From positions 11,350,010 through 11,414,009 of the forward strand of contig NC_092690.1 of the NCBI RefSeq assembly GCF_964275005.1: DNA of 64,000 bases, read 5' to 3'. Shown one piece after another: positions 1 through 64,000 of this stretch (the first letter of the stretch is position 1; each line of letters begins with the position of its first letter). The notes below the pieces were generated by a model. That model was not told where the DNA came from. It made no database searches and saw only the letters and a list, made by a program, of their open reading frames with translations. This stretch comes from Diadema setosum. Lineage: Eukaryota; Echinodermata; Echinoidea; Diadematoida; Diadematidae. The translations under genes and the position numbers were made by a program.

Positions 1-371
1 GCTCACTGTCTACTAACAGAACACGAGTATCTGATCTTCCTTGTTTGTGAAAGACATACGCACATTTGATACCCTTACCTATCATGAGTAGTCCCTGGAG
101 GATAAACAACAAAAGGCAAGGTGTCAAATAGCTACATTCAACTCGTGTGTGTGTGTGTGTTTTCGTCACCCACTTCAATGGCTGCTCGTTTGGCTCTCTG
201 CGCACTGATGCAGGGTTCCTACTGTGGATGGGATATGTGTGTGAGTGTGTTACTTGCATGAGTCCCCAAGTCTCATGCAGTCTATAGAGATCGGGAAGTT
301 TCATCTCTTGGCAAAAGGGAAGGCTTGCTTGCTCACAAAATTTGGATCGAAAACAACGCTGTAAGTCAAAG

Positions 372-607
372 CCAGGGCTCGACACAAACTTTTTCCTCTG
401 TTGGCCCGTTTGGGCCACTAAAATCTTTCCACCTGAAATGTTGGTGGCCCGAAAAAGAAATGTAGTAGCACGAAATAATAGGATATATGAAAATTCATTT
501 TGGACTTTACCTGCCCGATCAGGCCCATGAAAGAAATATTGGGTGGCCCTATACATCAATTTTCAGTGGCCCTGGGCCACTGGACCACCGCTAATGTTGA
601 GCCCTGG
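372..607. mobile_element. Small hAT-like inverted-repeat element (MITE)
   Basis: The ends are imperfect inverted copies: CCAGGGCTCGACAC on the left and TGTTGAGCCCTGG on the right. The interior carries inverted GGCCC/GGGCC runs. The flanks, gtcaaagc and gtaaagct, resemble a decayed 8-bp target duplication as expected for hAT elements. There is no coding capacity. Family assignment rests only on the CAGGG-type ends. Confidence 0.6.
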
Positions 608-1613
608 TAAAGCTAAGATTTGCATCTCATAGACATCCTCAGCACTTTATCATTTCACAGTTTTACTACACAAGAACTGCTCATGCAATAGAACTTTCTC
701 TTCAGTGTAGGATAGATACAGTACATATGGGTACACATGTTTCCACATCTGACCAAGGTTTTGCAGGTCTTGTCGAAATTTTACAGATTCCCATTTAAAT
801 TCACAACCACTCACAAAAACCAGGTACATTGGTGCAGAATGCAATATTGTAATCACTGGATATGGCATAGAAGTGGTGCCCTTTTCAGAGAGATATTAAC
901 TTGCAGCATAGGTAACTGTGCCAATGCGATCACTCACAAAACATCCAGTACCATCTTGCTAAATGGTCGCTTTAGTCCCACTAATGCATATACTTATCTT
1001 GAAATACACATGCATCTAGAAGAGAGGGTCCAGCAGGCCAAATTAGGAACAATGAGAAGAATCCCTTTCCATTTTGGAATGACAGAAATCCATTTCCACT
1101 TTGGAATGAAAGTGTGAGTATCAGAATTGTACAAGATCGAATGGAATGACTTCAAATTACAGCACTGCAGATAAATCTAGAAAGAGGCTGACATCTTCAA
1201 TGTAACGGGAGGGGCTAAAATCCCTATCCCTGTGTAAACGAAAGACAATGGTATGTAACATGGACGGAGAATGGTTCCAGCTTTTGGAGAGTCACATACA
1301 TGTCCTGGAGAATGACTACGGGAAAGGCTTTTTTTCCAATTACTACATATATACATCATCAAAAAACACTGATTGAGATAACAGCAATGTCTGACGGCAA
1401 TATTAACACAGAATGGGTAGTAACACGACTTCATCGCATAACTATTTGTATAGTCATATGCTTTGTTATCAATGGTCCGAGCGCCCTTGAAATCTTCAAT
1501 GACTCTTTGTCTTTGTGTCACTGCCGCCATTTAAAGCAACTCTCCCTTCAAAGCATATTCTCCATCAATTTTTGGTCCAATGATGCGTATCCATGGAAAC
1601 GAGGCAAAGCCCA
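608..1613. other. HOATZ 3' side, no gene seen
   Basis: Downstream of the HOATZ stop codon. It probably contains the 3' untranslated region, but I found no convincing minus-strand AATAAA signal. Frames of 117-141 codons on both strands overlap each other and show no family features, so I treat them as chance. Confidence 0.5.
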
Positions 1614-4600
1614 TCAGACCACGATGTTCTTCCGTGATTTGCTCTCCATCACCTTGTCAAAGTTGTCCAGCTCCTGCATGGCTACCTCCCCTTCTTCATC
1701 CGGCATCTCGTACTCACTGAAATGACAGTCAGATTCAAGATTCAACACATCTAAGTAAGTTAAATGATCGCAAAAGCTTACAAAATTATTTGCATGCTAA
1801 GCCAAACATAAATTCTACCAAAAAACATAACCCTAACACTATATACTACTCCTCACATCAAACTAACGCCAAAACCCTATCACAAACCTAACCCGAAGTC
1901 CTTGCAGAGCAGAAGACTGGAGCAAGTATGGCAGGAGCAAATGTCATGTCACCACTAAAGAAATGATATTCAGATTTACAAATTAAAACCCTGCATCTTG
2001 CACATTACTTGAAAAAGAGATATACCATACTCTTGTACTGTATGAAGCATAATGCAAGAACAATATTTTGTAATTTCTTTGATAACTGAAATGAATGAGA
2101 AATAGATAAAAATTTCTTCTGTGGAGAAAATGTAGTGATTTCCTACCATAAATAAGACATACAGAACATTTACATTTATGTACAGGGGTAATATTTTCAT
2201 GAATTCTCAGTCTGGCAAATATTATTTGCTTTGTAAAATTTAGGAAAACAAATCAATTGCATATAAAGTATTTTGTTATCTTTTATCCTGTTCCATACTG
2301 AATTCTGAAATGCCCATAGACTTTATACACAGGCCACCAGGTTCCTGTACAGAATGTATGTCACATTGACAAGAAGTATTATGAAACATGTAAAAAAAAA
2401 AAGACACAGTTCTGAAAAAAAAAAAAAATTGTCCAAAGCCCAACATGTCAGAAAGACGTTAATTTTCCAATAGTCCTGTTACTAAAACAAAACAACAACA
2501 ACAACAAACAAACAAACAAAAATTCCTTACAGCTGTTGATAACTTCTGAAGGTAATTTAAAGTGACTTACTCTTCTGGTACGAGAGGCCTTCTTGTTCTA
2601 TGTGAGATGCTTTCTTTCTGCAGAAAATGAAAAGAAAATACAGTGTAAAGACATGCTTAGAGGTGTACTAGTCCACTAGTCCAAACTCATTTCAAAGGGC
2701 AATCATCAAAAGTTCACAAGCAAAAAAAAAAACAAAAAACAAACAAAAAAAGCATTTCAAGAAAACCTCTCTAAATTTTGCTGTTGATACTTGATTATGC
2801 TGCACAAACCCTTCATATGTTCATGGGTGAATTGCAGACTAGGCTGACATGGGTAGAATACCATAATAAACAACAGTAACAGCAACAATGAATGGCTATC
2901 ACACACTGTAAAGATATACCATCACAAAATCAATAATAAGGTGGACAAAAATGTGATGCTTTTTCTTTATCTTTTTTATTGTAAATACAAATATGTGTAT
3001 ATTCAATCATTGCAGGAGATCTGTTTTTGCAGTTTTGCCTTTGAGAGCATATTTTTCTGAAATCTAAAGTTCACATAATCAATTCTATGCTTTTTTTTTC
3101 TTGTAATTTTTTTCTCAAATTCATATCATCATGAAGTGGGAGAATGCTTAGTAAGCAGTAATTTGTCATACTTCCTGCTTGTGTGTTTGGTATGTTAGCT
3201 GTAGAGCACATGCATGATTCAACAACATTCTATATGAACAAGGCTCAGAGGCAGTAAAATGTTGCCTTTAACACTTGCTGGTATAGCATGGGTCGTGCCT
3301 AACGATCACATGTCCCATTTTGGGTTCTTGCTGTTCCCCAGTGCTTGAAACATCAATGGCGCTGCACTAGATTATGAAAGATCAACACTCTGGCATTGTG
3401 CCGATTCTCCTGCTAACTTCCAGCATATCGTACGGGAACTCTTCCCTTTGCATTTATCTCGGTATAACCTACCAGCACAAGTACTCCTCAAAGCATACAT
3501 TGCAAATGAAAAGCCAGTAGCGCTGTCCAAAGCACATTGTCCCATAGGGACATTACCCGGTGTATTTTAGATTTATTTTTATATCTAAGCCAGACAGCTA
3601 AGCTAATCATTCAGGACAAAGTGTGTCAGCGGTCCAAGTTCTCCCTCTCCTTCCCCCCCCCCCCCCCCCCCCCGCGAGTGGATAGCTACAAGTAACATAC
3701 AACTCATGAAAAATCCAATATCGTCTGCTGATTTCAGGCTTTATATCCCCTTTGAAGGAGTACACTACTATATTAGCTGTTATTTTCGCGAGTCATTGTC
3801 AGACTGCGAATTCATTAACACACAAAAATGTCGCCATGCACTAGGGTAATAGTGCACTTACTATGGCCTCAGTGTCAATTCGCGAAAACAACATCTTCCG
3901 AAAATGTCTGTGACCCGGCGAAAATATCTGTACGCAAAAATAACAGCTCGTACAGCATTTGTCACAGGTCAGTGAGAGATCCAGGCGGGGGCGCACTGGG
4001 CATGCACTGCCCTTTATTTCTTGTTAAAACAAAAGAAATAAAAAGAAAAAATGGGGGGGGGGGCACATATGCGCCCCCCTTTAATTTCTAAAGACGCCCC
4101 CTCTTTGTGGAATTCCTGGATCCATCCCTGCAGGTTCACTTTAAAAGAAGCTGCTTACCTCTGCTCTCTCTGCTTTCCGCTTCTCCAGGATAAATCTCGT
4201 TTCTTCCCTCCTCTTAGCCTGAACAGAGAAAACACAACAAAATAAGCTAGAGTTAAACCAGAGGCTATTACGACTGCAATGTTAAACACTGCCCTCACCT
4301 GAAAGGGCTGGCTATTCTCTGTATCCTGTCCATTCCACACAGGACATTATCCAGATATGAGAGCTACAGTTGTACAATGTAGTTTCAAACTAGAAATGTT
4401 GAGTTGCTGTGCAACATAAATGTATCCTTCAAGCCAACCAAAATTCTCCCATGTGTAACACTTTTATTACAGAGATGGAACATCTTTGTCATTGTTTGAC
4501 TCAAGTCTAAAAGTCTGACAATGAGGGCGCCATCACTAAATATTATAGCCTTCTAGATTCTCCCACAACACATCTTCATGGCAAATTTGACCGCAACCCG

Positions 4601-7600
4601 ACAAGCGTTGGTTCCTGGAGGGCACACTCAAGTAGGGCAGACTGTAAATGTCAGAACATAGGGGGCAGTATCACAACAAATTACATGAGATATGACAAGG
4701 TGGTGGTGGTGGTGGTGGTGGCATAAAGCTTCCGTATCCAAAATATCCTCCAGGAAAACAACAAGACCAGTGAAAGGGGGAAAGGGCTCATATAAAAGTT
4801 TGACACATCATAATCACTAGACTTTGAGGAGCTTATCAATAATAGTGCCCTGTTCATAGGCATATTGCAACTAAACGCTTGATTTTATGACCATGATATT
4901 GTATGAGTGACCCCATACTCCTCCTACTTTGTACATGAACTGTCAAATACTCAACTTTTTGGTTAAATTTCTTTATGAGCACATTGATATTTTAGCCAAA
5001 AAATTATTTTCTATAACATCATCCATTAAAAAAAAAAAAAAAAAATGCATGAAGTCAACTTTTCTCTACATATCCCTGTAATTTTTGCTTCACTGGAATT
5101 GAATAGATCACTACTGATTTAATGCTTTCTTGTGCTACAGAACCCACTTGAAGGCAATTAGTACATTGTATGACGGCAGAGGAACACACAGTAAACAAGG
5201 TATATTACAACATGCACATGTCCGGAGAATATCTGTTGACTTTTCGGCAGAAATCAACAAAATATCAAAAGGAAAGAAATATTTGAAACCTTCTCACTGC
5301 ATCAACTACAGTGATTTGTCAACTTATGCAAGATCTACTGCATGTTGTTAATTTGACCTAGACTGACTTGTTTCTATTCCTTTACAGAAACATATTTTCT
5401 TGTTCCTTTTTTTTTTTAGCTGTTATTTGTAACTTACAAGATGTGTCAGTTTCTGGCTTTCTTCATGGATCATCTGGGTATGAGCCGTGGCGAGAAAGGC
5501 TTGTAACTCTGTGAGGGAAAGACATTTTAAAGATATTTACTGAAACAATCCTCAGTCACATGACACATACATGTATTACAAATATTGCCACTAGAAGTAA
5601 TATCTGGGTTGATGTTAATGTTAATGTACATTTGATAATGTTTAAATGTTGTGGTTGATGTTGTTGATGCAGTTATTGAGGTCCATGATAATATTGAAGT
5701 CAGTTTTGATTATCAGACTGATGCTCACAAGCATCAGTCATTAGGGAGGCGACATGACACGAAAGAATGACAAAATTTTGACAACAACCAGTGAATAGAC
5801 AATCAGCAAATCACTTACACATACGGCTGTACAAAGTTAAACATTCTCAGTGAAATGAGCTGATGAACATGTAGTACAGAAAAGAAGTTATCTATTGTGG
5901 AAATGGACATCTAGATGTATTTAGCTCTTTGGTCCACATTCTCTACATACAATGTGTAAGTAGGTAACAATATAATGTGACCATGCCCTTTAATCCCTGC
6001 TGTGCTTTGTCGATCGGCAAGCAAGCTGGAGTGCTTTCTTGGCCAATATTGGCAATAAATAGAGATTATCTAATCCCCTTAATCCCCATTGTGTCACCCT
6101 GGTCTTCCTGCTGAACTGGAGCACATTGCTACACCTGGATGGGCTTGTTAACTAGGTGAATTTCTAGGTCATGTTTGGATAAATTACTGAATGCTTTGGC
6201 AAGTTCAGATCAGTGCCTAGCTCCAGGAACATAAAGGTTAAACATAATATTTTTGTAGTGTTGACACAAACTTTGTTGATAGATACAGGTGGTTGTCACA
6301 GATAATCATGAATTTACCACTCACCAAGTTCCACACATTGCTGAGAGAAAGAAACACAATAACTGGGAATGAGCCTAGACAATTCATGTGAGGCTTTATA
6401 CATATATTCATATGCAGAATTATAAATTTGTTTCAAACCAGAGGCAAAAAAAAAAAAAAATCTTTGAAGTATGATAGGCCCTTTCTAATTGTAAGCCTTC
6501 TCAATCATCAATACCTGGTTATCAGAAAGTGCCCAGCAGAAGATCATTAGATGGTAAATGGCATTAAGAAATAAGATCTGCTGTTCAGGCAGTGGTTTTA
6601 AATGTGTTTGTTTTCAGTTTAATAACTGACATTTATTTTCTGTCAAATAATGTGCTTTGCTCCTTGTGTTTCTCTGAACAGAATTCATTAAGTATCTTTT
6701 AAAAAAGTGATATTGAATAATACTGCACTTACTTGGATCATCTTCAATAACTTCGTGCGCAAAGTTCTTTTCTGTGAGGAAAAATAGTGGAAAAGAATAC
6801 TATGAATGATTCTTGATTCACTCTATTGTCATCATCAATGGCTGATACTAAAATCATTACATTTACAATAGAATATCTAGTAATTTACAAATACAGGGTG
6901 TATGGATGGTTTTACCTTACAATTGTTTTGAAAGTGGTTTGAATAACATCAGTGATACAATCACATAATTACAAATAGATGTCTAAACTCCATTTCTATA
7001 GGCCTAGATGTTTTATCTGTTAGTTTGAGGGTAAACATATTGGTTTGAAACTTTGAATAAAATTGATAATCATACGATATGGACTGGATCATTTTGTGTT
7101 AGTTGCAACAATACTTCTTCAATTCAGGAAGCTTCTTCTCTTATTGGCACATATGACATGAAGTTTTGGTTAATTGTGAGTAGATCTAGATAGACTACTT
7201 GGTGTAGTATTTATAGACCTACTACTTAGTACTAGTACTGTCGCTCTATCAGTTCACCCTCTGTTCTGTATTGCTCTGGATCATTATGAATTGAATAGGG
7301 TCTAGTTCTAACTGTTGATCTAACTCACTGGTTAGACTGAAATCAATGAAAAACTCTGCTCTTTTCTGAATAGATAGTACGATACTACACCGAGTATCAC
7401 TCAGGGCCACTGGCACTGCACTGTCTGTGATGCCTGGAATGTGTGGCTAATGACACTAATCACAATGAACATGCACCGCACAACAAGCACTTTTAAATAT
7501 CCCTACAGTATAGTGAAGTTAAAATGAATACTAGAGAAGCTATATGTCAGAATTGACAATTTGTCACACAAACACTTCATTGATATGCGCAATTATGCTT

Positions 7601-7875
7601 TTGTTGATTCAGTGGATGCCACGAGCAACAATACACCAATAGTATTGTACGGGACTGCATACGTACCTTGCACAAACGGGCCTGCAACTGGCAGCCTTTG
7701 CCTCATATCTCCTGATACAAGCCTCGACTCGATTGGCGGGTGTAAGGTCAGCGATTGCCAAAATAATTTTGCACATGCTTTGTCTTCATCACTTGAGCCA
7801 CTGAACTCTGTCAACTCAGGAATTCTTTCTTCGCCGGATAAATGGTTCGCACAGCTGCCGAAATTTTCAGAAAGA
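1614..7875 (-). CDS. HOATZ: HOATZ, cilia- and flagella-associated protein (codon 5 to stop; exon 1 split by a transposon)
   Basis: HOATZ (human C11orf88) is a small protein of motile cilia and sperm flagella, reported to act with the enolase ENO4. Minus-strand coding exons: exon 1 remainder 7667-7875, then 6733-6771, 5438-5508, 4159-4218, 2571-2617 and 1614-1716, ending in TGA. All have AG/GT borders and the phases (1, 1, 0, 0, 2) agree. Uninterrupted, the protein would be 179 residues, close to the human protein. The family core is clear: SGSSDED, then AKLFW, PPIES, and QRLPVAGP near the end of exon 1. A charged helical middle follows ([20 protein letters not shown]) and an acidic tail. I recognise the human pattern of GSS, FW, PPSES and QRLPVA. 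The first four codons lie 18.9 kb away because a MULE transposon sits in exon 1. The transposon end supplies an in-frame ATG at 7902-7904. Confidence 0.87.
2390..2760. repeat. A-rich simple tracts in HOATZ introns
   Basis: Several A runs and a (CAACAA)/(CAAA) tract around 2490-2520 flank the small exon at 2571-2617. Nothing else is recognisable in this intron sequence. Confidence 0.6.
3652..3673. repeat. Poly-C run in a HOATZ intron
   Basis: A run of about 20 C residues in the 1.5-kb intron between the exons at 2571-2617 and 4159-4218. Its length is probably unreliable in the assembly. Confidence 0.8.
3775..3948. mobile_element. Small inverted-repeat element (MITE) with AGCTGTTATTTT ends
   Basis: The left end AGCTGTTATTTTCGCG is matched by its inverse CGCAAAAATAACAGCT on the right, with a GCGAAAA-rich interior. 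It is non-coding and lies in a HOATZ intron. Superfamily not assigned. Confidence 0.5.
3970..4133. mobile_element. Degraded hAT-like MITE
   Basis: The right end reads GGATCCATCCCTG and the left end CAGTGAGAGATCCAGG, imperfect inverses of the CAGGGATGGATCC type. The middle contains a G run and its near-inverse GCGCCCCCC. The element ends about 25 bp from the HOATZ exon at 4159-4218. Confidence 0.4.
4702..4721. repeat. (GGT)n microsatellite
   Basis: Six to seven GGT units in a HOATZ intron. Confidence 0.85.
7866..7875. repeat. Left target-site duplication of the giant MULE
   Basis: TTCAGAAAGA lies immediately left of the terminal inverted repeat and again immediately right of the other end at 26761-26770. 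A perfect 10-bp duplication fits Mutator-like elements, which usually duplicate 8-11 bp. On the minus strand it is HOATZ coding sequence. Confidence 0.95.
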
Positions 7876-8430
7876 CTGCCCGTTAGCGATCGACGGAGTG
7901 CCATCCTCTCATTGGTCCGTTAAGGACGTGCGGAAGCACGAAAACAGTGCGATCCCGTACGTAGAATCCCCGGCGAATTACCAATAATTGCAACCGTACA
8001 ATTTTAAAGGATTCAAAACAGAATTCTAAGCAAATCAAGCCTGGTTTTGGATCAGATACCAAGTATAAATATATCAATACAGCACTTAAAGTAGTGGTCC
8101 GAATGATATTATACCACAAGTTCACTGCCTCTAGCTCACGTTACTGTTGGATCGGCATACGGCAAGTACGTGTACTGCATAAAGCACAAGTACGCGTACG
8201 TACGTGCGAGCGGATCTACTCATTAGACTTTACACAACAGTCGTTTCATTAGTGTACTGAAATGGAGAGTTTCGATATGCTCCCAGTCTCTCACTCTCGG
8301 AGCAGACAGAGACATCTACCATTAATTGCAACCACAATTAGATCTTCATGTCAGATGAACTGTATGAATAGAATAAAACAAACAAACTTCCAAGTAAGGC
8401 AAATAGATTTTGAGAGATAATGTCAGAATA
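7876..8430. repeat. Left terminal inverted repeat, unique outer part
   Basis: About 555 bp matched in inverted orientation by 26206-26760, with only scattered differences seen by eye. It includes TACGTACG-rich short palindromes around 8170-8215. On the minus strand its outermost 29 bases contain ATG and read in frame into HOATZ. Confidence 0.93.
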
Positions 8431-10222
8431 ATGGCAACATGCCGGTCAGTCCTAATGAATATATCATATATGGCAACATGCCGGTCACTCCTAATGAATA
8501 TCATATGGCAACATGCCGGTCAGTCCTACTGACTATATCATGTATGGCAACATGCCGGTCACTCCTACTGAATATATCATGTATGGCAACATGCTGGTCA
8601 GTTCTACTGAATATATTATCATGTATGGCAACATGCCGGTCAGTCCTACTGAATATATCATATGGCAACATGCCGGTCAGTCCTACTGAATATATCATGT
8701 ATGGCAACATGCCGGTCAGTTCTATATGGTAACATGCCGGTCAGTCCTATACTGAATATATCATTGATGGCAACATGCCGGTCACTCCTACTGAATATCA
8801 TATGGCAACATGCCGGTCACTCCTACTGACTATATCATGTATGGCAACATGCCGGTCAGTCCTACTGAATATATCATATACAGTGTATGGCAACATGCCG
8901 GTCACTCCTAATGAATATCATATGGCAACATGCCGGTCAGTCCTACTGACTATATCATGTATGGCAACATGCCGGTCACTCCTACTGAATATATCATGTA
9001 TGGCAACATGCTGGTCAGTTCTACTGAATATATTATCATATGGCAACATGCCGGTCAGTCCTACTGAATATCATATGGCAACATGCCGGTCACTCCTACT
9101 GACTATATCATGTATGGCAACATGCCGGTCACTCCTACTGAATATCATATGGCAACATGCCGGTCACTCCTACTGACTATATCATGTATGGCAACATGCC
9201 GGTCACTCCTACTAATATCATATGGCAACATGCCGGTCAGTCCTACTGAATATATCATGTATGGCAACATGCTGGTCAGTTCTACTGAATATATTATCAT
9301 GTATGGCAACATGCCGGTCAGTCCTACTGAATATATCATATGGCAACATGCCAGTCAGTCCTACTGAATATATCATATATGGCAACATGCCGGTCAGTTC
9401 TATATGGTAACATGCCGGTCAGTCCTATACTGAATATATCATATGGCACCATGCCGGCACTCCTACTAATATCATATGGCAACATGCCGGTCACTCCTAC
9501 TGAATATCATATGGCAACATGCCGGTCACTCCTACTGAATATCATATGGCAACATGCCGGTCACTGCTACTGAATATATCATATGGCACCATGCTGGCAC
9601 TCCTACTAATATCATATGGCAACATGCCGGTCACTCCTACTGAATATCATATGGCAACATGTCGGTCAGTCCTACTGAATATATCATATGGCAACATGCC
9701 GGTCACTCCTACTGGTCAGTTCTACTGAATATATTATCATGTATGGCAACATGCCGGTCAGTCCTACTGAATATATCATATGGCAACATGCCGGTCAGTC
9801 CTACTGAATATATCATATATGGCAACATGCCGGTCAGTCCTACTGAATATATCATATGGCAACATGCCGGTCACTCCTACTGAATATATCATATGGCAAC
9901 ATGCCGGTCACTCCTACTGAATATATCATATACAGTGTATGGCAACATGCCGGTCACTCCTAATGAATATCATATGGCAACATGCCGGTCACTCCTACTG
10001 AATATATTATCATGTATGGCAACATGCCGGTCAGTCCTACTGAATATATCATATGGCAACATGCCGGTCAGTCCTACTGAATATATCATATGGCAACATG
10101 CCGGTCACTCCTACTGAATATATCATATGGCAACATGCCGGTCAGTTCTACTGAATATCATATGGCAACATGCCAGTCAGTCCTACTAAATATATCATAT
10201 GGCAACATGCTGGTCACTAGCT
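8431..10222 (+). repeat. Left-arm minisatellite, 30-37 bp units
   Basis: Roughly fifty units built on ATGGCAACATGCCGG followed by TCAGTCCTACTGAATATATC or the shorter TCACTCCTACTGAATATC. Unit lengths vary with a TGTA or ATA insert. The same array occurs inverted at 23847-26190. Frames of 60-133 codons here are periodic products of the repeat, not genes. One detached unit lies at 10360-10388. Confidence 0.95.
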
Positions 10223-10251
10223 CCTATTGCATATCACATCACATTTTATGT

Positions 10252-10252
<1 letters not shown>

Positions 10253-10286
<34 letters not shown>
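10253..10286. repeat. (AT)n microsatellite
   Basis: About 15 TA units just inside the left minisatellite. Confidence 0.9.
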
Positions 10287-10288
<2 letters not shown>

Positions 10289-10330
10289 AAACAATTAGTA
10301 GAAGAAGAACCCCCGTCAAAAAATAAATCA

Positions 10331-10419
10331 TAGATCTTGAAGATCTTAAAAACTATATCATGTATGGCAACATGCCGGTCAGTCCTACTTACTTCTAGAT
10401 CTTGAAGATCTTAAAAACG
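10331..10419. repeat. Direct repeat AGATCTTGAAGATCTTAAAA bracketing one minisatellite unit
   Basis: The same sequence of about 22 bases occurs near 10331 and 10397, with a single unit of the left-arm minisatellite between. The core AGATCTTGAAGATCT is itself palindromic. This may be the internal boundary of the inverted-repeat arm. Confidence 0.7.
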
Positions 10420-10747
10420 GAGCATAGCTCTCAAATACTGAAAGGCAAGGCCACACTCTTCATCAGTGCCCATGGTGTGACAAAAGATCCTAATCAAACC
10501 CGTTTCTGAAACAGACATGAAAACACGTCTGATCATGGGCAGACGGATTTTGAAACTCACCTTTCAAAGAAGTCACCGTGCTAAACAGATGGAGGTAGCG
10601 CGCAGTGTCCATAGTGACGCATCTAATGACGCGTAGTCATGACTGCAAGATGACATGGCAAATCTCCGGCTCCAAAACAGTGAATCTGATAAGGGCCTCA
10701 TCAGAAATGCAATAAAAAGATTGGTCTGCTATACATGTGTATACATG

Positions 10748-10751
<4 letters not shown>

Positions 10752-10786
<35 letters not shown>
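10752..10786. repeat. (TA)n microsatellite followed by CA-rich tract
   Basis: About 16 TA units, then an imperfect ACACAT tract to 10853. Confidence 0.85.
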
Positions 10787-10791
<5 letters not shown>

Positions 10792-11035
10792 GTATAATCA
10801 TACACATACTTATAAATACACATACAATATTGTATGCACACACACACATACATAATGGTGTGATGTAGCAGGATTCGCAGATTCATTCAGAAACTGACAG
10901 GGACCGCGACGAGAACGCTCCTGCTATGGCCCCCAAAAACTCACTGCATTTTAACAATTTGCAACAGCATTGCAACTGTCAAATCTCCTTTCCTATGTGA
11001 GGCTGATGATATCGATACACCTGGCCTCATATCAG

Positions 11036-12395
11036 CGGAAAGAAAAAGAGTTTTCTTGCTACGTACCAGTGGAAAGAAATTGGCTTTTCTTGCCACATAT
11101 CATTGGAAAGAAAGGTTTTCTTACCACATACCAGTGGAAAGAAAGAAGGTTTTCTTACCACATACCAGTGGAAAGAAAGAAGGTTTTCTTACCACATACC
11201 AGCGGAAAGAAAGAGGGTTTTCTTACCACATACCAGTGGAAAGAAAGAAGGTTTTCTTACCACATACCAGTGGAAAGAAAGAAGGTTTTCTTACCACATA
11301 CCAGCGGAAAGAAAGAAGGTTTTCTTACCACATACCAGTGGAAAGAAAGAGGGTTTTCTTACCACATACCAGTGGAAAGAAAGAAGGTTTTCTTACCACA
11401 TACCAGTGGAAAGAAAGAAGGTTTTCTTACCACATACCAGCGGAAAGAAAGAGGGTTTTCTTACCACATACCAGTGGAAAGAAAGAAGGTTTTCTTACCA
11501 CATACCAGTGGAAAGAAAGAAGGTTTTCTTACCACATACCAGCGGAAAGAAAGAAGGTTTTCTTACCACATACCAGTGGAAAGAAAGAGGGTTTTCTTAC
11601 CACATACCAGTGGAAAGAAAGAAGGTTTTCTTACCACATACCAGTGGAAAGAAAGAAGGTTTTCTTACCACATACCAGCGGAAAGAAAGAGGGTTTTCTT
11701 ACCACATACCAGTGGAAAGAAAGAAGGTTTTCTTACCACATACCAGTGGAAAGAAAGAAGGTTTTCTTACCACATACCAGCGGAAAGAAAGAAGGTTTTC
11801 TTACCACATACCAGCGGAAAGAAAGAAGGTTTTCTTACCACATACCAGTGGAAAGAAAGAGGGTTTTCTTACCACATACCAGTGGAAAGAAAGAAGGTTT
11901 TCTTACCACATACCAGTGGAAAGAAAGAAGGTTTTCTTACCACATACCAGCGGAAAGAAAGAGGGTTTTCTTACCACATACCAGTGGAAAGAAAGAAGGT
12001 TTTCTTACCACATACCAGTGGAAAGAAAGAAGGTTTTCTTACCACATACCAGCGGAAAGAAAGAGGGTTTTCTTACCACATACCAGTGGAAAGAAAGAAG
12101 GTTTTCTTACCACATACCAGTGGAAAGAAAGAAGGTTTTCTTACCACATACCAGCGGAAAGAAAGAGGGTTTTCTTGCCACATATCAGTGGAAAGAAAGA
12201 AGGTTTTCTTACCACATACCAGTGGAAAGAAAGAAGGTTTTCTTACCACATACCAGCGGAAAGAAAGAGGGTTTTCTTGCCACATATCAGTGGAAAGAAA
12301 GAGGGGTTTCTTGCCACGTACCAGTGGAAAGAAAGAATTTTTTCTTGCCACATATCAGTAGAAAGAAAAAGAGTTTTCTTGCCGTATGTCAGCAG
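11036..12395 (+). repeat. 34-bp minisatellite, about 40 units
   Basis: Unit: AGTGGAAAGAAAGAAGG then TTTTCTTACCACATACC, with recurring variants AGCGG and GAGGG and degenerate units at both ends. The spacing between units in the core is 34 bp. Because 34 leaves remainder 1 on division by 3, each forward frame cycles through all three phases and encodes the same 34-residue repeat with no stop, giving frames of 435-463 codons. I see no start context, splice or domain to support a protein. A variant periodicity of AGTGG and AGCGG units suggests higher-order repeats. Confidence 0.95.
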
Positions 12396-12469
12396 GGCAA
12401 GGATAAATAATGAATAAAAATGAATAATTAGCTGCATATCACAGTTGAAGGTTGGGGTTAACTTGCTCT

Positions 12470-13725
12470 TCCAGTCCCAAAAAGGGGAATAGGCCAAATG
12501 TTATTACCACACCTGGCCTTGAAGGGGAGGGGAGGACTGGTTAAGACTTACAGTTCCCGCACCAACCTGGTCTCGGAAATGGCTGAATAATCAAGAAAGT
12601 AAGAAAACAAACAAAAGTTAGTGATGACAAAAGAATAATATCAAGAAACAATAAAAGTAAGAGCAGTATTTAAAAAACTGCCTCTTACCCGGTTGGGGAA
12701 CAACCAGCTCTACTCAGTCCCAAAATAGGGAAGAGGCTGCCAGCAATCACAACTCCTTGCCTCAAGAATAGGGGAGGGAGGACTTTTCAAGACTTACGGT
12801 GTCCCACACCAACCTATAAGTGTCAACATCGGTGAATAAAGGTCAAGTTCAGTAAAAGGCAGTGCAACAATGAGCTTTACAAACATGCGATTTTTTTAAC
12901 GTTGTAATTAAGTATCAAATAATTGATTGAAGAATTTTGTATGCCACAAGCACAATATTAACAAAAAAGCATGTGTTTTGTCAACATGCATAATATCAAG
13001 TCAATGAATATATAATTTAACTTGGCTGAAACTACATGTATATCATACTCAAATAGAAAGGTAGAAGCCAAGAATCAAAGTGTAACACCTTTGTGATATA
13101 AAATTTTGGAACAAGGGCCAAACAAAATATCAGACACAAAGAGTTTATATATTGCTTAAGGTAGCCACAAGCCCATAAGCTACTTATAAGAAAACACAAA
13201 AAGTATGCAAAGCAGCATGGTTTCATGTAAATTCATATAGCTTTATGTAGCCACAAGCCTACAAGCTACTCATTCTGAGTGGCTCAGAAAATTGATTAAA
13301 ATAGGTCACATAGGTCAAAATATTAAGGGAAGCATGGCTTCATGTCATTGGGTATTTTTTGCACCTCCTATAGCTTAATGTAGCCGCAAGCCCACAAGCT
13401 ACTCATTCGAGATATGAAATGTGACTACTAAAAAGCATGGAAATACAGCATTAAAATGAAATAAAGTCACACAAAATGTGCTGATTACAAAATCAAATAA
13501 GCCACATGCTTGCATTTTGTAAAGCCATCAATGTGCACGCAAATGTTCATCAACTGTCCAAATTGGCTTTGCTACAGCATAAGGTGGGGTCGTCCTGGGG
13601 TACTCCTTGCTCCATCAAGTCAAAATGGGGAAGAGGCTGCTGTCTATCGCATCACCTTGCCTCGAAATATGGGAGGGTAGAAAGACTGATGGAGGCTTAC
13701 AGTTTCCACCCTACCACCAAGCTGC
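12470..13725. repeat. Dispersed diverged modules inside the MULE
   Basis: Two modules recur between the 34-bp satellite and the transposase. A module of about 100 bp (AGGGGAATAGGC or GGGGAAGAGGCTG, then CACCTTGCCT-like, GGGAGG, GACTTACAG) appears near 12475, 12713 and 13608. A second one (GTAGCCACAAGCC then AAGCTACT) appears near 13160, 13243 and 13380. They are too diverged to be recent copies. Confidence 0.7.
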
Positions 13726-13873
13726 TAAACTACTCTAGTCTACTCTACAACTATTCTACAACTATTCTACAAATTCAACTCTAAAACAAAATACAAAAAG
13801 CAGCTTAAGGCTACTAAGTGGCCTAAATCGTGTCGATGTGAAAAAAGCAAAACCCCAATCAAAATATCATTAA

Positions 13874-16800
13874 CTATGCCACACAGAAGTTGCAGGTCCA
13901 TCCATTTCGAGGATTCCTCTTCAAATTACAACATTTCCAATGAAACCACTTTGTGCACTTCTCGCACTCTATCATATTAAGTGTAGTCCTAGTTGTCGTG
14001 CATAGATGACACTTCCATTCCCTGCGTTTGTTTGTTACAACATTAAGAATAAGTAGCCATGCATCATCATCAACATATTGCCTCAATTTCCTCAAATCAT
14101 CTTCAGATATATCTACTACTTTGTCAGACACATTTCCAGGCAGTACCTCAACTTCAGTTTCCTTCACCTTGTCTTGGTTAGTCCTTACTCTTTCAACCAC
14201 CTCACAAGTGACAAATAGCTCTAACTGTTTTGCACTTTTCCTTGACATTGTATCCCTATCAGCGCTATTAATGTCTGCTGGCCTAGAAATACTAGTATAA
14301 TCATGGTCGTTTCCCTGGCTTACTACAACATCTGTTCCCTCTAACCTGCATGCAATACTCTCTCGCTCCTCTCTAGTCGGCTTCTCCAGCTGGACCCGTT
14401 TACTATTTCTAGGTTTCTTAGTGGACTTGAATGGTGCCCGCTGAGGAGTGACCCGCTGAGGTACATTTGACTCTCTAATACCAGTATCCTGAAATGGCCT
14501 GTCGACAACTGGTCTCGAAACCCTAAGCAATTGCAACGCAGCATCCAAGTGCTTATACACAGAAGCTAAGTCTGCGTCCTCTGGTACAGCCCCTAACTGT
14601 TCCCCAATCTCATGCAGCTTACACTCTACTTTGTCCTTACCAACCTTCGTCCGTGCCTGCCTAGTCTGCGCAGTCAAATCCCTGAGGAGGTCCTCCTCCG
14701 CTGGAGGCAATGTAACATAAGACTCATGGTCATTATTGCCTACATGGTCTAGTCTACCCTGACTCCTGACTACAAGATGAACATGTTTGCACAGTGTACC
14801 CCTAACTACCCCATCTAGGCAAGTACATGAAAACTCATGAACACAAACCCTACATTGCTTGCAATCCAGGTGGCATGATCCCTGACATGACTTCGGCTTC
14901 CTATCAACAGTGTACACACGCTTTCCATCCGTTGATCTAACTTCCCACCTATTGACCTCAACCTCTTTCACATCTTCACTACGTAGTTTTAGACTTAGCC
15001 TATGTCGACTGTCAATATCATTGACTCGTCGACTCTTCTTCCCCTTCTGAAGTTTCACTAGTCTATCAAAAGTCTTATCCTTGACAAATTCCATCAGGAG
15101 ACTCACACACTTGTCCACTCTCCTATTGGCGAACCCCTTCATGTAGATGTACTTCAGCGAGTGGTGGAATGCCTCCACGTACATGTTCGTATTGATACCA
15201 GATCCCTTCCTGTAGCAGACTGCCCACTGTGACTTCCTATCCACATAGCTCCTAAAATACTCTCCAAACCTACGCGTACCTTCATCCCCTAGCAGGTCAG
15301 TAGTGACCTGTCCTAACATTGCTTCAAATTTCACAACATCAGGTTCATCTAGCAGGCAGCGCAGTGCTTTGTAGACAGAAGACTGCAACTCGACATTCCC
15401 ACTGATGTGAGTACGTAGCGCCCCTCTCCATGCCCTATCCACATGCCACATGCACAGTAGTTTACTAGGCCTATGTGCAAAAACACTAATCCACGCATTG
15501 AAGTACTGTTCCGCATCATCAGTCATGACCCACTTTGGTGCCACCTCACCCACTATGTCCCTTATCCTACGCAAGAAAGCAGTCAGAACAACACGATCCT
15601 CCCTATTAGATATCAGCCATGCGACAGGAAAGCCCTCACCAAACTCATCAACAACTAGAACGGTAACAAGAGAGAAATCGTACCCATTTGTACCATGAGT
15701 TGCGTCCATACAGACTATGTTGTTCCCACAAGCCTTCAACATATCCCTCTGTATCGGTGTCATTAGGCCTAATACAAAATCATCCTGTGACAGATCATCT
15801 AGGCTATCTGGGCAAGGTGCCCCCTGCTCTTTGTATAACAGGACAGGATTGCTATCTCTATCCATACCAACCTCCTCAACCCACATGCCAACACTAGTTG
15901 CATCATCTCTGTGTCTACTGATTCCATGTATTCCAAGCGAGCGCTCTATGTTCCTAATATCCTGTCTAGTCACTAGGTGACGCCTCTCTAGAGTGTCAGA
16001 AAGAGAACTCCTAATGTCATCAAGTATTCTATCAATGCTAATTCCCTGTGCAAGTTTCTGTGCAATAGACACACGCTCACTATCGCTCAGCTTGAGATGA
16101 GCAAGATCAATATCATGCCCATAATGCGTTGCATTTAGAACTACACTCACAGAGCCGTTAACCTTACAGGTTTTTGCCCAAATCCCTGCAGTACAATGCG
16201 CATCCATTTTGCAGGACCCCTGGGCTTTCAGCGCACGCTTACCTTCCCCCTTAGAGTTAAAAAATCCACTGCGATTGCAATAATACGATTGCATACTGAC
16301 CTCATCATTGCCTGTGGCACCTTTAGATGCAATGAATGAACATTTTTCCTGCCCTTCATATTGCCGCTTCCACTGGATGAACGCTAGGTGAGATAAAGAA
16401 ACAACAGTAATAAATGTAATACATATGCATAATTTCACATAATGTACTTACACTGGCTAAACGCAATGGCTTTACCTTTTCTTACATTGTATATTACTGC
16501 ATAATTATGGTATGTTCCACATAGTATTTCAATAGAAAACCACATTGGAAAAGAAATCAGTGTGTTGACTTTTTGCACTCACTAACAATGCAAGTACTTG
16601 AAACGTGAACTTGCTTCCAACTGCCAGCCCAGGTGACATCTATTCAACAAACGAAATGGAGAAACGAAATAGTAGTTCAGTTAATCCTATCAAACATACA
16701 ATGTAGACAAGAACACAACAAAAAATCAAATCAATCTTCATTTGATAGATAACATGGTAACTGAGTAACATAACTGAGTAACATAACAGATGAATGGATG

Positions 16801-19800
16801 GATGGATAAAGAACAAATTGATGTACAAGCTACTTGCCAAATCTTACTTAAATCAATGATAGTCGCATTGAATTGTAGTACAATATACATCAGTGAAAAG
16901 CTTGAAATTTCCTCGAAATCTTCGCTCGTTACATGTCCAGGGTAACAAAAATCTACAAAAGTTACATCGGTTTGAAACCAGAACGTTTTCTCAAAGCATG
17001 TGACGACCAGAATGTCAGGATTTTTGTAGGGCTTCTGTGGAAATGAAGTGTTCAAAACACAATTGAGAATGAAAAGATATGACTATAGTTGTTGCAGTTG
17101 ATGCATGTGCATCATGACTAGAGTGCATTGTATTCATTGACACGTCCTGGGAACACCCACTGCATCCACTGCATCCGCCACTGGGTGTGAAATGCTCAAG
17201 GGCCATTGTCCAAAAAAGTGTGCACTCATCTAGTTGTACAAATGACTAAAAACTGTAAATCAAACATTTCAATCAACATTTAGCAATTACGAATCAGAAA
17301 CTTCAGAAACAAATAAAATAAATTCAGAAACAAATGTACAACAATCAATGGGTGATTTTTTTTTTTTTTTTAATAGTAATAGTTTTCTCCAGAAACGTTA
17401 CCAAACTCTTAGTAATAAGTCATTTTGAACGTGTCAAATCCAAATGTCAGATACGTTACCACAGGTAGCATCTCTGAAAATCGTTTGATAGTTGTTTTTC
17501 ACTTTCAACTGAGACAATTCTTGGAGTCAGCCTTCATCTAATCTGTAAAAAAAATAATATCGTGATAAGATGAAGGCTAAATAAAAGTCAAGCTGAAGAT
17601 TTTTCAATAGAAAACCACATTGGAAAAGAAATCAGTGTGTTGACTTTTTGCACTCACTAACAATGCAAGTACTTGAAACGTGAACTTGCTTCCAACTGCC
17701 AGCCCAGGTGACATCTATTCAACAAACGAAATGGAGAAACGAAATAGTAGTTCAGTTAATCCTATCAAACATACAATGTAGACAAGAACACAACAAAAAA
17801 TCAAATCAATCTTCATTTGATAGATAACATGGTAACTGAGTAACATAACTGAGTAACATAACAGATGAATGGATGGATGGATAAAGAACAAATTGATGTA
17901 CAAGCTACTTGCCAAATCTTACTTAAATCAATGATAGTCGCATTGAATTGTAGTACAATATACATCAGTGAAAAGCTTGAAATTTCCTCGAAATCTTCGC
18001 TCGTTACATGTCCAGGGTAACAAAAATCTACAAAAGTTACATCGGTTTGAAACCAGAACGTTTTCTCAAAGCATGGCTGCCTTGCTACGTCAGAATAATG
18101 TGGAACACAGGAGGTATACACCATGGCACATAAAGAGTTAAAGGATTACTTAATCAGCATTACATCACTTATGGCTTTGCTCAGTATGGCTCAAAAAAAA
18201 TTAAAACATATCTATTTACCTTCTCTGGATTCAAACGTGAGCTGAATCTCCTCCATGGATATCTGATGAGCCACGGTGAGGTGCTCGCGGAGACCTTTAC
18301 GACTGTGGGTAGTGAACTGACACTCACTCTCCAGGCACCTCACTTGGCCACCCGCTGATGCAGACTGTGGATGTTTCTGCCGACGATGCTTGAAGAGACT
18401 GGCGCGGTGACTGTAGACTTGTGGACACTCTGGACACTGGAACTCTCCACTGGTCCTGCTTTATTTAAAGAAAAAATAGAAAGAAAAAAGAAATGGGTAA
18501 AATCTACGGCAATACAGGCAACTTTGGGCTACATGTCTATGGCAATAATGCTGGAGAATGCAGCAATATTAGTAGAACAGATCAGTGAAAGTTTGAGGAA
18601 AATCGGACAATCCGTTAAAAGTTATGAATATTTTAAGTATCTGCGCAGTCACTGCTGGAAGAGAAGACTACAACAGTGTATGATGTAGCCTGCATACAGC
18701 GATATAATGAAAACAAAAAGAGAATTGCACAAAATTGAATTTTGAATAAAGTGATATAAATTTTCATTTTTTTTTTTTTAATTTGTTTAGACCATTTCAG
18801 TTCTTCATATATCGAAACACCTAAACATTTGGTGAACTGAACTATTCTAATCAGACTACCATTCAATGAAAGAATGAAATTTTCCCTTTAATAATCCACC
18901 CCATTATTTTGTTTAGTGCAACAGTTATCTTAAAACCAGATTGATTAGGGTGCAGTAAATCATTTGCATTCAAGAATTCACTTAGTTGTTGATGTTTGGC
19001 CCTTTCTATAATTTTATTCATGGTTGATAAGATTGAGATTTAACGAAGAAATATCTCCTGCTTTATATAGTTGAAGTAGTCATTTCATCCACCGTGACTG
19101 AGCAGAAACTTCAAAAATTCATAGCTTTTGAACGAACTGTTCGACTTTCCTCAAAATCACACCGACGTCTTCTACTAATATTGCTGCATTCACTCGACCC
19201 ACATGTCTATGAAGGTGAACTTGTCCTTAGGAAGCGGTCCTCTAGCTTCATTCTGTACACTCATCAAAGAAATACTTGATATGAACATACACAAGGAGAG
19301 ATGTTTCAATGTAAAAAGAGAGAATTGCAGGACTACACATTTCAAAGATATTCCTAATTTTCCTGAATATCCATGTGCTCCAACTTTTGTCGGTGTACCA
19401 TAGCCATGAGGTTAATTCAGGCTTAAACTTAGTTTCAGCAAAAAGAACGATTTTAAATGAAATGAAAATGTACGCAAGAAACATTACATGTAGGACAATG
19501 AAAGAATACCAAATTGAAAACATGTAGCTGCATGTGGTTGTCAAACATTATTTGACCAGCAGTACTTTTAGACACTTGGTACATTGTAAGTCTGATAGCT
19601 GTGTATTGCTTCATCCCTATATATGAGACAACATCGAAACCTTCCTCCAAGAAAGAGAACCCTCCTCATAACTATGAAGGGCTTTGTCTACTGTATGGGA
19701 CACCTAACTGAGCTAAGTTACAGACACTAAGTACTGACAGCTGTATATTGCCTCATCAACAACATTGAAACCTTGCTCTAAGAAAGAGAGCCCTCCTCAA

Positions 19801-22660
19801 CTCCAAACAAAAGATTCCACAGACAACAATTTTTATCCACTTAATCCCCTCCATGTACAGAGCTGATTACATTCAGGGTGGCCACTCAAGCCAAAACAAA
19901 CCATTCTGTGTGCATGAAACCTTTCCTGGCCACTATACAAAGAAGCTGACATATTGTAAAGAGGTATTTAATTCTCCTATGGTGCTCACATTATCCTATC
20001 AAAACCACAGACTCCACCTGTGACTAAAATACACACCATCACTTACAGTGTCATGACTTTGTTGTCAAGATGCAGTACTGCAGTCCATGTTTTTAGCGGA
20101 AGCCAGTGACGACCAGAATGTCAGGATTTTTGTAGGGCTTCTGTGGAAATGAAGTGTTCAAAACACAATTGAGAATGAAAAGATATGACTATAGTTGTTG
20201 CAGTTGATGCATGTGCATCATGACTAGAGTGCATTGTATTCATTGACACGTCCTGGGAACACCCACTGCATCCACTGCATCCGCCACTGGGTGTGAAATG
20301 CTCAAGGGCCATTGTCCAAAAAAGTGTGCACTCATCTAGTTGTACAAATGACTAAAAACTGTAAATCAAACATTTCAATCAACATTTAGCAATTACGAAT
20401 CAGAAACTTCAGAAACAAATAAAATAAATTCAGAAACAAATGTACAACAATCAATGGGTGATTTTTTTTTTTTTTTTAATAGTAATAGTTTTCTCCAGAA
20501 ACGTTACCAAACTCTTAGTAATAAGTCATTTTGAACGTGTCAAATCCAAATGTCAGATACGTTACCACAGGTAGCATCTCTGAAAATCGTTTGATAGTTG
20601 TTTTTCACTTTCAACTGAGACAATTCTTGGAGTCAGCCTTCATCTAATCTGTAAAAAAAATAATATCGTGATAAGATGAAGGCTAAATAAAAGTCAAGCT
20701 GAAGAACATGCGTATATATACACATATTTTGGCTTAAAACATTTCTGTACTGATTGTATGAACGGTAGACAATTTACTTGTGATAATTATGTAAGATGCA
20801 TAATAATAGTGAACAAAAGTAGTGGTTTCAATTGCTGGGAAATTGTGAGGGTTATATCACACTTCAGGTTGTTTCCAATATCCTGGACATCCAAATAAAG
20901 CGTAATTGCTAGGCCCTATATATTTGACAGGTCCAACCTCTCAGATTTAAACTAAACTAAAATGATGATTTGTAATTGACAAAATATCAATTTCAGCTGT
21001 ATGAACATGCTGGCACAGTTGTTGGGATAGTAGTACCCATGGCATTGTTTTTGGTTTTTTTCTGATCCATAATGCAGAAAGCCAAAAAAACACATGTGAA
21101 TCCCAAATATGAATGTACATTACTGTCTACAGCACAAATTACAGTCTAACTTTTGACACAAGTATTTGCAAAGATATTATCAAGTCCCTGCATGCCATGC
21201 CACCAAGTGATTGCACTGTGTAAGCCTCGTTGGCAGTTATATTTTGTTCATTGTGAGTGGATTCGTGGGGGGGGGGGGGGAGATTTCACTATGAGAGATG
21301 AAATTCCACAATAAAATCAAATTGCAATCCAGAATTGGGGATAATGTATGGTAAATGTTGCACTTGTTTAAGTACTTCTAAAGTCATGTTGAGCGTTCCA
21401 TGATAGTAATCTCATAATTACAGCCAAAGTCAAGCCAGAAGTTGTATCCACAGTTCATATCAAGGTGACGATGGTAGGCCTACAACATAGGATCCACACT
21501 AGTTTTGTTTGGTTTGTGCCATACATATCACATAAAACAACAATATGGGCACAAGTATGTGGCATTTCTAGTATGATCCTAGTTGTTCTGCAGCGGAAAA
21601 ATACCAAGTCTCACTAATCACGCTCAACCTCTGATGGAATTAGGCTGTGATCGAACCTACTACAAATTAATAGTATACATTGATGCAATGAAAGTCACAA
21701 AACTCAAGTTACCTAAGCTAAGTTGAATGTCACGGCACAAAAAGCTCTGATTACAAATTGTAATTAAAGGCAGACATGAAATATTTAAATACGTTGAGAT
21801 AGTTTACGTACGTATGGGACACTCTGTCCTGCATTAGTTTAGTGTGTAGAGAACCATGTAGTAGTTCTTTTTGCTTAGGGAAAATAAACCAAAATATATT
21901 ATGAGGATTTGGGGAATGCAGCAATATTATTAGGACTAATCTGTGAAAGTTTGAAAAAAAATGAGAAGACTATGAGAAATAATGTACACAAGTATGTGCA
22001 CTTTGATGGCTTATAATTGACATCCACGTTGCCTCAATATTTGCTGATGTGTTGGATGCCAAAATAATAAGTTTTGCTATTTTCCACACTAAACCATTTT
22101 TAATCATAACAATTTAATAGGCCAAACCACGAGCCAACCGTTCACAGTTTGTATGATAGCAATATGTCACATTGTCATTGATCATATTATACTGATTCAA
22201 ATCCTTTAGGGCCTACATTTTGTTAATAATAATATCCTTTGGCTTTACACTCCATTTTAGAACTGTAAATATTTGAAGCACTAATATTAATAAGTGACCA
22301 AGCATGGGTTTTTCTCAGCCCGGCCAGACACTGTTAATACGCTGACTTACAGCGAATGGGCTGTGTATAGTTAGGTTTTTTATATCATTTGCAAACGGTA
22401 AATAATGTCTTTAAGCTCAAGAAAAGTTAAGCCTACTCACGATGCCTAGCCTAGGCTTTCACAGGTGAGTATGACCGATGACTAGCAATATGACTAAGTG
22501 AGGCGAGTTTCTTGGGAATGCCAGTGAGGAAGATAGATGATGGACAGACTTCACACTAACACAGACATCGTCATAGATAGACAGTAGTTAACACTCACCT
22601 TGTTCTTCCGCTGCGATCATCGCTGTTGGTGACGACGTCGATTTCCTCCGGTTGCTGCAT
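13874..22660 (-). CDS. MULE transposase, three exons, 935 aa (C2H2 x2, DDE, SWIM, PHD-like)
   Basis: It would catalyse cut-and-paste transposition of this element. Minus-strand coding exons are 22599-22660, 18220-18455 and 13874-16383, with GT-AG introns and phases 2 and 1; together 2,808 bp with no stop until TGA. Residues 28-49 form a C2H2 finger (C28, C31, H44, H49) and 61-84 a second (C61, C66, H79, H84). The MULE core has D326 in CMDATHG, D388/D389 in WVMTDDAE and E503 in MYVEAFHH, the likely DDE triad. A SWIM finger follows (C619, C621, C631, H633). The last 50 residues have paired cysteines and FHWKCC, as in a PHD finger. MULE plus SWIM is standard for the superfamily; N-terminal C2H2 fingers and a C-terminal PHD probably serve DNA and chromatin recognition. 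The start follows from the in-phase first exon, MQQPEEIDVV. It has the same orientation as HOATZ. Confidence 0.92.
16528..17599. repeat. Segment A-B, first copy, in transposase intron 2
   Basis: 16528-17000 (A) recurs at 17603-18075 and 17000-17599 (B) recurs at 20106-20705, all in the same orientation and apparently nearly identical; the short reading frames inside them translate identically. The order is A-B-A-X-B, where X (18076-20105) carries transposase exon 2. This looks like a tandem duplication of A-X-B in which the first copy lost X. Confidence 0.92.
17603..18075. repeat. Second copy of segment A
   Basis: Direct repeat of 16528-17000 at an offset of 1,075 bp. Its right edge lies 145 bp from transposase exon 2. 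Confidence 0.92.
18490..19245. mobile_element. TTAA-family MITE-like sequence in transposase intron 1
   Basis: 18530-18720 and, inverted, 19085-19240 share sequence with the MITE at 55704-56019 (for example GCAGCAATATTAGTAGAACA and ACATGTCTATGAAGGTGA). They look like the two ends of one degraded copy with other sequence between them. Confidence 0.55.
20106..20705. repeat. Second copy of segment B
   Basis: Direct repeat of 17000-17599 at an offset of 3,106 bp, in transposase intron 1. Confidence 0.92.
20706..22598. other. Rest of transposase intron 1
   Basis: AT-rich sequence with a G run at 21267-21280. A single ACGTATGGGACACT at about 21811 matches the subterminal motif of the 43-kb element. 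No further gene or repeat recognised. Confidence 0.6.
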
Positions 22661-23350
22661 GGTGATGTCGCGATGATCCAAAATGTATTCCGAGCTACTC
22701 AACTAGTCTATCAAATGGGTAGTACAGTGTCTAGTGAATCTACTTGTATACTGTAGTATGCGGGGACGATGTAGTTACGCGGTGCCTCAGCGGTTGTACG
22801 GTAAACAAACTAGCAAGATCTCGGTCCACGTAAACTGCGGTGATGATCCTCTCCTGGTCCTCTTCCGGGTCCTCTCTTGTTTTGGTCCTGGTCCTCCACT
22901 GGTCCTCTTCTGGTGGTGATCCTGGGTCCTCTGGTCCTCTTCTGGTGCTCCTGGCCTTCTGGTTGAAAACGGTTCCGATATGTGACTAGCCAATAATTTT
23001 GTCTTCGTATTTATCCTGGGGATCACTAAGATGGACGGGGCGCGAGCAGTCGAGTTTGCCGCCCCGCCCCCCGGTATTCAGGGCACAACAACTAATCCGA
23101 CAGTCTGATTGGTTGAATCTCCGCCGCGCCTACGGCCCAGTCACTGTGAATGGTCAATCAGTCATTACGTAAAATCTTTTGTGCCGAGTTCACGTCACGT
23201 ATCCGTAAACATCCTTTTGTGCTTTCTTCATCATTTACTAGTAATTAAAGAAAGTTGAGTATTCGTAAACACCCTTTGTCCTGTCTTCATCATCTAATTA
23301 AACAAAAGTCACGTATCAGTAAACGTCCTTTGTGGTGTGTGTTCGTCTTC
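22661..23350 (-). promoter_or_regulatory. Promoter-like 5' region of the MULE transposase
   Basis: Upstream of the transposase ATG on the minus strand. It contains imperfect GGTCCTCTTCTGG tandem repeats (22840-22960), a GC-rich block with CCCCGCCCCCC (about 23062), an inverted CCAAT box (GATTGGTTG, about 23107), CACGTCACG resembling a CRE half-site (about 23191), and about three diverged repeats of CGTATCCGTAAACATCC with CTTCATCAT between 23195 and 23340. No TATA box stands out. Promoter function is inferred. Confidence 0.5.
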
Positions 23351-23846
23351 TCTGAATAGTAATACACCATGCACTTGTGTCATATCGCGACAGCTGTCTT
23401 CTCTTGCCATATCAGTTCCACTGCCACCAGGCAGATTGGTGATACCCATAGAGATATGTAAATAACACAGATACATGTATAATACTATTCACACATAAAC
23501 ATGTAGAAAAAACCGCGTGGCTATCTCACTGGCATTCTGATCTCAAAGGGATCGTACATTTTCGGTTCACCAGATGAGGCTTTATAGGTTGTAGGTTTTC
23601 TTTTTTTTTTTTTAATATACATATAAACACTGACTATGGAGATGAAGAGAAACAACATAAAGTACAGAAGAGCATATAATTCTAAGAGGAATACAATTAA
23701 TGGTCAATAATGAGAAAACTTTTTTTTTATGGCTTAGATCATGTATATATCCAATCTAAAGCAATCCTAATAAAAAGTGGGACCAAACCTTCTACAAGGA
23801 TCTTTATACACATGATTTTGTCTTTGGATATCAAAGCCATCGAAAT

Positions 23847-26190
23847 GGTATTCAGTAGGACTAATGACCGGCATATGTTGCCATATCATATTCGGTAGGA
23901 GTGAGTGGCATGTTGCCGCATGATATATTCAGTAGGACTGACCGGCATTTTGCCATATAGAACTGACCGGCATGTTGCCATACATGATATATTCAGTAGG
24001 ACTGACCGACATGTTGCCATATGATATTCAGTAGGAGTGACCGGCATGTTGCCATATGATATTAGTAGGAGTGTCGGCATGGTGCCATATGATATATTCA
24101 GTAGCAGTGACCGGCATGTTGCCATTATGATATTCATTAGGAGTGACCGGCATGTTGCCATATATGATATATTATTCAGTAGAACTGACCGGCATGTTGC
24201 CATATGATATTAGTAGGAGTGCCGGCATGGTGCCATATGATATATTCAGTAGCAGTGACCGGCATGTTGCCATATGATATTCAGTAGGACTGACCGGCAT
24301 TTTGCCATATAGAACTGACCGGCATGTTGCCATAATGATATATTCAGTAGGACTGACCGGCATGTTGCCATACATGATATAGTCAGTAGGAGTGACCGGC
24401 ATGTTGCCATATGATATTCAGTAGGAGTGACCGGCATGTTGCCATATGATATTCAGTAGAAGTGATATAGTCAGTAGGAGTGACCGGAATGTTGCCATAT
24501 GATATTCAGTAGGAGTGAACGGCATGTTGCCATCAATGATATATTCAGTATAGGACTGACCGGCATGTTACCATATAGAACTGACCGGCATGTTGCCATA
24601 TATGATATATTCAGTAGGACTGACCGGCATGTTGCCATATGATATATTCAGTAGGACTGACCGGCATGTTGCCATACATGATAATATATTCAGTAGAACT
24701 GACCAGCATGTTGCCATACATGATATATTCAGTAGGACTGACCGGCATGTTGCCATATGATATTAGTAGGAGTGACCGGCATGTTGCCATACATGATATA
24801 GTCAGTAGGAGTGACCGGCATGTTGCCATATGATATTCAGTAGGAGTGACCGGCATGTTGCCATAATGATATATTCAGTATAGGACTGACCGACATGTTA
24901 CCATATAGAACTGACCGGCATGTTGCCATATATGATATATTCAGTAGGACTGACCGGCATGTTGCCATATGATATATTCAGTAGGACTGACCGGCATGTT
25001 GCCATACATGATATATTCAGTAGAACTGACCAGCATGTTGCCATACATGATATAGTCAGTAGGACTGACCGGCATGTTGCCATATGATATTAGTAGGAGT
25101 GACCGGCATGTTGCCATACATGATATAGTCAGTAGGAGTGACCGGCATGTTGCCATATGATATTCAGTAGGAGTGACCGGCATGTTGCCATACATGATAT
25201 ATTCAGTAGGACTGACCGGCATGTTGCCATATGATATTAGTAGGAGTGACCGGCATGTTGCCATACATGATATAGTCAGTAGGAGTGACCGGCATGTTGC
25301 CATATGATATTCAGTAGGAGTGACCGGCATGTTGCCATAATGATATATTCAGTATAGGACTGACCGACATGTTACCATATAGAACTGACCGGCATGTTGC
25401 CATATATGATATATTCAGTAGGACTGACCGGCATGTTGCCATATGATATATTCAGTAGGACTGACCGGCATGTTGCCATACATGATATATTCAGTAGAAC
25501 TGACCAGCATGTTGCCATACATGATATAGTCAGTAGGACTGACCGGCATGTTGCCATATGATATTAGTAGGAGTGACCGGCATGTTGCCATACATGATAT
25601 AGTCAGTAGGAGTGACCGGCATGTTGCCATATGATATTCAGTAGGAGTGACCGGCATGTTGCCATACATGATATAGTCAGTAGGACTGACCGGCATGTTG
25701 CCATATGATATTCAGTAGGGGTGACCGGCATGTTGCCATAATGATATATTCAGTATAGGACTGACCGGCATGTTACCATATAGAACTGACCGGCATGTTG
25801 CCATATATGATATATTCAGTAGGACTGACCGGCATGTTGCCATACATGATATATTCAGTAGAACTGACCAGCATGTTGCCATACATGATATATTCAGTAG
25901 GAGTGACCGGCATGTTGCCATATAATGATATATTCAGTAGGACTGACTGGCATGTTGCCATATATGATATATTCAGTAGGACTGACCGGCATGTTGCATA
26001 TATGATATATTCAGTAGGACTGACCGGCATGTTTCCATATGATATCAGTCAGACTGACCGGCACGTTGCAATATGATATTCTGAATCAGTAGCGGTGATA
26101 ACTGGTGCATGTTGCCATATTGATATTCAGTAGGACTGACTGGCATGTTGCCATATTATCCAGTAGGCCCTGATGACCGGCATGACTGTT
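23847..26190 (-). repeat. Right-arm minisatellite, inverted copy of the left-arm array
   Basis: About sixty-five 30-37 bp units of the same sequence as 8431-10222, reversed (for example TGACCGGCATGTTGCCATA). Blocks of several units recur inside it: the stretch around 24890-25080 is closely repeated near 25370-25560, so the array has grown by segmental duplication. It is longer than the left array, so the arms have diverged in copy number. Confidence 0.95.
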
Positions 26191-26205
26191 GACCTATAAT
26201 CACAT

Positions 26206-26760
26206 AATTCTTACATTATCTCTCAAAATCTATTTGCCTTACTTGGAAGTTTGTTTGTTTTATTCTATTCATACAGTTCATCTGACATGAAGATCTAATT
26301 GTGGTTGCAATTAATGGTAGATGTCTCTGTCTGCTCCGAGAGTGAGAGACTGGGAGCATATCGAAACTCTCCATTTCAGTACACTAATGAAACGACTGTT
26401 GTGTAAAGTCTAATGAGTAGATCCGCTCGCACGTACGTACGCGTACTTGTGCTTTATGCAGTACACGTACTTGCCGTATGCCGATCCAACAGTAACGTGA
26501 GCTAGAGGCAGTGAACTTGTGGTATAATATCATTCGGACCACTACTTTAAGTGCTGTATTGATATATTTATACTTGGTATCTGATCCAAAACCAGGCTTG
26601 ATTTGCTTAGAATTCTGTTTTGAATCCTTTAAAATTGTACGGTTGCAATTATTGGTAATTCGCCGGGGATTCTACGTACGGGATCGCACTGTTTTCGTGC
26701 TTCCGCACGTCCTTAACGGACCAATGAGAGGATGGCACTCCGTCGATCGCTAACGGACAG
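26206..26760. repeat. Right terminal inverted repeat, unique outer part
   Basis: Inverted match of 7876-8430, ending ATCGCTAACGGACAG directly against the target duplication. Read from the HOATZ ATG on the minus strand it gives an early stop (TAA). Confidence 0.93.
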
Positions 26761-26781
26761 TTCAGAAAGAGTGGACGCCAT
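26761..26781 (-). pseudogene. HOATZ: Detached 5' end of HOATZ exon 1 (start codon side)
   Basis: The minus strand reads ATGGCGTCCAC then the 10-bp target duplication TCTTTCTGAA. Removing the transposon and one copy of the duplication restores MASTLSENFG in frame with the exon remainder at 7667-7865. In the present arrangement the original ATG reads into the transposon's right terminal repeat and ends at TAA after 22 codons, so this start can no longer make HOATZ without an unusual splice. Confidence 0.85.
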
Positions 26782-26880
26782 TTTCGTTCGTTGTCAAGAA
26801 CGCCGACTTCCGTTTCCATCTAAATGTGCCGTTTTCGTCAAGAGAGGGAGGTATTCTGCTTACACTGCTTACAGGGGGCA
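26782..26880 (-). promoter_or_regulatory. Original HOATZ 5' untranslated region and proximal promoter
   Basis: The sequence directly upstream (minus strand) of the detached HOATZ ATG, including GGAAACGGAAGTCGG, which contains an ETS-type CGGAAGT core. It is separated from most of the HOATZ gene by the 18.9-kb transposon, and the transposase gene lies downstream in the same orientation. Confidence 0.45.
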
Positions 26881-27010
26881 TTATGAAGCAGTTTGGTCGG
26901 ATATTTTTCTGACAAACTGTTACAAGCTACGGAAATCCTTGCATCTGATTGGCTGAGAGCAAATTTATCCGTCAACTTTGTGGGACAAAACGCTTCATGA
27001 AATGCCCCCA
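26876..27010. mobile_element. MITE with GGGGGCATTATGAAGC ends, next to the HOATZ promoter
   Basis: GGGGGCATTATGAAGC on the left and GCTTCATGAAATGCCCCC on the right are imperfect inverses. The interior CCTTGCATCTGATTGGCTGA recurs at about 55290, so this is a repeat family. It places an inverted CCAAT box (GATTGGCTG) about 170 bp upstream of the original HOATZ start. Confidence 0.6.
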
Positions 27011-27241
27011 GAGCGGCTTACACGTTCGCTGGCAAAATAAGCAATTGGGAGTATGAATGTGAATTGAGCGAATATTATTATTTTGCTGTCTACTTCTTAG
27101 ATCTTTAAGTTTTTGTATCTTTATGAGTCAAACTGTGTAGGAGTAGGAACCCAGTGTAAGAGGCAAATAGGATAGGTGATATCGAGTGGGATTTGGGAAA
27201 AATGCATTTATGTGTTGTTGTTTTTTTCTGCACTCATTTAA

Positions 27242-27465
27242 AGGAAACTCAAGCCAACGTAAAATATAATGTGGATTGAGTGAAAGCAGCTGCATAAAAA
27301 CACAATTAGTCATCACCGAAGTTTGCGGAAAACCGGACAATCGATTCAAAAGTTTTAAATTGAGCTTAATTACTTTTACTTTTATAGCATGGTGAAAGAG
27401 CACTTGACTAGCCTCATTCAGAAAGCAGGGGAACGATACAAGTCCATGAATTTGGTACTTTTCCT
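27242..27465. mobile_element. TTAA-flanked MITE
   Basis: TTAA then AGGAAA on the left, TTTCCT then TTAA on the right. Interior words such as CCGGACAATCGATTCAAAAG match the other TTAA MITEs of this window (53.5, 54.3 and 55.7 kb). TTAA target sites are typical of Kolobok and piggyBac-type transposons. Confidence 0.55.
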
Positions 27466-27505
27466 TTAAAAAAAGAAAAAAAGAACAGATGCGGAATTCT
27501 CCTTA

Positions 27506-27513
27506 CATTGTAT

Positions 27514-27587
<74 letters not shown>

Positions 27588-27622
27588 TAATAATAATAAT
27601 AATAATATAATAATAATAATAT
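27506..27622. repeat. (TAA)n microsatellite
   Basis: About 115 bp of AAT/TAA units with one GAT interruption. Confidence 0.95.
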
Positions 27623-27863
27623 TAATATATGGCGCTTCATACTGGCGTTTCTAAGCGCACTTGTGCTACTCACACAAAAAGACTAGAAGACTAGAACACT
27701 AGAAAACTAAAACTAGAAAAAAAATAAAGCTAGGGTACACACTATTTGTCCATATTACAATCAATTAAGTAACCGTTTCTGTTATTTCATAATCATCTTC
27801 TATGTAAAATCTACTATGTATTCTTCTTCAGACCTATTACATATGCATCGATTGATTGGTTAC

Positions 27864-28092
27864 AGCTCGTTATTCCGAAGGCTCCTCAGTCCGAAGATTT
27901 GTTATTCCGAAAGTTCGTTTTTCCGAATTTCATTTTCGGATTAACAAATCTTCGGAATAACGAACCTTTGGAATAACGCCACAAATGTTCGGATCAACGA
28001 ACCTCTAGGTATAGGGAATTTGTGTGTTTCGGATTAACGAACCTTCGGAATAACGAACCTTCGGAATATCGGACCTTCGGAATAACGAACAG
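27864..28092. mobile_element. Inverted-repeat element built from TTCGGAATAACGAAC units
   Basis: The left part carries CGTTATTCCGAA units and the right part their inverse TTCGGAATAACGAAC, four or so in tandem near 28030-28090. The whole can fold on itself. Non-coding; superfamily not assigned. Confidence 0.6.
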
Positions 28093-29771
28093 CACCCGAA
28101 TGGGTTAACCTGCACAATTTTGATTTCTTCACTGTCGATATGAATTCTGATTCTGAAAGATTGTTCTTCCCCCTTTCTCTTGTCCTTATGGCCCGAATTC
28201 ACGGTCATGGTGATTCATGATAAGGATTTTGATACATGACAGAAGTCGTCAATATTAGAAAACAACATTGCAACATAGAATCAAGCAAGAAATATGAGAG
28301 CGCCATCACATGGCTCTCCTAGTCGACGGTCTCGTTAAATAAAGGCGTTTATAACGAACATCAAGAAAGAACCAGAATTAGACCGATTAGAAGACATTCG
28401 TTGTTTTTTAAAGGTTTCAGTGTAGGTATGCTGATGTTCAACTATTTGCATCAACATTTTTATTAACTCTAATAACACTGAGTAATATGTTGATGTACTT
28501 ATAGTAAGGCCTATATACTCTGTACATTGGATGAATAATAATATTTTTATTTTTTAACAATCTATCTGACCAGCTCATATGCATTAATGATTTTGACTGG
28601 ATTTGTTTTTGCCTGTAAAGAGTACGCAATTAATTAATTAATTAATTAATTATTTATCTATTCTTGCACGTGGGTAGACACCTGTATGCAATATGAGCTC
28701 TAAAATATTAAGATATTGAATTGATGCATTATACAGTAGTTATATTATAATCATTAAAGGAGGTAGTAGGTGAGCTCGCCAAGTAACCTACCGCCTTTGT
28801 ATTATGATTATGTTATAGTTTTCCTGTCTTGAGATGATCTTATGGAGGGCTGCACATGTAAAACCTGTGTATTTATTTACTTGTCATCGCAGTTTATGAC
28901 TCAACTATGCCACCGTGAACTCATACTTATTGTTTGTTGAATGGTGTTGATAAGAAATATATATTTAGATCAAAACTAATCCTATAGTGATTGGTTGAAA
29001 GAACTTTACATGATTATGTACGTCAATCATATTTAAGATCAAAATATTACTTCTCTAGTGATTGGTTGAGAGAGTTTCACCTGATCATACTATGCTTTTT
29101 CAATTATTTGAGAATGTTAGCCTGTTTGACACTTCATGGTATACTATCTAGAAAGTTACTTCACTGTTTATGACAACATTTTCCAAACATTGGACTATTT
29201 GTGATTTGATGTCAAGCAATCGTGACAAAATAAAGCACTCGCGTGCTTCTTCGTACGGTCGTGTCTTTCTTGTGACTTGGCAAAAAACAATATCGTAACA
29301 TCACCGCCCATTCGTCATATTATGGTCACGGTAGGAAGGCATCCACAATATCGCATCCACCACACGATTTTCGCCTCATATTTTCCCTTCTCTTGATTAA
29401 ATTTTTGATCCCTAAAAAACAAAACCATTCCGAGTGTCGAATTTCTGATTAAAATTACGGGGCTTGGTGCTTCCAGAAATAGGCTTACTTTACTGAGGGG
29501 ATGTGCCTCTCAGTAAATAGTATATTATGCTGTGCCCCTCTGTTTTATCCAGAAAACTCACGAGGCAAAGTTTATTTTGTATATCACATTTTGGATTAAG
29601 AATATATTTTATCGATAGATGGAAGAGCTTCTGAAATCACGTGATTTTAGGTAGGCCTACGTGCATTTTCAGCAATGTCAGAATGTCGGCATGTTTAACA
29701 CTCAGTGGAGTACTGTTTTGCGAAATGACTTCATTCTTTATGGTGGCATTGTCAAAATAGTGTACACTGTG

Positions 29772-30140
29772 AAATGATATCTCAAAGCAGTTGTGACATC
29801 ACAAAGCGATTCTGACATGGAGCTGCGCTGCTTCTTACGATCACTTTGTAAAATGTAATAAATTAATTGTGACATCACAAAGCAATTCTGACAGAGCGCT
29901 GCAGCGTGTCTGCTTGATACGATCTTGGTTAAATGTAACAAAGTAATTGTGACATCACAAAGCAATTCTGGCATCGCGCGTTGCTTCTAGGTGAAATGTA
30001 ACAATTTCCAATGCTAGGAAAGCAATTGTGACAACACAAAACAAAATAAGATTATCATCGCGCGCTGCTTCCGGTCACACTGTGAAATGTAACGAATTCA
30101 ACAAAGCAATCATCATTGTGACATCACAAAGCAGTCAACT
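29772..30140. repeat. Imperfect tandem repeat with TTGTGACATCACAAAGC palindromes
   Basis: Five to six diverged units of roughly 85 bp, each with TTGTGACATCACAAAGC or a close variant followed by TTCTGACA, a GCGCTGCTTC-like stretch and GAAATGTAAC. A related sequence is at about 29219 (CGTGACAAAATAAAGC). The palindromic TTGTGACATCACAA core resembles a bZIP-type site. Confidence 0.75.
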
Positions 30141-30316
30141 TACAGTGACATCGCGGCCCTACTTGGTACTGTACGATCCCTCCAAAACATCGCGCCCACC
30201 CCCATGACTTCCTTCCTCCTTCTGTTTGAAATCTTGATCCCAAATATGATAACAAAATAATATACTCTGACTACTTTCGGTGATATAGGCCTACTATTTG
30301 GAGTCACCTTACCTCT

Positions 30317-30317
30317 G

Positions 30318-30355
<38 letters not shown>

Positions 30356-30372
30356 CAATATTATTTTTATTA
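30317..30372. repeat. (ATT)n microsatellite
   Basis: About 50 bp of TTA units with short interruptions. Confidence 0.9.
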
Positions 30373-30589
30373 TTATCATCACCATCACTATACATAATAA
30401 ATAGGCCTGTAATTAGAAGTAAGCCTATCGCTGGTAGTAAATATGATAATAATTAATATGATTATAACATCAATAATTACCATATTACTGTCAGTTTTCC
30501 TTTCATACCTCTATCATACTCACAAACTATGAGGGGAACAAGAGACACTACGAGGCTAAAATAATTTTTGTTGATGGGATCGTGGCACG

Positions 30590-30851
30590 TCACGGTGTAA
30601 ACATTACAAAAGGCCGTTGACCTCACATCGAGTACGCAAGTATTATCCTACTACTGTACTGCTGCACTGCTCGCTGCTGCCGCATTGTTTGTATGCGCTG
30701 CTCCAGAATGCATAAGTAAACCGAGTGCAGTTCGTGGACGAGAGAGTGTTCTTGATGTAATAAAGTAGGGCTAGAATCTAGAAAAGGGCTGCGCTAATCT
30801 AACAGTCTTCACAATCGAGCCTGATGATATGCTGATATAACCACCTTCAAG
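30590..30851 (+). promoter_or_regulatory. Possible promoter and 5' non-coding exon of the 37-kb gene
   Basis: A relatively GC-rich stretch with CACGTCACGG, ending in a good donor (TTCAAG then GTAAGATA). The gene at 37,038 has a plausible acceptor at 36991-36995 directly upstream of its ATG exon, so it needs an upstream exon; this is the best one I can see. The link spans 6.1 kb and includes an LTR element. Confidence 0.3.
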
Positions 30852-32842
30852 GTAAGATAAACGTGGATATTAGCCCAAAGCTAGTACCAGCAGTTACGAG
30901 GTAGAGTCTTGACTCGAACCTAATGACTGGAGTCGATAGCTAGCTGTGTGACAAAGCTTCGGCAGTACGTTTGTGAAGCCAACATTACTCTTAGGGCAAG
31001 TGAGAGTACAATAGCCTACCTAGCTACCGGGAGCGAGTGAGGGTCTCCGTTACGTAGTCAGTTCTGTGCGGATGTTTGTTTTGCTTCTCCGTTTAAGTTC
31101 AAATTCATGGTGGCAGCCCATTTATTTCCACAAGTGTCAACCCAGGACCTGCACAGTTTGACACTTTTCGGTCTAGCTGATAACTGAGTGATATTAATGC
31201 TTTGTTTCAAAGCGGTATTCAGGCATTTCACTGCATTTGGTACCACTACCAGTACGTTCTATTCTCACACACATGCTCAGCTCCTCCACAAAGCACTCTT
31301 CCAACAAAAGAATTTATGGAGTCACTGTGATGTGACACCGAGTAAAAGTGAGTTACCACAAGGAAGGTGTCTTGGTCAAGGGAAAATTCTCCGCAAGATT
31401 AGATTGGAAGCTGCCTCGTACTGTGGTAATTTACTCATACTGATTGAAGCAAAATAACTCTAATTGATATTTTGGGTTACAGAATGATTATTCTTGCATG
31501 CTTCATTTTCTCCATAATGTCATTTGTAGGCCATAAATGATAACATTATTGCAATAAACATCATTGTCGAGTGCATGCAGAAATAATGAGTACCAGTTCC
31601 AGATTAGATTGCTACTCATCGTGTGCATTTATACTTGTATGCTCATAAACATGCCTTGCGGAGGCACAAGTTGTGTCCTTCCTTCTGTGTGTATTTTTTC
31701 TTTGTGTTTGTCACAACCGATCACTTTCATGAAGTAATTTTTTGGAGGTTATACTTGTGAACACGTTCAAATATATTTTTGTCATAGTAGTTCAAGTCCT
31801 CCACAATATGATCACTCGTTTCAGCCACTACAGGCTACAATCTCGGCTTGACAGATTATCTATCTTTAGATAATAGTATGGCTTCTTTTTTTGCAGACAT
31901 AAAAACTGAGTAACAAAGCCATCGTGGTATGTGTTCCTTGCATAGAGTACAGCATTTTGAAGACATTTTTTGACAACTTAGTAGATCTAGAGGCAAAACC
32001 AAATGTGGTACCAAATACCACTTCACAAAGTGATATTTTGAAAGAATAAGTCTTGCTTTGTCCCATCTGGATGTATCTTTATGGTGAATGATTGGAAATT
32101 ATGTTATAATCTAATTTCAGAAAAATGAGATATTTGCAACAGGAATTGAATGGATTGAGCATTAATTAAAGCATGTGCTTTGTGTAAGTGTATGCTGCTG
32201 CAATGAAACAGATCACACATGTGTTTAATGTCTAAAGATGGCTTTAGCTGTCCTACATGTAAGTGTACATTTGTTTACCCCTACACAATCTTTTGTGCTT
32301 ATGCTTCAACTACTATGTAGAGTGATTGACATTTTTTTTTTTTATCAGAAAAGATTGTAAAAAATAGGAATTGCCTGTGTTGCTTGTCTGGGTATCAGCA
32401 AAAAGACTACTTTCAAGTTTGTTTGTTCTTGGCCATTAGGCATGTGCTTACTGTTTGATCGAGAACCATTACACAAGAGTGTAAACAGTAGCCCAGTAAA
32501 CCAGGGGGATAGCTGTGACAGAACTTATCTAAGAACAAATAAAGATAAGTCATGCAGATAAAAGCTGACAAGTGTGTCTGAAACGTGAGTAGGCCTACAG
32601 TATATGGTTTTACAATGTAGAGAGCATAGGGTAACTTTTTAAAGGTATTATTGTGAATATGAACATTGCATTATCACCAATTACTGGATGATGATTACTG
32701 ATACGTAATTGTGTGTGTGTGTGTGTGTGTGTAAATGTTTTTCTGTGGCTTTATTTAGAGAAAGATCAAAAGTTCGTTGACAGTAATGTAGCATACGTAG
32801 GCTAACTTTATTTTGTTTGAGCTACACAGTGCATGACACAAA
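30852..32842. other. Non-coding stretch, probably intron
   Basis: No convincing coding exon. Short frames lack family features. A (GT)n tract lies at 32710-32732. Confidence 0.5.
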
Positions 32843-32846
32843 CTTG

Positions 32847-33271
32847 TGTGGTAAATGGAAATATGCGGTCTGTTATTGTTGCGTCAATGCGTTGATGCGC
32901 GTTGTGTTCATGCCAATGACGCAGCTTGCGTGTGGTTGGCATCGTTGGCATGGGCACAACGCAACTTTTATTTTCATGAGATAAGATGACGCAGATTTAA
33001 TTGATTCTTGACTTTAACTTTGACTTGTGAGACAAATGGACGTGGACATAGTCTCTGCCAGCTCTTTGGTGTCGAATAATCAAAAGTTCGACTATATTTG
33101 TTATTCTGTATAGAGTCTAGTCTTACTGGCGCATTGAATGTACGCACGAGTATAATACGGAGTAACGGAGTTTATACATGTATCGGCAGACTGAGACTGT
33201 TTGATTTATTCAATAAAATCTATGCAACGTACTGGAGACTGTCAGTGTCATCATTAACCCGGCTTACAACA
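32847..33271 (+). repeat. Left LTR
   Basis: 425 bp, TG...CA ends, containing AATAAA at about 33211 that may serve as the polyadenylation signal. Confidence 0.9.
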
Positions 33272-33862
33272 AATGGTGTCAGGAGTGGGATGATGACAGC
33301 CTGACGGAGTGATCCACTTCATCCAGTTGAAGAACCCTGATCGACGAATAACAGCCTCGAGTATGACGGAATAATGGTCCACGTTTCGCTCCGAGGAGAC
33401 CTGCTGTTTTGACTACACTTTGGTAGCAGACAGGAGTATGGAGGAGTGCTGGGTAATCTTGATCTTGATCTTGATGGTGTAGATCGATCTACGTTGATCA
33501 GCCCTGGTAGAGCAGCACTATACTCTGTGAGGCAGCTTCATGATGATCAGGCTCGTCGATGGTGGGCTGGAGACTGGAGCTGATGGTCCGTCGGGAGTTT
33601 TGCTGTGGACGTCGGAGTGCGCTGGCGTGCGTCGGGGGCGGCTGAACATCAATCGGGATGCGAAATCGACGGTTACAGATCTGCGATATGACATCTCACG
33701 CACTGAGCAAGTATTTGGTAACTGAAATAATGGATGATGCTGAACTTTCGTTTAACCGATTGGACTTCATGCAGATTTTGGACCTATGATGCCATTTGGG
33801 CATTACGTTTCATGTTTGAAAATGACGTGTCTTAATTGGTCAGTTTAACTGCGTAATTAGTC

Positions 33863-35089
33863 ATGTGTGAACAGTTTGTTTCAAATAAGGATGTGCGAAT
33901 TGATAATTTCTCTTTGACATCATTTGGACAGGCAATGAAAGGGTTGTGTGTAAATCTCGCTCTAGGCCATGCACTAATTGAAAAGTTTAGTGGGTATTGT
34001 GAAGATGGCACTGAAACACCTTTTTCTAACTGGATGGAAATGTTTAATCTCGCAGTTGAGCCTTTCAGTCTAAGTGATGAGGAAAAGGCTAGAGTTTTAG
34101 TGAACAACCTCATAGGGCCAGCAAGAGAAGAGATTCGCTATTGTCTGTCGGATGAGAAGCGGAGGAGCTTTACCGAGGTTGTAAAAGCTCTCCGTCTGTG
34201 TTTTAGTCGAGAGAATTCTCACTATTTGCGGTGTTTGTTCTATAAACGTGTTCAACGTGATGATGAAGACTTGGCAGGCTTCAGTACGGCTCTCATGCGT
34301 CTTTATGCAAAATTGGTAGATGCTGCAGACGATGAGAAGGAAGCTGCGGCTCTGAGGCAGCTTAGAGATGAAGCTCTGTCCAGTCAGTTTGTCAGTGGAA
34401 CACGGGATGAGAGGGAACGAATTTTGTTGAGGCGTTTGCACATGAAAAATCGGGGATGCCGATTTGAAGTGCTTAGGAGAGAAGCACTATTAGTTCTCCG
34501 TGATGACTGTATGCTAGAGGGAGATGGGTTGAAAACTGGGAGTGCTGATGCTGGAACACAAGGAATGTTCACTGACTTGGTTGCTCAGCAGCTAGATCTT
34601 TCCTCAGATACAGCTGGACAGGAGAAGGAGGATGCCATATCTACTCTTTTGGATGGGGGATCGCAGATTCTGGGTTGCGTTGATGTAGATGAGGGTGGTG
34701 CAGAAATTGATGCTGGGGGACATGGACATGAGTCATGTGATGAACAGGTTGATGCAAAGGATTTAGATGCTGGGGTGCTTCTAATTGCAAAACCTGTGGG
34801 AGAGGGTACCAAGAGGGGTCCCGAATTATCACATGAAGGTCAGGATGTCCAAAAGCATGCAAAAGTGCAGCCACCAAGCACTCACGTAGCGCCAAAGGAG
34901 TGGTCAATTTCAAAAGAGGGGAATATTACTCATGGTAACATTGTTGTCAGTGATGTAATAACAAGGGAGGCATGCATACCTATCTGTAACGTGTGGAAGA
35001 ATGGATGTCATGTTCAGGGAACGGTATGGGGGCCCTGGGAGTCCAATTGGAGACCGAATTTTCATGAAAGCTTGGTCGCTGCAGGTTAG
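33863..35089 (+). CDS. Gag-like protein of the LTR element
   Basis: One open frame of 408 codons lies between the LTRs. Its first half has the retrotransposon gag pattern: FSNWMEMFNLAVEPF, then ALVNNL-like VLVNNLIGPA, then a helical stretch with SGTRDERERILLRRLHM. The second half is acidic and low in features, and no clear CCHC zinc knuckle is seen. Presumably it forms the particle shell in which element RNA is packaged, with enzymes supplied by a related element. Confidence 0.7.
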   Translation: MCEQFVSNKDVRIDNFSLTSFGQAMKGLCVNLALGHALIEKFSGYCEDGTETPFSNWMEMFNLAVEPFSLSDEEKARVLVNNLIGPAREEIRYCLSDEKRRSFTEVVKALRLCFSRENSHYLRCLFYKRVQRDDEDLAGFSTALMRLYAKLVDAADDEKEAAALRQLRDEALSSQFVSGTRDERERILLRRLHMKNRGCRFEVLRREALLVLRDDCMLEGDGLKTGSADAGTQGMFTDLVAQQLDLSSDTAGQEKEDAISTLLDGGSQILGCVDVDEGGAEIDAGGHGHESCDEQVDAKDLDAGVLLIAKPVGEGTKRGPELSHEGQDVQKHAKVQPPSTHVAPKEWSISKEGNITHGNIVVSDVITREACIPICNVWKNGCHVQGTVWGPWESNWRPNFHESLVAAG

Positions 35090-36316
35090 AAATTCGTTGT
35101 CCGTCCATGGAATTTGTTGTGACTTGATTCGCTTACAGTGTATATAAGTATACGTTCATGACTACCGTTGAAACTTGTGTATATACCATCTCAAGTAGCA
35201 CTGGAATTAGGAACTATATGCCAATTTAGAGATGCAATGCGAGAATGGTTATCAATATAATATGGTTGTTTTAATTGATATGTGATTGATAAGATGTTTT
35301 TAATGAGATATTGAAATAGTGATAAGAAAGTATTTGAAATCACTACTACGTGGAAAAATGAAGGAACTATAGTCATTGTTTTCATTGTTTTGTTGGAAGC
35401 TGAACAACATGGCATTCTGACAATATTAGTGGTTGTTCAGTGAGTCAGAAACTTTTGATAATGAGAATAGTTGGTCGAGAATTCATATGCTTTGAATGAT
35501 CCCTTGATTTGTGTGAAGTTTTGTCAAAGAGCAAATTGTTGACTGTGACGATATGACACATAAAGCGGGGAAGCTCATTTTTGTTAGTAGTGAATTCTAA
35601 CATTCTGTGATATTTCATGATATGTGTTATATTGAGTAATTGAGAAATATATTACTTTTAGAAAATAGATTATTATCATACGGGTCGTATGATATAATCG
35701 CGGGGAAGTTGTCGTGTTGTTGTATAATTAAGAGACTTGTCTATGTATTGCGTCTCGATATAAATTTGAACTACTACAGACATTAATGTATGGTTTTATA
35801 TACGACGCAGAACATGTTCTGTTACGGCACGTTTGACGTTATTCTGGGCTTATATGGACCATTTCTCGGAGAATATATACATAACTGACAATGTGGAACA
35901 ACTGAGCTTTATACATTGAAGCGGAACTGAAGAAAATTGTAACATATTGATGTGTTATTCTCTTGGCCCGGAACGTTTATGCCATGTATCAAATATGAGT
36001 TTGTATGATTTACTGTAAATTTGGAAGGTTCAAGAGTTTCAGCTCTTGGCAGATTTCATAAAAGTTCAATTTTGTAGTATTTCGACGTTTTTATATTTGA
36101 CTGGAAAAGCGGGGAACGCACGCTTTCCTGAAATATATTTTTGTAATTATCTGCTGTTTAATCCGCTCTTATATGGAATTGCTGTAAAGTGTATAATGAT
36201 TTGACATGAAGAGCGGGGAACTTTTTGTTATGTATTATTATGTACAATGTTATGAAAATGATGATGTAATTGGGATTATATAACCCATGGTTGTGTTATA
36301 TAATCGCGGGGAAGTT

Positions 36317-36741
36317 TGTGGTAAATGGAAATATGCGGTCTGTTATTGTTGCGTCAATGCGTTGATGCGCGTTGTGTTCATGCCAATGACGCAGCTTGCG
36401 TGTGGTTGGCATCGTTGGCATGGGCACAACGCAACTTTTATTTTCATGAGATAAGATGACGCAGATTTAATTGATTCTTGACTTTAACTTTGACTTGTGA
36501 GACAAATGGACGTGGACATAGTCTCTGCCAGCTCTTTGGTGTCGAATAATCAAAAGTTCGACTATATTTGTTATTCTGTATAGAGTCTAGTCTTACTGGC
36601 GCATTGAATGTACGCACGAGTATAATACGGAGTAACGGAGTTTATACATGTATCGGCAGACTGAGACTGTTTGATTTATTCAATAAAATCTATGCAACGT
36701 ACTGGAGACTGTCAGTGTCATCATTAACCCGGCTTACAACA
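36317..36741 (+). repeat. Right LTR
   Basis: 425 bp, apparently identical to 32847-33271. Confidence 0.9.
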
Positions 36742-37037
36742 CTTGTAGCATGGAGATGATACAACATTAAACCATTGGTGTGACAACTGGAAATAAAACA
36801 GTGATGAAATTTTGTAAAATCACTGATATGGGTATTGTGCAATGTGTGACAATCTAACGACCCATGTGACATGTTGCAAATTGAAAATGTAACATTATTG
36901 ACAGGCAATTTGTCAATCAGTTGCAATGAAAATATAACAGGAGACATGAGATATGTATTGAGATAACTGACTCTTTTATTATCATCTTTGTACAGGTATC
37001 AATATGACGTAGTGTAGAGGCTGTTGAAAAGTCCAAG

Positions 37038-40000
37038 ATGCTGTCAGACCAGGATGACAGCTTTGTCAGCATCAGTCTGGATGGGACTGAGTGTGAGATC
37101 TGTCTCCAGGACACGGGGGAGGCGCTGACAACCTGCAACATCTGCGCCAAGTTCCTGACCAGCGGGCCGGTGCAGCAGGGCTTCAACCAGCTCCCGGACC
37201 TCATACACGCCCAGACTCAGGGTCACCCCTCCTGCTTCCGCAAGTTCCACAAGCTCGCCCGCCGCCTGAGCCGGGCCGGCGGGGACAACATGCGGGACCA
37301 GCTGCTCAACTTCAACAGCAATAACCTGGGCCGAGAGCTGCTCTTGGAGAACATCCGCAGCCGCGTCAGCAAGAGCAACCCGGGCTCCCGCAGCGGCAGC
37401 CCCCTGCTCTCGGGGGCATCGTCGTCGGGGAGACTCCTCCGGCAGGATATCAGCCAGAGCGACCCCCAGCTGGACTTGCAGAGCCAGGAGCTTCGTCGCA
37501 GTTACACCAAATACCTGTTTGGAAAGTGTGGAGACCATCCGAGGGACAGCAAACAAGTGCCTGAGAAGCAGCCTAAGCATGGGTCTCCGGCTGCGGGGAT
37601 TCCCGGGTCTCCGGCTGCTGGGATTCCTGACACAGTTGACCCCGTGCCCGGCCTTACCCCCAAGAGTGCCAACGGGAGGAAATATTGGAAACCCACAGAA
37701 GCTATGCCAAAGCATTGTACCAAGCTATCTTGCCAAAGCAACCCCCAGTATTTAGCAAACGTCCCTAAAGACAATACAGACTCCTACCATGGCCATATGC
37801 ATGCCTCCAGTAGATCCCAGGCTGAAACCGACTGTGATCCACAGAGGTTAAAGACCAGGAGCAATGGTGACAGGGAATCAAGTGCCTTGACAACATCAAA
37901 CGTCAGACCTTTCGTCGCGCTCCAGGAATCGGATAAACGAGATGAAGGTGACCTGAATGGACATGAGATGAATGAGAGGTGGAGGAATGTCAGACATCTT
38001 GCAGAGAGTCAGCGTGAGTATCAATAGATTTAAATAAATCAAGCTGATTTAATAGGTCATTTGATTTGTTAGCTCATGTGCAGTGTCTAGCTTGTGGAAA
38101 ATCTTGGCCCAGCTTTAACAATCAAGATGATTGATGCTGATTCTATTCTGCAGAGTTAAATCCAAGTATCTAGTAGGCCCTCTTTTAAAAGGGAATTCCA
38201 TCCTCACATTAATGTTATTTCTTATAAGACAGAAAAATCAGAAGAGTAGATCACTGAAAATTTGAAAGACAGTTATTACCTGTTCAAGTTTAAAGAGCAA
38301 GACAAATTGGCAACGCTGTGTGACATTCAGATGTTTACTGTAGATGTTGAGCATCTCTCGATTTTGTTTGTTAACAAAAAAAAATCACAATTCTCATTTT
38401 TCTCTTGAGAAATTTTTTTATCCAGATCTGTTCTTGTAATTAGAATGAGAGTGATACATTTTTGCTTGTCCTTCTCAGCAGATAAGTTTTTATCTGTTCC
38501 AGAATATTTGAGAAAAATTAAAATTAGTGATATTTTGTTTACAAAACAAATGGAGAGCCTCAACACCTACATCACATGGAGTTAACCAATTTGTCTTACT
38601 TTCTAACCTTTATCAGCTCATCACTTTTGATTGTGTGTCTGATTTCCCCCCAAATTTTCACTGCTTCTCTGTTTTCATTCAAAGCTACTAGTATCAGAAT
38701 GGACTTTCCCTTTAAGTGCTCATTGTGATAATTTGATTGTTTGATTGGTGTTGGATTCAAACTTTGTGAAAAGAAACTGTCGTGTCATGTGGAGAGGTTG
38801 TGAGGCCTAAAATATCCCATCATATCTAAATCAATTTTTGATGTTAAAATTAAATCTGAATCAGTTGCAAAGACTGAAACCATTTTCATAAATTTTCAGA
38901 TACCTACAATATTCACTTTAACAGTTGAATGCAAATTAATATTTCTGTTTCTTTAGATTATATTTATATTTTGCGTGTCTGTTATATTCACAGTAGTTAC
39001 CATGGTGATACCAGATTTAAAAGACCATCTTCAAACTCTTCAGGAGGCTGTCAATAGTAAGTATTGAGGTATTTTGTGTAATATTATCCGTTATGTCAAA
39101 CTTGATAGAAGGGCCTGTGATTATGAGCTTCAAGTGTTAATTCTGCTTCGTCTACTGGTCCTAACCAGTAGTTTAATGGCCCAACCAAAGTCAGCCATGA
39201 AGTACTTTTATTATATGTATCACTTATTGTCAGATAGCAAATAAGCTAGAAGTATTCTTTTATTATTGTGGTATGCCATTTTCTGATATGTTGAGAGATA
39301 GATATTTAAGATTTTTATATAGTACACATACAGCTTTAGTATGTTCTTAAGCAACTCCTCCCCCCCCCCAAAAAAAAAAAGAAGAAGAAAAAAAAAAAGA
39401 TACTTCAGGCACAGTCAGACTGGCTGAAGATCTAGAAGTTTAAGATTGTGAAGTCTTCGCGATCTATTGTCGATCGGTCACACTGGCAAAAGATCAAGAA
39501 GTTTGGCAGTCATGGCATAGGGGGAAATATCCGTAGTTGGAGTGAGAAATTTTGCAAGAAGTTTTCGCCGGAAGTTTTGCGGGGAGTTTGCAGTCAACTG
39601 GCAAAACTTAGATATCACGATCTTAAGCTTCTCAATCTTTTGCCAGTCTGACGGTGCCTATTGTGTAAGCAGGGCTGCACACTAACCCATTTTTTTTTCC
39701 TACTGGTCCAACCTGTTTGTCAGACCAGTAGGTTACCTAGTTTTTCCTTTTTTTGCTAGTCCATTCCCTAAAAAATTACTGGTCCAACAGTGATTTGTAC
39801 TGGTTCTGGACCATTGGACTAGTGCCAGTGTGCAGCATTGGTGTAGGCCTACGTGGTACACTCTCTGGGTTGGCCATTTTGGGTTACACTGAACTTCTGG
39901 GTCCATTTCATTACTATGTCACTTATCACTGCAGCAAGAGTAGAAATAATTAGCAACTTTTTGATGTTATGGGGTCCTGATGTCACTTAACCCGTTGAGG

Positions 40001-40951
40001 ACGAGTTCCGGGTATACTTGGGCAGGTGTCTATGGAAAAAGCATGTTGAAACTAAATCAGTCCATCCTCAATTGGGTAAAACTGCTTGCCTAAACAGACA
40101 ATATCTTGGGTCCCCTAAGCCACTAAAATAATGATGTACAGTCACAACAATCTGTGCATGAAACTCGGCAACAATGTCAGCTTTCGAAACCCTTTAAAGC
40201 GCTGCTGTGGAACGGTGTTAAACAGAGGCCATTTGGCGACAATAGTAGCTAAGAGGATTACACAGTTTCCATTCATATATTGTCAGATCAGGGACAACTG
40301 TCTTAATCACAGAACAAAGGTCATTGAAGGGTTTCGTGAGCTGTGGATATTGAACATTTAGTGTGTGTGTGCCTGTGTTTATTCATCTGTGTTAGAAGTA
40401 ACCTATTGGATATAATTTTGTCTTTCATCATACATTTACCTGCCATTATTTAAACTTGTGCTGTGTCTATCATTTTGCTTTTTTTCACATAAGTGTGTGC
40501 ATTAGATTTATTAGTGGAAGAACAATTTTTGTTACTTTTTATTGAATATCATTGTTCCTCCTTTATCCTAACTACTGTACTGTGTATTGCACATGAAGTT
40601 TGAATGATAAACATCTTGTGTTTCTTATCTTGTTTTGTTTTAAATAAAATTAATATCTTTTCCCTTTTTCGTCTTCCCACTAACTTCTGAGTATTGTTGT
40701 AACTGACTGACAAAGTGCCTCACATTGACGTAAATAAATGAGTATTGCCAATGAAATGTTGGTAGAATCTTACCCCAAACAGGATATTGGATACAACATA
40801 ATTTGGCTGTGTGCTTACCTTTGCACTCACAGGGGCCTGCTGTCAGCTAGCCCAACACCTCGAGGAAAAGGATCGGCTAAAGGGAGAGGTGTCTTCACGC
40901 CATGTGACCATTCAGAAGCTCGTCGAGCGGCAGACCACTCTCCACCACTAG
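37038..40951 (+). CDS. Unrecognised 385-aa protein with paired cysteines and C-terminal coiled coil
   Basis: Plus-strand coding exons 37038-38013, 38994-39056 and 40833-40951 join in phase (1, then 1), with donors GTGAGT and GTAAGT and acceptors CACAG, ending in TAG. An in-frame TGA lies just upstream of the ATG, and a splice acceptor at 36991-36995 suggests a 5' untranslated exon further up. Near the N-terminus CEIC-x10-CNIC pairs (residues about 17-33) could bind zinc, followed by HPSCFRKFH. The middle is Ser/Pro-rich with low complexity (SPAAGIPGSPAAGIP). The last 60 residues are heptad-like (LKDHLQTLQEAV, then LAQHLEEKDRLKGEV). The first exon is much more GC-rich than its surroundings, as in CFAP45 exons. 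I cannot name the family or a function; further exons may be missing. Confidence 0.65.
38186..38715. mobile_element. TTAA-type MITE in intron 1 of the 37-kb gene
   Basis: Ends TTAAAAGGGAATTCCATCC and GGACTTTCCCTTTAA are imperfect inverses, like the other TTAA elements in this window. Non-coding. Confidence 0.5.
39407..39659. mobile_element. Palindromic MITE
   Basis: The left end AGGCACAGTCAGACTGGC is the imperfect inverse of GCCAGTCTGACGGTGCCT on the right; further in, GAAGTTTAAGATTGTGAAG is mirrored by CGATCTTAAGCTTCTCAATC. Family not assigned. Confidence 0.65.
39669..39838. mobile_element. Small hAT-like MITE
   Basis: GCAGGGCTGCACACTAAC at the left and AGTGCCAGTGTGCAGC at the right are imperfect inverses. 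CTACTGGTCCAAC and CAGACCAGTAGG form an inner hairpin. It resembles the CAGGGCTCGACAC element at 372-607. Confidence 0.5.
39988..40080. mobile_element. Very short inverted-repeat element
   Basis: TTAACCCGTTGAGGACGAG is followed about 80 bp later by TCCATCCTCAATTGGGTAAA, an imperfect inverse. About 93 bp, non-coding. Confidence 0.4.
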
Positions 40952-41789
40952 AGGGAGCTGTTCCTCGTGTGAGAGATGACCCGGTGTATAAGGTCAAACG
41001 CTTAATACCAGATCGGTCAAGGGTCCATTGTTACTGAGAAGGCATTGAAAGTGACCGGAACACTGACCGATTCGTACCGGCATGCGTGCAGTGGTGTGTA
41101 ATGTACTGTCCATCATACCAGGAGTTGGTCTCGGGTGTAAAACAAGTATTGTGTTTGCCCTCATCTACATGTACACTCTCTAATTTCTTTTGAAGTTTGT
41201 CCTTGCATGATATTTGACATATATACAGTAATTACTTGATAGTATTAATGGACAAACATTAGGTGCCCTCATCTGAACAATCCATATTCTTTCAAGTTCA
41301 TTCACTCATGGTAATTGACATCATGTGTTGATATTTTTAGAGTGTACAGGAAGGATGGTGGTTGCCCTCAATGTAACCCTGTGGATTTCTTTTAAAAATT
41401 GTCCATTAATATCATATATGCCATCAGTAGCTTAGAATATCAAGGATTTTCAGTCCTTTGAAGAGGTCCTTGTGTGGTGGTGAGAAGACAGTACTCTGTG
41501 TATCTTTTTTTTTTTTATTGCCCTTTTTAAAATTTCTTGGTCGTCATACTGTAAAACAGGAAACATTCGCAGCATGAAACTTTCACGAATTTGAACCGAC
41601 AGCCTTTTTTTCACAGCATTCATTTCATTGATGAGACAAACAATTTTGCATGCACTTCACTTTCGTGAATCTTGGCTACTTGCAAAGTTTGTGAAAGGTT
41701 CATGCACATGAAAAGTTCTGGTTTTAAAATATATTTCTTTCAGTGTTCCAGATGACAGACCTGTACAGATCCAAGATCAATATCAAATA
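40952..41789. other. Downstream of the 37-kb gene
   Basis: No gene seen. 41552-41735 resembles the CTGTAAAA...TTTTCGCG type of MITE in degraded form. Confidence 0.5.
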
Positions 41790-41966
41790 CAGTCAACCTT
41801 GCTTAAGTCGACCTCGCATAAGTCGAATAATGGCCTAAGTTGAAAGCCTTTTCAAGTCCTCTTCTCTTTATATTCTATTGAAATTAATCCCTCATAAGTC
41901 GAAATTTTCTCTGAGTCGAAACTATTTCGTTAGTCCAAATAGATTTGTCTTAGGTGAGGTTGACTG
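41790..41966. mobile_element. Tc1/mariner or pogo-like MITE
   Basis: 177 bp with ends CAGTCAACCTTGCTTAAG and GGTGAGGTTGACTG, flanked by TA on both sides (41788-41789 and 41967-41968). The interior has repeated TAAGTCGA words. A degraded relative is at about 57764-57925. The TA target is typical of this superfamily. Confidence 0.75.
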
Positions 41967-42392
41967 TATTGTGTCCCTGCCATACAGCACTTCTGTGGGC
42001 TTTACATATTCTGGCTGTTCCATGGTTTGAATACTAAAAACTTCTTCAGGCTACTACAGTATAAGAATGGAAAACAAATTTTGTAGTAGAATTTGAATTT
42101 TGACTGTGAATTGTAAGTTGCAATGGCATGTTTACTTATTGGACTGATATCTCAATCTATAGTGAACCTTTTATTATTATTATTTTTATGCCTCCCGCCA
42201 CGAAGTGGTGCCGGAGGCATTATGTTTTCGGGTTGTCCGTCCGTCCGTACGTACGTCCGTACGTCCGTACGTCCGTCCGCTTTCGTTTACGCGATAACTT
42301 GAGTAATATTTACTGGAATTTTACCAAACTTGGTCCAAGTATGAAGTATGATGGGGCAACGATTTGATAAGATTTTGGGTGAAATCGGCTGA

Positions 42393-42870
42393 AGGTCAAA
42401 GGTCAAAGGTCAAGGTCAAATCATGAAATTGTATCCGTTTACCCGATAACTCAAGACTGTATGGAGCAAATTTCACCAAACTTTGTTAGAGGATGATGTA
42501 TGATGGGACAATTACTTGATTAGTTTTTCAGTGAAATCGGACAGAGGTCAAAGGTCAAAGATCAAGGTCAAATCCTAAAATTTATCTGTTTATGTGATAA
42601 CTCAAAACTGGATGAAGCAGCTTTCACCAAACTTGGTCCAAGGATAATGTATGATGGGACAATTAGTTGAGTAGATTCTAGTGACATTGACAAGAGGTCA
42701 AAGGTCAAAAGGTCAAGGTCAAATGCTAAAAATGTTGCTATTTCCCCCATATCTATGCAATGCCCGCAGTTATTTTCTTGAAACTTAGTGTAAACATGTA
42801 CTACTGTGTAAGGATTCTCCAGAGAGAGTTTCATGTCATAAGGTCAAAGGTCAATAGGTCAAAGGTTAGG
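42393..42870 (+). promoter_or_regulatory. Clusters of AGGTCA direct repeats (DR1-like)
   Basis: AGGTCAAAGGTCA, two half-sites spaced by one base, occurs in blocks at about 42393-42417, 42544-42570, 42694-42722 and 42841-42865, and beyond the nested insertion at 45911-45947. This spacing (DR1) is the preferred site of RXR/HNF4/COUP-TF-type nuclear receptors. Binding here is inferred. Confidence 0.6.
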
Positions 42871-43034
42871 TGAAAATGTTGCAATATCACTTTTCTCGCA
42901 AATGGTTCAATGTATCTTCATGGAACATGGTACATATGTATGTACTGACTGGCAGGGATTATCTAGGGAATTTAGGGGTCATGGGTCAATAGTCAGGGGT
43001 TCAAAGGTCAAGGTCAACTCCTCAAAATGTTACT

Positions 43035-45785
43035 GGGCAAGTCCAAGATATCGCGCACCTTACGTATGGGACATTCAGAGATTTCAAACCTCTGAAAAGT
43101 AATGAAGGAGCACTTGGATTTTATTGTTTATCATCAGGAGGACTGGTATCCCTGAGAAGAATATTGTGTTTAAGTTTGATGTCATTTGACCTTGGGTTAA
43201 TGGTTTTATTAAGAAAAATATGCCAACTTACGTATGGGACCAGAGAAAAACTGGATTTTTCAAAATAAAGTTTGAACTGAAAATTCTCTGAAAGTACCTT
43301 ACTGATCAAGTTCTGTTTGGAAGTGAAGAAAGGTACAATACCGAAGTATCTTTCAGCAAAGTTTCACTGCAAAAGAATAAAGCATATTTTCATGAAGTTG
43401 GTTTAATTAACGAAAGTACACCTTACGTATGGGACATGGCTCAACTTACGTATGGGACATTTGTCTTTAGTGCACAAATGCATTCATGGGAATGACTTTA
43501 AATTTCCCCATAGTGTCATATTCAGTTCCACAAATCATGCTACAACATGTAAGAAATGAAATAGACTTCTAAGTGAGTACTTTCCCGGTTCAGGTACCTC
43601 GCAAAAGCTAAAATAAAACAAATAAAAGTAATTACCAATTTACAATTAAATGTCTTAGTTTGGATTCCGTCATGCATTAACACTGTCCTCATGATGTCTA
43701 CACAGACAGATATAGTATACTGACACTCTATTTCTAGCCCATTTGTAATTTAGTCAATATTTTTTCATCAAATGAAAAAAAAAAATGAGCGAATTCTAGC
43801 TTGTGACCTTGATATAGCATACATGTACATGTACAATAACTAATTTGTAGTCTTGATAATTTCAACTTTAGAATCAAATGTCATGTACAATGTAATTACA
43901 AATACAGTTTGAAGTGGATACTTTCAGTAGCTCTAGGCTTACCTTGCAAGTTGTCTAAGTTTTTATAAAGCTTTATAATTGTTTGAAATGCAGCACAAAA
44001 CACACCAACAACAAGAGTACTTCATTTTGCACTGTAATCATCATGTTTTGCCATGTGAATTTTAGCTGAACTGCAAAATCAATCAAATTTTAATGAAAGT
44101 TTTATATTTTAAGGAGATAGAAGAATGTACAATGTATGTACCAATGCTGTTTTTTTTTTCAAATTGCTTGGCTTCTTGTCTATGAAACCAAAGACGACAA
44201 AATTTGTGTTACTTTGTACATACATACATGCTTGTGTAGTGATACAGGAAAGATTATCATTTGCACATTCAAATCTAGATTTGAAACACTTAAGTAACTC
44301 ACTGATCTGCAAATTACAATTTTGAATAAATTCTAATAACCTCATTTGATCATACACTACCAGATTGCAATGTATGTTGATAATTGTGTAGATGTGGGGT
44401 ACAAAGTAAGTATGAGTTGATGAAGGTGTCTCAGAGCACATCTGTCTCTTCAAACACAAAATAGAAAAGAAAATTGAATTCCCTATTTGTTTGTGTAATT
44501 TGTGTTTTTAGCACTCCAACCACAGAACGAGTATTGATATTGTGGTTTATAGCAAATGTAAACTATAGTCTTCATTTTACAGGATTTTCAGAAATCATGT
44601 TCATGACCTTGATAAGTCATGACATATTCTGAGGGTGAGCAGTTGAAAATAATATTAACAATCATATCAAAATAAAAAGTATTCTCATAGGGTTTTTCCT
44701 TTGCTATCAACTCTAGTAATGACAAAGTTACCTGCTCACACCTTAAGTGATTTTTCTTTTCAGTAAGACCTATAATGTTGTCATTGATGCGCGCCATAAG
44801 CACAATTGTTTTGATTTCGCTTTTGAGGCTGTACAACCTGTGGTACATGCTGAACAGTGTACTGCACCTAAAATGACACTCAGAGAATCCCATTCTTGGA
44901 CAAAGTCATTTTGTAGAGAGGTAAAGTTGAAAATGATAACTGAATTAAGAAAATGTCCAATATCAAAATGTTAACTGGGAATCAAAGACCAGCTGCACAG
45001 CCTGTAATGAAAATAAGAAAATACAAGTATAAATGAATATTCTTTATTTTCCTTTCTTAATCATAGAATGACTCAATAATGCTGTTCTTACACTCTCCCT
45101 GAGGTCAACTGAGTAGGAGAGGCAGATATATAGACATATCCTTCAGAGTAGGTGCAAAGATAACCATTAACCAAACAAATGTAAGGACATATAGCATCCA
45201 TGTCAAAAGGCGGTTTTCCCATTCACTTTGCATGTAATGTCCCATACGTAAGGCATTTGTCCCATACGTAAGCAAACTTTAATTAGTTATAAGATGAAGG
45301 ACTAATTAAATTTCCTCATTTAGTTTTGCTAATCTGGAGTTGAAATGAATAAATTAGAACTTCCTAAAGTATGATTGGTCAATGTTACAAATCTTCAGAA
45401 AAAACGTAAAAAAACATACTCAAATCCTTACGTATGGGACACTATGTTCTGGGAAAGTGCATAATTTGCATAATTAATGTGCTGACCTTGTCTTACCAAT
45501 TGCAGATTACACTAACTCATACAGGGGTCATGTCCATAAAGGAACTAGGTCAAGGACAAATTCAACTGATTTTAGATGAATATTTATAATTTGTCCCATA
45601 CGTAAGGTTTGTTTTTTATTTATGCAAATCAAGGCCATATTTCTTGCATAAATTTGCATAATTCAATATTTTCTTTGCTGGAAATATATGATTTAACTCT
45701 TTGGCTACAACATGATATCAATAACTTTTTGATAAAATCAAGATGAATTTTGAGCATCTGAGGGGACATTATCTTGGACTTGCCC
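43035..45785. mobile_element. 2.75-kb DNA transposon with 16-bp TIRs and subterminal motif copies
   Basis: GGGCAAGTCCAAGATA at 43035-43050 is perfectly inverted at 45770-45785. TACT flanks both ends (43031-43034 and 45786-45789), a 4-bp target duplication. The 14-bp motif CTTACGTATGGGAC occurs at about 43059, 43229, 43422, 43443 and 45428 on the plus strand, and inverted at about 45240, 45258 and 45594. Such subterminal copies usually bind the transposase. No transposase frame is visible, so it is non-autonomous. The superfamily is not settled; Sola-type elements are one group with 4-bp duplications. Confidence 0.82.
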
Positions 45786-46284
45786 TACTGCTGTATTTCC
45801 CTCTTACATGTATACTAGTATATGCAATGATTGCATTATTAGTTTTAAAAGTGTTTAATATATGTACATGTATTACTTGATGGAGATTCTCTTGGAAATT
45901 TCCAGCCAGAAGGTCAAAGGTCAAAGGTTAAGGGTCAAAGGTCAGGTTTAAATGAAAAAAAAAATATTTTGTACTGTAATTACACTCTTTCTTCATACCT
46001 TGAAAATTATACTCAATGCATAAACTTATAATAAGGTCGGTCAGAAGTCAAGTAAAAATTTTCAATTCCCCAAATATGTGTACCTGCACTCTTTAATAGA
46101 TAATTATAGCAAACCCAGTTTGTGGAAAGTGAACATTCAAGATATTTCTGACAAACCTGTTATTTTGATATTTTGCCAGTTATGTGAAACTGTCATCACA
46201 CATTGTCAAGACATTGTACTATACACCTATTGGGAGAATCATGCATTATGGCGGAGGCATCAGTCGCCGTAGCGACATTTCTAG

Positions 46285-47278
46285 TTTCATTATTATTATT
46301 ATTACATTTTTTTTCCTTTTTAAATCTGTGATATCTGTGGGGAGCGGTACTACCTTGTAGCATGTTGCACTTCGAGGAATATTCGCGTAATTTTGTGAAT
46401 TTGCGAGAGCCAAGATTTGCAAAATTAAAATGCTAGCAAAAGTTCTTGTCTCCACTATATGCATTGAATGTTAGAGGCAATTTGCCACAAAAAAAGGCCG
46501 TCGGCTTCAGTTTGCAAAAATTTTATGCTGCGGAAATATTGTGTTTTACAGTAGGCCTACTGCATGATCCATGTCTGGTGTGTTACTAATTTCTTTGCAG
46601 CCAATGTAGATCATACTGTGATATTTACAACTTGTGTTCATGCAACATTTTCAAGTGGTCTATGCTGTAAGATCAAGGTCCCTCCAATCATGATTATTGA
46701 GATGCTACACTGTAGTTGTTACTCTTTAGCAGTATTTTGTACTGTTTATTGCCAAAAACCCTGCAGGTTTCATGGAAAATACTGTTTTTCTCAAATTGAA
46801 TAGCTCCATAATGCTGTTGCAGGAAATGTTAAAATACTGCTTTTCCCACCAAAAATATGCCTTTTCAGCCCTCGTAATATTACAATGCTGTTATTACCTC
46901 TGAATTACCTGATGATGCCTAGTAAGTGCAAGACTCGTATAGGACCATTCAAAGGATTCAATCCTGAGCCAGAGGTGTTCTATGCGATGTATCCATGGGA
47001 TGGTCAGTTTACGCAATCTGGATTAAATAAATTTGTTATGTTTCTGCTTCCAGTGATCATTGAGCTTAGACTTGAAGCTGTTCACTGATGTTGCCTCGAC
47101 AGCTTATGCACAAAGGCTATTCCAAGTGTTTACTACTCACTGACTGAAAGAGTTTAACCTTTAGCAGAGTTTAAGAGTTATAACTCTGATTTTTAACAGA
47201 GTTTTAACTCTGTTTTTTAACAGAGTTGGCATCCCTATTAGATTGCATACAAACTATACAATACACATCCTGAGGCAT
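46285..47278. other. Intergenic, with a degraded MITE
   Basis: Short ATT microsatellite at 46290-46306. 46345-46557 has GCGTAATTTTGTGAATTTGCG-like and TTGTGTTTTACAGTA words of the CTGTAAAA MITE type. TTAACAGAGTTTTAACTCTG repeats lie at 47165-47228. No gene supported. Confidence 0.5.
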
Positions 47279-47280
47279 TA

Positions 47281-47487
47281 CTTTAAAAGTGGATATTTTC
47301 GCGCGTCTAATTTTTCGCGCTTTGCTGGGTAAGAAGAGTTTCGCGTGTTTTTGATTCCGCGGAATCAAGACATTACGCGCAGGAACATATGACAAGCAAA
47401 AATATTCGCATGCTTTTATTTTAGTCCTAGTTTCTGGTCGCAAAATGTGCGAAAATTTCAACACCGTGAAAATTTCCACTTTTACAG
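47281..47487. mobile_element. TA-flanked MITE with CTGTAAAAGTGGA-type ends
   Basis: CTTTAAAAGTGGATATTTTCGCG on the left is mirrored by CGTGAAAATTTCCACTTTTACAG on the right, with TA at both flanks. The interior is rich in TTCGCG. Tc1/mariner-type target. Confidence 0.65.
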
Positions 47488-49985
47488 TACTATTTCATTG
47501 TTGGCCTGGTGGCACATTCCATGAAGGGAGGCCGTGGATTTTGGAAAATTTGTGTTAGATAAATAATGTCACCCTATTGCAGAATAGTCAAGGATGCTGT
47601 CTTGTCTAGTAAACGTCATTGACACATTGTAACATTAACTTGCAAGAGTTGTATTTCCATGGCATATGGGATGGGTAAAAGCATGCCCTTTGCTTGGCCA
47701 CTATAAAATGTACCAAAGGCTCTGTATTACTGCACCTACATGTATCAGTAGGGTAAGTGTATATTCAAATGACATGAAAACACACACACACACACACACA
47801 CGCACACAACTTTATGAGTCAAAGTCCCCTGATCTTTTTGTTGTTGTTGTTGTTATTTAAGAAATGAACACATTATGTCATACTGGTGTAGCATTTTATT
47901 TACAGTGGAAAGAATATTTTGAATCATGTGCTTTTTAACATTGTAATTAAATTAAAGACTTTTTTTTTCCTTTAAGAAAGTTAAGTACATGATGTACCCA
48001 TCATACAGGGTCACTGAAAAAGTCTGTGCAACTGATGTTTATGATGACTGTGTGCTCAATGGTGCTTTTTTTATGTTCATGCAAATGCTTTTAAAAGTAG
48101 TCTGTAACATTTCCTTGTTATGTGCTGTAATGTTGTGCTTTGTGTAGGCTTTTTAGCTATGCTTGTTGAGCCGAATCAGTAAACTTGTTTTAGTCTACTC
48201 TCTTTATTTCATTTTGTAGTGTGCTGCTTTCTCATCGTGTTATGTTCTCCTTCACTCATCGAACGGCTGACAAGGCACCAGCAAACGTGCATTAACTGTT
48301 GCTGTTCATGAATTAGCCACTCGTAAGATTGTAGTACATATGTACCTATCCCAGTTTCCAGAGTATTATACTCCCATAAAATGTAGTGTTGTGTTGTATC
48401 ACATTGTCCAGCCTTGAAAAAGATGATATATGTTTTTAAGTTTGTTCTTGCCATTTCAAAAGGTGCCAATACGTTCTGCAGATCTGGCATAGATGTATTT
48501 TACTTTTTCTTCTTTTCACTGCCCAAGCGTCAAGATATGTGTTTCTGTGTTACTTACTATCTGGTGTGTGGAATGTTTTGTAGAGTTTTTAAACTATGCA
48601 CTAGTTGCTGGAAACTTGTCTGCGACAGTGGATTCAGGTTATAAAGAAACACTGATATAGCAAACCCTCATTACAACAAAGCAAATTTTGCTGCTAAGTA
48701 TCTTTTTTTCTAAGTTTTCTTGTTTCTTAAACCTTGATATAACAACATGCATTAAAATACTGTAAAGTTATTTCATTGGTCCTGATGAGTTTGTTAAAAA
48801 ATAGCAGGAATCCACTGTATGCATGTTCTCTGTCTTTTGGTATGTTTCTATGCAGTTACTCGTTTAGTATCTTAACATATTGACACCTTAAGGAGTAGGC
48901 CTAATGCACATGTATGTCTATTCAGTATTTTTTAATGGTCAGTGACATTTCACCACAAAATGACAAGTATTACTGATCGATGTAGCTGTAGGAGACGATA
49001 TATTTGTATACTGATGTCTGCAGTTTTACGTTAAAGAATGTGTGGAATTTGCATGTGTATGAATAGACTGTCTTTATACCAACTGTTCAAAATCTATGCA
49101 TGTCGTCAAAATAGGTTTCTTCATACAACAGGAAATCTACCCTGAGGCTTGTCCAGTGTGGTACCAAATAAGTCCTTTGTAACCTGGATTCTATTAAGTA
49201 TTGATCTAGACTTTTGCAGTACATAATGGTTTGATGTGAAAAAGCATGTGGCTGTAGTGTTTTAAGCATTGACCTCCAGTGTATTTGTGTGCCGAATTGG
49301 CTGGGAACATGGCGAGACAAATCGTGCATCTTTAGAAACACTACAAATGCAATATTCCAAACTTGTGGAATTGATGCTTGGCAGCGAACTTAGGCTTGTA
49401 GAGTGACTGGTCTTGTAATGCAAGACTGTCCTTCTGCACTGCTTGTCTGTAGTTGAGTCCTGTGTCTTTGATCTGAGTATGACATAGACATCAACATTTA
49501 GTACTGAAATACATTGTACCTCCTTGATACTAAAAAAAAGCAAACAAACTGTAATCAGATAGAAACATGCGTGATTTTCATCTCTGTCACAATTATTTTT
49601 TGTAGCTCAATAAATGTATTTTAATGTTTGTATAGATGTCAAGAGATTATGTCTAAATCTGATGTAATGTAACATTCATTACTATGCTCATTTTTGTTCG
49701 TCAGTGAGTATTAAGATAACATACTGGCCTCTTTTAGCTCAAACCCACACCTTTTCTCACCAAATTTTGTGGGCTGATTTTGATTTTAAAAGAGGGAAAA
49801 AGGAAGTGTGTGATACCTTAACATGAAATATATCCTCACATTTATTTTCGAAGCAGGATGGTACTCCTAGAATTTTCGTTTCTCCTCCTCCAACTTCTTT
49901 GGCTGTCTTCCGCATACTTTCATAGGAAAGTTTAATTCTCATTGAATCAGCTTTTACACTAGGACAATGAATTGTTATACATTTG
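47488..49985. other. Intergenic, no gene recognised
   Basis: Contains a (CA)n tract at 47779-47807 and a degraded copy at 48650-48830 with words like ATTACAACAAAGCAAATTTTG and GATATAACAACATGC, similar to the TACAGTGGACTC MITEs. Reading frames of 60-93 codons show no family features. Confidence 0.5.
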
Positions 49986-50415
49986 TGATATCGTCTGTTG
50001 AGAATGAGAAGGGCGCTAAGTGGTCGTGAACACTATGGCCCGAATTCACGAAGGTGGTACAAACAAAACCATGGTTTAAACCATGGACAAAAACCATGGA
50101 TCGCCAAGTGTCGCACGGAATATTTCGTTACGAAATTGGTCATTTCGTCGATAAAATGACAGGTTTCGTTAACGAAATTATCATTCCGTGGACGAAATGT
50201 TCATTTAGTTACAAAATGTTGTCATTTTGTTACAAAATAATAATTTCATCGACGAAATGACTGATTTCGTGACGAAATATTCCATGCGACACTTGGCACT
50301 CCATGGTTTTTGTCCATGGTTTAAACCATGGTTTTGTTTGTACCACCTTCGTGAATTCGGGCCTATGGGTTTAGTGGCAACTTAACGCCCTTATCATTCT
50401 CAGCCGACGATATAC
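49986..50415. repeat. Older palindrome that hosts a nested MITE
   Basis: ATATCGTCTGTTGAGAATGA plus GAAGGGCGCTAAGTGG at 49988-50023 is the imperfect inverse of CTTAACGCCCTTATCATT plus CTCAGCCGACGATAT at about 50380-50413. The two arms flank the MITE at 50037-50363 and would be only a few bases apart without it. Confidence 0.65.
50037..50363. mobile_element. Long-TIR MITE (GGCCCGAATTCACG)
   Basis: 327 bp. The ends GGCCCGAATTCACGAAGG and CCTTCGTGAATTCGGGCC are perfect inverses and the inverted stem extends about 65 bases with palindromic CCATGGTTTAAACCATGG inside. TAT flanks both sides as a likely 3-bp target duplication, which suits PIF/Harbinger-type elements. A fragment of the same family is at about 28191. 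Confidence 0.8.
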
Positions 50416-51880
50416 AGTTGAATGTTGTTTTTTGTACAGCGTTTATGTACCTGGTATACATTTGAGAAATCCACAAGTTTTGCAAATTAGTTCTCTTAAC
50501 CCTGTTATCTCATGTGTATGTGAAAAATGATTGGATATACATATAACCAAAGAATAAGATTCTTTAAAAGTATTTTCCATTTGGATGTTTCTTTTGTGAA
50601 ATACTGAACATTGCTGATGAAAGTGGAATTTCTAACAAAGCAAATATGCGCAGACTAGTTTTCACTTCATTTCCCTATCTGACATTTGTTTTTACCATGA
50701 ACTAAATTCTTCGCCTCTCGTCAGAAGTCAGCCCACCCTCTCCCTACATGTATGGTGAATGTCAATCAAAGACTGACAATCCTTGTTTACCACAATTACT
50801 CAGAAATGAATGTATCGTGTCAACCATGAAGTAAATGAACTCTGGTAGGAGGCCTACCTGATCTCAGTGAAGTTTTACTCTGTAACCGTTAGCTACAAAA
50901 TTGTACTGATAATTGAGGGGTTGCTGTGACATTGGACATGTAATACTCAGTTTGTTTCAGCTGTAAGATCAAAGTTACCAACTATTATGATACCTGAATA
51001 GTACACATCTGGAAATTGTACTCTTCAATTAACATTCATTAATTTGCCATTGTTGTGACAATGTATTGTATGCTTTATATATAAATCTTTTACGTATTAA
51101 AAGTATTTTTCAGTACATAAATTTGTAACAAAACGAAACTGCGGAAAGTATACAGCGTAGTATGCTTTGTATTTGTTTTGTCTGCAATGGTGAGAGGTAG
51201 AGAGGGGAGGGAGAGAGAGAGAGTTTGAATGAGACAAAGAAGTGCTGTATATGCTGAAATTTTCGTGGTCTTGTTTTCATAAATTTCATTGAGGTGGTCT
51301 CGATTGCAAAACTAACATCACACAAAATGTATTCACAAATCTTCCAAAAAACAAAACACACTAACCCAGGCCAGCACAATACTGTTATTATATCAAATGA
51401 CTACCAGTAGCAGAGCCCAGATGTTGTGCCATATTCTGTCCCCCTGTTCAAATCCTTGAAATACTAACACTATTTTCCCGGGACATTTGATCTCATTTTA
51501 AGTAGTGTTTTAACAAATCTTGTCGTTTTAAAAGGAACTACACTTTCATCTGAATGGTCATGTGATGCACTGTTTTTGTTGTAATAATCATGATGAAAAG
51601 ACCACAACGCACAAAATTGATTACTTGTATTTCTAAAATCGCCTGATCTAATGCAATTTGTGATAATATCTCTGCCAAAATATCAGCGTGAACAGTGAGG
51701 GATAACTGAAAAGAATGAAGATGAAGGGAAAAAAGAATATGGGGGGGGGGGGGGGGAGGGGGGTGGACCTGACAGGGAGGCTAGATGCATGAAAACAGAT
51801 AGGCAAATGTGTGTACGCCATTGAGAGACACGTAATCAATACTGCATGTACAACAAAAGAATATATTTTTTCATCTCAAT
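50416..51880. other. Intergenic between MITE nest and CFAP45 3' end
   Basis: No gene seen. Contains GA-rich sequence at 51190-51222 and a G run at 51740-51765. Confidence 0.5.
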
Positions 51881-51895
51881 ACTTAAAAAGCTGAA

Positions 51896-51901
51896 TTTAT
51901 T
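51896..51901 (-). terminator. Candidate CFAP45 polyadenylation signal
   Basis: AATAAA on the minus strand about 1,050 bp beyond the CFAP45 stop codon. Other matches nearer the stop cannot be excluded. Confidence 0.35.
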
Positions 51902-52950
51902 CAATATACTGAATGAAACATATTTACAAACATACAAATGTACCAGTACCATTTTATATATCATACACTTGGTGCTCCACAAATGATGTCCCATAACTAC
52001 AGCAGGTATACCAACATGCTTGATACAGGCAAATCCCTTTACAGTAAATTAATTGGGCCCACCACATAGCATTTCGCTCCATGAAAAGCTTTCAAATTAA
52101 CAGCGATTTGGTCTCTTGTTTATATGCCTAAAAACACTGTAAATTATGATTGGAGTGTACCTTAATATCTTTGGTCAATGTAAAAGGATTTGCCTGTAAT
52201 AATAAAATGTCAATCTTTCATACACATACTATAATACTATGGACTTGACATAAAAACATATTTACAAAACATGAGTTTTGACAACCTGACAAATTCTGCA
52301 AATATTTTCAGGTATATTTATATATTCATATTTTTCACACATATATAACAATGGCACAGACCATGGGGTGAACAACCATGTAGTTTTCCAAACTATCATG
52401 TGTTATGTTGCTCTATGATGTGTCCGTAAAAGATATCAATGCTACTTGTGTAGCCACACAACTTGTGTAATGTGTCGTAGCGTGAAATTTGGGGAATACA
52501 TTACGCAATAAATAAATTCCGAATGAAATCACTATGGCAGGAAAGATGCTGAAAGCTGCTACACACTGTCTAGAGTAAGTGTTTACTGGACTTGTCCATT
52601 CAGACATCAATGAAACACAGTGCACCGTTTTTGCTCTTTCTGGAAGATTAAGACTAGCTTAATTACAAATGTCTCCATGAGGTTAACACGCTGTACACTC
52701 TCTGCTCAGACTTAAAGCTGCTGGTCATGTCAAGTCCATTTCTGCAATGTTAACTGCACTGTGCACGCTTCATGCAGCCAGGTGAGAATGCATTAGGCAT
52801 TATGTTTTGAAGTCGATGCTAACTAGAGACATCCCTCGCTCCCAACAATCTAAGTCACCTACATAGACATCATGGAATATTCACGGGGCATTGGAGATTG
52901 TGGAAATTGGACAGTTCCATTGTGTTGAATAGGGGATTCTCATGAGTCCA

Positions 52951-55900
52951 TCACTGTTTATCTGCCATGGTTTTCCTCTCAACTTCTGCGCAGTATTTGT
53001 CTGGCACACCGGCATCTCTGTGTATGACAAAGAAAGAAGGAAACAAAATTATTAGGATTCACTGCTTATCAATGCTTACATTAATGCAAAGCCTGTTTCT
53101 GGGAATTGTCTCCTCTCAAAAAGAAAAGAATTATAGAATAAACCTATGGTTTGTTTCATCAATTAATCCATCTGTCCCACACAAGATTTTGAAATCTCAT
53201 ATGTCTTATGATTACAATTAATAACAGGAACATACGCCATGGACAAACTCATGCATGTCTACAAACAATGACAAGTTGCATCAATGTAAAATTAGAGTAC
53301 AGGGTAGAATTTTTGGACTAAACCATTATATTCTTTCTGCAATAACACAAGCTCATACAAATAAGAAGAGAACAAAATCTATAGGTGAAAGAGAAATGTT
53401 GTGTGTGTGTGATGATGATGTTGTATGTTTTTTGTATTTTCCCCAAGATACCTATAACACTTACTACAAAGACCCATTCAACAATATGTAAACAGTTGTC
53501 AGAAAAAACAATAGTCAAAATGAAAAGTGGGTAGGTTAAAGGGACTGTACAGCTCTAGTTGAGGTGAGGATTTAGCTTTTAATGTTTTGCAAGATATTCA
53601 GAAATCACTCTATGAGATGTCAAAGAGCATGTAATTCTAAGGGGAATCAAAAGTTTATTTGATGAAAATCGTTTTTTTGAAATGGCTGAAATATCCAAAA
53701 ACATGGTGAAACAAACAGATCCTAATAAAAGGCGTGGCCTGTTGCCTTTTATTATTATCATCACTTTTTTGGGATATCTCAGCCAATTGAAAACCAATTT
53801 TCATCAAATAAACGTTGAATCCTTCTTAAAATTACATGCTCTTTCACATTTCTGAATATGTTTCTCATTATGTCACTTAGGAATGTTATAAACCTGAATC
53901 CTCACCTTAACCAGTACTGTACAGTCCCTTTAAGGAAGAAAGAAAGAGAGATAGCAAAGGGCGAAAAAAGCGTACCTTAATTCGTTGAGTTTCCTCTTCT
54001 TGATGGCGTCTAGCTTCGCCCGCCTCTCCCTCGCCTCCTCGTTGATCTTCACGCCTTCCTCGAAGAACGCGTTGCGGTCCGAGACGCGCAGCTGCTCCTT
54101 CTCGCGGATCTGCTTGCGCACGTCGTCGGCGTGCGAGTGCCTCTGGTGCTTCTTCTCCTGGTCCTCCATCCGGTCCCTCTCCATAGCCTCCTGCTGGGCT
54201 CTGGTGGTGAAGACACAGGGGATGGTTTAGAGGAAAAGTTCTCACAAATATATATGTGTGGATTGAGGGAATGCAGCAATATTAGTAGAACACATCAGTG
54301 AAAGTTTGAGGAGAATCCGACAATCCATTCAAAAGTTATGAATTGTTAAAGTTTCTGCTCTGTCACTGCTGGATGAGAAGACTACTCTTGCTTGTGATGT
54401 AACATGTGTACAACGATATAAAGAAAATATAAAGAAAATTCAACATATTTTCACTTTTCTCACATAGTAAAGGAGCACTTAACCTGCCTTTTTCAGGAGG
54501 CAGGGGAATAATATCATCCTTAATGTATGTCAGTAGCAAGTCAAGGGAATGTGCACTTTTTTTCCAAAAATTAAATTTTGTGGAATTCTCTTTATATTTT
54601 CTTTATATCATGTGACATCATACACTGTAGTAGTCTTCTCATCCAGCACTACTTAGAGCTATGTATTAGCCTTACAATCAAAGTCAAGAGCTCTATTCTA
54701 TAAAATTCAGACCCGCCACGAGACAGTCCGTTGACACACCTATATCCTAACCCCTTTGCCAAAGTTGTTAGCACTTTTCAGTCTACAGCAACAATCTTAT
54801 CACAGCAGACTCACCTGAGGACGCGCTCAAACTCGGCCCTCTCTCGCTGGGCCTGGACCGCCAGGAAGTGTTCCTTGTTCTGGACCTGGACCTCGCGGGC
54901 CTCCTTGAGCATCTGCTCTGTCTCGGCCTTGATGATGGCCTCCTCTTTCTCCTTCTGCCTCCACTCCCGCTCCCGCTGCTCCTGGTTGCGCTTCGCCCGC
55001 AGGGCGTCCTTCTCCGCCTGGTAATCCTTGGCCCGTTCCTGATTGGAGGAGGTCAATGCACTTATCATCGACTATTCTGTCTCTCAAGATTATCTCAACA
55101 CAAATGTCTTCTAAATGAGAAGCACAGGCCTTGATAATGGAACAAGAAACTATGGAGGAAAAATGCTGGACTGAACATGATCACACTCGAAGTGCTGCAG
55201 ATGTCACTGTATAAAAAGTCATAGATGACCTAGGCCCTGTTTCATAAAATTTGTTATCAATAACAAGTTATGACAGTTGTTATAAGCTACTGAAGGCCTT
55301 GCATCTGATTGGCTGATAGCAAATTTGTCTTAAAAATATGGCAGAATGGTGATCATCTGATTACAGATGATCACCATTGGCAATGACAGTTTTGTGATCT
55401 TGGAGATGCTCATCTTGTGTCATCGTGTCGACGTAATCACCAGCAATCATCCTACATTCACAGAGATTATTTAACATCAACAATGGATGCTACTGTATAA
55501 CCAACATCACCATCATCTCTACCTCCGTAATACAAGGTGCTCCTGTTTCAATGAACATAGTCACAACGAAATTTAATTACAACAAAGTACAAAATCAGGT
55601 CCCTAAATTATCATCATTAGCATGTGTGCTGAAAAATTCCCTTCGGTTATAACAAAATTTTGATATAGCACAAGAAAACTGCCGTCCCTGAGGACTTCAT
55701 TAAAGGACAAGTCAACGTTCATAAATACACATTAATCGAGTAAATGCAGCAATATTAGTAGAACACATCAGTGAAAGTTTGGGTAAAATCGGACAATTGG
55801 TTCAAAAGTTATGAATATTTGAATTTTTGCACAGTCACTGCTCGATGGCAAGACTACTACAGTGTATGATGTCACACGCTAGAACAATACATGGAAAATA

Positions 55901-58900
55901 TAAAAGAATTTCACAAAATTTTATTTTTGGAAAAAAGTGCACATTTCCTCTCACTGATGTATTCTAATAATATTGCTGCATTCACTCAATCTTCATGTCT
56001 ATGAAGGTGGCCTTGTCCTTTAAAAATGGGAGTTGCCTGTCCTCAACCATCAATCGTGTCTTCCTCACCTGCATGGCACGGAGCCGGGCAATCTCTTTCT
56101 CCTTCTCGATGCGGATCCGCTCCTGCTCCGCCTCGAAGGCCGCCTCCCTCTCTGCCTTCTTCTTCATGTACTCGCTGACCTTGAGGTCCGCGAGCTTCTC
56201 CTGCTCGAGCTTCTTCTGCTTCAGCTGCTCGGACTCCACGTTGGCGCGGGAGATCTCCTTCTGGGCCTCGAGCTGGATCAAGCGCTTCTTCTCCAAGTCC
56301 TACACACGATGAAAAAGGGTCGACTCGTGTATCACGTAATTCCAAAGTAATAAACACACACATACAAAAGAAGAAAGTCTGCAAATGGACATTTCCAACA
56401 AATTAACTTTTTTGTAATGGAGGATACAGTAGGTTAAAACATACCAAAAATGTCCTAGTTACCCACTTAACTTCAGCCCCCAGGTGCTGTGGATTTTACT
56501 GGAACAAATTTGCATGGTGAAGGGTCAGTGAAAATTGAGATTTTCACTGGAGCTAATAATTTCTTCTCAGCTGCCATTATAATGCAACAGCTAAAAAAAA
56601 AAAAATTGTCTAAATCAGATGAAGACTTGATCCTAAAATTCTGATGAAATGGGGAAATATGAACCTAACAGAGACTTTCAGCTTATGCGGCAATGGTTAC
56701 AGACTAGAGAATTGTGCATAATACAATTTCTCTCCCACCTTTCTTTTTTTTTTTCACCTAGAAATCCTAACAATTACTGCAGCTGTCATACCTTGAGGTC
56801 TTCCATCTGCAGTTTCTCAAGGTATTTTAGCATCTGCTGCGCCTCTTGGTCCTTCTTCTCCTGCTCCAATAACCTCTCCTCCTCCCTCTGTGAGATTTGG
56901 TTCAGAATCATGGTCTTGCCCCTGTTGAAACATGGCACAAAGGGCAGGAAATACATCATATCATATCATATCATATCATTATTCCTCTATATAGGGCCTA
57001 TGCAGATAAAACACAAAAAGGGCTGAAGTGATGAAGGCATTGTCTCCAAATAACATTTTCTGTGCCATGACTTTGGACATTGTCCACAATGCTGAGGGGG
57101 TTATATGTGCTATTTGACACTCAAAGCATACATAGAGTTAAGAAGCCACTTTACAGAAGTGCAGAACAGAAAACAAATAAAAAAAAAAAAAAATCATAAT
57201 TCTATTCATATAAAGTACAGTGGACTCTCTTTATAATGAAGTCTTCGGGACCAGCAGTTTTCCTTCATTAAAGCGAAATTTCGTTATAAATGAACAAATA
57301 AACAATAAAACAACAAAGAGAGGATAATGTTGTGGCCTGAATTTTTATTTCATTGCAAACCGGAATTTCGTTATAACCGTGTTTGTTATAACGGGAGTGC
57401 ACTGTATTGGCAAATGGAGAGAAGGTACAGAAAATTCACGTCGGCGCAAATATTCCTCTGAAACTTACTCGTAGCGCTCGGCCTTCCTCTGTGCCTCGAT
57501 CTCCTCCTGCAGCTGCAGCGCCCTCTGTCGTTCAATCTCCATCATGGCATCGAGTCGCTTCTCCTCCTCCGACACCTCGTCCTTGACTTGGTGTTTCTCC
57601 AAGATCTGGGCGTCCCGAATGGCGTGGCACTTGGCATTCAGGATCAGCTGTGGTCAAGTGGCAAAACAGGGCACATTTTAAGACAGGTGCAAGAGAGTGT
57701 AACTGTGAATGCATATGTTGATGTAGTGAGTAAGTAGAAAATGAGTGACTGTGTAAATGAGTACAGTCAACCTTGCCTGAAGTTGAATCTTTTCGGACTA
57801 AAGAAATAGCTTCGACTTAGAGAAAATTAGATTTGTAAGGGATTAAAATCAACAAAATATAAAGAGGAGAGGACTTGAAAACACCAGCTAAGGTGATTAT
57901 TTGACTTGTGCGAGGTCAACTGTGAATAGGCAAGAATGACTGTATGTGCTCGAACGACTGCATGTGCGTAAATGAGTAAGTGTACATCAGTGTGTAATTG
58001 AGTATGGGATAAGTGATTATTAACAGTGTAAATGAGTGTGCGAGTCACTGAGTGTGTAATTGAGCAATTGAGTCTGTAATCAAGCGACATGTGCAATTGA
58101 GTCTGTAATTAAGCGACATGTGCAATTGAGTGTGTAATTGTGTGTGTGATTGATTGAGTGTGTAAATAAGTGTGTAATTGAGTACCGGTAATTGAGTGAG
58201 TGTGTAATAAACTGCGTAATTGAGGAAGTAAGTAAATGTGTGAGTCAGAAACTGAGTGAGTCTGTAATTGGGTGAGGTCGTGTGTCACTGCTGAGAACAT
58301 GTGTTGTAGAGTACAGGTATGTATATACTTGGATGAATGTAAATCGAATGAGTGTCCAACTGAGTGAGTGTGTGTCAGTAATACAGTGGACTCCTATTAT
58401 AACGAAGTTCTTGGGACCGGTAGTTTTCTTTCATTTTATCGAAATTGCCTTATAACCAAAAAAAAAACAAACAAAAAAAAACAATAAAAGACACAAAACG
58501 GATAATAATGCGGCTTGAATTTCTACTTCATTGTAACCGGGAATTTGGTTATAACCGTGTTTGTTATAACAGGAGTGCACTGTAGAGTGAATGTGTGAAG
58601 GAGGAAGGTGCGCATGTACCTCATTGAGATGTTTGATCTCATCCTCCTGTTCCTCCTGCTGCTCCCGAGCCTTGGCCAGGAGGTACTCTCCCTGCTGCTT
58701 GGCCTCCTCCTCCAGCTCACTCAGCTTCTCGTTCTTCTGTCGCTTCCGGTCCAGTGCCTGCATCTGGAGTTTGATTTCGTTGGCTGCATCCTGGGTGGGT
58801 CACAGAGGAGAAAATAACAAATAATTGTGAGCCTCATTAACTCTCTATGTGCTTTTTTTTTGTTAACCTGGACATATAATGAACAAAGTTGTAGAGAGAA

Positions 58901-61900
58901 TGTCAAGCTTTGCTTCAATGTAAATTGTATGACAAGTCTATGTTTGTTTTTCTCTCGTATGTGCTATAGCTACATCAGTGTAGATGCATGACCTTTTTGC
59001 ACACAAAACAATGACAGAAACTTAGAATTAACTAGCAAATCCAGCGGGGAGCACCGCTGATAGTCAATCACCACATAAAATGCAAGCTACATGTGACAAG
59101 CTACGAGTGACAGGAATAAAATCGCAAGAAACGCCTTCATTGTACTGTGGCATTTGATGATTTATTGATCGGTTTGGCGGTTTGCATGCGTTTGAGCAGA
59201 AAATGCGAACTTAACATGCTGTCAACTGAGTCAGGCATGTGAATGTAGCACACAAAGAGTTAAAATCATTAATACAACCATAAGTAGATATAAACTACCA
59301 TACAGTCCTTTGCTGTGAAATCATTTACTCAGAACATGTATATACACACTCACACTCAAACCTATCACGCTAATATCCCCTGGCCGACATTCATAAGTCT
59401 TGGAAGAATGTTCATGCCAGCTTAGCATGGCTTGCATATGGAAAGCTGTTGGCATACAGTGGAACTTTAAAATATGATTTTGGATGAATTATGGTAATTT
59501 TCAATCAAATAATTACTTGTAAAGCCATGATGTTTATGAAAACCAGATATGTCTGCAAAAATTTTACATCCAGCTTCTACCTGCAAAAACTCTACAAGTG
59601 TCTTTTGCACCAATATAATAGTGTCAGATATGAAACATTTACACAGCTTTAGGTCAGGCTGTACACTTAAGCCCACATCTAATCCAAGATCAATTTACAT
59701 CCAGATGTTTACCTGCACATGTTTGTGGAAATCATTTTCCAGCTCACTCAGCATGTCATGCCAACATCCATAAATGGAATTTGCAAGTGAATAAACACGT
59801 CTATCTCTACCATCATTTAACTAAACTCTGCATCTAACCCACACTCACCATCTGGTTTTGTTTTTCCTCCTGTTTCCGCTTGAGTTCAGCCACTTTCTCC
59901 TCATGTGACATGAATCTTGCAGCATTCATGATTCGTCTGTATTCCTCAAAGGGTAGGACGACAGACTGGCCAGATGGATCTTCCTTTGGAACTCTGCCCA
60001 TAGAATATAGATAAAGACAAAAGTGCAAACCCCTGTACTGATTTAGATTGGGGGGGGGGGGGGGACAGAAAGTAAACATGCCAAGTAGAAAATTTTGCAT
60101 AAATGTACTAAGAGAATTAAAATAAAATCTCATTGCAACATTCTAAAGTTCACTTCCACAAATCTGATAAAACACAATTAAATTTATCAAAGCATACAGG
60201 CATAATAAGCAAACTATATAAAGCAGAGGCTGTACGCAAAAAACAAAACAAAAACAAAACAAAAACAAAAGCAAAATGGAATATGAAAATAAACACATGA
60301 CACATATTGTATTCTATAATGTATGATGGTGCTGAACAATGTAGAAAGTTTGTTGATAACTCAACATGCCCGAGTAAAAACAGAGCACATTGTGATCAAA
60401 TGATGTGTCCTCCATATGAGACTGTACTTTCAACTGAATAACTCTAAGTGGTCTCAGAATTTCCAATTTGGGTACCAGGTATTCTCTCGTGGATTGAGAT
60501 TCATATGCAGTGCTATATTTGCTGACACAAGGGGCTTAAAAGGAGCACTGAGTACACTACTCACATGAGTTTGCGGATGAGATCTTTTGTGATGACCTGG
60601 ACCTCTTCCTTGCCCTTCTTTCCCCCAGACCTGGTCCTGGTGGGGGCTGGCTCTATCGTCTCCCTTGCTGCTGTCTGTTTGTTGTTAGCATTCTTGTTCG
60701 GCGTGCCAAAGAGAGACTCGTCCACTTGAGATGTTTTGCTGACAGTGTAGTACTGCCTCGTCTTGGCCCGTCGTGAGGCTGAGCTCGTAGACGACTCGCT
60801 TATTATGCTGTGTGGCTGTAGAGAGAAGAAAGGTAGTACAGTAGTAGTAATATCAAATGTACAATAATAGTCATGGTTTAATATACCAAATCGTGGCCTG
60901 TACTCCACCTGGATACTGTCACTTCATCACTCAGCTCAGTCAGATTCTAAAACAGTAAAGACAAGCAGACTATTCAACCAGAAGGAGGTCCTGTAAATAT
61001 TTGAGAGACAAAAGTGTAACATTTAAATTAAAGCAGCATACAACATGTGTAGGATAGGGTCTAGAATCTACACTTACATGTACATGTAGGCCCTATCCAG
61101 GCTTTAGAACCCAATGGTTAGAGGGTCTACATTCAGTATTATGTCAGCTCAGACAACACCTCAAAATCTTATTAAATTTACAGTCACTTTATTTTTGACT
61201 GAATTCCCATTCATTGCATGATAACCATGTTGTCGTCAGTGTCACAGCGAATGGCAACAGTGAGAACAATTATACAGTTAGAAATCTAGACTAGGCACTG
61301 TAGAGTTCTGTTGACTCAACTTGACTGTTCTCTACTACTCTATCATGACAGCAGACAGGGATTCTACACTCTTCAATATGATTGAGGGTACCATCTATCA
61401 GCACCTTAAGGATGTACAGAGGTTGATTATTCCAAAAATATACAACAAATTCGCCTTCGTAAGTCTAGCTATCCGCAAATAGACCATCTATGCCATAAAT
61501 ACTGCAGTTTCGAATCTCGTGACCATCCTGTTGATTCTGAATGACACCACGTTGTAACGCAATTTCAGTGTGTGCGATGCATTTTCTTCGCGGGGCTTAC
61601 AAGTCACAAGGGTAGATTCTACCTCACGATCGGCACCCCCTCCCTCCATGGGATGCATAGGTAATACACATGAATTTCACAGTCATGCGTCGTTACTGAG
61701 CTGAGCGGATGTGTAGTTGAAACGTGTTTAGTTTGGTTTGTTAGTCTGTTTATGAGTTTGATTTTCGTTTCTTCGTTTTTATTGTTTTCATAGCTAGACC
61801 GGTTTCTAATGGCACTTAATCCCACGCGTAGGGGCCTACCTTTTCATTATAACATGTTAGAATCTAGAAGCTCTAGCAAGTCTATTATGCAAACAGCCAT

Positions 61901-63209
61901 GAACAACCATGATACGCAGGGTGCCGATGTCAAGGTACCCTGCCAATAGGTGGTATGGTTGGGTGTCCATAATATCGGACACCTAACGTTTTTCTATCAA
62001 TAGAAACGTGGAAAATCTCACAATTTGCCTGAAATTTTACTCACGTGTGGAGAAAATACTCCGGATTCACAAGCGCGCACTGAAAATGCGATCTGAGGTA
62101 CGCGCTCTAGATGGCGGCTTCGAACGCGTGGGGTGTCATTTTTTCCGCACTCAGTTGCCCGGCTCATATCGACCGACCACCCCGCCCTCTATTGACAATA
62201 CGTATAAAGCGTACTTAAACGCGTTTTTTCGACAAGCTGCTGTTTTTTTCTAGTCGTAATTTTTTCCCCAATAATATTTGAATATATTTTGAATCCTTCG
62301 ATATTACTTTTGAAGGACTGTTTGATGAATTTGACTTGATTTTCATTAGGAAACTTTTCATCGTAATTGAAATAAATTAGATGAGTCGGTTTGTTTTTTC
62401 ACGGTATTCATTTCTCGTTTCTGCATCAACTCGTACGGTCGTAGCGCAAGCGGGCGACAAAATGTTTATGTCATGTGTATGTGTAACGTACTGTGCACGA
62501 TCGTACAAGCGGCGGTGACAATTTTGCGGTCAAAATCGTCAAATTTATTACGGAAGGATACGCCTCTACATCTAACAACGAGTCAGCAAAGGTAGGCCTA
62601 GTTATATGTAGTTACACGATAAACCTTATTCGATTTTGCTAAATTTCGGTAATTTAGAGGGAATACTTAGTTGTTTTCGCCACATTTTACTCGGTAGCGT
62701 AGCCCAGTGAAGAATCGAACACCGTTGCGCGTAGTCCCATGCGTACATTTTCTTTCTGTACGCGCAATGCCATTATAATGCGCGGCCGGTCGTTATGGAC
62801 CCGGTCGGTGGGTTGGACCCCTACCATACCTTTTGGATAGTTACCATACAAAGTGATTAAAATTTACACAGTAGAAATCGGAATGCAGATTGAGAAAGTT
62901 ATAGAACCTAAATTAGTGTAGGAACGAGTCAGAAAATATGAAGGCCTTCTCAATTGACTCTAGAATTCAAAAAAGGCAAACTCTCACACACCACACAGTA
63001 AACTTTTACTAACAGTTAGACAGTTCTATCTTTAGCAGAACGACAGGCTAGCTAGACTAGGGACCCGGTCTAACGTTAACGTAGTTAGTGCTGAGTGGAG
63101 AGCGAGCTAACGACACGTTAGACATCATGACATTGAATTGCGTGCGTTCATTTTCAGCTCCAATTTAGAGAAGGCAAACCCCTCTCATCGGTGAAGAAAA
63201 ACTTACCAT
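52951..63209 (-). CDS. CFAP45: CFAP45, cilia- and flagella-associated protein 45 (ten coding exons, 541 aa)
   Basis: CFAP45 (CCDC19, NESG1) is a filamentous protein inside the doublet microtubules of motile cilia. Coding exons on the minus strand: 63207-63209, 60565-60815, 59849-59993, 58620-58790, 57469-57647, 56792-56921, 56069-56299, 54815-55038, 53976-54200 and 52951-53017. All have GT-AG borders, phases agree, and the total is 1,626 bp. The human protein has 551 residues. Near-identical landmarks: VDESLFG near the N-terminus, LIVPKEDPSG across the exon 2/3 junction, LNAKCHAIRDAQILEK, EAEQERIR and EKEKEIARLRAMQ, AKDYQAEKDALRAKRNQE, and PDKYCAEVERK at the end. Most of the protein is a charged coiled coil of the trichohyalin/plectin-homology type. 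Exon 1 encodes only the initiator Met. Exons are much more GC-rich than the introns, which hold several MITEs. Confidence 0.97.
53540..53929. mobile_element. TTAA-flanked MITE, CFAP45 intron 9
   Basis: 390 bp with inverted ends AGGGACTGTACAG and CTGTACAGTCCCT, directly flanked by TTAA (53536-53539 and 53930-53933). Inner inverted matches include CATGTAATTCTAAGGGGAATC against GAATCCTTCTTAAAATTACATG. TTAA targets point to Kolobok or piggyBac-type transposases. It ends 43 bp from exon 9. Confidence 0.8.
54255..54665. mobile_element. TTAA-family MITE copy, CFAP45 intron 8
   Basis: Shares GCAGCAATATTAGTAGAACA, CAGTGAAAGTTTG and GACAATCCATTCAAAAGTTATG with the copy at 55704-56019. Its ends are less clear. 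Much of the sequence is mirrored within it (CACTGCTGGATGAGAAGACTAC against GTAGTCTTCTCATCCAGCA). Confidence 0.6.
55238..55400. mobile_element. Degraded MITE related to the one at the HOATZ promoter
   Basis: Contains AGGCCTTGCATCTGATTGGCTGA, shared with 26876-27010, followed by a palindrome around TGGTGATCATCTGATTACAG and its inverse. In CFAP45 intron 7. Confidence 0.45.
55704..56019. mobile_element. TTAA-flanked MITE, CFAP45 intron 7
   Basis: 316 bp between TTAA sites (55700-55703 and 56020-56023), ends AGGACAAG and CTTGTCCT, with imperfect inverted similarity extending about 75 bases inward. It ends 49 bp from exon 7. Confidence 0.78.
57218..57404. mobile_element. TA-flanked MITE (pogo/mariner-like), copy 1, CFAP45 intron 5
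   Basis: Ends CAGTGGACTCTCTTTATAA and TTATAACGGGAGTGCACTG flanked by TA. It shares its interior (GGGACC-GTAGTTTTC, GCCTGAATTT-TATTTCATTG, TTATAACCGTGTTTGTTATAAC) with the copy at 58384-58582 in the next intron. Confidence 0.78.
57725..58380. repeat. Degenerate GTGTAATTGAGT minisatellite, CFAP45 intron 4
   Basis: Irregular tandem units of TGTGTAATTGAGT/GTGTAAATGAGT type over about 600 bp. It is interrupted at 57764-57925 by a sequence resembling the CAGTCAACCTTGC MITE. Confidence 0.7.
58384..58582. mobile_element. TA-flanked MITE (pogo/mariner-like), copy 2, CFAP45 intron 4
   Basis: Ends CAGTGGACTCCTATTATAAC and GTTATAACAGGAGTGCACTG flanked by TA (58382-58383 and 58583-58584). Same family as 57218-57404. 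Ends 37 bp from exon 4. Confidence 0.78.
60050..60064. repeat. G run upstream of CFAP45 exon 3
   Basis: About 15 G residues (C on the coding strand) some 55 bp upstream of the exon 3 acceptor. Confidence 0.85.
60816..63206. other. CFAP45 intron 1
   Basis: 2.4 kb with no exon recognised. GGTATGGTTGGGTGTCC at about 61953 and GGACCCCTACCATACC at about 62815 are imperfect inverses enclosing about 880 bp, perhaps a degraded transposon; the enclosed sequence has many CpG-bearing words and no coding frame I can support. Confidence 0.45.
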
Positions 63210-63535
63210 TTTGATTTGAAGTTGAAGCTTGGCTTCTCAGCTGAATTCAAGATTCGTGGTGCAAAAGGAGATTCTATGTCACTATAGTTTGATTTCCGAT
63301 GAGCCCAACTCAACTGAATGTATTTTCTGTATCGCTTCACTGTAGCTGGTTCTCTGTTATTCTTGCGTTAGGAGCTCGAGAAAACTTGCTGATTCGTGAT
63401 GTATAATCGAATACCATTCAGCTGTACACACGCAATGCTCTATTTACATGTCGTTGCTAAGCTGTGGGTGACGTTCGCTAGGAGAGTGATATCCTTTCTC
63501 TTATATTCCCATGCTATGATTATACGGAGTGCTTC
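63210..63535. promoter_or_regulatory. Putative bidirectional promoter between CFAP45 and a divergent exon
   Basis: 326 bp between the CFAP45 start codon (minus strand) and a plus-strand start codon at 63536. No TATA box stands out. The head-to-head arrangement is what suggests shared regulation. Confidence 0.4.
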
Positions 63536-63687
63536 ATGCAAGAAATGGAGACTGGTAAATCCTTGTGTGCGACGGTCAAAGGTCAAACTACGCATTGCCC
63601 AAATTTACTGAAAACAGAGCAGTCTGAATTCGCACAGTATGAGGTCTTTGAGAAAATCCTTGCACTTTCTGAGGACACTTTCAAGAC
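63536..63687 (+). CDS. Candidate first coding exon of a divergent gene (partial)
   Basis: ATG at 63536 opens 50 codons plus two bases, ending at a consensus donor (AAGAC then GTAAGTAG). The predicted start is MQEMETGKSLCATVKG and the end EVFEKILALSEDTFK, which looks like an ordinary soluble helical protein. Without splicing the frame ends one codon later. The rest would lie beyond this window. I do not recognise the family. Confidence 0.45.
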
Positions 63688-64000
63688 GTAAGTAGAGGAA
63701 TATCGGGAATATCGTCAAAATATTTGATATACAGAATATACAACATGGTACACTCGCCACGAATGCATGTATGAAACCCGCGAGATTTCTGTTTGCCTAG
63801 TCCCATGTGTAATGAATTGCGTAAGTATCTATGGGAAATGCGTGTTGTAGCTGGATCAGATGGATATAGACTTAGATTCTAACGTTAGGCTAGATTTATT
63901 TCATCAAAAGGAAAATACATAGCATCCCAAAGGCTGAATTGCGTGTTCCTGCTGTAAAACAATATACAAACGAAAAAAAAAAACACGATACAATAATTTA
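63688..64000. other. Putative intron of the divergent gene
   Basis: No further exon recognised before the window ends. Confidence 0.35.

Follow-up and report, generated by a model that had tools for sequence, protein, structure and literature searches.

A Mutator-like element in the first coding exon of HOATZ in Diadema setosum, probably targeted at a fixed distance from an ATG and carrying a frame-compatible ATG in its terminal repeats

HOATZ is described as required for motile cilia and sperm in mouse (PMC7132099), and in Diadema setosum its coding exon 1 is split by a Mutator-like element (MULE) of 18,887 bp, found at 7875-26761 of the window (the whole stretch of 64,000 nt which was analysed). 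The insertion point lies after codon 4 of HOATZ, four codons past the start. The gene is on the minus strand and has six exons, as in the sister-species gene, with exons 2-6 lying between 6771 and 1614. A Pfam scan of 1-7600 for exons 2-6 returned nothing; these exons were located by comparison with the D. antillarum protein P0001, which showed that the exons other than exon 1 are intact. The parts of the gene are as follows:

26770-26781, minus strand: native HOATZ start fragment ATGGCGTCCACT (MAST), separated from the rest of the gene by the element; same start in P0001
7667-7874, minus strand: remainder of exon 1, beginning with the left copy of the target duplication (Pfam; P0001 comparison)
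6733-6771, minus strand: exon 2 (P0001 comparison)
5438-5508, minus strand: exon 3 (P0001 comparison)
4159-4218, minus strand: exon 4 (P0001 comparison)
2571-2617, minus strand: exon 5 (P0001 comparison)
1614-1716, minus strand: exon 6, including the stop codon (P0001 comparison)

A sequence-only reading of this DNA had placed a MULE inside coding exon 1, and this placement was borne out by Pfam matches to the MULE domain (PF10551: E = 1.4e-10, 42 bits against a cut-off of 27.6) and to the HOATZ-like domain (PF17664: E = 4.8e-18, 65.7 bits against a cut-off of 25), as well as by the sister-species protein. Excision of the element and one duplication in silico reproduced the in-frame start MASTLSENFG which that reading had proposed, and P0001 begins with the same ten residues. 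Residues 1-79 of the joined HOATZ match P0001 exactly, and 174/179 positions are equal overall (5/179 different). The reading had also allowed for an intact HOATZ elsewhere; no second HOATZ was found in the assembly besides the interrupted gene, so that case did not arise there.

Comparison among five full copies from this genome fixed the ends of the element. The perfect 10-bp duplication reported earlier, TTCAGAAAGA, is present at 7866-7875 and 26761-26770 and on neither strand elsewhere in the window. There is indeed a perfect repeat outside the inverted ends, but its length is 8 bp (TCAGAAAG), perfect at all five full copies, which rule out 10 bp. The five full copies assign the A at 7875 and the T at 26761 to the element. 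Of the two occurrences of each outermost base of the apparent 10-bp match, one comes from the element and the other is a flank base that matches by chance. Position 26781, formerly given as the end of the element, is the A of the native ATG. With these boundaries the element comprises:

7875-26761, minus strand: Mutator-like element, 18,887 bp, first base A, last base T, with its transposase on the minus strand like HOATZ (five full copies)
7867-7874, no strand: left 8-bp target duplication TCAGAAAG (five-copy comparison)
26762-26769, no strand: right 8-bp target duplication TCAGAAAG (five-copy comparison)
7875-8420, plus strand: left terminal inverted repeat, beyond which copies diverge into arrays (inverted-end and copy alignments)
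26216-26761, minus strand: right terminal inverted repeat (inverted-end and copy alignments)
8431-10218, plus strand: left subterminal tandem array, unit about 37 bp starting ATGGCAACATG
24310-26156, minus strand: right subterminal tandem array, inverted relative to the left array
11028-12380, plus strand: internal tandem array, 34-bp unit, about 40 copies
13874-16372, minus strand: transposase exon with MULE domain and PHD finger (Pfam)

The element has a MULE-type DDE transposase, with the catalytic triad judged by eye only, a target duplication within the 8-11 bp of MULEs and long terminal inverted repeats. The transposase shares 66% identity over 97% with a MULE-domain protein of Lytechinus pictus. 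Its PHD finger (PF00628) scores barely above the cut-off (24.1 bits against 24), and a SWIM-like CxC...CxH pattern was seen by eye; Pfam gave no SWIM match, and the ZSWIM1-3 RNaseH-like domain reached 27.1 bits against 27.2. The stop-free frame of the transposase extends to 16447, and an acceptor-like CAG noted by eye at about 16373-16375 suggests an upstream exon; none was found. The terminal repeats measure about 546 bp and carry 0-2 differences within each of the five copies, including one in the first 548 alignment columns of the window copy, where the inverted alignment continues into the tandem arrays (2145/2469 positions identical overall). We dropped dating the insertion by repeat divergence, since the two repeats of a copy remain near identical even where separate copies diverge by up to about 6%. 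The word ATGGCA recurs about a hundred times in the subterminal arrays, with 46 occurrences over the first 2,400 bp of the element and, as TGCCAT, 55 over the last 2,900 bp.

At all five full copies the duplication begins exactly 12 nt after the A of an ATG, and at four of them the target word is AAAATGG; the exception, on C16, has the ATG without this word. In the window the motif is:

26778-26784, minus strand: target motif AAAATGG, its ATG starting 12 nt before the duplication (full-copy comparison and random-site null)

We compared this with 4,000 sets of five random sites, allowing any word, offset and orientation. No 5-, 6- or 7-mer reached the score of AAAATGG (4/5), while 3-mers reached 5/5 in 4 sets and 4-mers reached 4/5 in 3 sets. 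Three partial ends have ATGG at 12 nt (one end) or 13 nt (two ends with a common flank). The related subfamily B, used as a control, had an ATG at 12 nt in 0/21 ends, after exclusion of L044 (outer end diverged) and L066 (reaches no end), and was rejected as another example of the 12-nt spacing; L063 and L064 have one flank in common. Near two subfamily B ends AAAATGG does occur, at 21 nt and at 6 nt, and ATGG is present at four ends with different spacings (10 and 24; 31; 49 and -3; 62). Targeting at a constant spacing from an ATG is well supported, on few sites from one genome. It should be noted that the target motif is not equivalent to a start codon, since the C5 copy lies within a repeat, where the spacing is nevertheless kept, and the C17 copy in a promoter region.

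Start codons are nonetheless among the targets. EXOSC1, an exosome subunit which is expected to be needed, was found once in the assembly (5/5 genome matches at that locus, on contig C18), and a second full copy lies 12 nt after its ATG. Pfam scans near this copy gave weak matches only; EXOSC1 was spotted by eye and later confirmed. Its exons are intact, and its empty site begins MAAPM, as does the D. antillarum protein. At least two insertions of one family, in HOATZ and EXOSC1, therefore lie at equal distance past the start codon.

Each terminal repeat carries an outward-facing ATG 30 nt from its end, unchanged in 10/10 repeat ends. Because both 12 and 30 are divisible by 3, every start-codon insertion leaves the host frame open from the repeat ATG. 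At HOATZ this gives an open frame of 185 aa with an almost complete HOATZ, beginning in the window with:

7875-7904, minus strand: outward ATG of the left repeat and the next nine codons, 30 nt, in frame with HOATZ (frame reading)

The in-frame ATG was noticed post hoc, and one within 36 nt is found in 1.6% of random pieces when A/G at -3 and G at +4 are required and in 18% when context is ignored. The repeat also contains an out-of-frame ATG 8 nt upstream of the in-frame one. The outer 120 bp are weakly more conserved than the rest (2/120 against 28/428 variable columns, p = 0.04), and the section common with subfamily B (about positions 24-65) contains ATGG. Position 5 of the repeat has two bases among copies, giving two possible ten-residue replacement starts. 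It is probable that the insertion combines fixed-distance targeting with a frame-compatible ATG, a judgement which does not extend to the use of that ATG.

A mechanism can be proposed from these features. A young Mutator-like element would insert at a set distance from an ATG motif, and because AAAATGG resembles a start codon in strong context, it could land after codon 4 of a gene. We infer that the transposase may recognise ATGG both within the terminal repeats of the element and at the target site; alternatively, the spacing may be set by a host protein of the YY1/Pho type sitting on that motif. A literature search found no paper on YY1 in connection with ATGGCGGC. At HOATZ the native codons 1-4 would be replaced by ten repeat codons, the product being translated from an RNA which starts in, or runs through, the terminal repeat. 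Such a start-codon swap is our leading reading of HOATZ, predicted from sequence and held at somewhat under even confidence, about level with the null-allele explanation below. That the element is in general a transposon with matched target recognition and repeats, landing four codons into genes at AAAATGG and supplying each with a new in-frame start, is a more doubtful proposal; if it were so, the element could sit in needed single-copy genes, with the first four residues swapped each time. The earlier expectation of a coding insertion under strong selection holds as to its presence in exon 1, but, given the EXOSC1 counterpart and the in-frame repeat ATG, an isolated, necessarily strongly harmful event is not supported.

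The insertions may instead be low-frequency null alleles, an explanation we rate, like the swap, at a little below even. HOATZ and EXOSC1 would both be stopped, the animal would be heterozygous with the collapsed assembly showing the inserted haplotype, and the repeat ATG would never be used; fixed-distance targeting may still hold. That EXOSC1 is expected to be needed favours this account. The published assembly is described as purged of haplotigs (PMC13264686), which would hide an empty allele. Over internal stretches of the element, mismatches number 85 in 11,298 aligned bases against C16 and 21 in 4,575 against C18, which is lower than the heterozygosity of 2.11% given for another D. setosum (PMC11066563), and the insertions may therefore well be young and polymorphic. 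That two genes are interrupted in one phase, with a chimeric frame left open, would be unexpected if the frame were irrelevant, yet fixed spacing alone suffices to produce this. It is improbable that targeting follows open promoter chromatin only, with the 12-nt spacing arising by chance: Mu insertions of maize are reported to concentrate near transcription starts (PMC7337890), and AAAATGG is frequent (36 in 92 kb, both strands), but the random-site null, the 0/21 ends of subfamily B and the spacing kept by C5 within a repeat all speak against chance.

Some plant transposons in exons are spliced out like introns. Removal of the element from HOATZ RNA in this way, so that the native promoter yields an almost normal transcript, is highly improbable, as the splice signals judged by eye are poor (GTTAGC near one end, GGGCAG without a pyrimidine tract at the other), and on a hand reading the 8-bp duplication would bring in an immediate stop if the two were joined. 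Misjoining of the element into HOATZ is extremely improbable: the published assembly is stated to have 644 gaps (PMC13264686), but the perfect duplication, the agreement between the inverted ends, the recurrence of these ends in four further copies and the sister-species protein all concur.

If the repeat ATG is used, the start-codon swap would let a transposon enter coding sequence with limited harm and would supply new protein N-termini in nature; EXOSC1, found once in the assembly, would be the sharpest test case. The literature searched on targeting, MULEs and start codons, mostly at abstract level, described no transposon that provides a start codon in frame at a set spacing, and our claim of newness is bounded by that search. 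Among known systems, Rehavkus is described from arthropods and annelids, with duplications of 9 bp and a single minisatellite, located before the 3' repeat (PMC6446971). The Diadema element resembles it in its PHD-finger MULE-like transposase, the finger being barely above threshold, in its long repeats and in a minisatellite adjoining the terminal repeat, including before the 3' repeat, but differs in its duplication of 8 rather than 9 bp, arrays at both ends and a sea urchin host. Muta1 of Aedes aegypti is likewise an animal MULE, with duplications of 8 or 9 bp, but is reported to have no apparent target sequence preference (PMC5225508), unlike the Diadema element. Elements of an arthropod MULE survey (PMC13359780) also combine DDE and zinc finger, with repeats of up to 1,193 bp, and their reported full lengths are 1.4-10.0 kb, compared with 18.9 kb in Diadema. 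Maize Mutator (Mu) and Pack-MULEs belong to the same superfamily and share a preference for gene starts, and the factors which recruit Mutator transposase to gene starts are stated as not identified (PMC7337890). Mu insertions are described there as a distribution around transcription starts, whereas the Diadema element keeps one exact distance to a short word, which makes gene-start finding by Mutator-type elements testable.

We located the HOATZ gene of the window (C6:11350010-11414009; C-numbers denote contigs of the assembly) by a Pfam match and by comparison with P0001, the HOATZ protein of D. antillarum, and searched the whole genome (912,680,840 bases, 102 contigs) for further copies.

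7874 down to 1614, minus strand: HOATZ

All six exons are present with GT-AG borders, and exon 1 matches Pfam HOATZ-like with E=4.8e-18. P0001 is 179 aa long and comes from a cluster of 2 members; the joined HOATZ reading differs from it at 5 of 179 residues, with no difference in the first 79. The sequence-only reading had placed a Mutator-like element (MULE) within coding exon 1 of HOATZ and had the joined gene begin with MASTLSENFG; the insertion was confirmed with exact borders, and P0001 has the identical N-terminus. The native ATG, on the far side of the element, now opens 22 codons only. No second HOATZ copy was found: exon 1 DNA had one match in the assembly and the three matches of P0001 were all at this locus, in searches which rank the best candidates only, so that the absence of a further copy is not absolute. 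The Hoatz naming paper, in the text available, states conservation as vertebrate-only (PMC7132099); in contrast, our search returned 17 HOATZ-like proteins (P0001-P0017), the 12 named ones coming from sea urchins, sea cucumbers, sea stars, a brittle star, crinoids and hemichordates.

Other features of the window:
27867-28090: imperfect 16-bp tandem repeats, unit approximately TTCGGAATAACGAACC
33857-35089, plus strand: stop-free frame of 410 aa, matching PNMA (gag-like) at E=1.5e-10
37008-38027, plus strand: 339-aa frame in a G+C-rich stretch; EURL at 24.3 bits, slightly under the cut-off of 24.7
60561-60923, minus strand: beginning of a CFAP45-like gene (top match PDB 8snb, E=2.3e-29), like HOATZ a cilia gene on this strand

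When the left terminal repeat of the window element was used as a query, 28 genome matches were found. Of these, 10 are the ends of 5 full copies and 13 are ends from a related subfamily (subfamily B); the others are 3 partial ends and 2 internal fragments that reach no end. A as first base, T as last base and a perfect 8-bp target duplication are common to all full copies.

Full copies of the element, with length, target site and position:
C6: 18,887 bp; GAAAATGGCGTCCACT; in HOATZ, after codon 4
C18: 10,560 bp; GAAAATGGCGGCGCCC; in EXOSC1 (CSL4), after codon 4
C17: 8,617 bp; TAAAATGGCCGCCGTT; upstream of a PIN1-like gene, 383 bp from its ATG (MADDLPEGWEERYSRSHNG at 15487078)
C5: span ~6.6 kb, from match positions; TAAAATGGAGGTCCCG; by eye, looks like a site within a tRNA-derived repeat
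C16: 18,080 bp; GCACATGTAGTTGACC; no gene recognised at this site, TAG directly behind its ATG

The two repeats of a copy show 0-2 differences over 548 columns, and each adjoins a long tandem array (unit ~37 bp) whose orientation is inverted between the ends. The transposase frame, which by eye probably lacks its first exon, is 857 aa from stop to stop, contains a MULE domain plus, at the C-terminus, a PHD finger (barely over the cut-off) and shares 66% identity over 97% with a Lytechinus pictus protein. Its 16 genome matches, which count pieces and not copies, range from 100% identity to broken relics. An internal duplication within the window element has produced two near-identical stop-free frames (16738-17082 and 17813-18145, minus strand), and the C17 copy holds a similar stretch. 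A distant transposase relative (L008 on C5, 30% identity) lies within a 1,203-aa stop-free frame.

All five full copies have, on one strand, an ATG whose A lies 12 nt before the start of the duplication. A partial end on C10 has ATGG at 12, and the partial ends on C7 and C3 have one flank in common and show it at 13. As a null model we drew random 88-base sites outside these elements, five to a set and 4,000 sets in all, allowing any word at any offset in free orientation: no 5-, 6- or 7-mer was common to 4 of 5 sites in any of the 4,000 sets, a 4-mer reached 4/5 in 3 sets and a 3-mer reached 5/5 in 4 sets. ATG at 12 was found in 0 of 21 subfamily B ends; AAAATGG lay near two of them, at 21 and 6 nt. 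Because of the null sets and this control, the 12-nt rule is specific to the subfamily of the window element, on five to seven independent sites.

Known start codons account for two of the five sites, and a third site is close to a gene start, that of the PIN1-like gene, which has WW and rotamase exons downstream. The C18 joined peptide is EXOSC1 by Pfam (E=6.7e-15), and its empty site starts MAAPM, as does P0138, the D. antillarum CSL4-like protein; the residues right behind differ. From residue 6 onward P0138 aligns with exon pieces on one strand across 6 kb, and its genome matches (5/5 at the C18 locus) start only at residue 18 because the search does not report an exon as short as exon 1. 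A single locus was thus found for EXOSC1, as for HOATZ.

On the strand leaving the element the repeat reads GAGAGGATGGCACTCCGTCGATCGCTAACGGGCAGT, with one base near the end variable. The second ATG of this stretch lies 30 nt from the repeat end with A at -3 and G at +4, and the stretch is constant in 10/10 repeat ends except at position 5; 8 nt further upstream there is an ATG that is out of frame and has a poorer context. From the in-frame ATG the HOATZ frame is open to its own stop (185 aa), and EXOSC1 exon 1 gives 29 residues in frame. Spacings of 12 and 30 nt therefore keep the frame at any start-codon site of this type. Random 550-base pieces had an in-frame ATG before any stop in 29% of cases; limiting the distance to 36 nt left 18%, and additionally requiring A/G at -3 and G at +4 left 1.6%, figures to be weighed in the knowledge that the fit was spotted post hoc. 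In subfamily B an outward ATG also lies 30 nt from the end and, by eye, opens the frame MATRLALADS. On C10, a copy of this subfamily (L057 and L051) carries AGAAAAAA on both flanks, an 8-bp duplication by eye, 21 nt (also a multiple of 3) after the start-like AAAATGGCGGC / AAAATGGCGG; the frame MAAEDVVRKNGTKAF is open across its empty site, again by eye.

We propose a model in which the transposase would bind ATGG, the repeat would be transcribed outward, the new ATG would serve as the start and the chimeric product may be functional. About as likely, the insertions are simply null alleles. Over internal stretches, the C16 copy shows 85 mismatches to the window copy in 11,298 aligned bases and the C18 copy 21 in 4,575, and because this is below the heterozygosity of 2.11% given for another D. 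setosum in the text available (PMC11066563), the insertions may be recent and polymorphic, which keeps loss of function level with translation from the repeat's ATG.

Our literature searches on targeting, MULEs and start codons turned up no element that keeps a single exact distance to a word resembling a start codon. In the portions of the sources consulted, the preference of maize Mu is for transcription starts and takes the form of a distribution (PMC7337890), and Muta1 is without a reported sequence preference (PMC5225508). The window element is a MULE by its domain, repeats and duplication length, and its PHD finger and minisatellites are similar to those described for Rehavkus in the available part of PMC6446971. 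However, that text gives a 9-bp duplication for the group and the window element has 8 bp; for this reason, and as its placement is by features, we describe it as Rehavkus-like instead of assigning it to Rehavkus.
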